Positions 1 through 56,110 of a DNA stretch of 56,110 nucleotides are shown piece by piece. How positions within the stretch are numbered: the stretch's first letter is position 1; each line of letters starts with the position of its first letter. A program made the position numbers and the translations under genes. The notes beneath the pieces were generated by a model that did not search any database, was not told where the DNA came from, and saw nothing but the letters and a program-made list of their open reading frames with translations. The stretch comes from a virus, in the IMG/VR virus record IMGVR_UViG_3300030098_005697, positions 1 through 56,110 of that record; one strand, given 5' to 3'.

Positions 1-353
1 GTGATAGGGAGGCCCACTTCTGCATTGATTGAGAGATCGAATTCTTGTTTGGGCCGCTTTCCTCTGGTCATACTCCATCGTGAGGAATCCCCATTAGAAA
101 ACTTCACCTGGGCCTCGGCGGAATCATTCCCAGGGGAAATCAAGGAGGCCAAGTCCTCCCCTTTTTTCACTTCTCCTGGTCGGAGGAGTAGACCAGCTAC
201 AGATCCAGAAAGTGCCAACTGGATTGCCTCTGCAATTGTGGACTTTCCGCTCTCATTCTTCCCTATGAGCAGGGTGTTTTTACCAATATTCCATGTTCGG
301 CTCTCACCATCCAAGCTTTTAATATTAGTTTTAATGTTTACTATGTGTTCCAT
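1..353 (-). CDS. SMC/Rad50-like ATPase, N-terminal part (continues at 56017)
   Basis: This is the 5' part of an ABC-type ATPase gene cut by the linearisation of a circular genome. The ATG at 353 has GGAG 7 nt upstream and overlaps the end of the HTH gene. The frame is open through position 1 and continues in phase at 56017 down to 54991, giving 460 codons (459 aa). Walker A is GKNESGKST at residues 31-39, the form seen in SMC, RecN, RecF and Rad50 heads. Proteins of this class bind DNA ends or structures in repair and recombination. The gene is near the end of the replication operon, which suggests a recombination role. No Mre11/SbcD-like nuclease partner is visible. Confidence 0.85.
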   Translation of the reverse strand, partial: MEHIVNIKTNIKSLDGESRTWNIGKNTLLIGKNESGKSTIAEAIQLALSGSVAGLLLRPGEVKKGEDLASLISPGNDSAEAQVKFSNGDSSRWSMTRGKRPKQEFDLSINAEVGLPI

Positions 354-615
354 TTTGTTGCTCCAGGTAAAGGATTGCTATGAGTCTTGAGTGCAAGTTG
401 CTTGTGGGTTTTGATTCGCCCTTACGCCAACGGGCAATGCTTCGCGCATTGGGTCCAATAAGGATTCCTGCCCCATCTCCCCATTCAGGGTTTTTGATCT
501 CAATTCCGGCTGTGAGAAAGGCGTTTATTTTTAAGGTTAGCCAATGTGATATTCGGTTGTCTCCCCATCCATTCAGATGGAGCCATTCAAGATATTCTTG
601 GGTACTCTGAGTCAT
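331..615 (-). CDS. Small helix-turn-helix-like protein
   Basis: A 94-aa protein of the leftward replication operon. The start at 615 is preferred over the longer frame because GGAG lies 5 nt upstream and the ATG overlaps the preceding stop as ATGA. The C-terminal half (about residues 55-85, with GPNARSIARWRKGES) reads like a recognition helix and turn, so DNA binding is plausible; this is an inference from one motif. It is flanked by a nucleotide-binding-fold protein and the SMC-like ATPase, and its 3' end overlaps the ATPase start by 23 nt. No family is recognised. Confidence 0.7.
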   Translation of the reverse strand: MTQSTQEYLEWLHLNGWGDNRISHWLTLKINAFLTAGIEIKNPEWGDGAGILIGPNARSIARWRKGESKPTSNLHSRLIAILYLEQQNGTHSKH

Positions 616-1064
616 GCCCGCTCCGACTTTCGAGGAGTTTTTGGAGTTGTTGGGGTAGTGAGAACTTTCCATCCCCCCGTCCAGTCCTCTGAATCAATGG
701 TCTGGATGCCAGTGGTCTTGTTTAGAAGATCCTCACCATCCCAGAAAAAAACAGGCCGACCCAAACGGAGCGCTTCTCGGAGGATGGAAGCCGTAGCCCT
801 CCCACAGTCCCTTTGATTCACAACAAAGGCATCATAGACATGTTTGCCAGTAGTAGCATTCTTTCGTGTTGCCACCCCATGCGTCCAAGAGTCCCAGTTG
901 CCTCTCCAGTTTTTCTGATGGTCGAGCCTCCCGGGAACAATCCGAAAAGACGGAGACTCTCCCCCATCCAGAGCGCGCTCAACGAGCACGGACTCCAGCC
1001 GCCTAACCAGAAACTTAATTTCTGGAAGACTACAACTACCCGCATGGGCAAAAAAGATTCGCAT
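612..1064 (-). CDS. Hypothetical protein, possible NDT/TIR-like nucleotide-binding fold
   Basis: A 150-aa protein directly downstream of the polymerase gene (11-nt gap) with GGAG before the ATG. It begins MRIFFAHAG, a first beta strand followed by a small-residue loop. Residues 75-110 alternate strand and helix (YDAFVVNQRDCGRATASIL, then GRPVFFWDGE). This resembles the Rossmann-like fold of nucleoside 2-deoxyribosyltransferase-like, TIR or SLOG proteins, where a hydrophobic strand is followed by small or polar ligand-binding residues. I cannot assign catalytic residues. The C-terminus (after about residue 130) is a Thr/Pro/Lys-rich tail. It could act in nucleotide metabolism or sensing; treat the function as unknown. 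Confidence 0.75.
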   Translation of the reverse strand: MRIFFAHAGSCSLPEIKFLVRRLESVLVERALDGGESPSFRIVPGRLDHQKNWRGNWDSWTHGVATRKNATTGKHVYDAFVVNQRDCGRATASILREALRLGRPVFFWDGEDLLNKTTGIQTIDSEDWTGGWKVLTTPTTPKTPRKSERA

Positions 1065-1075
1065 GACGTTCTCTC

Positions 1076-3607
1076 CTATGTTTCGAGCCAGTTCTTTCCA
1101 ATCTCAGCCTCTGCTGTGTATTTGAGGAGAGGATTGGATTTCCGTTCTCGGTTCATTGCGGCTTCAAGAAGCTTTGCAGCCTCTTCCGCATCATCTTCTC
1201 GGACTTCAAAGAGAAGAGAATCGTGGCACTGATTGACCAGTCCCAGCCTCTCTTCGAAGTCAAAAGAAAAAAGGTCACGCCCAGCCAGGGAGGAGTAAGC
1301 AATAGTACCCCAGCCGGGGTGACCCATAACTAATTGAAGCATAGCCTCATGAACAATGGAAGCTCCCCCGGATTGAATGGGGTGGTTCACAAGTTCATTC
1401 AGTTTCTCTTCATTTTTAAAGTCTCTTCGGCGTCCCCATAAAGAATCAACGAGGAACCCCTGTTTTCGATATAACTGCCTTGTCTTCTCCCACCATTTGG
1501 GGATTTCAGGGTTGGCCTTCTTCAATCCCTTGACTACATCCCGAATGTCTCGATGAGTCAGGTGAGCATAGATCAGTTTTCCCTCGTCGTCTTCTACCGA
1601 GACCACTTGTTGGTGGATGGTTGGGACTGAGGCTGCATATTGCCACGCATAGAAGACGTTTTTAGTAATACCTCGTGTCCGCTTAAAGGTTCCTTTTCCT
1701 TTCTTGCGTCGGTCCTCAGGGGCACCATCTAATGACCAGATACTCTTCCCATAAACCGCCTCCATATTCTCATTATGTGGATCGAGACCCTCGTTGATAA
1801 TACGGAGGAGAGACTTAGACTCAGCCTCTTCCGCAATCAGACGAAGCTCCAACTGATCCATATCAGACCCTACGAAGAGATGTCCTTCTTCAGGAATGAA
1901 GATGTCACGTAGGAAGGCGGGAATATTCTGAGCGTTGGGACGAGAAGAAGAGTATCTCCCGGATGCTGGGAGTCGGTTGTAGGCAGGATGAACTCTCCCG
2001 TCTGAAAGAACAAGCTTTCCCTGGAGGGGCCGAATGTAGGTGCTTAGGAGTTTTCGGTACCTTCGGACCATTCGAATAGCCTGGAGAAACTCCACCTTCT
2101 CTGCATCAAGGTTGTGATGGGTAATCATTCTTCGCAGAGAATCATCATCTGTACTGGGCATCCCAGTCTTCTCATTGTACTTTTCTGGAACGAGCTTCCA
2201 TTCCCTAAAGAGTAGATTCGACAACTGCATTGTAGAGTTTGGGTTGAATGTTGTGTCCACAATCTGCTTACAAACCGCAGTGTATTGCCCAAGGAGGACT
2301 TCAAAAGCAAGTCCATGCTCCTCAAGCCGTTCCTGGTCTACGCGCATCCCCAAACGCTGCATCCCACAACCAATATCTTGGAGAAGATGTTCTCTTGAAA
2401 CAAGATGCCATTGGTTGCGAGCCTTCACCTCCTGGGCAAGAGGGCCAGCAATGCTGGCAGTAGATGAAACGTCCTTTGCACAATATATGTGGAGTTCCTC
2501 ATCATCTCGGGTGGTGGTGGCAATGTGATTTGCCTTCCAACCTTCCACAAAGTCTGTGTAGTAACTGGTGATAAAGCCCAGGTTGTGGGGCATCTCGTTA
2601 TTTACGAGGAGATGAAGCAGTAGAGTGTCGGCAGCCAGTTTTGGGGTGACTTGAAGTGCGCGCTCACAAACCAATCGGTCAAACTGACCTGCATTGTGTC
2701 CGATGATTGGGACAGGAGCAGTTTGGAGGAAGGTTCGAACGAGTGTGGTTACTTGAACCTCTTCTTGCCCAGTGAAGAAGTCTGGCTCTGCGGGATTAAT
2801 CCTCCGAAAAGGTACCAGGATGCTCAGGTCTTCGTTCCCAATTCCGATGCAGCGCAGTCGGGCTTCAAGCGGAGACTCCATTCCAGTTTCAACGTCATAG
2901 GCAACTGGTTTCCCCATATCTACCAAACGTTCAAAACAGTCCATCAACTCCTGGGCACTTTTTACGATGATAATCTCTGGTTCTTTCCAGGATAATGCAT
3001 CTCGAAAGTATCTTACCGCTCGGGAGAGATCACTAAGAAAGACTTCCCGCCACTTGGGCACTCGGAGAACAAAGGCCGGGTGAATGGTATAGGCCACTTT
3101 CACCATACCCCAGGGCATCTGGACTTCTTCGCATGTTCCACGAAGCGCCATAATAGAGGCATTCCCCCCTCGAATAGCAGAAGCAGCCTCTTTGCCCAGA
3201 CAGATTACTCTTGTGAATCCCTTCATGTCTTCAAGAAGTCGGCCTCGACAAGCTTTTTGGGGGGTTGGAAGAGTGGGTTTTTTGTCTCGGTTTCTGGCAG
3301 TGTTTATCCGTGAGAGTTTAGATATAAATGCCCCCAAGTTCCCTTTGGGAGGGCAACAAGCCATCACATTATTGATATGGCACTCTCCCCGGGACAAGCC
3401 CAGGAGATCAAGTGCAGCTTGAAGCTCAATCCCAGAAGGCCCTACAAATGGCCGACCCTCATTTACTTCATATGATCCAGGGGCTTCCCCCAGAATAAAT
3501 ATGCGGTCATTTGCGTGGGTCTCTGCCAGGACTGGCGAGAAATTATCTGACTTTCGGAGGAATCTTCCCAGTGAACAATCTTCGCAATTGGCGTGCTCAA
3601 GCGACAT
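1076..3607 (-). CDS. Uracil-DNA glycosylase / 3'-5' exonuclease / family A DNA polymerase fusion
   Basis: The 843-aa replicative polymerase. Residues 1-205 form a family 4-type uracil-DNA glycosylase: Cys8 and Cys11 with Cys120 and Cys136 fit a 4Fe-4S cluster, GEAPG starts at 40, PFVG at 53, and HPAFVLR is at 176-182. Residues 210-395 are a DnaQ-like exonuclease (DVE 238-240, HNAGQFD ending at D310, YCAKD ending at D379). Residues 400-843 are the polymerase: RYSSSRPNAQNIP 551-563, motif A D582/Q585/E587/R589, O-helix R645/K649/Y653/Y657, motif C H795-D796. Tyr653 sits where E. coli PolI has Phe762. Ser797 replaces the usual Glu after HD, and Ala658 replaces the Gly after the O-helix Tyr. The ATG has GGAG 7 nt upstream. 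The fusion would link uracil recognition to synthesis. Confidence 0.95.
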   Translation of the reverse strand: MSLEHANCEDCSLGRFLRKSDNFSPVLAETHANDRIFILGEAPGSYEVNEGRPFVGPSGIELQAALDLLGLSRGECHINNVMACCPPKGNLGAFISKLSRINTARNRDKKPTLPTPQKACRGRLLEDMKGFTRVICLGKEAASAIRGGNASIMALRGTCEEVQMPWGMVKVAYTIHPAFVLRVPKWREVFLSDLSRAVRYFRDALSWKEPEIIIVKSAQELMDCFERLVDMGKPVAYDVETGMESPLEARLRCIGIGNEDLSILVPFRRINPAEPDFFTGQEEVQVTTLVRTFLQTAPVPIIGHNAGQFDRLVCERALQVTPKLAADTLLLHLLVNNEMPHNLGFITSYYTDFVEGWKANHIATTTRDDEELHIYCAKDVSSTASIAGPLAQEVKARNQWHLVSREHLLQDIGCGMQRLGMRVDQERLEEHGLAFEVLLGQYTAVCKQIVDTTFNPNSTMQLSNLLFREWKLVPEKYNEKTGMPSTDDDSLRRMITHHNLDAEKVEFLQAIRMVRRYRKLLSTYIRPLQGKLVLSDGRVHPAYNRLPASGRYSSSRPNAQNIPAFLRDIFIPEEGHLFVGSDMDQLELRLIAEEAESKSLLRIINEGLDPHNENMEAVYGKSIWSLDGAPEDRRKKGKGTFKRTRGITKNVFYAWQYAASVPTIHQQVVSVEDDEGKLIYAHLTHRDIRDVVKGLKKANPEIPKWWEKTRQLYRKQGFLVDSLWGRRRDFKNEEKLNELVNHPIQSGGASIVHEAMLQLVMGHPGWGTIAYSSLAGRDLFSFDFEERLGLVNQCHDSLLFEVREDDAEEAAKLLEAAMNRERKSNPLLKYTAEAEIGKNWLET

Positions 3608-3805
3608 GACTCAACTCCATAAAAAAAGACGGGCTGCAAAGAGGCCACCGACCAAGGCTACTTCTTTGCTTCTTTACACTCCGCTCGGAGTAATGCTCGG
3701 CACTCCCACCACCAAGACCAGGAGTACTTCACAAGAGCAGAAATATAAATCCCCAGCCCGATATGGGGATCGGCTCTTGCCATCCATCAAGAGCCTATGG
3801 AAACT
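3608..3805 (-). other. Intercistronic region with two stem-loops and a possible 41-aa ORF
   Basis: A 198-nt gap between the SSB-like gene and the polymerase gene. Two perfect inverted repeats lie at its upstream end as transcribed leftward: GGCTCTTG/CAAGAGCC (3772-3779 with 3788-3795, 8-nt loop) and ATCCCC/GGGGAT (3749-3754 with 3765-3770). The second is followed on the minus strand by TTTATATTTCT, a weak U-rich stretch, so partial termination or mRNA stabilisation is possible. A 41-aa ORF (3658-3783, minus) with a Trp-rich segment has no convincing ribosome binding site. A 37-aa ORF in another frame starts at 3787. Neither is called a gene. Confidence 0.55.
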
Positions 3806-4321
3806 CTACGAGAGGAGGAAGTCGAACTCCCCACCATCTTTAGTACCATTGTTTGATGGTTCTGATGCGACCGGAGCAGAAGGAGCCACCTGCTCTGGGA
3901 CCGCATTCTGATATGACATCATCTTGTTCCACCGAACTTCTGGGTAGAAGATGTATTTAGGGTAAGTCCCAGCCATACGCTTCCCATTCTCATCAACCTT
4001 GGGGGGAGTATAGTTGAAATAGACCTTCTTACCAGTGAACTTGTCAAAGGGGATTTTTGACTTCCCACCAAGCTTGCTCTCTGGAACACCAGCAGACTTA
4101 AGGAATGCTTTAAGGAAAGCGAGTCCGGTGGAAGAATCAAGGCTAAATCGTTCGCGGTGGGTCAAGCCATCCGTGTTGATGTAGGCATAGATAACGTTTC
4201 CGTTATCAGTGTAGTGAACAAATTCTTCAATGATCCCGGTATGAAGTCCAGGATCAAGAATTGCCAACCCACCTGTTGCAGCGGAAATGTCTGTGAAATC
4301 AATCTCAATAGTGAGTGCCAT
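3806..4321 (-). CDS. SSB-like single-stranded DNA-binding protein
   Basis: A 171-aa protein. The start MALTIEID at 4321 is chosen over a GTG at 4348 because AAGGA precedes it. The first 130 residues are rich in beta strands with aromatic and basic residues (HTGIIEEFVHY, NVIYAYINT, KVYFNYTPP), compatible with an OB-fold. The last 40 are a flexible Pro/Ala/Gln-rich linker ending in the acidic, aromatic tail GGEFDFLLS, the hallmark of SSB C-termini that recruit partner proteins. It sits between the Sak4-like ATPase and the polymerase, a common place for phage SSB or DUF669-like proteins. The role is inferred from the tail and the neighbours. Confidence 0.7.
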   Translation of the reverse strand: MALTIEIDFTDISAATGGLAILDPGLHTGIIEEFVHYTDNGNVIYAYINTDGLTHRERFSLDSSTGLAFLKAFLKSAGVPESKLGGKSKIPFDKFTGKKVYFNYTPPKVDENGKRMAGTYPKYIFYPEVRWNKMMSYQNAVPEQVAPSAPVASEPSNNGTKDGGEFDFLLS

Positions 4322-4341
4322 CGTGCTTTTCCTTTTACGTG

Positions 4342-5223
4342 CTACCACGCATCTTCTTGTTTAAACAGATCTTCAAGACTGTTTTGTTTTGCTTGTGCCA
4401 GGACTGCTCGATGGAGACCATCTTGCAAAGCCCACCTGACGTGGGGAATCGAGTATTTACCCGAAAGTGTTTTAGCCGCAGGCTTAAGAACTTCTCTCCA
4501 GTGCTCAAGTCCCGTTTCTTGAATCTTTGTTGCCAACCCATCTACCACTTTCTCCTGCCAAGAAAGTCCTTTGGGTCGAGCAACTTTGTACCCCGCAGCC
4601 CGCATTGCCTCTGCAAGGTTCATTGGAGCTTGTGCAGGGAAAATTGAAAGCCTATCCCCAGCAACATACTGGGCATCAGGCTTTGTACTAAAGACATATT
4701 TCCAAGGCTCCGCAGTGTCTTCATAGACAACCCGAGCCACAATGTCGTTATAGGTGGAAAACTGTTCTGGCAACTGTCCCGGGAGAGCAGGACCACCACG
4801 AACGAACTTTCCTGAGGAAGTTCTGGGGGGCGACTCGTGGCAGTTGAAAAGAACATGGGTTCCCCCAACGGTTACCTCGCGAGCCACATCTCTTATTCTC
4901 ATCACCTGGGCACGAAGAGCGCCCCACATGTCCCACCCACTGTGAACTTTCTCCAACTGCTGGACAGTGCGCTCAACAATCAACGAGAAATCATCGATTA
5001 CAACTGAGGAATGTTTTGGCCCTTGCTCTGCCAATATTTTAGCAGCAGCCTCTACATTAGAGGGATGAACAACTTTGAGCTTGTCCACTCCAAGGAAGGT
5101 TTGAACAGAGAGTAGTCCTCCATGGCCTGCGATAAACAAACCTCCGACTCCGACGGCTCCAGTACAGACCGACTTTCCTGTTTTTGAGGGGCCATAAACG
5201 GTCCCGAATATTCCTGGTTTCAT
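4342..5223 (-). CDS. Sak4-like RecA-fold ATPase (recombination)
   Basis: A 293-aa AAA/RecA-core ATPase. Walker A is GPSKTGKS at residues 11-18 almost at the N-terminus, and Walker B is VVIDDFS at 74-80. Starting directly with the P-loop and lacking an N-terminal domain is typical of phage Sak4-type single-strand annealing/recombination ATPases. The ATG overlaps the HNH stop as ATGA (translational coupling). The next gene is an SSB-like protein, the usual partner of Sak4. The C-terminal 80 residues are helical and basic and may contact DNA or SSB. Alternative: another phage P-loop protein of the same fold. Confidence 0.85.
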   Translation of the reverse strand: MKPGIFGTVYGPSKTGKSVCTGAVGVGGLFIAGHGGLLSVQTFLGVDKLKVVHPSNVEAAAKILAEQGPKHSSVVIDDFSLIVERTVQQLEKVHSGWDMWGALRAQVMRIRDVAREVTVGGTHVLFNCHESPPRTSSGKFVRGGPALPGQLPEQFSTYNDIVARVVYEDTAEPWKYVFSTKPDAQYVAGDRLSIFPAQAPMNLAEAMRAAGYKVARPKGLSWQEKVVDGLATKIQETGLEHWREVLKPAAKTLSGKYSIPHVRWALQDGLHRAVLAQAKQNSLEDLFKQEDAW

Positions 5224-5468
5224 TTTGTCCCTTTCTTTCTATTGGTCTTTCTACTTACGACTCTTTGATTGTTTCTTCCATTTGATCCACCCTTAGAGAG
5301 GGGTGTCTTATGGTCTACTTCTTTCCCATCGCCCTTTGTTACCAGTCCTTCTCGGATGGCTCGTCTTCGAGCATTGTTTCTCATGTTTCTGTGGATCTTT
5401 GCTTCTCGACTGCTGTGATCACGTTCATATTCTTTCTTGTAGTTTCTGGTCTCAGGTTTCTGCGGCAT
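5220..5468 (-). CDS. Small HNH-type endonuclease
   Basis: An 82-aa basic protein. The start MPQKPETRN at 5468 has GGGGAG 6 nt upstream and lies within the 3' end of the nuclease gene. The motif EVDHKTPLSKGG then NNQRVV and NRKKG (residues 50-80) is the compact HNH core: D-H for metal and general base, then N and a basic tail. This form is common as a stand-alone phage HNH protein. It is too short for a specificity domain beyond the basic N-terminal helices. It may nick or cut DNA during recombination or be a homing-type passenger; its coupling with the Sak4 gene (ATGA overlap) favours a stable operon member. Confidence 0.85.
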   Translation of the reverse strand: MPQKPETRNYKKEYERDHSSREAKIHRNMRNNARRRAIREGLVTKGDGKEVDHKTPLSKGGSNGRNNQRVVSRKTNRKKGTK

Positions 5469-6327
5469 CTTCATCTCCCCAACGACAGAGTTCAAAGTAT
5501 GTACATGGTCCATATTTACCGTAGCAGACCTGATCAGACAATACGGGGGGAAAGTCCATTGGGTCTGAGATATGGGCGTGACTTTGAATCCTATCTTCTA
5601 TTTGCCGAAGAGTTCCCACAAACCCAGAAGCAGCTACTGGGGCTGGCTCCAAAACTGAGCGCTCAAAGTCAACAGGAGAAGAAAGCTTTACTCGGTTGAT
5701 TACAACCCCACCAAACTTCCGACCATATATCTTCCGCCCAAACATCTGGTACCCAAGAAACTGACCAGAAAGAATATGTTGTCGAAGAGTCTTAGATGTG
5801 ATTCGGTAGCAGCTTTTGTGATCAACAATCCAGTAGAACCCATGAGGATCTTGGACAATCAAATCAGCACGCTGGGTGAAAAGAAATCTCTCTGACCCTG
5901 AAGGCAGGGACTGGGAACGACTAATATGAGCACGAAGCTCTTGTTCTACAGCAACAACTTTCCAAGAACAACGCGCCCAATGTGACTGGTACTTTTCCAA
6001 AGCAACCAAAACAGGAGTAACACAAGATACCCAAAGAGAAGCTTCATTTCTGTCCCTGGACTTTCGGGCTTCTTGGCGAGACAAGACGAGAACTGATTCC
6101 TCAGGAGCATAGAAAGCATCTGGATCTCTACCCTCTTGTTCTTCAAGCTTTCTCTGATAGTAGTGAGCCAACCCGATGTGGAGAAGACTACCCTTAACAA
6201 GTGGCTCAGTAACAATAAATGGTTTCTTAGCTTTATGATTCCAAGCCCATAGACGAAGACACCGAGATGCCTGCTCAAATTGATGCCAACCTCTTTCAGA
6301 TGGTCCGGCATCCAGTAGACTTTTCAT
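5452..6327 (-). CDS. PD-(D/E)XK nuclease with probable 4Fe-4S cluster (Cas4/AddB-like)
   Basis: A 291-aa nuclease. The start at 6327 (MKSLLDAGPSERG) has GGAG 6 nt upstream; the two upstream ATG/GTG options lack one. The catalytic core is H50, E128 (VEQEL), D155 (RADLIV) and D169-H-K171 (VDHKS), with GQFLGY at 188-193 as the Q-Y motif. One cysteine near the N-terminus (C23) and three at the C-terminus (C268, C275, C281) match the split arrangement that holds an iron-sulfur cluster in Cas4 and AddB nucleases. A role as the 5'-3' resecting exonuclease that feeds the Sak4/SSB annealing pair is inferred from gene order. Confidence 0.88.
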   Translation of the reverse strand: MKSLLDAGPSERGWHQFEQASRCLRLWAWNHKAKKPFIVTEPLVKGSLLHIGLAHYYQRKLEEQEGRDPDAFYAPEESVLVLSRQEARKSRDRNEASLWVSCVTPVLVALEKYQSHWARCSWKVVAVEQELRAHISRSQSLPSGSERFLFTQRADLIVQDPHGFYWIVDHKSCYRITSKTLRQHILSGQFLGYQMFGRKIYGRKFGGVVINRVKLSSPVDFERSVLEPAPVAASGFVGTLRQIEDRIQSHAHISDPMDFPPVLSDQVCYGKYGPCTYFELCRWGDEDAAET

Positions 6328-6394
6328 GGAAAGCTCCATTGAGTAGGTGACAGAGCACAGCGCCCACACCAGTGTATATAGTAACAGATGTCGG

Positions 6395-7981
6395 TCAGAT
6401 GTCCAGGCCTAATCCAGCAATTCTTGTCAAGAGAGTGTCAGCATCTCCGTCGAACGCTTCAGATATTTCACCTATAACCCCACTTTCGGTGATTGTTCCA
6501 ACTGCGGGTAGTTTGTCCAATAGAATATCGGCAACATGCTCATCGACTGTACCGCGAGCGACAACGTAAGAAATAAGAACGGGACGTACCTGACCCAGAC
6601 GACAGAATCTTCCCTCCCATTGTTCCACTGAACGCGGAGTCCAGGGGAGCATGACAAACAGGGCAAGATCTGTGTCTTGAAGATTAACGCTCTCTCCCCA
6701 AGCATCCCCAGTACCTACGAGAACAGCACCCCCAACGGTGCCCATATATTCATGCCTGACCTTGTCTCGGGCGTCGGTTGTACTTCCACCATGGGCACAC
6801 CAAACTGGAACCTTCACAGCTTTTGTAATGGCCTCTCCGAGCTTATCGCAATCCTTCCTCCGCCCTGTGAAGACCACCACTTTCTGCCCAAAGCTCACAG
6901 CCTCTTTGACTCTTTCCACAACATACTTCCTCTTTCGGGAAGCAGCTTCTTGGAGCATGACCTCAAAAGCCGACTCTCTATCCCCTTGGGCATTTTTGAT
7001 GTCACGGGTGAATCCCCCTGGACGGTTCTGCTCATCACGTTCCAGGTAAACAACTTGCCTCCGTTTCTTTGGGAGGTTCTGGATTACTGCCTTTTCATCT
7101 GTCTTGTATCGAGACCATTCCAATCGAGATAGAAGTTCTTCCTCATGGGAGAGTCCTTCATATTTCCACCCATAGAGATCCTTAAACCCAGCGCAATATC
7201 TCTCTCCAAACTGGTGGAAACTTCCCCATTGCCAAGGTTCAACAAGGTCCAACTGAGTCCAGAGGTCCTTCGTTCTATTGGGCATGGGGGTTGCAGTCAT
7301 CCCGAATCTTCGAGTAGACGCCTGACACAGTGCCTGAATGGCAGCAGCAGTATTGCCCAGTGAGTCATATCGGATTTTCCCATTTTCCTGGAGGACTGCT
7401 TTGCTTCTTTTTGGATTCTTCGCCCAGTGAATCTCATCCATTACCAGTGAGTGGGGCTTCATCCTAATCAGTGTAGGTGCCCACGATATTAGGGTCTCCC
7501 ATGCTGTAATGTATATGGCACGGGGGTCGGGATTAAGATCCCGTGGAGTTTTCCCCGAGAGTACAATGGGCCTAAATCGGGTATATTTTCGGACCTCTTC
7601 TCGCCATGTCCCACGAGCAGCCGCCTTGGTTACCACAACTTTTGGTGCTCGAATAGCCGCAGATACCCAGACCAGACCACAAAGAGTCTTGCCAGATCCA
7701 GGGGGGGACCACGCATGATACCCAGTTTTTCCGCGCGACCCTCGAAGAATTTCCCATTGGTGTTCCATCAAAAAATCATGGACCCAGGGCTGAAATGCTG
7801 GAGACCTCAGAATTTGCTTAAAAGATAGACCAGAGGGCACCTGACATGGACGACTTCCCAATAGGGTATTCGCAACATTAAGTGGAACCCGCCCGCCCCT
7901 GCCGTTTTTATTTGGCCAAACGCCAGGAATCTCTCGGAGATCATTATTGATATCCGAGGAGAAAGTATGTAGTGGAAGCAT
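6395..7981 (-). CDS. SNF2-family (SF2) DNA helicase/translocase
   Basis: A 528-aa superfamily 2 ATPase. The start at 7981 has AGGAG 5 nt upstream; a GTG two codons earlier is less likely. Motif I is PPGSGKT at 93-99, motif II DEIH at 182-185, motif III TATP at 229-232, motif V GESVNLQ at 429-435 and motif VI QWEGRFCRLGQ at 454-464. The QWEGR-RLGQ form is typical of Swi2/Snf2-like translocases (compare the SMARCAL1/HepA group). Such phage proteins may remodel forks or displace proteins during replication. It overlaps the primase stop region and precedes the nuclease by 67 nt. Confidence 0.92.
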   Translation of the reverse strand: MLPLHTFSSDINNDLREIPGVWPNKNGRGGRVPLNVANTLLGSRPCQVPSGLSFKQILRSPAFQPWVHDFLMEHQWEILRGSRGKTGYHAWSPPGSGKTLCGLVWVSAAIRAPKVVVTKAAARGTWREEVRKYTRFRPIVLSGKTPRDLNPDPRAIYITAWETLISWAPTLIRMKPHSLVMDEIHWAKNPKRSKAVLQENGKIRYDSLGNTAAAIQALCQASTRRFGMTATPMPNRTKDLWTQLDLVEPWQWGSFHQFGERYCAGFKDLYGWKYEGLSHEEELLSRLEWSRYKTDEKAVIQNLPKKRRQVVYLERDEQNRPGGFTRDIKNAQGDRESAFEVMLQEAASRKRKYVVERVKEAVSFGQKVVVFTGRRKDCDKLGEAITKAVKVPVWCAHGGSTTDARDKVRHEYMGTVGGAVLVGTGDAWGESVNLQDTDLALFVMLPWTPRSVEQWEGRFCRLGQVRPVLISYVVARGTVDEHVADILLDKLPAVGTITESGVIGEISEAFDGDADTLLTRIAGLGLDI

Positions 7982-7983
7982 GG

Positions 7984-10164
7984 TCACTCCTGCGTTGGGA
8001 GCGCGACTACTTTGCCAGCCGGTTTCTTCACCTCGGGCACAGGAAGGCCGACATATACGTCAACCTTTCTTCCCGCAATTCGAGCAGGTCGAACATCTGT
8101 TCCATCAATATCTCGAACAGCCAACCTCACCAAAGTCTCACTGCGATAATCAGAACGACCATTCCGCTGACACCATTCACGGTAGCAACCGTAAAGCGTC
8201 TCACAGGGCACACACTTTGAAGCCGCTGAGTCAGAGACTCTAAGATACGAAGGTCCGGGGGGGTAGTTACTGAGCATGGCAACTGCACCATAATTTGCGA
8301 GGTCGCACACAAAGGTATCGACACTTCCCATAGAAGCTCTTTGCAACTCTGCCTTCTTCTGGTTTACCACTGGGGTTGCAATCAACTGCCAATTGACTTG
8401 GACAGTATTCAGATGCCACGCGAAGGCTTCAATCTCCGCGCGAAAACCAGGCATAGGCGTGCTGGACTGAGCATCAAAGCAGTCTCTCAACATTTGGCGA
8501 TAAGCTGGGGAAGCTTTCGCAGGCGACAGGACTGTAAAGCGGCGATCATCTACTTCAAGGACCAAAGGACGCCGTTTGTTGGAAGTCATCCACCATGTCA
8601 TTCGGTTCTTTACTGTAGTTCTGGCCGCATATGGAGCGCTACAATGAATCCGGTCGTCTGTAATGCAGGCCTTTATCTCTGCAATAGAATCACCTTTGCT
8701 GACTCCAACTTCATCGGCCAAGACCAGTAGTTTGGCTACATAGTGAGAGTTGAAATTATCACTCAAAGCTCGGTTGGAAACCACAGCGCTGTTTCCAGTC
8801 CCAATGACATCTGAAAGGATCCTTCCATACATTGACTTTCCAATCCCCTGCTGAGGAGAGAGGACCAAAACTGCAACCATAGCGCGCCGAGCAGGTTCCT
8901 GAACAAGAGCAGCGGACCAATGAATCAACCACTCTTTGGCCTTCGCATCACCAGCACAGAGCAAGTCGATAACTTGCTCAATTCTGTCCCAAGACCCTGG
9001 AGCCGGTTCAAGAGTAGGCCAAGCATATAGGTTCAAGAGCGGAAGCTTATTCACATAAACCACAGGATCCTTCAATGCTTGGCAATCAAACCCATAGACC
9101 TGACGGCTTAGAATATGATCGACCAGAGCTTGAGCATGATTTTTGTCGCACCCGGTTGGAAGCAGACCAATGAAATGATCAATGAGAGTTTCCTTCTTCA
9201 TCGGGCTGGAAATCTGCCAAGCTCCATCAGAATGCCGATAGAAGACCCCTTGCATGGAAGAGTAAACAAGCCGCTTCTCCGCATACTTTTGGATCTTGTC
9301 CGGAACCTCGGCAAGAAGATCCTTCCGAGCTTCAACTGATCTCTGGGCAGACTTCTTCTTAGACGCCTCTGATATCCACCACTGTTTTCCCTCATGGGTA
9401 TGTCGATCGCTGGTGCACTGGATGAAACACCGCCCGTTTTTGGTAACCCGGACAAACGCACTTCCAATAGAAGCATCCTCTTGCATAGGGCATGCGATCT
9501 TGTACTTACCCTCCCCCATTTTTATGATGTCGCCCAGAGACTTCTTAGTTCCATCTCCCAGAACAACTACAAGGTTCTTATCAACCTTGGGCAGAGAGCC
9601 ACTTTTCTTTTCCTGGCTAATCTCATTGGCATCCAGCACAGAACCCTCCATATATACATCAGCAAAATACTCTGCTCCCTTCTTCCGAGCAGGCAAAGCA
9701 TAGTGCCTTGAAATGTTTCTCGCCTGCCGATCAACTCCTTGATCATAACCGATGATCTTAAGGCCATTCTCCCAAGCTCCAGAATATTCGTTGGGTTTAA
9801 GTGGACGCGATACGAAGAGAATCACCCGGTAGCGGGGATTGTTGACATCATGAGACCATGTGGTGTGGATGATAAACGACACCCCCTTCTTTGAAAGGGC
9901 CACACTTACGACCTCGGGCCTCAGGGTTGTGTGGTCGTAGTCGTAGACCAAAGCTGTAACTTCTTTGACGTTCCCGTTAGATCGCTTCTCACCTGGGCCA
10001 TACAAAGAAGGAGACCAGCAAGGAAGGTCCTTTTTAGGGAAGCTCGAAGTCCGTTCAGGTGGGGACTCGAATGTTCGAGTGATATCAGAGGGGGACTTGA
10101 AAGCGGCAAGACGAGAGTATATACTCATCATGCCAGGGAATAGGGATACATTCCACGGTAGCAT
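7984..10164 (-). CDS. PrimPol-like primase fused to D5/SF3-type helicase
   Basis: A 726-aa replication initiator. The N-terminal part holds VYDYDH (D75, D77) and RYRVIL (111-116), as expected for an archaeo-eukaryotic (PrimPol-type) primase core. A middle segment with C225, C246, C250 and nearby histidines could bind zinc. The C-terminal ATPase has Walker A QQGIGKS (438-444), Walker B LADE (482-485), motif C WMTSN (525-529) and a DDRRF arginine-finger region (539-543). These are SF3/D5-like features, as in phage DUF5906-type primase-helicases. It probably opens and primes the phage fork for the PolA fusion. A stem-loop (10180-10207) sits just upstream of its start. Confidence 0.9.
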   Translation of the reverse strand: MLPWNVSLFPGMMSIYSRLAAFKSPSDITRTFESPPERTSSFPKKDLPCWSPSLYGPGEKRSNGNVKEVTALVYDYDHTTLRPEVVSVALSKKGVSFIIHTTWSHDVNNPRYRVILFVSRPLKPNEYSGAWENGLKIIGYDQGVDRQARNISRHYALPARKKGAEYFADVYMEGSVLDANEISQEKKSGSLPKVDKNLVVVLGDGTKKSLGDIIKMGEGKYKIACPMQEDASIGSAFVRVTKNGRCFIQCTSDRHTHEGKQWWISEASKKKSAQRSVEARKDLLAEVPDKIQKYAEKRLVYSSMQGVFYRHSDGAWQISSPMKKETLIDHFIGLLPTGCDKNHAQALVDHILSRQVYGFDCQALKDPVVYVNKLPLLNLYAWPTLEPAPGSWDRIEQVIDLLCAGDAKAKEWLIHWSAALVQEPARRAMVAVLVLSPQQGIGKSMYGRILSDVIGTGNSAVVSNRALSDNFNSHYVAKLLVLADEVGVSKGDSIAEIKACITDDRIHCSAPYAARTTVKNRMTWWMTSNKRRPLVLEVDDRRFTVLSPAKASPAYRQMLRDCFDAQSSTPMPGFRAEIEAFAWHLNTVQVNWQLIATPVVNQKKAELQRASMGSVDTFVCDLANYGAVAMLSNYPPGPSYLRVSDSAASKCVPCETLYGCYREWCQRNGRSDYRSETLVRLAVRDIDGTDVRPARIAGRKVDVYVGLPVPEVKKPAGKVVALPTQE

Positions 10165-10179
10165 AGGTTTAATCCTTTT

Positions 10180-10207
10180 CGCCTGAGAGACTCGCCCCTC
10201 TCAGGCG
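10180..10207 (-). other. Perfect 10-bp stem-loop in the primase leader
   Basis: CGCCTGAGAG pairs with CTCTCAGGCG around an 8-nt loop. It lies between the RHH gene stop (10218) and the primase start (10164). The U-rich tract follows it on the plus strand (ATTTTGTTTTC), while on the transcribed minus strand it is followed by AAAAGG. So it looks like an intercistronic mRNA hairpin for the operon, or a terminator against antisense transcripts. Confidence 0.7.
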
Positions 10208-10217
10208 ATTTTGTTTT

Positions 10218-10475
10218 CTACTCTTCTTCTGAAGAGCTTGTGATTTGAGACAACCCTTCTTGTAGAAGGAATTCGATAGTTGAGTTGGTAGAAATGGAGG
10301 CAGCAGGGAATGACCTTCTAAGCTCCTCTGCCAACCCATCGAGTCTCTCCCAAAATTCTTGGGGCAACCGTAGGGGCCGCCGCTTTCGATCTCGCGCCCT
10401 TGTTGTACCATTCCGGGCAGAGTTCAGGAAGGGGGATTCTTCCGCTTTCAACATCCCGCGTATTGTCAACTTCAT
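10218..10475 (-). CDS. Ribbon-helix-helix-like DNA-binding protein
   Basis: An 85-aa basic protein. The start at 10475 has AGGAG 6 nt upstream and overlaps the previous stop as ATGA. Residues 28-75 read as RKRRPLRLPQEFWERLDGLAEELR, split here by the family pattern of a short basic strand followed by two helices (second helix STNSTIEFLLQEGL). That is the ribbon-helix-helix layout of Arc/CopG-type repressors. It ends in an acidic SSSEEE tail. As the second gene of the early operon it may take part in regulation or help the primase; no direct evidence chooses between these. Confidence 0.7.
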   Translation of the reverse strand: MKLTIRGMLKAEESPFLNSARNGTTRARDRKRRPLRLPQEFWERLDGLAEELRRSFPAASISTNSTIEFLLQEGLSQITSSSEEE

Positions 10476-10834
10476 ACATTCTCCTGTTTGATCCAAAGTC
10501 TTGGCCGCTTCCCGGCTGTTCTCCAAACTTGCTTCCGAACATACCCCCCAGCCCGAAGTACATTTGCAATTTGAATCTTTGCTTTGTGGTGGCCGAAAAG
10601 TATCTCATTTGGAAATAGGGCAGTAATCATCTCTTCCATTGAGAAGCCCCGTTTCTCATCTTGTAGTCTTTGGGCCACAACCAAGATGGCCTGAGCCGTC
10701 CTTTGAATCTCGGTTGTTCCTTGCGCTCTCTCCTCCAGCATTGAGAGAGCTTCCCCAATGAGAAACTCTGGAGAGGTCCCAAGCTGAGAAGAGAGGGCCG
10801 ACACCCTCTGCTGGAACGTTTCACTTAAAATCAT
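10472..10834 (-). CDS. RHH + winged-helix-like regulator, first gene of the left operon
   Basis: A 120-aa protein. Two ATGs lie in tandem at 10837 and 10834; the second has AGGAGG 5 nt upstream and is chosen. Residues 1-35 (ILSETFQQRVSALSSQLG) fit a CopG/RHH-type strand-helix-helix. Residues 60-120 (helices around FSMEEMITALF and AKIQIANVLRAGGY, then a basic wing with KRPRLWI) fit a winged helix. This is the first gene of the replication operon, just downstream of the dyad CTTGTCA-N6-TGTCAAG (10894-10913), so it is a candidate autoregulator. The DNA target is not proven. Confidence 0.65.
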   Translation of the reverse strand: MILSETFQQRVSALSSQLGTSPEFLIGEALSMLEERAQGTTEIQRTAQAILVVAQRLQDEKRGFSMEEMITALFPNEILFGHHKAKIQIANVLRAGGYVRKQVWRTAGKRPRLWIKQENV

Positions 10835-10856
10835 CATGACCTCCTGTGTCTCTAAT

Positions 10857-10885
10857 AAACTACCATATCGGGGGTATGGTGTCAA
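10857..10885 (-). promoter_or_regulatory. Possible sigma70-type promoter for the left operon
   Basis: On the minus strand TTGACA (10885-10880) is followed by a 17-nt spacer and TAGTTT (10862-10857). The -35 box is perfect and the -10 box is poor (3 of 6). Two more TTGACA copies lie 11 and 27 nt further upstream inside the operator region. The transcript would start about 20-25 nt before the first ATG. Confidence 0.4.
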
Positions 10886-10893
10886 TGCTTAGA

Positions 10894-10916
10894 CTTGTCA
10901 ATCAGGTGTCAAGGTA
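10894..10916. promoter_or_regulatory. Operator-like dyad CTTGTCA-N6-TGTCAAG
   Basis: CTTGTCA (10894-10900) and TGTCAAG (10907-10913) form a dyad with one central mismatch per arm. The right half is part of a 14-nt string, CAGGTGTCAAGGTA (10903-10916). The same dyad occurs at 21050-21069 and the same 14-nt string at 21161-21174, both in the other divergent control region. A shared regulator is inferred. Confidence 0.6.
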
Positions 10917-11414
10917 TCGATGGAACGTTGCAGATACATCCCATAACCTTTAGAGTGTTTTACCCCCTGAAAATGCAGTTAGAACCTACTCTAAAAATGC
11001 TCTAAACCTCGTGAGTGGAGGGGGTCTAAACTGTATGGTATAAACTACCATGTACCACGTAGGTGGTACTTTTAGGTAAAGAGTGTATGATGACCCCCCA
11101 CTCTGGATTGTCTGAGTAGTCAGCGAAAATACCCTTCGGAACTATCATACTCCCAGAACTGGATTGACTTGACTAACGCCACAGGACCTCGTGAGTGTAG
11201 TCCCTACCAGAAAATGGGGTTTCTTTGCCTGATATCTACATCTCTTATAATCGTGTGTAGTGGGTATAAGTTCCGGCGAACGTTCCAGATAAAGTCAATA
11301 CCCTACAACACAGGCAAATTGGGTTGCATAAACGTGGCTTTCTCGGTAGTATCCTCTTGGCATACCCGGATTCACCGGGCGGGCGATGTCCCGTAAGAGT
11401 CTAAGGAGATGACG
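10914..11414 (+). other. Long structured leader/control region without genes
   Basis: About 500 nt with no convincing ORF, upstream of the single rightward gene. It holds tandem hairpins ATGGTA/TACCAT (11035-11051) and GTACCAC/GTGGTAC (11052-11069). A possible long-range pair ACCCCCT/AGGGGGT lies near 10960-11025. Repeats of CTCTAAA and its inverse TTTAGAG occur between 10950 and 11030. A 12-nt direct repeat, ACCTCGTGAGTG, is at 11006-11017 and 11186-11197. This is either a promoter/operator array or the start of a long 5' UTR or small RNA. Confidence 0.5.
11224..11251 (+). promoter_or_regulatory. Candidate promoter for the 11415 gene
   Basis: A perfect -10 box TATAAT lies at 11246-11251. 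The -35 is weak (TTTGCC, 16-nt spacer). It would give a leader of about 155 nt before the ATG at 11415. Confidence 0.45.
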
Positions 11415-12314
11415 ATGCCTCATATCAAACCAAAACATTTACATCCTCAACGCGGAACTGGTTACCATGGTGCTCTCCTGGGCATTGCAGAGGAAGCGAT
11501 AGCTGAAAACGACCTCGTAATTGCTATTGGCTACGACGGAGAACGGATCAAATTTCGCCAAGCAGATACTGATGCCGGTGGAAGAGATATTGGGATCATG
11601 GGTGTAGCTGACCATGCTGCTGGTGTTGGAGAATCTCTTCGAGTTGTTTCATACAAGCTCATTAAAAACGTAGACACCAGTGCTGTATTTGCTGCTGGCT
11701 CTCCAGTTTATGTATCTGATACCGCAGGCGGATGGTCTGCGGCTTCCGGTGCAGTTGGAATCGTTGCTGGTCAAGCACTTGAAAAGCATGCTTCTACTGG
11801 CGCTGTCTTGTTGGCTCCTGGTATGACCAACGCTCGGATGCAGAAAAAACGCGTGATTGCTTTGACGAATGCAACAACAACAGCACGCACAATGCTTGCG
11901 GATGAATCTGGCGCACTCGTTACATTGGACCCCAACACCAATACTGCAACTACAATCACTGTGACCTTGCCTGCTATCGCTGGGACTGCTGGTATCTATT
12001 ATGATTTTGCAATCATCAAAGATATGCAACATACCGGAGCCGATATCATTATCAATACAGCCGGAGCGAGTGAAGCCAACTTTGTTGGATTCCTCACTCA
12101 AGGCACTCCCCAGATTGCCGAGGGCGGGAGCGCCACACATGCAGCATCTGTAAACGTTCTTGAGATTGCACATGGAACGATTACCTTTGATGCATCTGTA
12201 AGCCTAACAACTGGGAATACAAAGTTTCAGGTTATCTCTGATGGAGTCCAGTGGATTATCTCTGGAAACAGTACAGCGGTCAGTGGTGTTACAAACCCAG
12301 TTCTGAGTAACTAA
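11415..12314 (+). CDS. DUF2190-like capsid decoration/structural protein in its own transcription unit
   Basis: A 299-aa protein. The ATG at 11415 is preferred over 11409 because AAGGAG (11403-11408) is 6 nt upstream. Residues 1-135 resemble DUF2190-type head proteins: alternating short strands, repeated Ala/Gly-Val segments and phrases such as GESLRVV and AAGSPVYVSD. Residues 140-299 are a second beta-rich, Thr/Ala/Gly-rich domain. The protein has few charges and no catalytic motif. It is isolated from the head genes at 23-33 kb, between two leftward operons, with a long leader and a strong downstream terminator; this suggests separate, possibly high-level expression. It may be an outer capsid or head-fibre protein. 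Confidence 0.7.
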   Translation: MPHIKPKHLHPQRGTGYHGALLGIAEEAIAENDLVIAIGYDGERIKFRQADTDAGGRDIGIMGVADHAAGVGESLRVVSYKLIKNVDTSAVFAAGSPVYVSDTAGGWSAASGAVGIVAGQALEKHASTGAVLLAPGMTNARMQKKRVIALTNATTTARTMLADESGALVTLDPNTNTATTITVTLPAIAGTAGIYYDFAIIKDMQHTGADIIINTAGASEANFVGFLTQGTPQIAEGGSATHAASVNVLEIAHGTITFDASVSLTTGNTKFQVISDGVQWIISGNSTAVSGVTNPVLSN

Positions 12315-12339
12315 GCCAGCGTAAATCGCAGACAAAAAA

Positions 12340-12368
12340 AAGCCCCTGGCCATTACGACCAGGGGCTT
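12340..12368 (-). terminator. Bidirectional rho-independent terminator
   Basis: AAGCCCCTGG (12340-12349) pairs perfectly with CCAGGGGCTT (12359-12368) around a 9-nt loop. On the minus strand it is followed by a run of eight or nine U (12340-12332), so it ends the MoxR/VWA operon. On the plus strand it follows the 11415-12314 gene with a weaker U tract. Confidence 0.9.
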
Positions 12369-12390
12369 ACTTGTTTCTATTGAAACTTAT

Positions 12391-12582
12391 CTATTCTTTT
12401 CTGAACCCATCAAACCACGGACCATACTTCTTCGTCCTCCTCTGGGCTTCCTCTGAGGTCGCGGTTCTGCTGGAGGTCTCGGGATCATTACAATGTTCCC
12501 GCGCTTCTTCCTCGGTGAGTCCCGTTCTCACCACCTCTGCATCTCGGGACCTATTTGCAAAGCACCTAATTATTGTGTACAT
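12391..12582 (-). CDS. Conserved small phage protein
   Basis: A 63-aa protein with an AGGAGG 6 nt before the ATG at 12582. Its start lies inside the end of the preceding gene. The sequence runs MYTIIRCF, then GLTEEEAREHCNDPETSS, then KYGPWFDGF. The phrase TGLTEEEAREHCNDPETSS closely resembles a small protein I recall from many actinobacteriophages and other tailed phages, where its function is unknown. It is the last gene of the operon, 23 nt before the terminator stem. Confidence 0.75.
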   Translation of the reverse strand: MYTIIRCFANRSRDAEVVRTGLTEEEAREHCNDPETSSRTATSEEAQRRTKKYGPWFDGFRKE

Positions 12583-12763
12583 TTCGAACCTCCTCCTCCA
12601 GGGCACGAACCAAACCCCAAAACTCAGGGTCTTCCTCAAGGGGAATCGGGGAGTCTCCCCGAGCCGAGATATAAATGGTGAGCCTGTCAGCCTTAATGGC
12701 CAACTCACTGGGCACACGCAACTTGTATTCCCCAAATAGTTGTAGTTGTTTCTTGTCTTTCAT
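12566..12763 (-). CDS. Hypothetical small protein
   Basis: A 65-aa protein, MKDKKQLQLFGEYKLRVPSE at the N-terminus, with GGAG 9 nt before the ATG. It lies 6 nt after the stop of the 306-aa gene and overlaps the next start by 17 nt, as expected for a co-translated operon member. The pattern of a strand (LRVPSELAIKADRLTIYI) followed by an acidic helix is all that can be said. No family is recognised. Confidence 0.65.
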   Translation of the reverse strand: MKDKKQLQLFGEYKLRVPSELAIKADRLTIYISARGDSPIPLEEDPEFWGLVRALEEEVRNVHNN

Positions 12764-12769
12764 ATTTGA

Positions 12770-13690
12770 TTACTCCATAAGTTGAACGATTGCGGTGGTA
12801 GCAATACCATCAATTTCATCGCATCTTGTTTTGATGCTCTCCAAACCCCCGCCAAAGATTTTAGCGTAGCGTTCTGCACGCTCCTGGAGGCTGATTGCAT
12901 CCTCTCTCCGAGACTCCAGTGCACGCTGGCCTTGAGAACCCGATAGGATTTGAGCTTCCAACTCATCAGCTTTCTGTTGAATCTCCCGCTCTGCTCTTTC
13001 AACAATGGTTCGAACCCCCTTTGGGTCCATTGCTGTCCGAAGCCGGTACAATCGATTACCCTCGTATGCTTTCTCCAGGCAAGCTCCAAGCCACGCCCAG
13101 GTTTTGACATATTTCTCAGGGAGCCAGTAAACTCCTCCACGAGATCGCAGGGAAGTCCCGTCCATCCTCCAGCAAGCATCTGCCAATGCCTTGCTGACCT
13201 TTGCCGATGGCACCTTGCCTAACTCCACATGGTAGAAGGCTCGAAGGGAAACAATGGTTGGGTGCTCCTTCGGAACTGGGTTTCCTGTTTTAACAGAGAA
13301 CAACTCTGGTTCCTGGCCATCCTTTGGTACTGGAACTGAGAACAGCACCTCAGTACCATTTACTGGGAGACCATTTTCCTCAGTAGCGAATCTTCGCGCT
13401 ACTTGGTATCCGCTGTTCTTCTTCTTCTCCAAGGGTTCAATGACTGCTCCCATTGGGGAAAAGACTTTAGCCAGAGCCTTCTTTAACGCGGCTAAACGCG
13501 TGTTCCTTTCAGGCAGGCACTTGATGAAGCCTCCACGAGGGGGAATAACTCCCCGACTTGCAGCATGCGCATCACACGCCTCCAAGTTTCGCTTCAACGT
13601 TTCCCAGTTTGTGCTCTCGGTGAGCGACCATAGGACAACACAGCCCGAAAGGCTGACGCTCTTCTCTTCTACTTTGCCTGTTATAGACAT
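12770..13690 (-). CDS. Unknown protein of the MoxR/VWA operon (possibly DUF6744-like)
   Basis: A 306-aa protein with the operon's typical leader GGAGAAAGCA directly before the ATG. The N-terminal 200 residues mix strands and helices, with VIPPRGGFIKCLPERNTRLAAL at about 48-69 (quoted in part: PPRGGFIK, NTRLAALKKAL). Residues 230-300 are a charged helical region that could form a coiled coil. From memory it resembles phage DUF6744 proteins, which often sit near AAA+ genes; this needs a profile search. The gene follows stem-loop A and the VWA gene. Confidence 0.7.
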   Translation of the reverse strand: MSITGKVEEKSVSLSGCVVLWSLTESTNWETLKRNLEACDAHAASRGVIPPRGGFIKCLPERNTRLAALKKALAKVFSPMGAVIEPLEKKKNSGYQVARRFATEENGLPVNGTEVLFSVPVPKDGQEPELFSVKTGNPVPKEHPTIVSLRAFYHVELGKVPSAKVSKALADACWRMDGTSLRSRGGVYWLPEKYVKTWAWLGACLEKAYEGNRLYRLRTAMDPKGVRTIVERAEREIQQKADELEAQILSGSQGQRALESRREDAISLQERAERYAKIFGGGLESIKTRCDEIDGIATTAIVQLME

Positions 13691-13721
13691 TGCTTTCTCC
13701 AGTTGGTTTTCCTACCTCGAA

Positions 13722-13781
13722 ATTGAGTGCAGGCCGAGACCCACCAACATCGCTGCTGGTGGGCCAAGGTCTGAACTCAAT
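13722..13781 (-). repeat. Stop-codon-anchored stem-loop, copy A
   Basis: Outer stem ATTGAGT (13722-13728) with ACTCAAT (13775-13781). Inner stem CCCACCA (13740-13746) with TGGTGGG (13757-13763), loop of 10 nt. Read on the minus strand, the TGA stop of the VWA gene (13779-13777) lies in the 5' arm. The element ends just before the leader GGAGAAAGCA of the next gene. It shares its layout with copies B, C and D. Confidence 0.85.
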
Positions 13782-15111
13782 CGTCAACGACGATTTTCTT
13801 CATCCACACGGGCACTCCTCTTCCACCATTATTGCAGTGTCCCAAAATCACTGCGATTTGTTTGCAACCTTTAGAGGGCTTCAATGGCCACGGGGTATAG
13901 CCATCTGTCAACGTGACAATAATGTTGGGCCGAGGTTTCAGGGCCAGAGCAGCTTCAATTCCAACCGTCATATCAGTACCTCCCCGCCCTGTTATCTTAA
14001 TATCTTGCGCTCTCCGGAACACTTGAGCTTCCCCTGCTCTGGTATCGCAGGGAATAGCTCTTACCTTTGCACGCTTCAGAACCCGCACCGCCTCATCAAT
14101 CTCTGACAAAGCAGCCGAAACGTCGGCATCATTCATGGACCCCGAAGTATCAACCACAAAACACACACTGGGAATAGGACTTACCATCCCAGCCAGAACT
14201 ACACCCTCCTGGGCAGTTGCCTGGAGCATCGAAGGAGACCGGTAACTTTTCTCTGCTCTCCCCTTTACCCAAACTTCCGCCTTCTTTAGTGCAGACTTGA
14301 AGGCGTTCTGCCACTTCACCTTTGGAGGCTTTAATGGAGAGGTGAGACGACTGACCCAGTTTCCGGGGAGGTCTCCCCTTGCCTGGGAAGATGTCGCAAT
14401 AGCCTCAGCCACTTGCCGCTTCATCAATCGGGCTTCCGCCCCAGAGACTCCAGGACTTCCACCTTCATCGGGAGGAGCTTCTTCCCAAGGACGGGGAACA
14501 CCGTCCACGATACTCCCACAGTCACCATTTCCCGGAGATGCACCAGAGGACTCTTCTCCCTCACCCTCCTGGGCATCATCTCCTCCTCCCCCTTCCCCAT
14601 TTTCGTCCCCATCTTCGTCCCCATCTTCTCCATCTCCATCCTCTGGGGGTTCTTCTTTCTGGAGGAGGTCATAGTATTGCTCTGCTGAGAGGTCAGCGGA
14701 CCAACCAAACTTCTCTGGCTGGAGAGCATCGGGAGGAAGCATCCGACGGAGCTTTGGACAGCAGTTTATTTCCAAGTCGCACGCAACGTTCCAAAGTTTG
14801 GGGTCACGGGAACCCCTCCGCTCGTGGTGTTCCAATACACCATGAAAGATTTCATGGCCAATTAGGCCCGTAAACTCTGTCTTGGAAAGCCCCTCAACAA
14901 ATTTGGGGGAAAGATAGACCCTCCAGAACTGATCCATGGCAGCAGTCTGCACTTCATCCGACCAGATAAACTGAACGCGACAAACTGCCGACGGAAGGTA
15001 AGGAAACCCCACCGGAGTATACCGACTCTCCCCCGGCTTGCCAATGGCAACCGGGTTTAGGAGGCGCGCCATAACGCCCTCTAATTTCATGCGTAGTTCA
15101 CTACTAACCAT
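13777..15111 (-). CDS. VWA-domain protein with N-terminal metallopeptidase-like domain
   Basis: A 444-aa protein. The N-terminal domain has HEIFH at 86-90 (HExxH zinc motif) followed by LWNVACDLEIN (106-116), as in DUF2201-type metallopeptidase/VWA proteins. A highly acidic, Gly-rich linker covers about 153-200. The C-terminal VWA domain has a complete MIDAS: D321-T-S323-G-S325, T379 and D403. VWA proteins of this kind pair with MoxR/RavA AAA+ ATPases in chaperone or metal-insertion systems, and such an ATPase is encoded two genes upstream. Its ATG overlaps the previous gene by 8 nt. Whether the HExxH site is a working protease is unknown. Confidence 0.9.
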   Translation of the reverse strand: MVSSELRMKLEGVMARLLNPVAIGKPGESRYTPVGFPYLPSAVCRVQFIWSDEVQTAAMDQFWRVYLSPKFVEGLSKTEFTGLIGHEIFHGVLEHHERRGSRDPKLWNVACDLEINCCPKLRRMLPPDALQPEKFGWSADLSAEQYYDLLQKEEPPEDGDGEDGDEDGDENGEGGGGDDAQEGEGEESSGASPGNGDCGSIVDGVPRPWEEAPPDEGGSPGVSGAEARLMKRQVAEAIATSSQARGDLPGNWVSRLTSPLKPPKVKWQNAFKSALKKAEVWVKGRAEKSYRSPSMLQATAQEGVVLAGMVSPIPSVCFVVDTSGSMNDADVSAALSEIDEAVRVLKRAKVRAIPCDTRAGEAQVFRRAQDIKITGRGGTDMTVGIEAALALKPRPNIIVTLTDGYTPWPLKPSKGCKQIAVILGHCNNGGRGVPVWMKKIVVDD

Positions 15112-16111
15112 GCTTCACCTCTGTGATTCTCCAACCGAGGACCTCTCCAGACTCTGGGTATCGCCTCCGAAACTGGGCTTCCCCTAAGTACCCCAGTTGG
15201 GTACCTGCCTTGGGCCAGTGCCCACCGTGCTCATAGTTATTTTCAACTGCCACAGAGGCAGGAGTGGGAGTACCAATTTTATACCTCCAGTTGAACACTC
15301 TTCTCCCCGTTCCGGGGTGACGGTACATTCTCTCTACTGGTTCCTTGTATACAACAAGACCCCCGCCAAGCTCTTCCAGCACAACAACTCTTGTGCCCTC
15401 AGTGTTGAAGGCATGAAAGTACTTCTTAACAGTGGGCCAATGGCCACTAACTTCTTTATCAGGAAAGCTTTTATTGGCAGCATCTCGCAGGCCATCTCCT
15501 TGAAAGTTTCCTGGTAGGGAGTAGAGAAAAGTTCTCTTGTGGAATTGAAACTTTCTCTGCCCTTGACTTCGCATCCAGAGAACGCGGGCATGAGCACTTC
15601 CACGTCCATACCTAATACTTGCATAATCACCCCACTTGGGGACAATCGCCTGTGCCGCTTCCCGGTGTGCTTGAAGTTCTTCGCGAAGGACCTTTGCTCC
15701 TCGAATAAGGGGAGCAGGAATATCACTACGTTTTTGGTTGTGTCTCCCGATGCCTGGGTAATTCTTCCCGTTCGGGAAGTGCGCTCTCCAAGCATCCCGA
15801 ATCTGGTAGCACCGGCATATCCCGGTGTTGGTTTCTCCAGCCAAGCCAAGCAGCCCAGCAATCAGGTCCTCTTCGGATACCCCATCTGTGACCTCTTGGT
15901 GGTCATGAAGAAACAAGTCTCCATTCCACCGCAGGGAAATGCGGTGCCTTTTCCCCATGCAGTTAACGTTCGCTGTAACTGGCCCCTCCCAGGGGGAGCC
16001 AACAGCCTTGTGCTTTCGCACAAGCTTCAACTGCTTCTTTCTGTTCGCTCTTGCGCGCCGCTCCTGGCGCTTCCTTAACTTTCGATTTTCTCTTCGTGTT
16101 GCTTTACTCAT
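15104..16111 (-). CDS. Unknown basic protein between MoxR and VWA genes
   Basis: A 335-aa protein. The start at 16111 is supported by AGGAGA 7 nt upstream and by overlap with a short upstream ORF (TAATG); a GTG at 16264 would add a hydrophobic stretch but has no ribosome binding site. Residues 1-45 are extremely Arg/Lys-rich (RRENRKLRKRQERRARANRKK), a likely nucleic-acid-binding or flexible tail. The remaining 290 residues contain many aromatic and basic residues but no motif I recognise. It is sandwiched between the AAA+ ATPase and its VWA partner, so it may be a substrate or third component. Confidence 0.75.
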   Translation of the reverse strand: MSKATRRENRKLRKRQERRARANRKKQLKLVRKHKAVGSPWEGPVTANVNCMGKRHRISLRWNGDLFLHDHQEVTDGVSEEDLIAGLLGLAGETNTGICRCYQIRDAWRAHFPNGKNYPGIGRHNQKRSDIPAPLIRGAKVLREELQAHREAAQAIVPKWGDYASIRYGRGSAHARVLWMRSQGQRKFQFHKRTFLYSLPGNFQGDGLRDAANKSFPDKEVSGHWPTVKKYFHAFNTEGTRVVVLEELGGGLVVYKEPVERMYRHPGTGRRVFNWRYKIGTPTPASVAVENNYEHGGHWPKAGTQLGYLGEAQFRRRYPESGEVLGWRITEVKHG

Positions 16112-16191
16112 TACTTTGTCTCCTGATTTTGCTTGGTTTTGGTTCTTCTTCCTATTCTTCCTCTTCCTACTCTGAACTTTAGTACAAACAT
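16111..16191 (-). CDS. Possible 26-aa basic leader peptide
   Basis: The ATG at 16191 has AAGGAG 5 nt upstream and the ORF ends in TAATG, sharing one base with the next start. The peptide is strongly basic (VGRGRIGRRTKTK). The excellent ribosome binding site and coupled stop suggest it is translated; no function is known. Confidence 0.4.
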   Translation of the reverse strand: MFVLKFRVGRGRIGRRTKTKQNQETK

Positions 16192-16272
16192 ACTTTCTCC
16201 TTTGGTGTAAACACCACGAGAGGCACCCGCTCCAGAGAACGAGTGCCCCAAGCACTGCCGACACAATCAGAG

Positions 16273-17538
16273 TTAAGCGCCCATGTAGGCCTTAATTACA
16301 GGGGCAAACGCCCTCATGGCCGGGGGAACTTTCCCCTTGAGAGCCTTCTTGATGTGGGGTTTCTGAAACTGACCATCGGACATCAAACTCTTCACAGTCC
16401 GAACAATCATGCCCTCCTTCCCAGTGACCTCTTTGGCATTGAGAAGGAAGTCCCATGCGGCAAGCCACGCGGTTGCATCCTTCTCCTGGGCACTCTTCTC
16501 AAGTGCCAGAGAAACCACGTTCTGGCAAATCACCAAGACTTTGTGGTTATCCTTGGCGTACATTTCAAAGATACCTTTGACGGCATCTTTGTCCCCTGCC
16601 ACCCGGAGGCATTCCCTGGGAGATGGCAAATCCCAGTTGGCCTTGAAGGCCAAAAACTGATTGGTGATATGGCTGCTTATGCAGCCTTGGAGCAACTTCA
16701 TCTCGGCATCTGCCAAGATGGAAGCCGGAACCTTCCCCTCTTTTCGAAGGGCTTCACACGCAGTCAGCAGGAAGATGGCTCCCAGCCAAGAGCGAGAGTT
16801 GGCACAGGGACCAGCCTCTCCTAAGAGAACTCCATCCAGGGCATTCTCTGGAGAAGGTTTCGATAGCATGTACTCTCCATTCTTCTCTAAGAACGCCGAG
16901 ACTAATGTCCTGGTAGACACTGCTTCTCGCCTCCAACCGGGAGGGAGGCTTATGATGGGAGGAGTGGGGGTTGGATTGTCTTCACCTCGGGAGAAGGCTT
17001 CAAAGAAGTCCTCTGTATAAGAATCATATTCCTCCCAACTGGGAGCCTTCATGATTAGCTGGCAAAATCTGCTGGCCATCGGCCCTGAGAATTGTTCCCC
17101 AGTTGTACTGCTCTCTGGAGGGTTCAACATCGCTACAATGGCGGTGTTCTTCGGTAGCCGAACTGTTCCCAGTTGTGCCCCTGTGAGCACGTTCTGGAAT
17201 GCACTCTGAACATGCGTTCCACCCTCCACTGCCTCATCGATTATCAGGCATCCTTCCCCAGGCTTCGCTTCCAAAACAGCATCAAATATTCCACTGGGAA
17301 GGAAGCTTGCAACGTTCGCCCCCGGGCGGATGTATGGAATACCCGCTACCGCCTCGGGAATAATTTGTGAGCAACTAAAGTGTGCCCACGTTCGGAACAT
17401 TGCATTGACAATTGCTTTCACACGAGCGCTCTTGCCGACGCCAGGGTCACCAATCAAGGCGACTCCCAGACCCTCTTCAGTTTCCTGTTGTACTCTAAGG
17501 CCGATTTGAAGGGCCATTATTGTTGCTGACATTTTCAT
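16273..17538 (-). CDS. MoxR-type AAA+ ATPase
   Basis: A 421-aa AAA+ protein. Walker A is GDPGVGKS at 30-37, followed by the MoxR-like phrase PEAVAGIPY at 61-69, Walker B CLIIDE ending at D101-E102, and a sensor 1 segment AIVAMLNPPE around 129-138 with the key Asn. The C-terminal 250 residues are helical lid and an extra domain. MoxR ATPases act with VWA proteins to remodel or load cofactors into targets. The VWA gene lies 1.2 kb downstream in the same operon. The ATG has AGGAG in the recurring leader GGAGAAAGCAAAA. It could act on virion assembly or on a host protein; the target is not visible. Confidence 0.92.
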   Translation of the reverse strand: MKMSATIMALQIGLRVQQETEEGLGVALIGDPGVGKSARVKAIVNAMFRTWAHFSCSQIIPEAVAGIPYIRPGANVASFLPSGIFDAVLEAKPGEGCLIIDEAVEGGTHVQSAFQNVLTGAQLGTVRLPKNTAIVAMLNPPESSTTGEQFSGPMASRFCQLIMKAPSWEEYDSYTEDFFEAFSRGEDNPTPTPPIISLPPGWRREAVSTRTLVSAFLEKNGEYMLSKPSPENALDGVLLGEAGPCANSRSWLGAIFLLTACEALRKEGKVPASILADAEMKLLQGCISSHITNQFLAFKANWDLPSPRECLRVAGDKDAVKGIFEMYAKDNHKVLVICQNVVSLALEKSAQEKDATAWLAAWDFLLNAKEVTGKEGMIVRTVKSLMSDGQFQKPHIKKALKGKVPPAMRAFAPVIKAYMGA

Positions 17539-17566
17539 TTTTGCTTTCTCCTATACTGACTCGAAA

Positions 17567-17624
17567 TTGAGTACAGTAAAAGGCCCACCAAGCTTTCGAC
17601 TGGTGAGCGATTTGCTGTACTCAA
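17567..17624 (-). repeat. Stop-codon-anchored stem-loop, copy B
   Basis: Outer stem of 10 perfect pairs: TTGAGTACAG (17567-17576) with CTGTACTCAA (17615-17624). Inner stem CACCA (17586-17590) with TGGTG (17601-17605), again a 10-nt loop. On the minus strand the TGA of the 65-aa gene (17623-17621) lies in the 5' arm, and the leader of the MoxR gene follows. Confidence 0.88.
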
Positions 17625-17818
17625 GCCCTGAAATACTCTCCAAAGAGGAGCACCAACTTCTTCTCCCCAAAGGAAGCCGCTACTAAGTAGTGCTCCCCCA
17701 AAGACCTTCTTACAGCACTGTCTTCAACTGGAACCCAAACAGGTCCCAAGTTCTCCCAGGTCTCTCCGGAGACCTCCAACACTGTGTCTAAGAAGGATGC
17801 CAATGTTTCATGTTTCAT
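17621..17818 (-). CDS. Hypothetical small protein
   Basis: A 65-aa acidic protein beginning MKHETLASFLDTVLEVSG. There is only a weak ribosome binding site (GAGAG) before the ATG, but the stop codon is embedded in stem-loop B in the same way as for the neighbouring genes, which supports it as a real gene. A short helix is followed by strands (GPVWVPV, HYLVAASF, KLVLLFGEYF). No family is recognised. Confidence 0.6.
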   Translation of the reverse strand: MKHETLASFLDTVLEVSGETWENLGPVWVPVEDSAVRRSLGEHYLVAASFGEKKLVLLFGEYFRA

Positions 17819-17885
17819 GTTTATTCTCTCTTGAAAATCGGGGTAAACCTACCAAACCGTGTGAACCTGGCAAACCCCTATCAGT

Positions 17886-17911
17886 GTTTCTGGAGGTCAC
17901 CCCCCAGAAAC
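17886..17911 (-). other. Intercistronic hairpin
   Basis: GTTTCTGG (17886-17893) pairs with CCAGAAAC (17904-17911), with further G-C pairing in the loop. It lies between the zinc-ribbon gene (stop 17943) and the 65-aa gene. Its sequence differs from copies A-D and it does not include a stop codon. Confidence 0.6.
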
Positions 17912-17942
17912 TGTCTCAATGCAACAAAACTAAGAATTCCTT

Positions 17943-18128
17943 TCACTCATCGGGATTCTCCTCTGCCTTGCTACGGCAAAATACACACTCAAAGTGTTTT
18001 GGGTCGATGAATCTTGGGCTCTCAGCCAACTCACGGTCAGCGCAGACCGTGAGTTTGATTGTAAACAAAACGGCGTCCTTGTATTTATTAGTGCGGGATA
18101 CGCACTTAGGATTACTACACCTAAGCAT
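17943..18128 (-). CDS. Small zinc-ribbon-like protein
   Basis: A 61-aa protein. The start at 18128 has AAGGAG about 6 nt upstream; the longer frame to 18206 does not. Two cysteine pairs, C4/C9 (CSNPKC) and C48/C51 (CVFC), can hold one zinc ion, with strands in between (AVLFTIKLTVCADREL). Small phage zinc ribbons of this size may bind nucleic acid or host proteins. The C-terminal tail is acidic. Function unknown. Confidence 0.7.
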   Translation of the reverse strand: MLRCSNPKCVSRTNKYKDAVLFTIKLTVCADRELAESPRFIDPKHFECVFCRSKAEENPDE

Positions 18129-18174
18129 GAACCTCTCCTTTTTCGTTTCCAAGGGTTGTTGTTGTTTTGGTCTC

Positions 18175-18339
18175 TCAGGCAAGAAGCCTAAGGACCTCCC
18201 AGACACAAACAGACACTGCTAAAGCATTGACTCCCATCAACACAAGAAGCGCTCGAATCTGAGCACTCCCCGAGGACCAGCAATTGGAGAAAGTTAAGAT
18301 GAGCCAGAACCAAATCGGGAGCATTAGAAGGTAGAACAT
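18175..18339 (-). CDS. Small membrane protein with two predicted TM helices
   Basis: A 54-aa protein whose ATG shares one base with the stop of the previous gene (TAATG). Residues 2-17 (FYLLMLPIWFWLILTF) and 29-47 (RALLVLMGVNALAVSVCVW) are both long enough and hydrophobic enough to cross a membrane. It is not near the lysis cassette. It could be a holin-like or membrane-anchoring component of this operon. Confidence 0.6.
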   Translation of the reverse strand: MFYLLMLPIWFWLILTFSNCWSSGSAQIRALLVLMGVNALAVSVCVWEVLRLLA

Positions 18340-18506
18340 TAGCTGTTCTCCCGGGGAAGAAGACCGGCCTGAAAGGCTTCAATTAACTGGTCAATATTCC
18401 GGTCTTCCTTTTCCAACTTCTCCAAGCGCTCAGTCTCTGTACTGGGAACGCTCCCAGCACAACCGGTTTGAATCTCCCAAATCATTGCTTCATAATTGCT
18501 TGGCAT
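18339..18506 (-). CDS. Hypothetical 55-aa protein
   Basis: Starts MPSNYEAMIWEIQTG at 18506 with an AAAGGAG ribosome binding site. It is short, acidic and helical in the C-terminal half (ETERLEKLEKEDRN). It follows stem-loop C and is translationally coupled to the membrane protein gene downstream. No family is recognised. Confidence 0.65.
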   Translation of the reverse strand: MPSNYEAMIWEIQTGCAGSVPSTETERLEKLEKEDRNIDQLIEAFQAGLLPRENS

Positions 18507-18531
18507 TTTGCTTGCTCCTTTGTTTTCCTGC

Positions 18532-18592
18532 TTGATTACAGGCGAGCAACCACCAGAGAGGAACCCCGCTGGTAGTTACCGATTGTATTCAA
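18532..18592 (-). repeat. Stop-codon-anchored stem-loop, copy C
   Basis: Outer stem TTGATTACA (18532-18540) with TGTATTCAA (18584-18592), one T-T mismatch. Inner stem AACCACCAG (18548-18556) with CTGGTAGTT (18569-18577), one mismatch. The 5' side shares CAGGCGAGCA with copy D. The minus-strand TGA of the 90-aa gene (18591-18589) lies in the stem. Confidence 0.83.
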
Positions 18593-18861
18593 ACAGCTTT
18601 CACATACTCAGGATGGAGAGAAACTTTGATACCTCCATCTCTATCGAGAGAGAAGGCGTCCCCACGAGGGCCATAACCTTCACATAGGTACGGCAAACCC
18701 TGATGCCAAACCGTGATCTGGCCAGCATACGAAGTTACTCTTCCATTGCTGACCGTGTTGTATGACCGGTCTTCCAGTCCCTGAATCTCATCCCAACGAT
18801 TTGAAGCATTCCGGCGGAATGCCTTGGACTTTGCTTTCTCAATAATCTCTTTCTTATTCAT
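18589..18861 (-). CDS. Hypothetical 90-aa protein
   Basis: The ATG at 18861 has AAGGAG 8 nt upstream and lies just after stem-loop D; the stop lies in stem-loop C. The N-terminus is basic and helical (MNKKEIIEKAKSKAFRR). The rest is strand-rich (GRVTSYAGQITVWHQGLPYLCEGYG). No family is recognised. The gene is held between two copies of the stem-loop, like a cassette. Confidence 0.7.
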   Translation of the reverse strand: MNKKEIIEKAKSKAFRRNASNRWDEIQGLEDRSYNTVSNGRVTSYAGQITVWHQGLPYLCEGYGPRGDAFSLDRDGGIKVSLHPEYVKAV

Positions 18862-18882
18862 CTTTCTTACTCCTTCCCCTGC

Positions 18883-18942
18883 TTGAGTGCAGGCGAGCAG
18901 CCACTAAAGAGTCTCTCCTTAGTAGCTACCGGCTCCACTCAA
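18883..18942 (-). repeat. Stop-codon-anchored stem-loop, copy D
   Basis: Outer stem TTGAGTG (18883-18889) with CACTCAA (18936-18942). A middle pair GAGC/GCTC and an inner stem ACTAA/TTAGT (18903-18907 with 18919-18923) complete it. The minus-strand TGA of the 70-aa gene (18941-18939) lies in the 5' arm. Confidence 0.83.
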
Positions 18943-19151
18943 ACAGCTATTTCATTGAAGCTCTTTAGTTTCTTGTTGTGTTCTGAAACTTTCAAGGCCT
19001 GGATGGCCAGTTTCAGGTGGCCTTGAATCCGCCGGATTTGGGGGTTCTCTTGGCATCCAGCATACTCAACCAACTCTTCCAACTCTTCCAGCGCCAATTC
19101 AAGGTGCCGCTGAGTGACCGAGTTGAGAGCTTGTTCTCGAAGATTAGACAT
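18939..19151 (-). CDS. Hypothetical 70-aa helical protein
   Basis: The start MSNLREQALNSVTQ at 19151 has GGAGG upstream and overlaps the previous gene by 8 nt; the longer frame to 19319 lies wholly within that gene and is rejected. Almost the whole protein is predicted to be helical with Leu and Glu spacing (LELALEELEELVEY), so it may oligomerise. Its stop codon is in stem-loop D. No family is recognised. Confidence 0.65.
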   Translation of the reverse strand: MSNLREQALNSVTQRHLELALEELEELVEYAGCQENPQIRRIQGHLKLAIQALKVSEHNKKLKSFNEIAV

Positions 19152-19566
19152 TGCCAACCTCCAGCTTCCGTTCGAAGCTTCCATCTTTTCCCGTCCAGGA
19201 GCCAGTTGCGTCGGGACCCCATTGCAGGAAAGTTCCCTTTTCCGTGTTGACAAAGCTTCCCTCGGAACTCCATTCAAATCCCCAGGGGCGCAATTTCTCC
19301 TGGACTTCCAGGAGGTCATCCCCCAAAGAGGACTTCAACATCTCCTCCATCCCCATCTTCTTTGCTTCCTGGAAACAGACAAACATGATTTGCGCCGCAA
19401 ACTTGATGGCTTCTTCTCGGTTTCGGTGGTGTGCCTCCCGAAGAACTTTGTCAATCTCTTCGCGCACGAGGTCCACCACATGCCAGGAGATAATCTCCTC
19501 GGCCATAAGGTTCGAAATGGTTTCTTGAAGTTCTCTCAGTTTTCTTTGCTCTGAATATCGAAGCAT
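19144..19566 (-). CDS. Hypothetical 140-aa protein
   Basis: Begins MLRYSEQRKLRELQETISN after the recurring leader GGAGAAAGCAAG. Residues 1-80 are helical and charged, with an amphipathic stretch (EEIDKVLREAHHRNREEAIK). Residues 95-140 look like a small strand-rich unit with several Trp and Gly. No motif is recognised. Confidence 0.7.
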   Translation of the reverse strand: MLRYSEQRKLRELQETISNLMAEEIISWHVVDLVREEIDKVLREAHHRNREEAIKFAAQIMFVCFQEAKKMGMEEMLKSSLGDDLLEVQEKLRPWGFEWSSEGSFVNTEKGTFLQWGPDATGSWTGKDGSFERKLEVGNV

Positions 19567-19601
19567 CTTGCTTTCTCCTATTTGGTTGCTGTTTCATCCT
19601 T

Positions 19602-19796
19602 CTATGGAATCTTCAGTGACCCAGAATCAGGGCCATACAGCGCAAACTCAACAAACCGCAAAAACGTGGCAGACCCCCTATCACTTCTTCGAGGTAGCCC
19701 CTCGAAGTGTCGTTTGTTTGAGATGTTTCCCCAGGAAGGTCCCGGGTTTGGGTCCCCCTGGGGAGGTCCCCAGGGATGGTCTCGATTTTCAGCCAC
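19602..19796 (-). CDS. Doubtful 64-aa ORF in a structured gap
   Basis: This GTG-start frame (MAENRDHPWGPPQGD) nearly fills the gap between the 289-aa and 140-aa genes, but it lacks a ribosome binding site. The same DNA holds strong hairpins: CTTCGAGG/CCTCGAAG (19687-19707) and CCCTGGGGA/TCCCCAGGG (19756-19775). The region may be purely structural RNA rather than coding. Confidence 0.25.
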   Translation of the reverse strand: MAENRDHPWGPPQGDPNPGPSWGNISNKRHFEGLPRRSDRGSATFLRFVEFALYGPDSGSLKIP

Positions 19797-19802
19797 AAGA
19801 AA

Positions 19803-19825
19803 GGGGGTCCCGAAATGGGACCCCC
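19803..19825 (-). terminator. GC-rich terminator-like hairpin after the first gene of the operon
   Basis: GGGGGTCCC (19803-19811) pairs perfectly with GGGACCCCC (19817-19825) around a 5-nt loop. On the minus strand it is followed by TTTCTTGT, a short U-rich tract. It lies 27 nt after the stop of the 289-aa gene. Partial termination would make that gene's product more abundant than those downstream. Confidence 0.65.
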
Positions 19826-19852
19826 AGAGAAGGAAGAGAGAAGAGGGAAGCG

Positions 19853-20722
19853 CTACCCCAGGAGACCCTTCTCTTGCGCGGCATTCTGAGCACCAGCCAG
19901 CGCAGCCCGAGCGGCTGCAAGTTGAGCCTCCAACTTCGCAACGGCACTGCGAGAAGCTTCCAACTTCTCCAGTTCTTCGGCCGGGTTGAGTAGACCAACA
20001 GTACCCCCCAGGACCTCCGCAATATCCGCGTCAAGCAAGTCCCACTCAAGACCGTTGTTATCAGTCAGGTCTCCATCGTTTTGAAGTAGTGACCACAAGA
20101 CCTCCCGACACCGGTTGAGAAGGGAAGCGTAGATTGGGTTCACAGGCACCACTTGAGTGGAACCCTTCAGGGCTGCTTTCATCTCCTCAATGTCTGCGCT
20201 GAGGTCTCCTGAAGCGCCCCCAGGGGAGTGCATGGAGAACGTCACGGGGGAGGTCTTGACGGTACCGCACCACTTCCCGAATCCCATCTTGTCGGGGCTA
20301 GCTGCGTTCAAGTTGAAAGCAGGCATCTCCTGAAGTGGCGAGAACATGTGACCCGTAGGGCTACCGTTCACATACTGACGGAACACCAATGCGGTAGCTC
20401 GTTTTGTCTTCAGGCCAGCGGACCCCTTCCGACGTCCCACTTGAACCAGGGACGTGGGAGTCAATGCCCAACCCGAGAAGTCAGGACCGAAAGTAGTCGT
20501 CACCTTGGAGACCTTGGCTCGATTCGCCTCCTGGAGAGCAGCGTGCGCAGCGGCATCTTCCCATGGGTTTGTGACGTCCTCTTGGAGAGCGTCTTCAGGG
20601 GAAGTCTCTGGGGAGGCCTCGGAAGAGGTCTCTTGGGGGGAGGTCTCTGGGGAGGTCTCCAAGAGAGTGTCAAGAAAGGTCGTCTCGGAAGAGGTCTCTT
20701 GGGCGTTGTTGTTGTTGCTCAT
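19853..20722 (-). CDS. Unknown protein with Ser/Thr/Glu-rich repeats, first gene of the MoxR/VWA operon
   Basis: A 289-aa protein. The start MSNNNNAQETSS at 20722 has GGAG 6 nt upstream in the GGAGAAAGCA leader. Residues 8-50 are low complexity built on ETSPETSP-like repeats. Residues 70-200 are strand-rich with a conserved feel (FGPDFSGWALTPTSL, KTKRATALVFRQYV). The last 50 residues form an Ala/Leu/Glu coiled coil (EELEKLEASRSAVAKLEAQL). It might be a substrate or adaptor of the MoxR ATPase, but there is no direct support. Confidence 0.75.
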   Translation of the reverse strand: MSNNNNAQETSSETTFLDTLLETSPETSPQETSSEASPETSPEDALQEDVTNPWEDAAAHAALQEANRAKVSKVTTTFGPDFSGWALTPTSLVQVGRRKGSAGLKTKRATALVFRQYVNGSPTGHMFSPLQEMPAFNLNAASPDKMGFGKWCGTVKTSPVTFSMHSPGGASGDLSADIEEMKAALKGSTQVVPVNPIYASLLNRCREVLWSLLQNDGDLTDNNGLEWDLLDADIAEVLGGTVGLLNPAEELEKLEASRSAVAKLEAQLAAARAALAGAQNAAQEKGLLG

Positions 20723-20769
20723 TGCTTTCTCCATTGTCTGGGACGGGTTTTCTGGAGGTCGTCGCCAAA

Positions 20770-20982
20770 GCCATTTTCGGCGCAGACTCCCCCGTCCCCC
20801 GGTCCCCAACGGTGCACCGGACCCCAACCTTATCACACGTCTATAACCCCGTGTTCATCGGCATCGTAGAGGACCCCCCTGAACAGTTGTACAGTGTTTT
20901 ATCCAGTGATTCTCCCATCTTCGGCGTATATCCTCCACTTTCATCTATTCAGACCCCGTGGTCAATCTCGCCATTTTCGGCG
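20770..20982 (-). repeat. Three direct repeats CGCCGAARATGG
   Basis: On the minus strand CGCCGAAAATGG, CGCCGAAGATGG and CGCCGAAAATGG occur at 20982-20971, 20926-20915 and 20782-20771, upstream of the 289-aa gene. The outer two extend to 13 identical bases (GCCATTTTCGGCG on the plus strand). All have one orientation. They fit regulator-binding sites or iterons. Confidence 0.6.
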
Positions 20983-21049
20983 TTCTACCGTAGCCCGTGA
21001 CACCACAAAACACCACATGCACCGCGATATCAACTGCCTTGACCCCTTA

Positions 21050-21078
21050 CTTGTCAGGTAATTGTCAAGCCCTATTCT
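21050..21078 (+). promoter_or_regulatory. Operator dyad overlapping a candidate late promoter
   Basis: CTTGTCA-N6-TGTCAAG spans 21050-21069, matching the dyad at 10894-10913. TTGTCA (21051-21056) could serve as a -35 box with TATTCT (21073-21078) as -10 at a 16-nt spacer. A bound regulator would then block or activate late transcription. Confidence 0.5.
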
Positions 21079-21160
21079 ATAGGAGGAACGCCCGATATCG
21101 AGGACCAGCCCATATCAGGCGTTTGTCGGTGTCTATGGCCCGATTGCTTCTAAGCTCTTC

Positions 21161-21174
21161 CAGGTGTCAAGGTA
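21161..21174. promoter_or_regulatory. Second copy of the 14-nt string CAGGTGTCAAGGTA
   Basis: It is identical to 10903-10916 in the other divergent control region and contains the right half-site TGTCAAG of the dyad. It is a possible single half-site or auxiliary operator. Confidence 0.45.
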
Positions 21175-21548
21175 CCTCCAAGACTGTGCAAGCCGTCCAG
21201 CGTGCTATGAGCCGCCTCCCTGGGGGGAGGGTTGGAGGTCTCCTGGTTCGGTCTTTCAGTGCGTGGATTTCAACGGCCGTCAAACAGTGCACCCAGTGTT
21301 CGGGCGCATCCTGGTTGGAGACAAGGGAAGACTGGGCGCCAAGTCGCGCGCTCTCTCCTGCTCTCCTCCCCCGCGCGCGCTCTCCTTCTCTACAGCAGAG
21401 GAGACAACCCCGCGAAAAGAAGAGACGACTTTCATCCTGGGGAAAGAGGGACGAATGGCCTGCCCCCTATCATCCCGTCGGGTAGGCTGCCCAAGGGCAT
21501 CCCCCCTTTGGGGATGGACCATGCCTTTCTTTGGAGTCCCGCTCAACA

Positions 21549-22463
21549 ATGAATCAAGTTTCCCGTTTTCAGAATTGTCGATTACCCCCTTCGAAACTGA
21601 TGCATTTCCTATTTCATAGCAAAACTCTGCGAGAATCTGGACTTCCAAAACGGATGATGCTGGATCAATTATGTGCAACGTTCGGGGTGTATCCTCCGAA
21701 GTTTCAAAAAGAGAAAATGTGGAAGATTTCAGTTATCCCGCAGGTCCGAAGGAACATGGATACTCTTCGTGCGCATCTGATGAAGGCTCCGGTGCTCCTG
21801 TCTGGTCTCCTGGACGAGAGGATGTTTGTAGCCCGCCCGGAGTGGACGGAGGCTCAACGGTATGCGTTCAATCTAAAAGCTCCTCCAAGTCCCTATGAGG
21901 TTGCTTGCGCGCTGCTCCAGGCCCCTACGGCTCAGTTCTGGGGATTGGCGAGGGCCAAGGGGTTCAACCGATGCCGGTATAGTATGTTGTTGTGGTGGGT
22001 GGCTGGATTACCCGAGGAGGCCATGATCCATCACCTGGGCATCTCAAGCGATGAGCTTGATTGGAATCTCGCAAAGTGCATCGAGGACTTGATGGAGACA
22101 GACAACTTCTCCTTCTGGGCATTAAATCCATTGATGGATGTAGTCTGCACCACACAGTCGATGAGAGTCATCCTTCGGAGGATGCGAGAGGGGAGGAAAA
22201 CGGGGACTGGTGCGGGGTTGGGGGAGCGAGAAGCGAAGGACCGACTGTTTGCCCATCCGTATTATCGAGCACAGTTGTATTCGGGGAAGAGCGATAACCC
22301 ACAACCCAGGCCCAACTTCACTCCAGGGATTATTTGGGAAACACTCGACGAGCGCAGGAAATGGGAGAGGACTTGGGATGGGAAAGGGCTGGAGTGGCTG
22401 ATGATTCGGAGAAGGATGGTGAGGACATTGGCACCACAGTGGGCACAACTTCCCATTTATTGA
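21549..22463 (+). CDS. Unknown protein, first gene of the late operon
   Basis: A 304-aa protein (ATG at 21549; the ribosome binding site is poor and a TTG at 21531 or a later ATG cannot be excluded). It is basic with several Trp. Residues 140-175 (GLPEEAMIHHLGISSDELDWNL) look like a helix-turn-helix. Its place, two small genes upstream of the large terminase, would suit a small terminase subunit or a late regulator, but length and sequence do not match a family I know. Confidence 0.65.
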   Translation: MNQVSRFQNCRLPPSKLMHFLFHSKTLRESGLPKRMMLDQLCATFGVYPPKFQKEKMWKISVIPQVRRNMDTLRAHLMKAPVLLSGLLDERMFVARPEWTEAQRYAFNLKAPPSPYEVACALLQAPTAQFWGLARAKGFNRCRYSMLLWWVAGLPEEAMIHHLGISSDELDWNLAKCIEDLMETDNFSFWALNPLMDVVCTTQSMRVILRRMREGRKTGTGAGLGEREAKDRLFAHPYYRAQLYSGKSDNPQPRPNFTPGIIWETLDERRKWERTWDGKGLEWLMIRRRMVRTLAPQWAQLPIY

Positions 22464-22478
22464 TGTTATAGTCAGGCC

Positions 22479-22886
22479 ATGAGTAAGAAGAAGTCCACCC
22501 CTCAGGTCCAGTCCCCTCCCGTTGCTCTGGATTCTCTGCTCGGTGCAGGGAAGGTGCGGGATTTGTCGAACGTTACAGATATCTGTGCAGAAGCAATGAG
22601 CGCACTGCTGCATAAGCAGTTAGGAACTGCCCAATCGAGAGAACTGAGACAGTGGACAGAGTTGATGTTCACTTGCCTCCAGGTGGAGAAGGGTGTTCAC
22701 AGCGATGGAGATGTGAACTACATCACGCAGCTTGTGAATATTGAGGCTGCGAAGATGGAAGCACCACAGATCGTCCAAGTTGAGCCAGCCCAGATAAAAG
22801 ATGTTGGGACTCCGACTGAAGAAATTGTGGAGGCCGAAGTTTCAGACGATGTAGATTGGGATTCCCTGCTACAAGCGACTGCTTAA
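22479..22886 (+). CDS. Hypothetical protein upstream of terminase (possible small terminase subunit)
   Basis: A 135-aa protein with a helical core at residues 28-75 (DICAEAMSALLHKQLG, RELRQWTELMFTCLQ) and an acidic C-terminal tail (EIVEAEVSDDVDWDSLL). The position, a compact helical domain and an acidic end are compatible with a small terminase subunit or its partner, but no DNA-binding motif is clear. The weak ribosome binding site CAGG lies before the ATG. Confidence 0.7.
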   Translation: MSKKKSTPQVQSPPVALDSLLGAGKVRDLSNVTDICAEAMSALLHKQLGTAQSRELRQWTELMFTCLQVEKGVHSDGDVNYITQLVNIEAAKMEAPQIVQVEPAQIKDVGTPTEEIVEAEVSDDVDWDSLLQATA

Positions 22887-22898
22887 AAGGAGCACAAA

Positions 22899-23096
22899 AT
22901 GCCTACAGATAAACGGTATGCGGATCACCGATTGAGTGCTGTTCGAGAGGCAATGGGAGCAGAGTTTGAGTCTCCGCCAAAACCCCAGCCCGAACGGCAA
23001 GAAGGAGTTGACCCAGAGCCATTGCGTCCTGGAGAAGGTCACCCTCGGACAACTGCTGCAAGAGAGGCGATACACGCCATCAATGAGGCAGTGTGA
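22899..23096 (+). CDS. Hypothetical 65-aa protein
   Basis: A small protein with AAAGGAG before the ATG and a stop that overlaps the GTG start of the terminase. It has a Pro/Glu-rich centre and two short helices of similar wording at each end (HRLSAVREAMG and TTAAREAIHAINEAV). It resembles the Arg/Ala helices at the end of the 107-aa and scaffold proteins (SRLSAARAAIS, ARLMAAREAV). It may be a small virion or assembly factor. Confidence 0.65.
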   Translation: MPTDKRYADHRLSAVREAMGAEFESPPKPQPERQEGVDPEPLRPGEGHPRTTAAREAIHAINEAV

Positions 23097-24760
23097 GCGC
23101 ACAAGCAAGCCAGATCCTCTCCTTTCTCAGGGCACCATCCAAGTCGTTACCGGCATTGGGGCAGGTGCATGACCAGAAAACCGGAACTTTTGTCCAGTAT
23201 GATCCGACACGGCTAACGCACACTTTTCAGCAATGTGTGTTGGATTACATGACGAATCCACCCAGGACGAGTGACGGGCAGACTAAGTTCCTAACAGTGC
23301 TCACGGCTCGCCAGATGGGGAAGAGTTTGACGGCGGAGTATGCCTGTTATCCGAAAGCGGCGTACTCTCCTGGGTGGGACCATGTGTGTATTGCTGATAC
23401 CTCGGATCGTGCCGAGTATCTGCACAAGAGGGTTCATCATCTGCATGGGAAGTGGCCCGAGAAGTATCGGAGTCGAACGGTAACCAGCCGAGAGAGTCGG
23501 CAGTTGACGTTTCGGCCCTTAGAGGGTGGGAAGATGCGTATTCTCAGTGCCGAGAGTGGTGCTGTGGGTATTGGTCAGAGTCCTGACTCTTTTCATGCTT
23601 CAGAATGTGCTTTCTGGGCGGATTTTGCAGGCTCGATGTTCCTAATCTGGCCTTCTCTGGCAAATAGGGACCATGCTCTGGCGATATTTGAGTGTACGCC
23701 TTGGGAGGCAAGGAGCGATTGGCATGAGCACTGCCTTGAAGCCCGAAAAGGGATGGGGAGGCACATGTATAAGTTCTTCCCCTTCTGGGATGGGAAGCTC
23801 AACCAGAGAAAGTGGGATAATTCTTGGAAATTGGAGAATGATGAAGTTGACCTACTCTCTCGTTATGGTAACAAAGGCCTGAAGAAGGAAAATCTCGCGT
23901 TTCGTCGCATGATGCTGTCGATGGACGCTCAGTTGAGGCGAAAGCCAGAGTTTTTCAACGTTTTCTACCCATTTGATGATGTTTCGTGCTGGGTTTCGGC
24001 TGCAAATGCTGCAATTCCCAATCATGCCCTGGAAAAACACATCAACAAGGAGCTTACGGAGTGGCAAGCCCCCTATATGGAGTACGAGCAGCCAGAACCG
24101 GGTGCGGTTTACGTGATTGGGGCGGATCCAAGTGGTCATGCAGCGCGAGATCATGCCAGTTTTCAGGTCTTGAAGGTATATGATGGGGAATGGACCCAAG
24201 TTGCGACGTTTGCCACCCACTGCGACCCGCTGGTCTTTTCGCGGAAGCTTGAGCAGGTGGGGATAAAGTACAATAATGCGAATGTCGTAGTGGAATCAAA
24301 TGGTGTTGGCCAGAGTGTAATATCCTTGCTTCGAGAGTGGGATTATCCAAATATGTACTATGAAAAGAAGCGGAGGCCCGGATTCACCTCCACGGGCAAA
24401 AGCGTGGATATGGCCTTGGGGTGGACTGTCGATGCCCTGCTGGATGATCTCGTTCTGAATGACAAGGACACTCTGGTTCAACTAATGAGCTATAAGAACG
24501 ACAAGCGGATTGAAGAGGGTCCAAATAGCGAGATTGTCAGGGGCAAGGCCAGCAATCGCAGAAGAGACAGGCATCACTGGGACAAAGTGAGCGCCCTTCA
24601 GATGGCGGTTGTCGGCGCGAGGTCTGCACCTCGGAGATATAAGAAAGTTGCGCCAGATGATGAGGAGAATGTGATCGTTCTTCGCCGATATACCTTTAAC
24701 GAGAAGACCGAGCTTTTTAAGGCTCGGGAACGTCAAGACCGAAAGAAGTATTGGCTCTGA
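23093..24760 (+). CDS. terL: Terminase large subunit
   Basis: A 555-aa packaging motor. The ATPase half has the variant P-loop ARQMGKS at 72-78 and an acidic Walker B region ending at E171 (FHASECAFW). The nuclease half has D345 (VIGADPSG), E401 (NVVVESNG) and D497 (HHWDKVSALQ), the RNase H-like metal ligands. It drives DNA into the procapsid through the portal and cuts the concatemer. The start is a GTG overlapping the previous stop. The R-Q-x-GKS P-loop is the T4-like form found across many tailed phages. Confidence 0.95.
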   Translation: MSAQASQILSFLRAPSKSLPALGQVHDQKTGTFVQYDPTRLTHTFQQCVLDYMTNPPRTSDGQTKFLTVLTARQMGKSLTAEYACYPKAAYSPGWDHVCIADTSDRAEYLHKRVHHLHGKWPEKYRSRTVTSRESRQLTFRPLEGGKMRILSAESGAVGIGQSPDSFHASECAFWADFAGSMFLIWPSLANRDHALAIFECTPWEARSDWHEHCLEARKGMGRHMYKFFPFWDGKLNQRKWDNSWKLENDEVDLLSRYGNKGLKKENLAFRRMMLSMDAQLRRKPEFFNVFYPFDDVSCWVSAANAAIPNHALEKHINKELTEWQAPYMEYEQPEPGAVYVIGADPSGHAARDHASFQVLKVYDGEWTQVATFATHCDPLVFSRKLEQVGIKYNNANVVVESNGVGQSVISLLREWDYPNMYYEKKRRPGFTSTGKSVDMALGWTVDALLDDLVLNDKDTLVQLMSYKNDKRIEEGPNSEIVRGKASNRRRDRHHWDKVSALQMAVVGARSAPRRYKKVAPDDEENVIVLRRYTFNEKTELFKARERQDRKKYWL

Positions 24761-24833
24761 ATCCCGCAATCGATAATATAGCACCGGAAGGGATGCTTCA
24801 CGCAAGCCGCACAACACAAACCACGGGCAAAAA

Positions 24834-25196
24834 ATGGCACTGACAACCACCACCTATTCGATTCCGCTCACCTATAAGGTGACAACGGACACTGCGTTGT
24901 CCAATGCTGCGGTAACAAGTGTAACCGGAACAAGTGGTTCTATTTACCATATAGAGATTGTGAATGGCAATAGTCACAATGTGTATGTAAAGTTTTTCAA
25001 CTCTGCTGTTGTCACAGTAGGGACAACGGTTCCCTATGCGATTTTCCGCGCACGAGCTACTGAGACTTACATTGTTGAGATCCCAGGCGGATTAAACTTT
25101 AGCTCTGCAATCTCAATGGTTTGCACACAGACTTCAGGAGTTCCGGGGACAACGGCTCCAGGATCTGCGATCACTGTTCGACTGATGACTACATAA
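24834..25196 (+). CDS. Small beta-rich virion-type protein
   Basis: A 120-aa Thr/Ser/Val-rich protein, strand after strand (YHIEIVNGNSHNVYVKFFN, ATETYIVEIPGG) with a GGLNFSSAISMVCT phrase. It is similar in size and style to the next gene product and to the 51704 product. Such proteins occur as capsid or tail decoration in phages. No clear ribosome binding site precedes the ATG, although a 73-nt leader separates it from terL. Confidence 0.65.
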   Translation: MALTTTTYSIPLTYKVTTDTALSNAAVTSVTGTSGSIYHIEIVNGNSHNVYVKFFNSAVVTVGTTVPYAIFRARATETYIVEIPGGLNFSSAISMVCTQTSGVPGTTAPGSAITVRLMTT

Positions 25197-25205
25197 GGAA
25201 GTATC

Positions 25206-25586
25206 ATGGCTATTAATACAACAACGGTTACGGCTACTGGCGCTGCCAAAATGGTGGTGAATACAGATACAGATGAGTCAGAAGATCTGGCTACCAATGC
25301 AGCCGCCAATCTTCAAATGATTGAGATAAACAACACAGCCAATTCGACAGTGTTTTACCTCCAGCTATGGGATGTTAACTCTGCGGGTTCTGTGGCTTGT
25401 GGGACGAATGAACCCGATTACGTGATCCCTTGCCCCGCAAGCGCTAAAATTAACTACGTGATCCCACAAGATATTACCTTTAGTGCTGGAATTGTGATGG
25501 CTGGTACGACCAATCTTGCGGCATGCTCGTACTCTCCCGCTGGTCCTTCTGCCACTGTTCGTGTCACTTTCCTCTTGGCTTCATAA
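25206..25586 (+). CDS. Small beta-rich virion-type protein, paralogue-like
   Basis: A 126-aa protein with AAGGA upstream. It shares the plan of the preceding protein: N-terminal Thr-rich strands, a central strand of type FYLQLWDVNSAG and a late ITFSAGIVMAGTT segment equivalent to LNFSSAISMVCT. Gene duplication is likely. Its stop shares one base with the portal start (TAATG). Confidence 0.65.
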   Translation: MAINTTTVTATGAAKMVVNTDTDESEDLATNAAANLQMIEINNTANSTVFYLQLWDVNSAGSVACGTNEPDYVIPCPASAKINYVIPQDITFSAGIVMAGTTNLAACSYSPAGPSATVRVTFLLAS

Positions 25587-27409
25587 TGGCTCTTGACCCC
25601 AAAACTCTGAAATCAATCATCAGTGCCCATGTGACTAAAGCTCAGAAAGAGCACAAAACATGGGACAAATGGCGTGCGTGGTATCGCTCAGAGTTCTGGG
25701 GAGACCACACAACCTCGGATGATTCCCTCCTCATCGAAAACAACTACCTGTATGCGTTCTGCGATACGATGGTTGCCAGCGTTTGTCCACCTAATCCGCG
25801 AGTTACCTGTGTTAGTCGAAGGTCGGATGATGAGGCCAAGCAAGCCGCTAAATATCGGGAAGCTCTGATCAATGATGTCTTGTACCGAACTGAGGCTCAT
25901 AAAATTTTGTGGAAAATGAGCACTCATGCAAGTGTGTATCCACGAGGCGTGATGAAGTCTGTTTGGAACTTCACGAAGAAGCGCCCAGACTTCGTTTTGT
26001 TGGATCCTCGGTACTTCTTTTTTGATCTATCTGTGAGTCGCTGGGAAGATATTCGGTATGCCATCGAGGCGACTACCATCACTAAGGCAGAATTCTTCAG
26101 TCGTTCCGCTACCCGCAAAAAGAAACACTCCCGGTCGATGCAATACGACCCAGGAGTGGCAAAAAAAGCGAAGTTTGGGAGTTTTCCCAAATGGCTGAAG
26201 GACAGTGAAAACACCTCGGCAACGATTACGGAGAAAGTCCGTGAAGTCTTTGAGTGGATCACTGTCTATGAAGTCTATGACTTCACGAATGATATGTATT
26301 ATCATATGCTGGAAGACCAGGAAGATCCTCTATTTGCAGGAGAGCTTCCATATGTCTTTGTGCGCAACCCCTTTACCATCCTCACCTTTAATGAGAATCT
26401 GGCTGACATCGGTGGAATGTCGGACAGCCAGTTGGTGGAACGGCAGCAGCGGAGATTGAATGAGTTGGATACGCTGGAGCTTCGGCACGCCCAGGCAAGT
26501 ATCCCAGTTACTGTGATTAATGAGGGGCTATGCGATGATCCAGAGGATTTCGCAGATCAAGTCTCTACTGCGACCAGCCCAGGCGATGTGGTAAGGCTCC
26601 ACGGGAAGAACGCGGCTCCACTAAATGATATTATTGGAATGACCCCAACTTCTTCTCTAATCCCTGAGTTTGGGATGATTCGGGATCGAATTGAGTCAAC
26701 CGTTCAGTTTGTGTTAGGGATCCCAGAGTACGCTCGCGGTGTGGCTGGTACTTCTGAGGTGGCGACTGAACTTGCTCTTGTAGATGCCGCGATGCGTACC
26801 CGCCTTGGGCGACGAACCAAGATGATCAATAGTGTCATCAAGCATATGGCAGAGAGTATCATTGGACTGTATGAGGAATACCTAACTTCTTCCAAAGAAA
26901 TCCCTGTCCGAGTTTCAGGCACGATGGAAGCCATGACTGTTGCTCGTAAGCATCTGATTGCTCGGAACCCCCAAACAGCCGAGACGATGCTCGCCATGGG
27001 TCAACACCCTGAAGAGCCACTTGAGATTGACTATGAAGTTGTTCCCTATTCACCGACAGAGAACAGCAAGTCTGCCCAAATTAAGAAGCTGACCCAGTTT
27101 ATGGATCTTCTGCTTCAGAATCCCAATATTGACCAACGAAAACTAACTTCACATATGCTGGATGTTTTGGATATCGGTGCTGATGTGATGGTGAGCGAAG
27201 AAGAGGTTGCTGCCCAACAGCAGCAACAGCAAGAAATGGCAATGATGGAGGCCCAAGCAGGACAACAGGCAGGTCCCGCTGTTCCAGGAACTGAGGATAC
27301 AATCGCAACCGGAGGAATGCCCGCCGGAGTGCCCCCCATTGCCACTGGCGCCCAAGGTCCGATGGTCGGGGGTGCTGGAATGGTCTCCCCTGAACCAGGA
27401 TTAATGTAA
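25586..27409 (+). CDS. Portal protein
   Basis: A 607-aa protein; the ATG at 25586 overlaps the previous stop, and the longer frame to 25523 is an artefact. Its size, its place after terminase, a helical wing with WRAWYRSEFW at the N-terminus, and a central region with ESTVQFVLGIPEYARG are typical of podovirus-like portals (dodecameric DNA gate). The C-terminal 80 residues are Gln-, Gly- and Pro-rich low complexity (QQQQQQE, GPAVPG), likely flexible inside the head. Confidence 0.85.
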   Translation: MALDPKTLKSIISAHVTKAQKEHKTWDKWRAWYRSEFWGDHTTSDDSLLIENNYLYAFCDTMVASVCPPNPRVTCVSRRSDDEAKQAAKYREALINDVLYRTEAHKILWKMSTHASVYPRGVMKSVWNFTKKRPDFVLLDPRYFFFDLSVSRWEDIRYAIEATTITKAEFFSRSATRKKKHSRSMQYDPGVAKKAKFGSFPKWLKDSENTSATITEKVREVFEWITVYEVYDFTNDMYYHMLEDQEDPLFAGELPYVFVRNPFTILTFNENLADIGGMSDSQLVERQQRRLNELDTLELRHAQASIPVTVINEGLCDDPEDFADQVSTATSPGDVVRLHGKNAAPLNDIIGMTPTSSLIPEFGMIRDRIESTVQFVLGIPEYARGVAGTSEVATELALVDAAMRTRLGRRTKMINSVIKHMAESIIGLYEEYLTSSKEIPVRVSGTMEAMTVARKHLIARNPQTAETMLAMGQHPEEPLEIDYEVVPYSPTENSKSAQIKKLTQFMDLLLQNPNIDQRKLTSHMLDVLDIGADVMVSEEEVAAQQQQQQEMAMMEAQAGQQAGPAVPGTEDTIATGGMPAGVPPIATGAQGPMVGGAGMVSPEPGLM

Positions 27410-27762
27410 TGGCTGATGGCTGGATTGAAGAGGAACGCGCGCGTGTTCAAGGCAGGCTGGATACTCTCCAGGAACGAGACTCAGGATCCTCCGAGGATGC
27501 ATCTGCGGTGTCCCCCAGTGAGGAGGGGCGAGGCTCATTAGGCCGACGAGTGCGAGAGTCTTTTAGGAATAGGGACACAAGGCAAGCCGCGCTAAACAAC
27601 CTCACGGGCAAAGCCAAAAAAGCAGGACGTACTGCGATTTCGACAGCAGAAGGACAAGAGGGTCTTGCAAGGGCTGGCCGGAAACTTAAGGGTGAGAATT
27701 TGGCCCAGCCGCTGACAAGCGGTGGGATTGCTGAGTGGCGAAAACGAATATACGGAGGGTGA
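27409..27762 (+). CDS. Hypothetical 117-aa protein
   Basis: The start overlaps the portal stop (TAATG). It is rich in Arg, Lys, Glu and Ser with long helices (WIEEERARVQGRLDTLQER) and has no strands of note. It is probably a minor head or assembly protein by position. No family is recognised. Confidence 0.65.
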   Translation: MADGWIEEERARVQGRLDTLQERDSGSSEDASAVSPSEEGRGSLGRRVRESFRNRDTRQAALNNLTGKAKKAGRTAISTAEGQEGLARAGRKLKGENLAQPLTSGGIAEWRKRIYGG

Positions 27763-27763
27763 T

Positions 27764-28132
27764 ATGCCCCTTTTTGATCAAGAATGTCCCAACTGTGGTG
27801 TACAAGAAGTGCTTTGCTCGTCTGAACGTGCGGTTATCTGTGAGATTTGTGGTGGGCCAGCCAAAGTGCTCCCCAGCGCATTCAACCTCTCGGGCATTAT
27901 CTGGAGCAACACAGAAAGCTCCAGCCAACTCGGTGTTACCTGGAACACAAACAAAGAAAAGCGCGAATGGTTTAAGAGGCACCCCAACGTGACTCCGGTA
28001 TCTAAAGGCTCCCCAGCAGATACGGATTTCAAGAACAATATTCGACAGAAAGCGGACAATCTTGCTAAGAAAGCAGGATTCCAAAATGTCCAAAAATTCA
28101 TCAAAGAAAAGAAGAAGGCTCTACCTTCGTAG
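27764..28132 (+). CDS. FmdB-like zinc-ribbon protein
   Basis: A 122-aa protein starting MPLFDQECPNCG at 27764. Four cysteines, C8, C11, C26 and C29, spaced as two CxxC knuckles and followed by GGPAKVLPSAF, match the FmdB-type zinc ribbon. The remaining 90 residues are basic and helical with a Lys-rich tail. FmdB-like ribbons are frequent next to phage head genes; their role there is not established. The stop lies at the base of a small palindrome GTCAAG-TTT-CTTGAC (28132-28146). Confidence 0.8.
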   Translation: MPLFDQECPNCGVQEVLCSSERAVICEICGGPAKVLPSAFNLSGIIWSNTESSSQLGVTWNTNKEKREWFKRHPNVTPVSKGSPADTDFKNNIRQKADNLAKKAGFQNVQKFIKEKKKALPS

Positions 28133-28177
28133 TCAAGTTTCTTGACATCAACCCCATGGAATAGGTAAGAAAGGATC

Positions 28178-28501
28178 ATGCCTGAGTTTGATGAGCAAGC
28201 TTTATTGAATCTTCCTCTTGAGGAACTTAAAGACTTTGTGGTTAAGCACCTTGAGGCCATAGGTTCGGCACCCCCTCAGACAGAAACTTCTCCCCCCTCT
28301 CCCGCCTCCCTGCCAGAGCAAACCGCTGCTCCTGCTCCACCCACTGCCGAAGTTGTTGCGCCCGCAGGAATGGGAGCAGAAAGACAAGAAAGTGGAATGG
28401 CAGAGGACCCCTTCTCCCCTGAATCTCGACTTTCTGCTGCGCGCGCAGCAATCAGCCGTCAGCAGCGAATTCGAGAAAACCCTCCAAAGGATATTTACTA
28501 A
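28178..28501 (+). CDS. Hypothetical Pro/Ala-rich head-region protein
   Basis: A 107-aa protein with AAAGGA before the ATG. A short N-terminal helix (DEQALLNLPLEELKDFVVKHLEAIG) is followed by 45 Pro/Ala/Ser/Thr-rich residues and a C-terminal Arg/Ala helix (SRLSAARAAISRQQR). That C-terminal phrase recurs in the scaffold and in the 65-aa protein, suggesting a shared binding partner. The stop overlaps the next start. Confidence 0.65.
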   Translation: MPEFDEQALLNLPLEELKDFVVKHLEAIGSAPPQTETSPPSPASLPEQTAAPAPPTAEVVAPAGMGAERQESGMAEDPFSPESRLSAARAAISRQQRIRENPPKDIY

Positions 28502-28902
28502 TGCCTGGAACTCCTGAAGAATACAAAGCAAGCCCCGATTACTCGAAGGCGGCGAGCATGATTGATGATCTTATTGCAAGCGGAGAGGCCTCGGGTGATT
28601 CCATTCTTTCTGCTTTGTCGGATTCCGGTCTTCGTGTCTACGCCGAAGGGGCCATGGATGGACCGGAGGAAGAAATGCCTGGAGAAATGTCCGAGGGAGA
28701 GATGGGCATGGATCCTGAGATGTCCACAGAAGGAATGCCCATGGAAGAGCCTCCCGGAGAAGGTCCCGGAGAAGGCCCATCCATGATTGGTGGCCCTGAA
28801 CAAGGGGGCCGAGGAATGCTAATTGAGGCGGTTCGCTTCGGTCTTGCAAAAGACAAAGAGAAGAAGAATAGCCGCAAGAAGCAGGAGGAAGAATACGAAT
28901 GA
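28501..28902 (+). CDS. Hypothetical Met/Gly/Glu-rich protein
   Basis: A 133-aa acidic protein. The central part is low complexity with Met, Gly, Pro and Glu (EMPGEMSEGEMGMD), and a basic C-terminal tail (KDKEKKNSRKKQEEE) follows. It overlaps the scaffold start by 4 nt (ATGA). It is probably an accessory assembly protein by position. Confidence 0.65.
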   Translation: MPGTPEEYKASPDYSKAASMIDDLIASGEASGDSILSALSDSGLRVYAEGAMDGPEEEMPGEMSEGEMGMDPEMSTEGMPMEEPPGEGPGEGPSMIGGPEQGGRGMLIEAVRFGLAKDKEKKNSRKKQEEEYE

Positions 28903-29828
28903 GTGAAGTTCAGACCAGCCCTGCCCCTGCTGAGGCCGCTCCAGCGGTTGATGTTGGTGCTGTGGAGTCTCCCGCTCCGTCCGGAGAAATGACGGAACAA
29001 TCCGTGGAAGTTTTGTCTTCCGCCCCAGAAGGAGAATTACTTGATTCTCCAACCGATGAGACACCAGCCCCTTGGGATCACACATCCTGGGATGGCAACC
29101 TTGATAACCTCCCTGATACCTTGCAAGAGCCTGTGCGGTTTCTTCATAAGCAGCTTGAGGGCGGGTATACCAAGAAGTTCCAAAATCTCTCAAATGAGCG
29201 AAAAGCTTTTGATGCTGCGCGCTCTGAATGGGAGAAGAAGAATAGCTCTTGGGAAGACGCCAAAGCTTCTATGGAGAGCGAACTAAAGATCTTGCGTACA
29301 CTTATGGATGGTGGAGAGGACCCGAGACTCAAAGAGTTTCGAGACCAATATCAATCCACTGCCCAAGAGTTGAAGGATCTTCGGGAAGAACATGAGAAGT
29401 TCAAAGCCTTCGTTCAGAAGGATATCGATGCACAGGCTCGAACCTATGCAGAGAACTTTAAAGCGCAGCACAGCGACATCTTCGAGAGTCCTGAAAAGCG
29501 TGAAGAACTTTCCGGGTTGCTTGACCAACGATGGACTCCGGAGGAAGCGGTTAAGCTCATGGGCTTGGACAAGAAGGTGATTGAGCTTGCATCCGAGCTT
29601 AAAGAGAAGGGTGTACCCCCCGAAATAGCAGTTGAACACGCTATTATGAAAACGGGTGCAACCACTCCTCGCAAGCCCCGACCAGGGGCACAACTCACCT
29701 CTGGGGCAAAAAGCCAGAACAACCCAGCGAGCGCTCGCCGCTCAATTAACAATGCCAGTAGCTCTCGTGAAGCCCGTCTTATGGCGGCTCGTGAAGCAGT
29801 TAACTGGCGCTCCAAAAACAAACTCTAA
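28899..29828 (+). CDS. Scaffolding protein
   Basis: A 309-aa protein immediately before the capsid gene. The N-terminal 70 residues are acidic and Pro/Ala-rich. Residues 85-200 are a long charged coiled coil (KKFQNLSNERKAFDAARSEW, LKDLREEHEKFKAF). The C-terminus is basic (TTPRKPRPGAQ, then Arg-rich helix), as expected of scaffolds that bind the capsid shell through a basic tail. Acidic N-terminus, coiled coil, basic end and gene order together support this call. Confidence 0.85.
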   Translation: MSEVQTSPAPAEAAPAVDVGAVESPAPSGEMTEQSVEVLSSAPEGELLDSPTDETPAPWDHTSWDGNLDNLPDTLQEPVRFLHKQLEGGYTKKFQNLSNERKAFDAARSEWEKKNSSWEDAKASMESELKILRTLMDGGEDPRLKEFRDQYQSTAQELKDLREEHEKFKAFVQKDIDAQARTYAENFKAQHSDIFESPEKREELSGLLDQRWTPEEAVKLMGLDKKVIELASELKEKGVPPEIAVEHAIMKTGATTPRKPRPGAQLTSGAKSQNNPASARRSINNASSSREARLMAAREAVNWRSKNKL

Positions 29829-29843
29829 AGGCTGGAGACTTAG

Positions 29844-30920
29844 ATGCCTACCAACGCCGACGTTCTCAATTTTGCAACACAGAAACTACTCCCCAAGTGG
29901 ACCGAGCAGTTTTATCAAGCTCACCCTGTCCTGGATAAAATCATCCTTAAGGGCAATATCGAGCGCTCCTCTCACGGTGGACCCTACATCGAGTTCCCGA
30001 TCATCACCAATGGTCCTGGTGCAGTCACTCGCATCGAGACTGGTTCTGAGGTTTACTCTTCAACCCGTCGTACCATCGGTAACCGGGGTAAGGTGTATGC
30101 TCCTCGGATGATCTATTCTTTCATCATCCCGGGCAAAGATCTCGCGGAAGCAAGCGGTGAAACCGCTATTGCTCGCCTCATCAAGATCTATCCAGAAGCT
30201 GCTTTGATGGAATTCCACGAGTACATCGTGAGCCAGATGGTCAATGGTAATGGTGCTACCAACAACGTTCAGGGCTTCATGACCATGAACGGTGACACCA
30301 CTTATGACACGACGGGTTCCAGTGAAGATGGTGTCTTTGACTTTGCTACCTATGGTAGCCAGACAGGCACCGTCTTTGGTCTGGATAAGAACACGGTTAC
30401 TGACTGGCAGAACCAGTATCAGAACGTGACGAGCTTCGCGACCAATGGCCGCTCTCAGATGCGTCGTGTTTATTGGGATGCTTCACTTCAGGGCAAGCAG
30501 GGTGGACCTGTTGATCTGATGCTTGGAGACATCGTTTCTTTCAACAACTACTATGATGATCTTGATGATCAGGTTCGCTACCAAGTGAAGACCAGCGGCG
30601 AAGCTGGCCGCGCTGTTCGTCAGGGACTGATGTTCCAAGAGGCTGAATTCTATGTTGAGCCTTCCCTGGACACCAGCCTTACTGAGTTTGCCTCTGCACG
30701 TCGGAACAAGGGAGTGATCTACTTCCTGAAATCTGACACTTGGCATCTCTACACCATGGGTGAAGACAGCGGCATGGAAACCAAGGGTGACTTCGCAATG
30801 CGCGGCCCTGTTAAGGTTCCTGGCCAAGATGCTTGGGAATGGGAAATCGTTCTCTCCATGCAAGCTTACTGTGATCGGCTTAATGCCAATGGCGTTGTAG
30901 CTGGTACGGCAATCTCTTAA
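29844..30920 (+). CDS. Major capsid protein
   Basis: A 358-aa protein with GGAG 6 nt before the ATG. Size, position after the scaffold, and features such as an N-terminal helix (VLNFATQKLLPKWTEQF), a central VSQMVNGNG segment and a C-terminal strand-rich part with WEWEIVLSMQAYCDRLN fit an HK97-fold capsid subunit. Codon use here favours C-ending, highly expressed codons more than in neighbouring genes. It has no signal or protease domain. Confidence 0.88.
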   Translation: MPTNADVLNFATQKLLPKWTEQFYQAHPVLDKIILKGNIERSSHGGPYIEFPIITNGPGAVTRIETGSEVYSSTRRTIGNRGKVYAPRMIYSFIIPGKDLAEASGETAIARLIKIYPEAALMEFHEYIVSQMVNGNGATNNVQGFMTMNGDTTYDTTGSSEDGVFDFATYGSQTGTVFGLDKNTVTDWQNQYQNVTSFATNGRSQMRRVYWDASLQGKQGGPVDLMLGDIVSFNNYYDDLDDQVRYQVKTSGEAGRAVRQGLMFQEAEFYVEPSLDTSLTEFASARRNKGVIYFLKSDTWHLYTMGEDSGMETKGDFAMRGPVKVPGQDAWEWEIVLSMQAYCDRLNANGVVAGTAIS

Positions 30921-30946
30921 TCATCAAGGAATAAAGGAGAAATATT

Positions 30947-31471
30947 ATGTCTTCAACTCGTACTATGGGTATTGCCGTCACTGACGTTAGTACCGAGCAA
31001 AAGTTGCCTCTCGGCTTCAAATATACTGAGGCTGCCTCTGGTGATGATATGGGAGAGCGTACTTGGGTGTATGTTTTCAATGATGGTGGAGCCAGCTTGA
31101 CCGCTGGGTGTGCTGCCTTCCGTGACCCAAGTGCTGCAAATGCATCGGATCCAGCAGGTAAGATGTACGGCGTGTTCATCGCTGCTTCTGGTACAGTCTA
31201 CCCGGCTGTGTCTGTTGTCGGTGTGGCTCAGCATACGATTGCTGCTGGCTCCTATGGCTTTATTCAGTGTAAAGGCAAGGGTCTTGTACTGAATGGTACT
31301 GCTGATATTACCGCAGATACGCCCATTACCACAGGTGGCGACGAGAATGGCGCTTGCATCGACTATGCTGATGGAGCGTCAACGCGGCATGCGGTTATTG
31401 CTTTCTCACTCGAAGCAGAAGCCACTAATGATGTCACGTTTGATGCCTACATCAACTGCCTTGGTGCTTAG
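30947..31471 (+). CDS. Capsid decoration protein (DUF2190-like)
   Basis: A 174-aa protein with AAAGGAG upstream. It has the DUF2190-like pattern: KLPLGFKYTEA near the N-terminus, RTWVYVFNDGGASLTAGCA, then VVGVAQHTIAAGSYGFIQCKGKG-type strands (quoted in part). It directly follows the capsid gene, the standard place for a decoration or stabilising protein. It resembles in style the N-terminal half of the orphan 11415 gene product, so the phage may carry two such shell proteins. Confidence 0.78.
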   Translation: MSSTRTMGIAVTDVSTEQKLPLGFKYTEAASGDDMGERTWVYVFNDGGASLTAGCAAFRDPSAANASDPAGKMYGVFIAASGTVYPAVSVVGVAQHTIAAGSYGFIQCKGKGLVLNGTADITADTPITTGGDENGACIDYADGASTRHAVIAFSLEAEATNDVTFDAYINCLGA

Positions 31472-31474
31472 TAG

Positions 31475-32959
31475 ATGAATAAAGGTGAAATCCGAACTCG
31501 GATCCTGGAACAGGTAGATTGGAATCCAAGCCAGTCTACCGACTTCAAGGGCAAAGTCGATAGGCTCATTAATCGGGCATATCAGACGTTGTCCTTGGAG
31601 GCTCCATTCCTTTTCTTCGAAGAAGAAGCTCGGATTATCACCCAGCCCGATGTGTCTTCGGACACAGCCATCACTGCTGATCGGTTGGCGGTAAACTCTA
31701 CCGATCAGTATGTTTTGGAGCGGGTATTTGCGACGAGTTTGTCCCCGGCTCCGCAGGCCTGGAATATAACTGGGCAGTGGGATTCTCGAATGATCGAGGT
31801 AACCACTTCAGGGGGCACAGTTTACCGTCGTCGAATCCGTGAGATTTGGCGAGATGAGGGTGGTGGGAACTATTTGGACCGTATCAGTATTGATCGGCCT
31901 TGGCCCAATTCTTCTGATTCTGACATGACATACCGAATTTACACCGCAGCTTACGAGCTTCCAGCGGATGTAGTCGAGCTTCGTTCTGCTCGGTTGTATG
32001 CTGACCAGCACTATGTACTGGAGGTAATGACGCAGCAGGACATGGAGCGCTATGAGTATGTTGATTATCAGGGAGATCAAGTGGGTCGTCCTTCTCGACT
32101 ATTTCGAGGAAGACACTGGCAAATCGACGCTCCGACCCGCGCACCCACAACTTCGATAGCAGACCAGGAACAGACTGTGGCTTGGAAGGGTCCACAACCC
32201 TTGGGCAAGTTCGACTTCTGCTATACATATGTCTGGGGTAAGCGCGAGTCAGAGTTGGCTGCCCCTTCAGGAAATGCAGAGCCACGCTGGGAAAGCGCGC
32301 CTTCTCCTATTAGCTCTACAGTCGAAGTCTCCTCAGACAGCCAGAGCATCACCTTGGGCCTTCCCAATGTTGACCAAGAGTTGAATTTCTACCAGGAGCA
32401 CAGTGGTTCTGCTGTTGTTGACCCTATTCGAAAAGGACGTTCTGGACTTAAAAAGAGGATCTACCTTCGAAGATACACCTCTACTCCGTCCACTTCGGTC
32501 CCAACAATTCCAGATATCGAAACCCCAGAGATCTTCTTCCTCCTTGCCGAGGTAGACGGGGACACACTTTCTTACACAATAGATGGTGCGGTGGTCCCTG
32601 ATTACTATCGAAGACTAAAAGAAACTCATGGGTATCAAGCCATCCGTTTTTGGCCCATGCCCGACAATAGTTTCGATGTAGATTGCCGTGTTTTGCGTCG
32701 GCCCCAACCGCTGGTCCATGATCACGATGCCCCCCGCGTTCATGAGGAGGCTGTGGATGCCCTTATACAGCGCGCTCTCATCTTTTTCTACGAGATGAAT
32801 GGGCAGTATGATGTCTCTCAGATGGCTGATATGCGCTATCGTGAAATGCTCGTTACTCTCACTAAGCGCTATGGACAAATTAAAGGACGACGGACCAGGA
32901 AGCGCTTTGCCCGGGTTGACCGGCCAGTACGTGAAGTCCGCGTTGTCTATAAGCCCTAA
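31475..32959 (+). CDS. Head-tail connector / tail tube A-like protein
   Basis: A 494-aa protein 3 nt after the decoration gene. The N-terminal helices (GEIRTRILEQVDWN, GKVDRLINRAYQTLSLEAPF) and later strand-rich regions with LPADVVELRSARLYAD resemble gp4/tail-tubular A-type adaptors of podoviruses. It would sit between portal and nozzle. The next large gene would be the nozzle. Assignment rests on order and layout; no invariant motif exists. Confidence 0.7.
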   Translation: MNKGEIRTRILEQVDWNPSQSTDFKGKVDRLINRAYQTLSLEAPFLFFEEEARIITQPDVSSDTAITADRLAVNSTDQYVLERVFATSLSPAPQAWNITGQWDSRMIEVTTSGGTVYRRRIREIWRDEGGGNYLDRISIDRPWPNSSDSDMTYRIYTAAYELPADVVELRSARLYADQHYVLEVMTQQDMERYEYVDYQGDQVGRPSRLFRGRHWQIDAPTRAPTTSIADQEQTVAWKGPQPLGKFDFCYTYVWGKRESELAAPSGNAEPRWESAPSPISSTVEVSSDSQSITLGLPNVDQELNFYQEHSGSAVVDPIRKGRSGLKKRIYLRRYTSTPSTSVPTIPDIETPEIFFLLAEVDGDTLSYTIDGAVVPDYYRRLKETHGYQAIRFWPMPDNSFDVDCRVLRRPQPLVHDHDAPRVHEEAVDALIQRALIFFYEMNGQYDVSQMADMRYREMLVTLTKRYGQIKGRRTRKRFARVDRPVREVRVVYKP

Positions 32960-32974
32960 TGAGGAGTCTTTCCT

Positions 32975-33439
32975 ATGCAACGTGAAGTTTATCCAGCCCC
33001 AGACCCAAACGTCCTCTTCTACCAGCGAAAACTTGATAATGGACGAACAGAGTTTGCCTCAATGCAATCTCTCCAGAAGTATGAGGGAACGTCTTGGCGA
33101 GGACGATTCTTCATCCCTGGGCAGGCCGCCATCGTCCTCGACCAGTATTCCACTGAGCTTAAGCACTGGGAACCGGTTTACGCTCTCACGCAACAAGACA
33201 TTGAAATGCTCATTGAGCGGGTCGCCCAGCGAGTCACAGATCTTCTCGGTAACCGTGATGTCTCTGCTCCGGAGATTGTGGCCGCGAGTATGGAAGTTGC
33301 TAACTCGAAAGATGTTCCTGCTGCTATCCGTGTGGCTACCAAGAAAACAAAACCAAAAGAAAGACTGACGTGCAAAGTTTGCAACCGAAAGTTTAAGACG
33401 GTTCAAGGTCGAAAAGTCCATGAGGCTCGGTCCCACTAA
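32975..33439 (+). CDS. Late-region protein with a C2H2 zinc finger
   Basis: A 154-aa protein with GGAG before the ATG. The N-terminal 65 residues form small strands (NVLFYQRKLDNG, FIPGQAAIVL). Helices at 72-95 follow. The C-terminal end is CKVCNRKFKTVQGRKVHEARSH in layout: C133, C136, H149 and H154 (C-x2-C-x12-H-x4-H), a classical zinc finger more familiar from eukaryotes. It lies between connector and tail nozzle genes and is likely virion-associated. It may bind DNA or zinc-stabilise an assembly contact. Confidence 0.75.
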   Translation: MQREVYPAPDPNVLFYQRKLDNGRTEFASMQSLQKYEGTSWRGRFFIPGQAAIVLDQYSTELKHWEPVYALTQQDIEMLIERVAQRVTDLLGNRDVSAPEIVAASMEVANSKDVPAAIRVATKKTKPKERLTCKVCNRKFKTVQGRKVHEARSH

Positions 33440-33465
33440 AATGGGAGGGAAACAGGAGGTAATAG

Positions 33466-35619
33466 ATGGCAGACAGTCGTGGGAGGCATACTACTGATCC
33501 CCTCATTCTTCGGAACGAGTCTGACCTTCTTGTATCTGCGGCTGAAATTGCCGGATCGATAGAGAATTTTGTCTCAACTCCTGAAGGTGCTCTTCGGTCT
33601 ATCGAAGGTCCACTGCCCTATGTTCCCCGGGATTCAAGCGATGCATTTTCCTCAGAGTATGGGAAGATGCACGGAGTTTACCATACAACTCTTCGCTCAG
33701 GCAGCATAGACTTGCTCCTTCTCCACACAGGTGAGTACGTCTACCGACATCGAGGATGGCTCCCGGGCAATCCATGGGAAAAGATCATCGGGCCTGCTGA
33801 CGCTTTGATCACAATGGACTTGGTAGACACCGATTCTCCTCAGTTCCCCACCCAGTTTGAATCCACCCCTAAAGGTGTTGTGATCGTTCCCCAGCAAGGA
33901 CGAGCGGTTTTCTATAATGGAGAGATGGCTTGTTCGCTGGGGTATGACTCAGTCCCCCCAGCAATCCTCGGAGAAGGGCCTCAAACTACGGCTCCAGAAA
34001 CAGCCTCGACTCACAACGCAAGTGGTTACGCTGTGAGTCGATCCTCGAAGGGTTTTACTATAAATGCCGATTTTGGGTATGGCCGACTGGGAACAGTTCG
34101 AAATCGACCAGTAGCTGATATCCCCGGAGTGTTGCTGTCGGGGTCGTATCAAGCTTCATACCAATGGCTGGATTTTTTTGGGAATCTCTCTCCGCTGTCC
34201 TCACGCTCAAACGAGATCAACTTTGTTTCTCAAGAATGCGATTCAGATGATGCTTCGCCCGAACAGGTAAGAAAGCAGGTCTTGTGGACAAATATCACTC
34301 CTGGTCCCGAAGGCACTATAGGCCGAGTCCTTAGCCGAACCAAAGATGTCCGGAATGCTGGAACCACAGACCTCTTCCTTGTTCCTGGAAATGTGGGTTA
34401 TGGAACTTTCGGAGCTTTTGCTACGCTTCCGGACAACACTTCGACAGTGTGGCCTGATAATGTACCTGACAATTGGATTTTAGCTCGTCCACACGATGTT
34501 ATGCCTGTCCCGACTTTCAAGCTTTGTCGGCTGGCTTTTGGTCGATTGTGGATTGCTAACACAGAGGGTGATCCTGGAGTCCTGATTCCCTCAATGATTG
34601 GACGCTATGGGACATTTATGGCTCACAGCCAGATATACCCAGATCCGAGCGGCGGGGAAATAACAGGATTGTGGTCTACTCAGGGAGGCCTCTTAGTCTT
34701 TACCTCCTCCTCCACCTTCCTTCTTGTTCAGTCAGATGATGGTAAGGGCTTTCGAGTGGTAACTGTTAATGCCACCGTCGGATGCGTTGCCCCATCAAGT
34801 CTCGCAAATATGCCCAATGGTGAGGTGGTTTGGTTGGGCCGCGAAGGATTCTATATTTTCAATGGGCAAGCCGTACAACTCATCTCTGGGCACATCCAGC
34901 GGAAAACCAACAAGATTAACTGGTCTCGGGCCAAGCAGGCTTGTGCAGCTTTCGATACACATTCGAAAGAATATCGGTGCTGGGTTCCACTGGAAGGTTC
35001 TCGGAGGAACGATGCTTGTTTTATCTTCGATGGTAGTGGTTGGCGTCGAAGGCTCCATGAGACTCTCCAATCGGTTTGCGTAACGAAGGACCACCGAAGG
35101 TACATGATTGGTGCAGGACAAGCTCCAGAGGCCCCTGTGCCGCTCTCAACCGATGGTAAAGTGACAAACCATCAGGGAGTATGGGTCTTAGATCGTTCTC
35201 TGGGGAGCTTTATTCCTGAGTCGCCCCAAGCCACAATCGAAACCAGTTGGATTTCTTGGGGTCAATCCCAGCACCGAAGATCTGGTAAGACTGTTTATCT
35301 TGCCTTTAGAGAATCATATCTGGGATCAGCCACGATAAAGGTGTACCGAGATTGGAGAAAGACGGCATCGGTCTACACCGACACCTCCAACGCCACTCTG
35401 TATACCCCTGAGGATGTACCTCCAACCTGGGCCACCACCACATTTGATTCAGACTCCTATTGGGTCAAATCTCGACCTTACTGGAAGCGTGTGGATATTT
35501 CTATCCCAAGCTGCGAGGTCTTTAAGATCGTCATCCAAACCAACCATCCTATTGAATTCATCGGGATGAGCATTGATGTCGAACCAAAAGCCGGTGGATT
35601 TTCAACGAGGATTCCCTAA
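33466..35619 (+). CDS. Tail tube/nozzle-like structural protein
   Basis: A 717-aa protein with a strong AGGAGG. It is strand-rich throughout with repeated short blades (HTGEYVYRHRGW, GYGTFGAFATLPDN, ANMPNGEVVWLGREGFYIFNG), consistent with a beta-propeller or T7 gp12-like nozzle subunit. No TM segment or enzyme motif is seen. It follows the connector gene, as in short-tailed phages. Confidence 0.72.
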   Translation: MADSRGRHTTDPLILRNESDLLVSAAEIAGSIENFVSTPEGALRSIEGPLPYVPRDSSDAFSSEYGKMHGVYHTTLRSGSIDLLLLHTGEYVYRHRGWLPGNPWEKIIGPADALITMDLVDTDSPQFPTQFESTPKGVVIVPQQGRAVFYNGEMACSLGYDSVPPAILGEGPQTTAPETASTHNASGYAVSRSSKGFTINADFGYGRLGTVRNRPVADIPGVLLSGSYQASYQWLDFFGNLSPLSSRSNEINFVSQECDSDDASPEQVRKQVLWTNITPGPEGTIGRVLSRTKDVRNAGTTDLFLVPGNVGYGTFGAFATLPDNTSTVWPDNVPDNWILARPHDVMPVPTFKLCRLAFGRLWIANTEGDPGVLIPSMIGRYGTFMAHSQIYPDPSGGEITGLWSTQGGLLVFTSSSTFLLVQSDDGKGFRVVTVNATVGCVAPSSLANMPNGEVVWLGREGFYIFNGQAVQLISGHIQRKTNKINWSRAKQACAAFDTHSKEYRCWVPLEGSRRNDACFIFDGSGWRRRLHETLQSVCVTKDHRRYMIGAGQAPEAPVPLSTDGKVTNHQGVWVLDRSLGSFIPESPQATIETSWISWGQSQHRRSGKTVYLAFRESYLGSATIKVYRDWRKTASVYTDTSNATLYTPEDVPPTWATTTFDSDSYWVKSRPYWKRVDISIPSCEVFKIVIQTNHPIEFIGMSIDVEPKAGGFSTRIP

Positions 35620-36356
35620 TGGCTATTGTATTTCCAAAAGCAGCGATCAAAAGTGGTACGCCTGTTGAGATAGACAAAATTAATGAGAACTTTCGAGACA
35701 TAATCGAAGAAACCCAAGGATCATTGGGCGAGCACAACTGGGCCAAAGATGCTTTTTCGCAAACAGCAGATGTCACAGAAGGCGCGATTGTTCGGAGCTA
35801 TCGGACTTCCCAATCAGTAGAGTGGTATGAGGTTGCTTCCACCTATTCTGGGTCGGTCTTGCAGCAGGATTCTACGTCTGGACCCAGAACACTTCCAACA
35901 AATGCTTACAAAGTCTCGAACAGCCATTTTTGGGAGGTGATAAAGTCTGCGGGAACTGGAACCAATCCCATGGAGATTACGCTGACCACGGGCCACGCTG
36001 CTCTGTGGATTGTCTTCTCGTGTCAGATGGAGTTTTCCTCTTCTACAGATTTGGGTTCTGGCTTCGGCTTGGGCACCAATCTCCCAGGGTTTCAAATCGC
36101 AATAGCTGTTGATGGTGCTGTTGTTCCAGAAACCACAACTGGCTCCTTGGACCCAGGCAATGAAGTCACGGGCGAAGGCATCGGCTACCTCCGAACCCCA
36201 TTAGCGATAGATTGCGTATATCCAGTTCTTCCCGGGAGGCATACTATCTCTGTACAAGCCAGGATGGTTTTCGATAAAGACCGGACGCGGTATAACTCTG
36301 ATGATGACTTCTACGCAGTGTTTAACTCCGAGATGTTCATTATGGAGATGAGGTAA
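35619..36356 (+). CDS. Minor tail protein 1 of three related
   Basis: A 245-aa protein, ATG overlapping the previous stop. The N-terminus has the pattern INENFRDIIEETQGSLGEHNW, common in phage minor structural proteins in which an N-terminal helix attaches to the tail. The rest is beta-rich with a jelly-roll-like feel (ALWIVFSCQMEFS, GRHTISVQARMVF). The two genes that follow have the same plan, suggesting tandem duplication of a tail-attached protein. Confidence 0.7.
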   Translation: MAIVFPKAAIKSGTPVEIDKINENFRDIIEETQGSLGEHNWAKDAFSQTADVTEGAIVRSYRTSQSVEWYEVASTYSGSVLQQDSTSGPRTLPTNAYKVSNSHFWEVIKSAGTGTNPMEITLTTGHAALWIVFSCQMEFSSSTDLGSGFGLGTNLPGFQIAIAVDGAVVPETTTGSLDPGNEVTGEGIGYLRTPLAIDCVYPVLPGRHTISVQARMVFDKDRTRYNSDDDFYAVFNSEMFIMEMR

Positions 36357-37168
36357 TGCCTTACGATTGGACAGGATTAGCGGAGGGATCTGCGCTCACG
36401 GCAGACAGTCTCAATAGTAGATTCACCTCTGTTAAAGAAGAGATTAATGATCTTCCAGAGCTTTCAGTCCAGCCACATTCTCTCCACTCTGTCCATATCG
36501 GATCTCCGGTTGCGATTAAAGGGAAAGCTGCGGTAGGAATCACTACCCATAATTATCGTAATCATTACCCTGGATGGGATAATGATTCCGCCAACTCTTC
36601 CTTTGGGGCCGCTGGTCGTCCGTATGGTACCGGCTGGAATGTCATTTTTGACTCTTCTGGGGCTGAGTTAGCAGTCAATCATACTGCTCTGGCCACCCTC
36701 TCTACCTCCCCAAACTTTGCTTATGTAGTAATGGCAAATATTACTATGCAAGACCTAAGGCACAAATCTACAGTTGCCAACGGGGCTTCGGGAAATCCAG
36801 ACTATGGGTTATTCCAATATGGTGTGTTCAAAATCCAGATCACATCTGATGGTTCAAGTTGGGTTGGGATCCCGGTCTCTGAGCGCTATGCAATGGCAGA
36901 AACAGAAAGTGGACGAGAAGCAGCACCAAGTGCTTATGACTCCGCCACCGACGCCTATAATATGGTGCAGGTTTGGAAAGATATCCCGCTAAGGTTGATG
37001 TTGACCCGTGATCGAATTCGAGAGTTGGGCCTCACTACAGAAATAACCGGAGTACGTGTCGTTACTTCAGTTTCAGAAAGGCATGGAATAGCAGATGAAA
37101 TAAAGCTGGTTTTAGGGCGCTCCAATATTTCAGTCTTCGCGATCTATTGCGCGACAACGGAGGTTTAA
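36356..37168 (+). CDS. Minor tail protein 2 of three related
   Basis: A 270-aa protein starting MPYDWTGLAEGS with overlap TAATG. It has the N-terminal equivalent SLNSRFTSVKEEINDLPELSV, then a beta-rich body ending LVLGRSNISVFAIYCATTEV. It is similar in size and organisation to its neighbours. It is probably a tail-tip or fibre-adaptor subunit. Confidence 0.68.
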   Translation: MPYDWTGLAEGSALTADSLNSRFTSVKEEINDLPELSVQPHSLHSVHIGSPVAIKGKAAVGITTHNYRNHYPGWDNDSANSSFGAAGRPYGTGWNVIFDSSGAELAVNHTALATLSTSPNFAYVVMANITMQDLRHKSTVANGASGNPDYGLFQYGVFKIQITSDGSSWVGIPVSERYAMAETESGREAAPSAYDSATDAYNMVQVWKDIPLRLMLTRDRIRELGLTTEITGVRVVTSVSERHGIADEIKLVLGRSNISVFAIYCATTEV

Positions 37169-37169
37169 A

Positions 37170-37814
37170 ATGGGAGATATTACCGGATTAAATACCTTCA
37201 CCTCGGGCACCACTCTGGACGAAGGTCCAGTGAACGACAACTTTTATTCAGAATCAGCTACGAGTTTTCGAGCAATTAATGGCTATTTAGACTCTGATAA
37301 TATGGACGCCTCATGGTCAGTAACTACCGATCAGGTCCGAAATCAAAATTTGGCTAATGGTAAAATGGTAGGACTAACAGGGAATCTGGACTACATCGGA
37401 GAACTTTTTTCTGCTGATGAGACGGACTCCACTACATATGTTCCCATCCCTGGGGCTTCGATCTCGTTCCATTTGCCCTATGCCCCTTCGTTGGTCATCC
37501 TTTCCTGGATGGTTGTGATTACCAACTCGTCTCAAATCAGTGCCTATACTACGGCAGAAAAAGCTAATCTTAGGTTCTATCTTAACAATGAACAAGTTTC
37601 ATTCCAGATAAGAGGCTGTCCTCCTACGTATGATGCCATTACATCGAATGCTCGGCTTCTTTTCCGGGACCGCATTTGGAGTGGACATTCTACGCAGACT
37701 GATTTGGCAAAAGGATTCCACACCGCCAGCATTCGAATCCATTTTCCAGATTCAACAGCAGAGAAAATGGCTCGGGTTCGAGTTCGAAATATAAAAGTTA
37801 TCTATTTTAAGTAA
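37170..37814 (+). CDS. Minor tail protein 3 of three related
   Basis: A 214-aa protein with GGAGG upstream. The N-terminal segment VNDNFYSESATSFRAINGYL is followed by a beta-rich region with YAPSLVILSWMVVITNSS and a C-terminal FHTASIRIHFPD, like TISVQARMVF of protein 1. It completes the set of three. Confidence 0.68.
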   Translation: MGDITGLNTFTSGTTLDEGPVNDNFYSESATSFRAINGYLDSDNMDASWSVTTDQVRNQNLANGKMVGLTGNLDYIGELFSADETDSTTYVPIPGASISFHLPYAPSLVILSWMVVITNSSQISAYTTAEKANLRFYLNNEQVSFQIRGCPPTYDAITSNARLLFRDRIWSGHSTQTDLAKGFHTASIRIHFPDSTAEKMARVRVRNIKVIYFK

Positions 37815-37823
37815 GGAGGAGTC

Positions 37824-38264
37824 ATGGGCCTTAGAAGAAAAGTTCGTAGAGCAGCCAAACGAGAAGCAGATGCTGCGGAAAAATATGCCCTCGGACCCTC
37901 TGAGGCCGAGGTTGAACAAGAGGCAGGCAGAGCAGCCACTCAAGCAGGAGCTATTGCTCAGGCAGGAGCGATGGAGCTTCAGCAGGGCCTGATGGGGGGT
38001 AGTTCAGCCCAACAACCCGGCCAGACACAAAAAGCTTTATCTGGGTTTCAGAAAGGTGTTGCTCAGGCTGGTGCAGGGGCACGGCTTGGTGCCCGTGATC
38101 TTTTTGAGAAGATATACATGCAAAAGAGGCAAAATGCCTTGGATCGAGCTTTTCAAGAATCCCAGTTTGCTCGATCAAATGCTGCTAATCTTGCGGGGTC
38201 TGCTTTAGAGGCTGCCGGAGGGATCGCACAGGGAGCCGCCTCTCTGGGCATGGGTGTATCGTAG
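37824..38264 (+). CDS. Small Ala/Gly-rich candidate ejection protein
   Basis: A 146-aa protein with AAGGAGGAG before the ATG. It is a basic N-terminal helix followed by Ala/Gly/Gln-rich amphipathic helices (GRAATQAGAIAQAGAMELQQ, ANLAGSALEAAGGIAQGAA). Composition, size and place before two large genes match the smallest internal/ejection protein of T7-like phages (gp14 role: pore in the outer membrane). This is analogy, not homology. Confidence 0.6.
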   Translation: MGLRRKVRRAAKREADAAEKYALGPSEAEVEQEAGRAATQAGAIAQAGAMELQQGLMGGSSAQQPGQTQKALSGFQKGVAQAGAGARLGARDLFEKIYMQKRQNALDRAFQESQFARSNAANLAGSALEAAGGIAQGAASLGMGVS

Positions 38265-38273
38265 GAGTCTATA

Positions 38274-40688
<2,415 letters not shown>

Positions 40689-40691
40689 ACT

Positions 40692-43600
40692 ATGGCCAAC
40701 GGAGATCCTATCCCTCGGATTACAGACGAGGATCGCGAAGCGCTGAAGCGTGCCCGCCAACCCACAGCCCCAGCAATAGGTGCGCCAACTCCAGAGCCAA
40801 CAGAACCAGAAACTCAACCAGAAATCCGCACAATCCCCCGGGCAATCCCTACTCCGGAGCCTCGCCCGGGACAACTTCCTTCCCCCGCCAGACGCCTTTC
40901 AATCGAGGATCGTATCTCTCGACAGCGAGAGATGCGTGGCCTAATGCAGGGAACGCAGCCTGAAAAGCCTCTGGAACCGGCAGAACCTACGGGACCCACA
41001 GAAGAGCAAATTGCGGAGTTTCGACAGCACTTTACCAATATAGCTACCAATCAGAACTTCACAGAAAGTGAAAGCCAACTCCTGAATAAATGGCTTGATG
41101 CCTCCACCGGGCAAGGACAGTTTGCTTCCATCCCAAGTTTGGCGCATCTTCAAGATCGCTTGGGGGAAGAGCTTCTTCCGCTCCACGAGCTTCCCGATGG
41201 CTTCCTCTTTGGGCTTCGCCAGGAACAGGTTGCTCGTCATGGTCGCCGACTTCTATCTGGTGATCCAATTGGTTCTACCCAATCTAACTATTATGGTGGA
41301 GCACCTGATGGATATTCAGAGGAAGCCCTTGCATCTCTAAGAGAGAACGAAGCTCCAGAAGCAGTAGCTCTCCTAAAGACCATGTTCCCAGAGGGCGAAG
41401 AGGCTCCACGACCTGGAAGTCCTCAGTGGGAGCAAAAGTTTAATCAGTGGGTGAGTGACTATCTCCGCAACGAGGCTAACGAGGGAAGACTTTATGCAGG
41501 AACCACTCGGGCCGGAACTCGGCTTGCTGCCCTGGAGGAGCAAGGAGCGATAACTCCAGAAGTTATTCTGAAGTCTGGCGCTCCCATTGCTGAAGAGCTT
41601 TTCTTTACTGAGATTGCAAGACCCAGAGAAGAGGACTGGGCAGAAGCGCAGGAGCGGCCTGCTGCCCGAGCGGGGGCACGACTTCGAGAGCGTGAAGCTC
41701 GAATTGAGCAGCTATCTGCGGACCCCCGATACCAAAGAAGAAGGGGAGATCTTCAGGGCTGGCTGGATAAGAACAACTACACTTTGGAGGACATTCAAGC
41801 CGAGCTTGAAGAATACTTTGTCCGTCCGGGAGCCACAGAATCGGTCCGTGTAGGTGAAGTTGTCCTCAGGGACCCAGAAAAGACTCCTCCGATTCTCACT
41901 CAATATGCTCGTGAGCAGTATCTTTCAGCGATGGCAGCCTCTGAGGGCGAACTTCCTGAGTACCTGCCTCAGATTCCAGGTTCTGTCTCCAACCTCCCAG
42001 CTTTCCAGGAAGGGGAGGCTCGCTTCAATACTCCTCCGGGAGAGGTTGCAACTGGAATCTCGCCCGCTCCAGAGGATGCGTCCTCCTGGGAGTATAGGCC
42101 CACACAGCTACAAGTTGAAGGGACTGCTACTGGTCCAGACTATTATGGAGACCGGGCAAGAGAAGCTGGGTTTGATATCGAGGCTGGTATTCTTGACCGC
42201 TTCCAGTCAGAAGAAGCCAAAGACATCGCTCGTCGATCCTTTAATCGGATCTTGGACATCGAGGACCGAGACAAGCGAGCAGAATATATTCGCCGCTTTC
42301 GAGAGGACATCAACTGGCAGAGCGAGTGGATCCAGGAAACAGCCCAGGAGGTCGCGGAATCGCGAGCCTCGGTCGCAGCACAACTACCACGGGCAATTGA
42401 AGTTTCTCTCCCCCTTCGTCCGGAAGATGTTCGTTTAAATATCGATATGCGAGGGCAGATAGATATTGGAACCCTTCGAAGAGATCTTGTTACCTACCAT
42501 AGCGACAAGATTCTGAAAGACCGGTATGAAAATGCTCAGTTTGGTTCTCTGAGTGTCGAAGACAGGGACCTTGTCCTCAAAGATGCAACCTATGCAGCCA
42601 ATGCCGACATCTCGACTTTCACCAGTATTATGGTGGGTTCGGGCGCGCTTATTCTGGATCCTGATCCGCTACAACTAACACGGGATTTAGCCAATCTTCC
42701 TGCTGGACTTAATGTTGCGATGGCGGCGCTGGCCCCAACTCCAACTCATGTTTATTCGCGAGAACATATCACTCAAGGGCCAACAGAAGAGGAGTTTGGA
42801 ACCCGCTACCAAGATGACCAAAGCTTGGTCTCAGTACAGCAGTTCAATAATCGTGGCTTCGTAGACTGGCTCCACCGAGCAAATCCCACCGCTTGGGCTG
42901 CGGCAGTTTTGAATCACTACACATCTGAAGTTGAACTGGGCGAGGCCACAACTGGACGTGTAGCCGATCAGATGTTCATAGATGGACTTACAGAGCAGGA
43001 TACAGAGGTTTCAGTTGCAGACTTAAGCCCTGCGGTGGTTGGAACAAAGTTATTGGCTCGCCACTTGGGCCTTGCATTCGCGCCTGAATCCCAAGACGAT
43101 CTGGCGACTCGAATGCGTCTGATCACTGAAGCACGTAGTGCTCCTGTCCTTTTCAACACCACCTCAGATGCTTTTGGTGACCTTGCTGTCTATAATGATT
43201 TTAGTCCAGCAGCAGAAAAAGCCGCTCGGATTGTGGGCGGCTTCGTTGGGTTCCTCCCAGAGCTTAAATCCCCAGACCCAATCATTGGACTATTGGCTGG
43301 TTTCCGCGTTGCAAACACGGGACGAAAGACCTGGAAAGCGTGGGTAGAAAATACGCCCCGCGTTCTTGAAGAAACCTCCGCTCGATATTTTAAGCAGTGG
43401 GATGAAGCTCGCAGAGCAGATGATTTTCAGGGGATGAATGAGGCAATCACATCCCTTAGGGGAGAGTTGGAACAAGGAAGGTTCTCACTTCTTTCTGTAG
43501 ATTTACCCTACGTGGGGAGAGTCGGGTTCCGCGCTGCGGGTGCTCAGAATGCTGCTCTGCGTCTTGCTGATGTTATCACTGCACAAAGAGCACGCCTTTC

Positions 43601-46600
43601 TCCTGCCTACCAAACACATATGGCAAAGCTTCAAGGAGAAGCAATTCGCGCTCGACAGGCACTTGCCCGTGCATCTCGACGAGCGGGAAGTGAGGCCCCC
43701 GTCCTTCCAGGGGCTGGAGTTAGTCTTCCTGTCCGAAGAGGAATCGCAGTCAGTCAACGTATGCGACAACTTCGGGGAGAGGGTCACTCTCGGGAAGCTG
43801 CGTGGCAGATTGCTAAAGATGAAGTTGCAGAGCAAGTCAACTCTGCCAATGAGGCAATTCGAACTGCAACAAAACCCGGCGCTGTCTTTGCTCGAACCGG
43901 CGATGATGGGCTTGTCTCTTACTATCTCCGAGGAGAAGATGACAAGTGGTATGCCCTGGCGAATCAAACAGATGTTGGGGAAATAGTCGCGGCAGGCCAA
44001 GGCACCATCACCCTGGGCATGCCCGCTGCGGGTGTGCGGGGCTTTGTTGGAAAAGAAGAGATCGCTGGGGTCTTTCGTGGGGTTGGAGACGAGGTTCCAG
44101 TAGAAAACCTACATGGTGCTGTTGAGATTAGTCTTGCCCCAGAGCGGGGGATATGGGGCGCTCTTCGCGAAGCCGACCCAGCGATCCCAGCCCGATTGGA
44201 ATACACGGCTGGTCAGCTTCGTCCTGATCCATTCTTCCGCTACTTGGACAGAGACGAAGGGTTCAGATGGAAAGTAGGGGAAGCTGAATATGCTCCGGGA
44301 ATGGCTGATCTTCCCCTCGTGGGTAAAGAAGCAGTCTCTCGTACAGCTTACAATCAGTACCTGAAATCGCTTGAAGCACGCGCAAAAGCTCTCTCTGCGC
44401 AGTATGAAGAAGCTCTCATAGAGCATGAAAGAATTTCTCGCATAGCAAAAGATTTTGCAGATGAACGCTCTGCGATGCAAAATCAATACCGGGCAGCCGA
44501 GAAAGAAATCCGCCCCATCTATGATCGCATCTCTGAGATTGATGTGACCCTGGCAAGGGCAGAAGAGGCTTTTGCAGCTATTGTAGCTAAAATTGGAAAA
44601 GCAAAACAAGAGCTTCCAACTCTGCGAACAGCCCAAGAAAAGGTCATCCGAGAGTTGGAAAACACTGCAAGAAACATTGCTAAAAACGCAGCGGATCTCC
44701 AGAAGGCCACAACAAAACAGTCTGCGCTCTCAACTAAGAAGGGAGTCACTAAAGACGACTATGTCAAAATAGAGAACACGATACGAAGGCGTCGAGCGGA
44801 CGAGTTCAATCTTGATCTACAGCAGAAGTCCCGACAACAACGCCGGGATCGGATTAACGCTAAAATTGCATCAAACAATCGTAGTGCCGAAGATGGCCTT
44901 AAAGAGATTCAGAGGCTTGTTAATCAAGAAGCTACTCTTCTTGCTGAGAGATTAAAGCTCACAACTCGGGCAGATGGACTTCTATTTTCCATGCGCCTGA
45001 CAGAGACCCGACTCCCAAAGATCGATCCCCAAGCCGAGCTTGCTCTGGCTGATGACTTGGTCTATCCCCCAACAGCTAAAGCACCCGCTCGGGAGTCTAT
45101 AGAAGATGCTGCTCGGAAAGCAGAGCCTATCAGTGATTACGATGTCAATGTTGAAATGGGGTATCCTGGCCGAAATCCGCCTCCTATGCGCCCGCCCACG
45201 CACCAGCTTCGACCTCCAAAGAATGATGCCACAAATCCGGTACGAGGGGAGATGTGGGAAAAATTAAAGGGAAGGTTACTGGACCCTCAAAAGGAGGTGG
45301 ATGACTTGGGAGGGCGTCCGATCACCCGGAGCCGATGGAATCCAGACTCCCAAGCCACGTTTGATCAAGCAAAAGACCTGGCTTTAGGACTGAGGGATGA
45401 TGAAATAATTGTGGCAGTAGACAGTTATCTCCATGCCAATAAATCTTTTTGGGACACCGTCCATACGATGCCTAAGCCTTTTACGGACGATGCATATAAG
45501 GCTTGGCCAGCAAGCCCCGAGGTCATCCCCGATCCCCAGGTTCGGGCAATCTGGAACCACCTTCACAACAACATCGATCACCTCGAAGATGTCGGTAATA
45601 GTAAGAGTGGCACAATAAATTGGAAATGGAACCAAGAAGAATGGTCAGAAATAGCTCAGACCATTAGCAAAGAGGACTATATTTTTGACGCTGCTGATGG
45701 AATGAAGCCGCAAGACGAAGTCTGGAGAGAAGCATTAGAAAACATTAGAGAGTGGCGTAATATAATTGCGGAAAAACATAATATCCCTGATTATACGCCT
45801 TATACTCCCGATGCCTGGGACGAGGCAGCAATCGCAGCCCGAAAAGCAATAGCGGAGAAGGAAGCGGGCAGAGAGGCCACTCGCCTTGAGGCTCTTGACA
45901 CTCGTGTTCAGGAACGCCTACAGCGTCAACCTCCCGCCCCGGGAGCAGCAGATGATGTACCACTTGAGATGTCAGATGCTGGAATTACGATTCCACCAGA
46001 GGTTCGACTCAGAGAGTTGGAAGAGGCAATAGAGGCCCTCCCACGACGCGGAACTCTTGGGCCAACAGAGGCTCCGATTGGAAGAACCAAAATCCCAGGG
46101 ATCAAAGAGGACATTTTTGAGCCTCCTCGGGTTCCTCGAAAGGTCAGTGATCGAAAGGTTAAGGCAGCAGAAAAGAAACTCGAAGAACTTTGGTCGGAGC
46201 GTGAAGCTCTTCATGCAGAGCGCAAAGCTATAACTCAATCAATAGTCGATGGCCGCGCCAGTTGGGCAACCCATAGTGGGCCGGGTTCTCGACGCTTTGC
46301 CATAGGTGAGCGGCTTAAGGAACTTGAGGACCTGAAGAAGGCCGCAGAGAAGGAAGTGAGGGCTGCTAAGGCGGCTCGGAGTGAGGCACAAAGTAAGATT
46401 GAGGCTCTACCGGATAGACCTGTCCGGAGAAAGCGCAGCGATACCGAACCAATTCCTCCGCATCGTCTTGAGCGTGCCTTGGAAGATCAGCCCTCTCCTC
46501 CAGTCCCCACCGCCGAGATGGTAAAACGCCTAAAGGATTCAGCCAAGGCCTCGAAGAAAGATTTAAATCTGATTCGAAGAGAGCTTCGAGATGTTTCTCA

Positions 46601-49600
46601 GGAACTAAAAGGAGTTTCTAAGTACGAGCCAGAGAGAGTAGAAAAGGCAGCCAGAGCGTTTTACGAAGCTCATCACTCAAAGGAGAGGGCAGCTACACTG
46701 TTCCGTGTACTGGATGAGTTGGCCGCTGATATCCGAGTAGGCGAGAAAGCACTAAGAGACGCTCCAATTGTGGGGGAGAAGTTTGATGATATTCTTGCCC
46801 CCTTCACGCGAAAGGTTGAAGTTGATGGAGTTACCGCAGAGGAACTTGTCAGCGTAATCAAAACTGATTCAAATGGTAAACCCCTAAAACCCCCAACCCA
46901 GAACGCTTTTCAGCGCATTCTTTCTATGGCCACACGGAGGGGCGGCCCCAGAGATGGTGAACATAAATGGGTAATTAACCCCTCTTTACTGGCTGAGAAG
47001 ATAGTTGAGAAGTGGGGTCAGCGTGCAGTAGACAGGCTCATGGAGCCTGTCGCAATGACAGTAAAGGATAAAAAAGTTGTCCAACCTGTCCGTGCTGGAG
47101 CCTATGGGGGTGACCTTCTCGAAGATATCCTGACCAGAGCCAAGAATGGTGACCAGGAAATGACTCTGCTCCCACAGCAGGTATCAGATCTCCAAGAAAT
47201 GAATGCCGCTTTGAGTCGAGCTTGGAAAGCCTCTCATGAGAAGGCGGGAGAAATCGCAATCGCGGAAGCATTGGATATTGCCAAAAGCGATATCTGGAGC
47301 AATGTCCTCACCACGGGCAGAATCCAAACTGATGTCGCCATTTCGGCTCGTAGGCTTTTAGCCCAGATGGATCCAGTGAGGAAAGAGATTGGAGAAGTGT
47401 CTCGTGAGATGTCCACAGTTTTCCGTGGAGCAACTCACTATGTAGACAACTTCAAGAATGAGATGTCCGCTCTCCTCCGAGTTGCAGAGAGTAAAGCCAA
47501 GGTTCGGTGGAAGCAGGAAGCAAGAGGCCTCCCCAAAGCAGAGGAGGCCAGGAAGCGCAAAGAGATTTTCCTGGAAGAGGTAAGAGGAACACTCATTGCT
47601 TTCATGGATGAAACAAATCCTATTGAGCTTCCCTTTACAATGCCCATCGCTCCTGGGATTCGGCCTGAACTTCTCCGCTCCACATGGACAAATGCATCTA
47701 TTCGAAACGGAGAGACTCTCTTCAAGGAGATGCGGAATTGGCTTATTACCAACCCAAATGTTCACCCGAAGGGGATTGATCACTATAAAGAAGTCTATAA
47801 TACCAGTTTAGAGAATGGCCGCGAAGTCATGGGTCGGTTTGTCGAGGACTTTGCAGCCGCAGTCGAAGATGGTGAGAGAGTAAGAACAGTCCGCGCACGG
47901 GGAGGCGTGGCAGATGATGTTGAGTTGCCCAAGATGGGTAAGGTCAAAGAAGATCCGATCATGACACATCTTGTTCGGGGAGCGGAGGATCGTCTCCGAG
48001 AAATCGCTGAACGCTTGGGGGCCAAGCGTGTGGAATCCCGAGAAGCTGCTCTGGAGCAGGCGCGCGTTTTCGAAGTTCCGTCCCACGTACCTGGGCAGAC
48101 ACGACTTGCTGCTATCTCTGAAAAAGAGATCTCAAAGATCTACCAAGACACCATTACTCGTGCTCGTAGATCCGGTAAGAATTGGAAAGAGTCCAAACGA
48201 CTTGCCCGGGATGCTGTGCGAGCAGCCGAGGAGAAAGTAATCAATACAGCTTATGCCAAGCTGATGCGACAGCATGAATATGCTGCGGAAAAAGCTGTAG
48301 GTAGGATCGAAGCCGACATTACCCAAAAATTGAGGCAAGCTGGGAAAGATCCTTCAACCTGGGCATATCCCGAAGGAAGAGTTGGCTCTGCCCGAGAAGT
48401 CATGTCGGCACTTGCTCGGTCTCCTCTTCCTCATGGGATTCGGGCTGCGGGAGTAGGGTCTGCGATAGATGTCAAGCTTTACGAGGTTGCCTATGAGTTG
48501 CTTGAAAGGAACACTACTTTCAAGGGCTTTATGGAAGATCTCATTAAGACTTATAAGGGTGTCCACGAGGGGGACCTTGCACATCTAAATGTACTCCCGC
48601 ATGGAATCTCAGAAGTCCATACAGTCAACCCACGTATGTACACTGTTGCTGCTTTGGCCACAGGCTATGGGGCAATTGGGGAGAGAGTAAATAGGCTCAC
48701 AACAAAAGCCATTGGAGGGCATTTATCCCCGGATGAGGTTTCAGCCTCTGCCAAGCTTCTTTCTGAGAATGGAGAGTCCTGGAACAGGTTTTTCGCCAAG
48801 GATGAAGTTACCGTTAAAGCATTGGCAGGAGTGATTAATCCTTATCAACGTCCGTTTACGACAACATACATAAGGCATTCCCAGGAAGCATCACGCTCTA
48901 CTGTTAATCTTGTAAACCTTGTTCGGACTGGCGAGGATGTTTCTGGACGAGCTTACCATCAAGCTCGGAATATTGCTGATTCGATTGATGGATACCTTGC
49001 TCCTATAATCAAAGAGCTTCAAATTGATGCCCAGGTGAGTCGTAATCTGAAGCAAAATATGGTTAGTGCAGGGAGAATCTGGAGGACCTCGGTTGTTACT
49101 GGGCTAATAATTCCTCGCCCAATGTACTATATGACCAACTACGCTGGTGATTTTTCCCAGATCTTCTTAGAGCGAGGCCTTGCTCAAGCTGCTCGAACCA
49201 ACTTCCAATTTACAACTGGTGTTCCTTGGTGGAGCAGAGCAATGTACAATTGGCGGAAGAGGAGAATGGAAACTTTGGGGACAGATAATGTCCTGCCAGA
49301 CCTGGGCAATTCCCTCTTTAATCCAACGATTGCAAGGATCTTTGCTGGAGAAGACTTCTTTATCCATACTCAAAGTGGCCGCGTGATGCACAGCAGGAAG
49401 GTCTTGAACAGCGCCATTGAGCAGGGTGTTCTGGACAGTCATGCTAATGCGGATCTTCTTCGTCAGGTTGGAGATGCGATTGCGAATAGTCCACTACGAA
49501 AGTTGAAAATCCTGGGGAATTGGACTGACGATATTACAGAGCTTGCTTCATATTCCCAGCAACGACAACGATTTGCTCTCTACACAGATTTGATTCGTCA

Positions 49601-50861
49601 GGGATATACCGAACAGGCTGCGGGCAAAAAGGTCCTGGAAGCATTGTACGATTGGAAGCATGGGATTGGAAAAGCCGAAGCGAATTTCATGACAAGCATC
49701 ATTCCCTTCTACCGCTTTTGGCGTGTGGCGTTGGGACAGATGTACAGGAAGTTCTCTGAGCCATTCACACTTCCCACAAAGGAATTGATGACGCGGATGA
49801 TGGGTCAGACCGTTGGAGCGCGGATCAATCAGCAGTACATATTTAAACAGATGCTCTCAGACTTCATGGATCCTAAAACCGCAGAAGAAATGAGAGACAC
49901 AGACGTGATGCTTGATGAGGCTGCTCAGGCATTGGGGATCCCGAAGTGGGCAAGAGATGCACGAGCAAGTCGGTATTGGGGCGAAGTTGCTGGAACTGGT
50001 GCAGGAGACTGGTATACACAAATGGGTCACGGGACCGGACCTGGACAGATAACCCACCAACTTTCTGTCTCGGGTCCTTGGACTGCACTGGAGACCGGGA
50101 ACCTCTTTGGGACTTACATGTTTGGAATGCTTCATGCACTCATCAAACACGGGCCTGAACTGAATGTCCCTTACCAGGAAGAGCTTAGAGCGCACCTCAA
50201 TCCTGAGTATGGGGTTGGGGAAGGGACGTTTGTGAAGCCTCTCCTAAATATGATTGGACCAATCCAAAAAGAGTTAGTCCAGACATATCTACTAAGGCAG
50301 GGAGTAAGGGGAAAACTTCGACTCCGAGGCCATGAGCTTCGAGCAATGCAAAATATGATTAATATGGGTTGGCTGGATAATTCCGCGATTAGCACTGACG
50401 AGTATGGGCGGGCAGTTGGCCCAGCCCAGGCCCTTACAGCCATAAGGATGGTCCCAGGTCTGCTTGAAGTTACAGGTTTGATGGACCGGGGCTATTTTGA
50501 AAATGCAGAGCTTCATGCAAATGGTCCGATAGCAGGACTCCAGTCTTTCTTCGGAAGACACACAGGGATTTCTCTCCCCGGAGACTTCCACGAAGTCAAG
50601 GGACAGCGCTATCCCATCCACGCACCCATCCAAGCTACAACCCTCCAGGGCACCTACCCCCTACCAGAAGAGTTGGATCTTCTTCCCAGCGAAACTCGCT
50701 GGAGAGTTAATCGGTCTATCGAGAGGGTTAAGGCCCTAAGAGATCGAGCACGAGCAAAGCCCGCAGATCTTGTGACGGCAGAGGAGCTTCAAGATATCTA
50801 TGAATTCAGCAATGATATCGATGGTGCCCAAGATGTGATCTATCAAGCTGAACCCGAGTAA
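40692..50861 (+). CDS. Giant 3389-aa virion (ejection-type) protein
   Basis: The gene covers 18% of the genome, with GGAG before the ATG. Residues 1-130 are Pro/Glu-rich. Residues 130-1200 are mostly helical; a hydrophobic GFVGFLPELKSPDPIIGLLAGF occurs near 855 (quoted as pieces GFVGFLPEL and IIGLLAGF). Coiled coils lie at about 1225-1440, 1815-1905 and 1940-2025. Residues 2630-3270 look conserved: RPMYYMTNYAGDFSQIF, and ALYDW then IPFYRFWRVALGQ near 3005, a pattern I recall from very large phage virion proteins. No transglycosylase or RNA polymerase motif was found. It is probably ejected with the DNA. Confidence 0.75.
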   Translation: MANGDPIPRITDEDREALKRARQPTAPAIGAPTPEPTEPETQPEIRTIPRAIPTPEPRPGQLPSPARRLSIEDRISRQREMRGLMQGTQPEKPLEPAEPTGPTEEQIAEFRQHFTNIATNQNFTESESQLLNKWLDASTGQGQFASIPSLAHLQDRLGEELLPLHELPDGFLFGLRQEQVARHGRRLLSGDPIGSTQSNYYGGAPDGYSEEALASLRENEAPEAVALLKTMFPEGEEAPRPGSPQWEQKFNQWVSDYLRNEANEGRLYAGTTRAGTRLAALEEQGAITPEVILKSGAPIAEELFFTEIARPREEDWAEAQERPAARAGARLREREARIEQLSADPRYQRRRGDLQGWLDKNNYTLEDIQAELEEYFVRPGATESVRVGEVVLRDPEKTPPILTQYAREQYLSAMAASEGELPEYLPQIPGSVSNLPAFQEGEARFNTPPGEVATGISPAPEDASSWEYRPTQLQVEGTATGPDYYGDRAREAGFDIEAGILDRFQSEEAKDIARRSFNRILDIEDRDKRAEYIRRFREDINWQSEWIQETAQEVAESRASVAAQLPRAIEVSLPLRPEDVRLNIDMRGQIDIGTLRRDLVTYHSDKILKDRYENAQFGSLSVEDRDLVLKDATYAANADISTFTSIMVGSGALILDPDPLQLTRDLANLPAGLNVAMAALAPTPTHVYSREHITQGPTEEEFGTRYQDDQSLVSVQQFNNRGFVDWLHRANPTAWAAAVLNHYTSEVELGEATTGRVADQMFIDGLTEQDTEVSVADLSPAVVGTKLLARHLGLAFAPESQDDLATRMRLITEARSAPVLFNTTSDAFGDLAVYNDFSPAAEKAARIVGGFVGFLPELKSPDPIIGLLAGFRVANTGRKTWKAWVENTPRVLEETSARYFKQWDEARRADDFQGMNEAITSLRGELEQGRFSLLSVDLPYVGRVGFRAAGAQNAALRLADVITAQRARLSPAYQTHMAKLQGEAIRARQALARASRRAGSEAPVLPGAGVSLPVRRGIAVSQRMRQLRGEGHSREAAWQIAKDEVAEQVNSANEAIRTATKPGAVFARTGDDGLVSYYLRGEDDKWYALANQTDVGEIVAAGQGTITLGMPAAGVRGFVGKEEIAGVFRGVGDEVPVENLHGAVEISLAPERGIWGALREADPAIPARLEYTAGQLRPDPFFRYLDRDEGFRWKVGEAEYAPGMADLPLVGKEAVSRTAYNQYLKSLEARAKALSAQYEEALIEHERISRIAKDFADERSAMQNQYRAAEKEIRPIYDRISEIDVTLARAEEAFAAIVAKIGKAKQELPTLRTAQEKVIRELENTARNIAKNAADLQKATTKQSALSTKKGVTKDDYVKIENTIRRRRADEFNLDLQQKSRQQRRDRINAKIASNNRSAEDGLKEIQRLVNQEATLLAERLKLTTRADGLLFSMRLTETRLPKIDPQAELALADDLVYPPTAKAPARESIEDAARKAEPISDYDVNVEMGYPGRNPPPMRPPTHQLRPPKNDATNPVRGEMWEKLKGRLLDPQKEVDDLGGRPITRSRWNPDSQATFDQAKDLALGLRDDEIIVAVDSYLHANKSFWDTVHTMPKPFTDDAYKAWPASPEVIPDPQVRAIWNHLHNNIDHLEDVGNSKSGTINWKWNQEEWSEIAQTISKEDYIFDAADGMKPQDEVWREALENIREWRNIIAEKHNIPDYTPYTPDAWDEAAIAARKAIAEKEAGREATRLEALDTRVQERLQRQPPAPGAADDVPLEMSDAGITIPPEVRLRELEEAIEALPRRGTLGPTEAPIGRTKIPGIKEDIFEPPRVPRKVSDRKVKAAEKKLEELWSEREALHAERKAITQSIVDGRASWATHSGPGSRRFAIGERLKELEDLKKAAEKEVRAAKAARSEAQSKIEALPDRPVRRKRSDTEPIPPHRLERALEDQPSPPVPTAEMVKRLKDSAKASKKDLNLIRRELRDVSQELKGVSKYEPERVEKAARAFYEAHHSKERAATLFRVLDELAADIRVGEKALRDAPIVGEKFDDILAPFTRKVEVDGVTAEELVSVIKTDSNGKPLKPPTQNAFQRILSMATRRGGPRDGEHKWVINPSLLAEKIVEKWGQRAVDRLMEPVAMTVKDKKVVQPVRAGAYGGDLLEDILTRAKNGDQEMTLLPQQVSDLQEMNAALSRAWKASHEKAGEIAIAEALDIAKSDIWSNVLTTGRIQTDVAISARRLLAQMDPVRKEIGEVSREMSTVFRGATHYVDNFKNEMSALLRVAESKAKVRWKQEARGLPKAEEARKRKEIFLEEVRGTLIAFMDETNPIELPFTMPIAPGIRPELLRSTWTNASIRNGETLFKEMRNWLITNPNVHPKGIDHYKEVYNTSLENGREVMGRFVEDFAAAVEDGERVRTVRARGGVADDVELPKMGKVKEDPIMTHLVRGAEDRLREIAERLGAKRVESREAALEQARVFEVPSHVPGQTRLAAISEKEISKIYQDTITRARRSGKNWKESKRLARDAVRAAEEKVINTAYAKLMRQHEYAAEKAVGRIEADITQKLRQAGKDPSTWAYPEGRVGSAREVMSALARSPLPHGIRAAGVGSAIDVKLYEVAYELLERNTTFKGFMEDLIKTYKGVHEGDLAHLNVLPHGISEVHTVNPRMYTVAALATGYGAIGERVNRLTTKAIGGHLSPDEVSASAKLLSENGESWNRFFAKDEVTVKALAGVINPYQRPFTTTYIRHSQEASRSTVNLVNLVRTGEDVSGRAYHQARNIADSIDGYLAPIIKELQIDAQVSRNLKQNMVSAGRIWRTSVVTGLIIPRPMYYMTNYAGDFSQIFLERGLAQAARTNFQFTTGVPWWSRAMYNWRKRRMETLGTDNVLPDLGNSLFNPTIARIFAGEDFFIHTQSGRVMHSRKVLNSAIEQGVLDSHANADLLRQVGDAIANSPLRKLKILGNWTDDITELASYSQQRQRFALYTDLIRQGYTEQAAGKKVLEALYDWKHGIGKAEANFMTSIIPFYRFWRVALGQMYRKFSEPFTLPTKELMTRMMGQTVGARINQQYIFKQMLSDFMDPKTAEEMRDTDVMLDEAAQALGIPKWARDARASRYWGEVAGTGAGDWYTQMGHGTGPGQITHQLSVSGPWTALETGNLFGTYMFGMLHALIKHGPELNVPYQEELRAHLNPEYGVGEGTFVKPLLNMIGPIQKELVQTYLLRQGVRGKLRLRGHELRAMQNMINMGWLDNSAISTDEYGRAVGPAQALTAIRMVPGLLEVTGLMDRGYFENAELHANGPIAGLQSFFGRHTGISLPGDFHEVKGQRYPIHAPIQATTLQGTYPLPEELDLLPSETRWRVNRSIERVKALRDRARAKPADLVTAEELQDIYEFSNDIDGAQDVIYQAEPE

Positions 50862-50912
50862 GTCTTGATGTCCTTTCCCCAAAACAGTATTGTAGAACCA
50901 ATGAGGTGAACC

Positions 50913-51323
50913 ATGTCCCGAGAAGGAACATATCTTAGAATTTCTGGCACCCACACGGGTGTTAATGGCGCAGGCCACGGAACCCCAGAAGAAACAACAC
51001 TCCAGTTCCCACAGGATGGTGGAGCATTTAAGTCTTCTATCTGGCTCTTGGTATCTTTCCACTATGTAAGAACTGACGGGACAGCAACCGATTACATTCC
51101 TCGGCTTGGCCAAGCTGCGGGATGGTCGGATAATGACATTAATGAACGAGCCACTTACTCATCTACAGCGGTGGGCACCCCAATCAATGATGTTTATGCC
51201 CAGCCAATCCCATGTTTGGTTGATTCGAACGGAAGGTTGTATTTTCGTCCGGGCTTTGTTGGGGCAAGTACAGACAATGATGGTGCTTACGAGTTCTGGT
51301 TTAAGAAAGCCAAAGGAAGCTGA
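50913..51323 (+). CDS. Tail decoration/fibre-like protein
   Basis: A 136-aa protein with GAGGTG before the ATG. It is strand-rich with Gly/Thr/Asn turns (FKSSIWLLVSFHYVRTDG, GRLYFRPGFVGASTDNDGAYEFWF). The ending DGAYEFWFKK resembles outer surface domains of phage tail proteins. It is first in a set of small beta-rich genes between the giant protein and the lysis cassette, a usual place for receptor-binding parts. Confidence 0.62.
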   Translation: MSREGTYLRISGTHTGVNGAGHGTPEETTLQFPQDGGAFKSSIWLLVSFHYVRTDGTATDYIPRLGQAAGWSDNDINERATYSSTAVGTPINDVYAQPIPCLVDSNGRLYFRPGFVGASTDNDGAYEFWFKKAKGS

Positions 51324-51325
51324 TC

Positions 51326-51694
51326 ATGGCCTTTACATCTCCAAACTTTCCTGGTGGAACCTCTGGTCAAGTTGGCCAGCTTTCTGACCTTCAAGTTGAC
51401 GGAACCACGGTTGTGGTTGATGAGGCGAACAATAGATTGGGTGTTGGATTGGCAGCCCCCAAGACAGCCTTCACAGTAGAAGGAACGGTCACGCTAAAAG
51501 AGCAGGCCAACGCCGATGCCGACACAGCAGCCTATGGGCAACTCTGGGTGAAGACCGCCACTCCAAATGAACTCTACTTTACAACCGACGCCGGGAACGA
51601 CATCCAACTCACCTCGGGCACTTCAGCCGCAGGTGGTGGTGGAGTTGCTGCTGACGACGTTAATCTTCATCTTCATATTGCAGTTTTTTCATAG
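51326..51694 (+). CDS. Tail fibre-type protein
   Basis: A 122-aa protein with AAGGAA upstream. The segments NNRLGVGLAAPKTAFTVEGTV and YGQLWVKTATPNELYFTTDA are widespread in phage tail fibres, where GQLWVK-x-P-NELYFTDDAG forms repeating strands before a tip. The end is short (Gly-rich, then NLHLHIAVFS) and lacks a chaperone domain. Confidence 0.75.
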   Translation: MAFTSPNFPGGTSGQVGQLSDLQVDGTTVVVDEANNRLGVGLAAPKTAFTVEGTVTLKEQANADADTAAYGQLWVKTATPNELYFTTDAGNDIQLTSGTSAAGGGGVAADDVNLHLHIAVFS

Positions 51695-51703
51695 GATAAT
51701 CAA

Positions 51704-52063
51704 ATGGCAACCATTGAGAAAAAATCCCTGGCGCCCGGAGGGTCTTCTGTCAATTGTCAGGGGATCAAAGTCGCAGCGACCTCGACCACAGGAACGGCTA
51801 TCCATCAAGCATGTTCTGGCACAACTGATTTTGACGAAGTGTGGCTCTGGGCATGCAATACAGATTCCCAGGCTCGACTACTGACAATTGAATTCGGTGG
51901 CACGACATCACCAGATGATTTGATTCAGGTCACAGTCGCGGCTAACTCAACTGAGTTGGTAGTCCCCGGACTGATCATGCAGAACGGCGCTAACATTAAT
52001 GCATTCGCTGCGGCTGCAAACGTGATTATTATCCACGGCTATGTCAACCACCTTAACTATTAG
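51704..52063 (+). CDS. Small beta-rich virion-type protein
   Basis: A 119-aa protein with AGGATA upstream. It resembles in plan the two small proteins at 24834-25586: Ser/Thr-rich strands, EVWLWACNTDSQARLL, a central ELVVPGLIMQNGANINAFA. It is probably another decoration subunit, here tied to the tail. Confidence 0.62.
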   Translation: MATIEKKSLAPGGSSVNCQGIKVAATSTTGTAIHQACSGTTDFDEVWLWACNTDSQARLLTIEFGGTTSPDDLIQVTVAANSTELVVPGLIMQNGANINAFAAAANVIIIHGYVNHLNY

Positions 52064-52071
52064 GTAGATTA

Positions 52072-52899
52072 ATGGGTCGCTCAAGAATCCCAGGTAAATT
52101 CAACAAGCAGTTTGCTCCGCCTGTTGAGAAACGGTCGAAGAAACCTGCTGGGTGGAAGCGGTTCTACCTAAACAGCGCAACTCGTGTTGACCCGTCAGGT
52201 GGAGCGAATCTCACGATCAACAGTGAGTCCAGTGGCGCATACACCGACGTCACTCGAAATGCGGTGAACCTCAAGAAGCCATGCACTGAAAACAGTGCTT
52301 TCTTCTACACTCTGCGTAACCCGGACAACAACAATATCCTGAAATGGGGCGACGAGTGGACCATCCATGTTCATATCGTGACGAATCAGTACAGCGATAG
52401 TTCTGGGGGTAATGGTCGTGGTCAGAGTCTCTGCGCAATCGTGACAAACTCGACGGCTCTGGATGGTAGTGACCACCACTATTTCGGATGCGGTACATAC
52501 AATCTGGACGATACCAAGATTCGTGTTGTGCTGACACTGAGTGGGAACTGCTCAAACGCGCCAACGTTCAACACAAAGAACTTGTCAAACTCTGGGTTTA
52601 CCCAGCAGTCTCGGCACCTAATCACCTTGGAGAATACCAAGGCTCTGGGGATGAAAAATGCCTGGATTGAGTATCGTGATTTTGACAATACGATCGAGAA
52701 TGGTGGTGTTGATGATATCGATGGTTTCGCTTACGATGACTCAGCCCTGGCATGTGCTGCATCAGATACAGCCTATCTGTGCCTCTTCTTCCCGGGCATC
52801 AACTCATCAAGCGCAATGCACCTGACGAACCATCAGTTCAAAGCTTACTTTAAAGTTACAATGCGGGATTCAGATCCTGTGGTGGCTCTGGGGGAATAA
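52072..52899 (+). CDS. Candidate receptor-binding or tail-tip protein
   Basis: A 275-aa protein with a basic N-terminus (MGRSRIPGKFNKQFAPPVEKRSKK in parts) and a beta-rich body with Asn/Gly/Ser turns, DEWTIHVHIVTNQYSD and LITLENTKALGMKNAWIEYRD. This looks like a concanavalin/lectin-type sandwich, a common carbohydrate-binding fold in tail tips. It has no enzyme motif. The stop overlaps the next start (TAATG). Confidence 0.6.
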   Translation: MGRSRIPGKFNKQFAPPVEKRSKKPAGWKRFYLNSATRVDPSGGANLTINSESSGAYTDVTRNAVNLKKPCTENSAFFYTLRNPDNNNILKWGDEWTIHVHIVTNQYSDSSGGNGRGQSLCAIVTNSTALDGSDHHYFGCGTYNLDDTKIRVVLTLSGNCSNAPTFNTKNLSNSGFTQQSRHLITLENTKALGMKNAWIEYRDFDNTIENGGVDDIDGFAYDDSALACAASDTAYLCLFFPGINSSSAMHLTNHQFKAYFKVTMRDSDPVVALGE

Positions 52900-53102
52900 T
52901 GGCAACAATAGATGACCTACAAGAGCAGGCTATAGTTAAAGTCCGGCTTGGTACAGACTACTCGACAGAATCTCCTGTAGACATTGCATCGATTACAATC
53001 GAGATTCCTCGGGATTTGCTTAATACTATCTCTGGTGGTGATACCCGTTCTCGCGTAATGGTCCGAGATTGGATAAAGCCTGCTATAGATGCAAAGGACT
53101 AA
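52899..53102 (+). CDS. Hypothetical 67-aa protein
   Basis: Overlaps the preceding stop and lies 3 nt before the endolysin gene. It has a short strand pattern with PVDIASITIEIPRDLLNTISGGD and a C-terminal helix with two basic residues. No family is recognised; it is probably a minor tail component. Confidence 0.6.
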   Translation: MATIDDLQEQAIVKVRLGTDYSTESPVDIASITIEIPRDLLNTISGGDTRSRVMVRDWIKPAIDAKD

Positions 53103-53105
53103 AGA

Positions 53106-53687
53106 ATGTTCCCCCCCATTCTCCAGCGTGTCAAAGATTTAGGGTACGCCGTTTTTGAAAATGGCGACTACGACCTGAATCTTGTGGGCATTCGGTCTAA
53201 AAATCCTGTCGCAAACTCTTTCGACGACTGGATGACCTGCACCTATAAAAAAGATGGACGGTGGGTAACTCACTGGTGGCAATGCACCACGGACCCAGGC
53301 ACCTACTGGCTTGAAGGCTATGATTCATCGCGCGTTGCGGGCACAGCCATCCTCCAACCTGGGCAATATCGCGGAGTCTATAAAATAGACTTACACGGTG
53401 GGAAATACGAAGCCCTATGTCAGCGTAATGGCCCAGTGAAGGTTTGGCGTGACTCTAATAGGGACAACACACTTGATTGGGAAGGCGAAACATTCGAAGG
53501 AATGTATGGAATTAACATTCACCACGCCTCCTACACGGGCACTTCTACTCAGGTAGACAAGTGGAGCGCTGGATGCCAAGTCATTGCGAACATTGATGAC
53601 TTCAATGATCTTATGTCAATCGCTAAACTTCAAGTATCAAAACGCGGTTGGTCAAGTTTTACCTATACATTAATCGAAGGAGAATAA
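53106..53687 (+). CDS. Candidate endolysin with L,D-transpeptidase-like active site
   Basis: A 193-aa protein at the head of the lysis cassette. The phrase GINIHHASYTG (135-145) followed by WSAGCQVI (153-160) matches the His and Ser-x-Gly-Cys of YkuD-like L,D-transpeptidase folds (here H139/H140, S154, C157). Phage and bacterial proteins with this IHHA/SAGCQ pattern are thought to cut or remodel peptidoglycan. It has no signal peptide, so it would need the holin to reach the wall. The strength of the call comes from motif plus neighbours. Confidence 0.72.
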   Translation: MFPPILQRVKDLGYAVFENGDYDLNLVGIRSKNPVANSFDDWMTCTYKKDGRWVTHWWQCTTDPGTYWLEGYDSSRVAGTAILQPGQYRGVYKIDLHGGKYEALCQRNGPVKVWRDSNRDNTLDWEGETFEGMYGINIHHASYTGTSTQVDKWSAGCQVIANIDDFNDLMSIAKLQVSKRGWSSFTYTLIEGE

Positions 53688-53688
53688 A

Positions 53689-53916
53689 ATGGGTCGCAGA
53701 AAGGTTGATTGGAAGAAGATTGGTTCCGTTATTAAGAATGCAGTCCTTCTCGCGGAAGATCTCTTCCCCGACTCAGGCTCAGGTGCAACGAAGAAAAAGT
53801 TCGTCATTGATCTCATCAATGATCGAGTTGACATTCCCATTCTTAACGAGGGCCAAGAGGAAGCAATCATCAGTGTACTCATTGATGTAATCTGTACTCT
53901 GGTATTAGACAGATGA
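53689..53916 (+). CDS. Holin-adjacent/LLH-like small protein
   Basis: A 75-aa protein with AAGGAG upstream. The pattern AEDLFP-GSGATKKKFVIDLIN and a C-terminal hydrophobic segment (IISVLIDVICTLVL, residues 60-73) resembles the soluble end of LL-H-type holin proteins. Its stop overlaps the next start by 4 nt. It may itself be membrane-attached by the C-terminus. Confidence 0.6.
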   Translation: MGRRKVDWKKIGSVIKNAVLLAEDLFPDSGSGATKKKFVIDLINDRVDIPILNEGQEEAIISVLIDVICTLVLDR

Positions 53917-54185
53917 AATCTGATACGATCCTTTCTGTTCTTATGTGGGGTCTTCCCATTGTTTTCGCTTCTGGTGCTCTGTACCGCTCAGTCACAGCGA
54001 CTGCTGATGCAATCGAGATTGCCGAGATCTCTTTAGAAGAGCATGAAAATCTCTCGGGTCATCCGATCACTGAGATAAGAATTGAAAAGATCCAAGAGGA
54101 TCAGCAAGAAATGATGGAAGAGCAGAAGAAGATCATGCTCAATGTCAGTGCAATCTGCCAAGCAACAGGAGCAGACTGTAGGTAA
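53913..54185 (+). CDS. Membrane protein of the lysis cassette
   Basis: A 90-aa protein with one N-terminal TM segment (about residues 7-24, ILSVLMWGLPIVFASGAL) and a charged helical remainder with EKIQEDQQEMMEEQKK. Single TM plus coiled coil fits a type II holin-like or inner-membrane spanin-like protein. Translationally coupled to the gene before. Confidence 0.65.
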   Translation: MKSDTILSVLMWGLPIVFASGALYRSVTATADAIEIAEISLEEHENLSGHPITEIRIEKIQEDQQEMMEEQKKIMLNVSAICQATGADCR

Positions 54186-54193
54186 GGAGGAGC

Positions 54194-54649
54194 ATGGAAA
54201 CCGAAATCGCACAGACGGCTGTTGTGGCTGGCCCCACTATGGTCGAGATGCTTATCGACTATGGTGCCCTTGGTATTATGGTCGTTTTTCTTGCATGGCA
54301 GCATCTCCAGATGACCAAGCGGCAACGAGAGGATCACCAGTCAAGTCAACTTCGGGGTGATAATCTCGTGGAGCGTTTCGAGGCTCAACTTGGCGAACTC
54401 CAGAAGAAGTATGAGGAACGCGAAGATGCTCTTCGTACTCGATATGATACCGTTATCGCAGATTTAAACTTAAATAGAGATACCCTGAAGAATGAAATTC
54501 ATACAGGGCTTCAGCAGAATCAGAATATGCTTAGAGAGATAAAGCTCAAAGTAGACGAGGGGCTTACTGAAATCCGCGAAATGAAACAGCAGGAAGTAAT
54601 CCGCCGTATCCAACGCGAAGCCAGCGGCCCCTCTATTACGAACTCTTAA
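54194..54649 (+). CDS. Membrane-anchored coiled-coil protein, end of late operon (spanin/holin-like)
   Basis: A 151-aa protein with AAGGAGGAG before the ATG. One TM segment (about 22-40, IDYGALGIMVVFLAW) is followed by about 100 residues of coiled coil (ERFEAQLGELQKKYEERED). This is the layout of inner-membrane spanins and some holin partners. Its stop TAA shares the palindrome TTAA with the stop of the convergent 91-aa gene. Confidence 0.65.
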   Translation: METEIAQTAVVAGPTMVEMLIDYGALGIMVVFLAWQHLQMTKRQREDHQSSQLRGDNLVERFEAQLGELQKKYEEREDALRTRYDTVIADLNLNRDTLKNEIHTGLQQNQNMLREIKLKVDEGLTEIREMKQQEVIRRIQREASGPSITNS

Positions 54650-54921
54650 GCCTCAGGTCTTGATCCGGGCAATGTTCCCATCCCAAGAATGTGGCCACTG
54701 TGCCGGAAAAGCCAGCACAGCCAATCATGCAGACGATCTATATCATCCAGTAGATCGTCAGTTAGTTCAGTCAATCCTACAAGTCGGTTGTTTATGTAGA
54801 AGGTCAGCCATTTTCCATCTTGACTCTCTACAACAAGACCATCCCCACCTGTGAACTGCATTATGGTCTTAACTTGCTCCTTGGCAAGTTGCGCCTTCCA
54901 ACTTGTTCCTACTGTACTCAT
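54646..54921 (-). CDS. Hypothetical 91-aa protein, last gene of the left operon
   Basis: Its ATG has no ribosome binding site but overlaps the stop of the upstream 30-aa ORF as ATGA, so it is probably translated by coupling. It is mixed strand and helix (KWLTFYINNRLVGLTEL, LLDDIDRLHDWLCWLF). It ends by sharing TTAA with the late operon. No family is recognised. Confidence 0.65.
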   Translation of the reverse strand: MSTVGTSWKAQLAKEQVKTIMQFTGGDGLVVESQDGKWLTFYINNRLVGLTELTDDLLDDIDRLHDWLCWLFRHSGHILGMGTLPGSRPEA

Positions 54922-55010
54922 TGTCTATTTGAGTAGAGAGATTCAAGAATAACAGCAGCGAAGGCGCAAACACCCACCGCAAGAACAAGCTCAAGTAGCG
55001 TCATCGACAT
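54918..55010 (-). CDS. 30-aa single-TM peptide overlapping the ATPase gene
   Basis: The ATG at 55010 lies inside the 3' end of the SMC-like gene with AGAGG about 6 nt upstream. Residues 4-23 (TLLELVLAVGVCAFAAVIL) are one TM helix. The stop overlaps the start of the 91-aa gene (ATGA), which otherwise lacks a ribosome binding site. That makes translation plausible. Confidence 0.5.
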   Translation of the reverse strand: MSMTLLELVLAVGVCAFAAVILESLYSNRQ

Positions 55011-56110
55011 AATGGTCCTCTGCCACATTGACATAACTCCACTTCTTCCTGGGCTTTCCCTTTGGTCGAAAAGTGCTCATTATGATTACCTGACACGGGG
55101 CATCCTCCAGCGCGCACATAGTTTCCCTAAGAGTATCCATATCCCACATCCTGTCGTCAAGGACAAGAACAGATAGACCCTCTGTTGGAAGCACCAATGC
55201 CGCAGCCATCGCAGCCAAGACTCGTACCTCAGTACTCCCTGACATTGCCCGATGAATGACCCCACATGGCCAAGAAACTCCCCGATCTTCTTGTCGGAGA
55301 ATCCCATAGTAAAACTTTCCAGATTCTATACTACAAAAGAGGGATTCCCCCTCGGGCAAGAAACGAGAAGCTCGGGCACAGTAGGCAGGAAGAAGGTCTT
55401 TGGTGGTCTCTCGAATTGCACCATTTATTATAGCCTCTGCCGCCTGGAACATTGCTCCCCAACGAACAGCTTCTCGGGCATCAATCCGGACTCTACCTGC
55501 CATTTCAGCCATGAGCTTCTGCTCCAGGAGAGCTTGGACTTCTTCTGAAGCCTCTACGCTGTTGTTCAGAGCCTTCAATTCTTGTGGCGAGCCGAGACCT
55601 TCCAACTCCTGGGCACAAAAGGAACGAAGTCCTTCATTGTTGCGGTAAATCTTTCTTAGCTGTTCAAAGTGCAATGAACGAAAAAGGTCTTTCCATGCTG
55701 TGTAGATTTCACTTTTATCTACTGATTGCGCTCCAGAGAAATGAGTGAGAGTTTGTTCCAAAGCTTTTGCCTTTGCTCTGGAGTTCCTCTTCTTTGAGGC
55801 GATTTTCTCCAGGATGTCCAGGAGGGATTGTGGAGAGTGTTTGAAGTCTCTTGGGGTTTCCTCTGTTGTGAAGGTTTCCAATATTTCAGGGGGGAACTCC
55901 CCAGCAGATGGTGGAGCCAATTTTGTCAATTCCTTCAAGGTCATTTTCTGTCCGAAGGCCTCAAAGAAAAAACGGATGGCTTTGTCTGAAGACCCAGACA
56001 GTTTTGCTTTCAGAGCCGTGATAGGGAGGCCCACTTCTGCATTGATTGAGAGATCGAATTCTTGTTTGGGCCGCTTTCCTCTGGTCATACTCCATCGTGA
56101 GGAATCCCCG
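54991..56110 (-). CDS. SMC/Rad50-like ATPase, C-terminal part (begins at 353)
   Basis: The continuation of the gene that starts at 353, open to the end of the window; bases 56018-56109 duplicate 1-92. In the full 459-aa protein the signature-like AMSGSTEVRVLAAMA is at about 374-388 and Walker B LSVLVLDD at 399-406, after a helical middle (about 180-310) with Glu/Lys/Ala content but no long SMC arm. It is short compared with Rad50/SbcC (over 800 aa), closer to RecF-like or compact phage ABC ATPases. The stop TGA lies within the 30-aa ORF. Confidence 0.85.
   Translation of the reverse strand, partial: GDSSRWSMTRGKRPKQEFDLSINAEVGLPITALKAKLSGSSDKAIRFFFEAFGQKMTLKELTKLAPPSAGEFPPEILETFTTEETPRDFKHSPQSLLDILEKIASKKRNSRAKAKALEQTLTHFSGAQSVDKSEIYTAWKDLFRSLHFEQLRKIYRNNEGLRSFCAQELEGLGSPQELKALNNSVEASEEVQALLEQKLMAEMAGRVRIDAREAVRWGAMFQAAEAIINGAIRETTKDLLPAYCARASRFLPEGESLFCSIESGKFYYGILRQEDRGVSWPCGVIHRAMSGSTEVRVLAAMAAALVLPTEGLSVLVLDDRMWDMDTLRETMCALEDAPCQVIIMSTFRPKGKPRKKWSYVNVAEDHYVDDAT
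56018..56110. repeat. Terminal overlap of the circular assembly
   Basis: Bases 56018-56109 are identical to 1-92. The next base differs (G at 56110, A at 93). A gene continues in frame across the junction, so the molecule or its replication form is circular or circularly permuted, and the overlap looks like an assembly overlap rather than a biological terminal repeat. Confidence 0.9.

Follow-up and report, generated by a model that had tools for sequence, protein, structure and literature searches.

Hairpins at the gene junctions of a leftward operon

The window, meaning the whole stretch of DNA that was analysed, is a virus record of 56,110 bases (IMG/VR record IMGVR_UViG_3300030098_005697). 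It carries a direct terminal repeat of 92 bp at 1-92 and 56018-56109 and is thus probably a complete phage genome; a direct terminal repeat of 96 bp is present in the relative G019. The gene content includes a family A DNA polymerase, a Sak4-like protein, a helicase, a primase, a terminase, a portal and capsid proteins. Within the DNA polymerase A reading frame (1076-3607, minus strand), an N-terminal domain of the uracil-DNA glycosylase superfamily (Pfam PF03167, residues 32-185) is fused to the exonuclease and polymerase domains. A giant reading frame of 3389 amino acids, without a Pfam match, occupies 40692-50861 on the plus strand, and a short tandem repeat of CCAGAA-type units (39951-40094) lies inside a reading frame of 804 amino acids.

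The genes of interest belong to a leftward operon on the minus strand, which encodes a MoxR-type AAA ATPase (16273-17538, phrog_1297), a DUF2201 metallopeptidase/VWA-like protein (13777-15111, Pfam PF13203 and PF09967) and a DUF6744-like protein (12770-13690, Pfam PF20529 at an E-value of 2e-5, which is under the curated cut-off), the last having homologues in 10 relatives. Between the end of a plus-strand gene (11409-12314) and the leftward genes, a strong terminator-like hairpin with a T-run is found on the minus strand at 12338-12370.

Related stem-loops in four gaps of this operon had been proposed in a sequence-only reading of the DNA, and all four proved to be strong hairpins on the sense (minus) strand, situated in the first part of the operon. 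Element A (13722-13781) marks the passage from the VWA/metallopeptidase gene to the DUF6744-like gene, with the upstream stop codon (TGA, 13777-13779) inside its outer stem; element B (17567-17624) separates a 65-residue reading frame from the MoxR-like ATPase gene and likewise encloses the stop (TGA, 17621-17623). Elements C (18528-18596) and D (18879-18946) lie 3' of a 90-residue reading frame and of a frame ending at 18939 (71 or 126 residues), their outer stems taking in the TGA codons at 18589-18591 and 18939-18941, respectively. Folded as single strands, A, B, C and D reach -36.7, -30.0, -33.6 and -42.6 kcal/mol (z of -6.6, -6.8, -6.4 and -6.6); 200 dinucleotide shuffles gave no fold as stable. 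In a genome-wide scan of 66-nt windows (minus-strand background: mean -14.5, standard deviation 4.8), A and D took the first two places for hairpin strength, with B and C also in the top 18. The next start codon follows 17-24 nt past the 3' arm in A to D, which agrees with the earlier description of an element ending shortly before the next translation signals. Similarity is highest within two pairs (A/B, 71% over 65 nt; C/D, 75% over 72 nt) and lower across them. The final codons before the stop, GCT GTT, are common to C and D, as if the element had carried the end of the upstream gene along with it.

3' of the MoxR gene lies a fifth hairpin with this architecture, element E (16205-16264, minus strand). 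It is built of 4 bp, a 1x1 loop, 4 bp, a 1x1 loop, 3 bp, a 2x2 loop and 13 bp closed by a 4-nt loop, and folds far better in the sense than in the antisense direction (-34.4 versus -16.1 kcal/mol); the sense fold is also the better one in A, C and D, and the two are equal in B. The membership of E is less certain because neither of the covariance models described below (R2 and R3) matches it and because the MoxR stop (16273-16275) lies 8 nt outside its stem. E overlaps what may be an upstream extension of the next reading frame (GTG start at 16264), and a possible frame of 26 codons starts 3' of it at 16191. The claim that the TGA sits within the outer stem in every case accordingly stands for A to D and fails for E (four of five copies), and the outer stem of the type TTGAGT/ACTCAA ascribed to each copy does not extend to C, which has the variant TTGA-A-TACA / TGTA-A-TCAA.

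Selection on RNA structure among related phages

Relatives were sought through the terminase, which at 57-76% identity led to 23 IMG/VR loci beyond one already known; the best terminase identity of any relative to the window was 76%, so that no close relative is among those found. Named phages gave no DNA match to the region and no portal match, GTDB genomes gave no terminase relative, and the VWA protein as sole query recovered no relative in IMG/VR. Twelve related records were read whole or to the end of the fragment, and by tblastn a VWA-like gene was present in 10 of the 12 and a MoxR-like gene in 10 of the 12, at about 20-35% protein identity.

Operon junctions with hairpins of this architecture were found in seven related genomes or fragments (G001, G009, G010, G011, G012, G020 and G021). 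G001, G009 and G020 retain a hairpin of wholly different sequence at the VWA stop, and in G010, G011 and G012 it begins roughly 8-14 nt past that stop; none follows the VWA gene in G008, G013 and G018, and the hairpin is hence not obligatory there. The family as assembled comprises 34 elements from 8 genomes, selected manually after the surroundings of stop codons had been scanned for hairpins, with 17 hairpins that lay inside genes or were irregular in shape left out. The listed elements all occupy same-strand junctions, mostly 15-35 nt ahead of the next start, and of their 34 stops, 25 overlap the stem and 9 lie outside it, a proportion conditional on the scan having been made near stop codons. 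Across 13 genomes or fragments, hairpins with E <= -26 occur at junctions at 2.0 per kb of sense strand versus 0.9 per kb overall.

The general shape is a hairpin of about 24 bp, in which an outer stem of 7-10 bp and an inner stem of 11-14 bp with a small loop are separated by regularly placed 1x1 and 2x2 internal loops. Unpaired columns 10, 13 and 16 recur in alignment A6, so that the internal loops belong to the design. Among 19 canonical copies, both partners vary in 24 of the 30 pairs, and the covariation score is 0.614, against 0.228 when shuffled and no more than 0.174 with a slid partner, although part of this score is built in since the copies were chosen as hairpins; all alignment-based statistics rest on the hand-curated set. 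The more independent test is the comparison of four orthologue pairs defined by BLAST, in which 19 differences include three double changes and six one-sided changes that keep the pair, with no pair broken. The compensatory changes that the sequence-only reading had named as a check on its proposal are thus present. Pair counts from a further alignment (A7), which contains antisense model matches, were kept out of the evidence. The inner stems have little sequence in common between copies and yet remain paired, with many G-U pairs, so that RNA pairing is under selection; judged from these comparisons, the family is a real RNA structure.

Covariance models lend further weight to this assignment. 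A first model (R1, from a MAFFT alignment and an RNAalifold structure) captured the inner stem only and was replaced. Its successor (R2), trained on the relatives together with C and D, recovered the held-out copies A and B at 24.7 and 32.9 bits, and a model trained on relatives only (R3) found B at 24.6 bits (E-value 2e-4) as well as the copy in G020; other viral sequence totalling 694 kb scored 19.6 bits at best. The sense strand is the more stable in 32 of the 34 elements, by a mean of -10.7 kcal/mol, against a sense-antisense mean of -6.2 for control hairpins inside genes at a similar energy cut. This preference points to RNA rather than DNA, the control being a partial one because both sets were picked by sense energy.

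Rfam release 15 gave no match at or above the gathering score in the window and the relatives L116, L110 and L131, and the present alignment could supply an entry for the family. The exact pattern TTGAGTNCAG...CTGNACTCAA returned nine stretches in IMG/VR, none element-like, all being poor folds or unrelated near-perfect inverted repeats, and the pattern TTTTACTGTGCNNTNNNGC gave chiefly chance matches, with element folds only in G011, G021 and one near-identical contig. One near-perfect inverted repeat, with arms of nearly 30 bp (L009 2596-2652, L010 5052-5108, L011 291-347), recurs in three other viral contigs, whose flanking sequences are nearly identical.

Candidate functions of the junction hairpins

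The elements are best read, with a probability of roughly 0.6, as intercistronic RNase III processing sites of the T7 type in the mRNA of an early leftward operon. The observed basis comprises the structure, its covariation, its location on the sense strand, the family across relatives and the breakpoints of gene content at the elements; that RNase III is the enzyme, that it cuts and that the cut affects the mRNA are all three what we infer from it. The polycistronic RNA would fold at each junction into the hairpin of about 24 bp and be cut there by the host RNase III, dividing the transcript into shorter mRNAs, of which the upstream one would keep a stem remnant close to its stop codon and the downstream one a short A-rich leader with a Shine-Dalgarno sequence. 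The stop codon would lie in the 5' arm because the element forms a complete gene-junction module of stop, hairpin, leader and Shine-Dalgarno sequence, and the same modularity would let homologous recombination swap genes between elements. A part in RNA processing or stability had been among the roles first suggested, and it is well supported by the covariation, the homologous elements of relatives, a shape suited to an RNase III substrate and the missing U-run.

It is rather unlikely that the hairpins instead serve uncut, as 3' stabilisers that block 3'-5' exonucleases and protect the upstream message without any RNase III cut. Stable sense-strand hairpins directly at stop codons would suit such a role and the covariation is compatible with it, but the regular internal loops and the covarying outer stem exceed what a barrier needs, and in the absence of a cut or of termination the hairpin has no 3' end to protect.

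Evidence for gene exchange comes from G011 and G012, which share a mean identity of 94.5% over 32 kb of alignments and differ in the early region by inserted or replaced stretches. In four of the six differences in their collinear chain, one end or both fall no more than about 25 nt from an element (G011 1594/1595, 2351/2845, 3786/3789 and 3878/4864), six being too few for a firm statistic. As these inserted and replaced stretches have a boundary at an element, the elements appear to act also as recombination joints, and the early notion of a repeat that moves with gene cassettes gains in substance. The 3' arm and leader, nearly identical among the copies of one genome and their best conserved part, would give the homology for recombination. 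Both observations would also fit elements that are mainly joints for shuffling cassettes, akin to the promoter early stem-loops (PeSLs) of T4-type phages, with the hairpin a by-product of DNA palindromes. This is improbable, however: shared DNA alone would suffice for such joints, the inner stems differ in sequence and stay paired with many G-U pairs, so that RNA pairing is selected, and the elements of the window are without a promoter-like site, a scan of the minus strand for the sigma-70-like type having found none.

There is similarly little likelihood that the elements are partial transcription terminators (attenuators) that tune the levels of successive genes. In some copies of G010, G011 and G012 the inner stem is followed by 4-6 U, and termination could occur there; the inner stem of B was flagged as terminator-like, a weak match and the sole one among the window elements. 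The scan flagged 20 sites in total against 13.3 +/- 4.1 in shuffles, so a single match at B means little. Against termination, A, C, D and E carry no U-run after either stem, nor do the copies of G009 and G001, and the outer stem, for which termination has no need, covaries.

Translational coupling or bypass, in which a ribosome terminating at the in-stem stop governs both the hairpin and the restart of translation at the next gene, is highly improbable: the stop does lie in the 5' arm in all four copies A to D and in 25 of 34 overall, and the bypass gap of T4 gene 60 likewise holds a stop and a stem-loop (PMC3014915), but here 80-89 nt separate stop from start, each downstream gene has its own Shine-Dalgarno sequence and start, the codons before the stop (GAT, GCT, GTT and GTT) are not repeated as a landing codon just past the hairpin, and the stop is outside the stem in E and in 9 of 34 copies. 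The spacing and the separate Shine-Dalgarno sequences likewise leave the controlled re-initiation suggested at the outset without support.

Returning to RNase III processing, a broader proposal can be made tentatively. The elements may be portable gene-junction modules of one clade, in which stop, RNase III-type hairpin, A-rich leader and Shine-Dalgarno sequence travel together, process the early mRNA and serve as recombination joints for gene swaps in the MoxR/VWA region, selection acting on the RNA shape and hardly on the sequence of the inner stem. The elements mark the junctions of the early operon and could aid the reading of gene order and gene gain.

Comparison with known systems

Intrinsic (Rho-independent) terminators and the elements both place a GC-rich inner stem at a gene's 3' end. 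The elements differ in that four of the five window copies are without a U-run and in that the inner stem lies within an outer stem that covaries; identity was rejected as a GC-rich hairpin directly followed by a U-run is not what A, C, D and E present. In T4 gene 60, a stop codon and then a stem-loop occupy a gap of about 50 nt (PMC3014915). The succession of stop codon and stem-loop is shared, but two separate and complete genes with their own start signals flank the present elements, with no matched take-off and landing codons, and a bypass of this type was rejected on these grounds. The T4-type PeSLs are described as stem-loop modules at gene junctions that are repeated within a genome and edge shuffled genes (PMC4503421, PMC3950731). 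Here too, stem-loops stand at junctions where genes have been gained or swapped, as between G011 and G012. PeSLs contain an early promoter, however; identity with them was rejected because the sigma-70-like scan found no promoter in the window elements. The hairpin of the window is also long, its internal loops are ordered, and it is no terminator.

The closest likeness is to the RNase III sites of T7, which are intergenic hairpins of about 50-60 nt in polycistronic RNA with a short loop and internal loops, placed just upstream of the translation signals of the next gene. Both are irregular hairpins of about two helical turns (here about 24 bp with 1x1 and 2x2 loops), and the layout, namely an intergenic position, no U-run, no promoter-like site and an A-rich leader with a Shine-Dalgarno sequence, matches that of the T7 sites, from which we infer the same role here. 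The T7 junctions holding RNase III sites, after Dunn and Studier (1983), were folded, and in R0.5, R6.5 and R18.5 the upstream TGA lies inside the stem. A stop in the outer stem, seen here in four of five window copies and 25 of 34 in the family, is therefore a further likeness, and the statement that no described family has its stop codon built into the stem no longer holds. R1.1 of T7, between genes 1.0 and 1.1, is an RNA of 60 nt with an internal loop that is cut by RNase III in vivo (PMC6121014, PMC8708148); its internal loop is asymmetric (4/5 nt), in contrast to the mostly symmetric loops of the new elements. Cleavage is known for the T7 sites, whereas the new elements are candidate sites, and a role in gene shuffling is not described for the T7 sites in the literature consulted. 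The T7 genome (L136) gave no match to either covariance model (R2 or R3) and no detectable sequence homology; T7-type sites are defined by their cleavage, and sequence homology is not part of the definition. If the proposed reading is true, mRNA processing sites in the style of T7 would exist in a distant, uncultured phage clade without detectable homology to those of T7, and RNase III sites for mRNA processing would be joined in one element with PeSL-like joints for gene shuffling, two things so far described separately.
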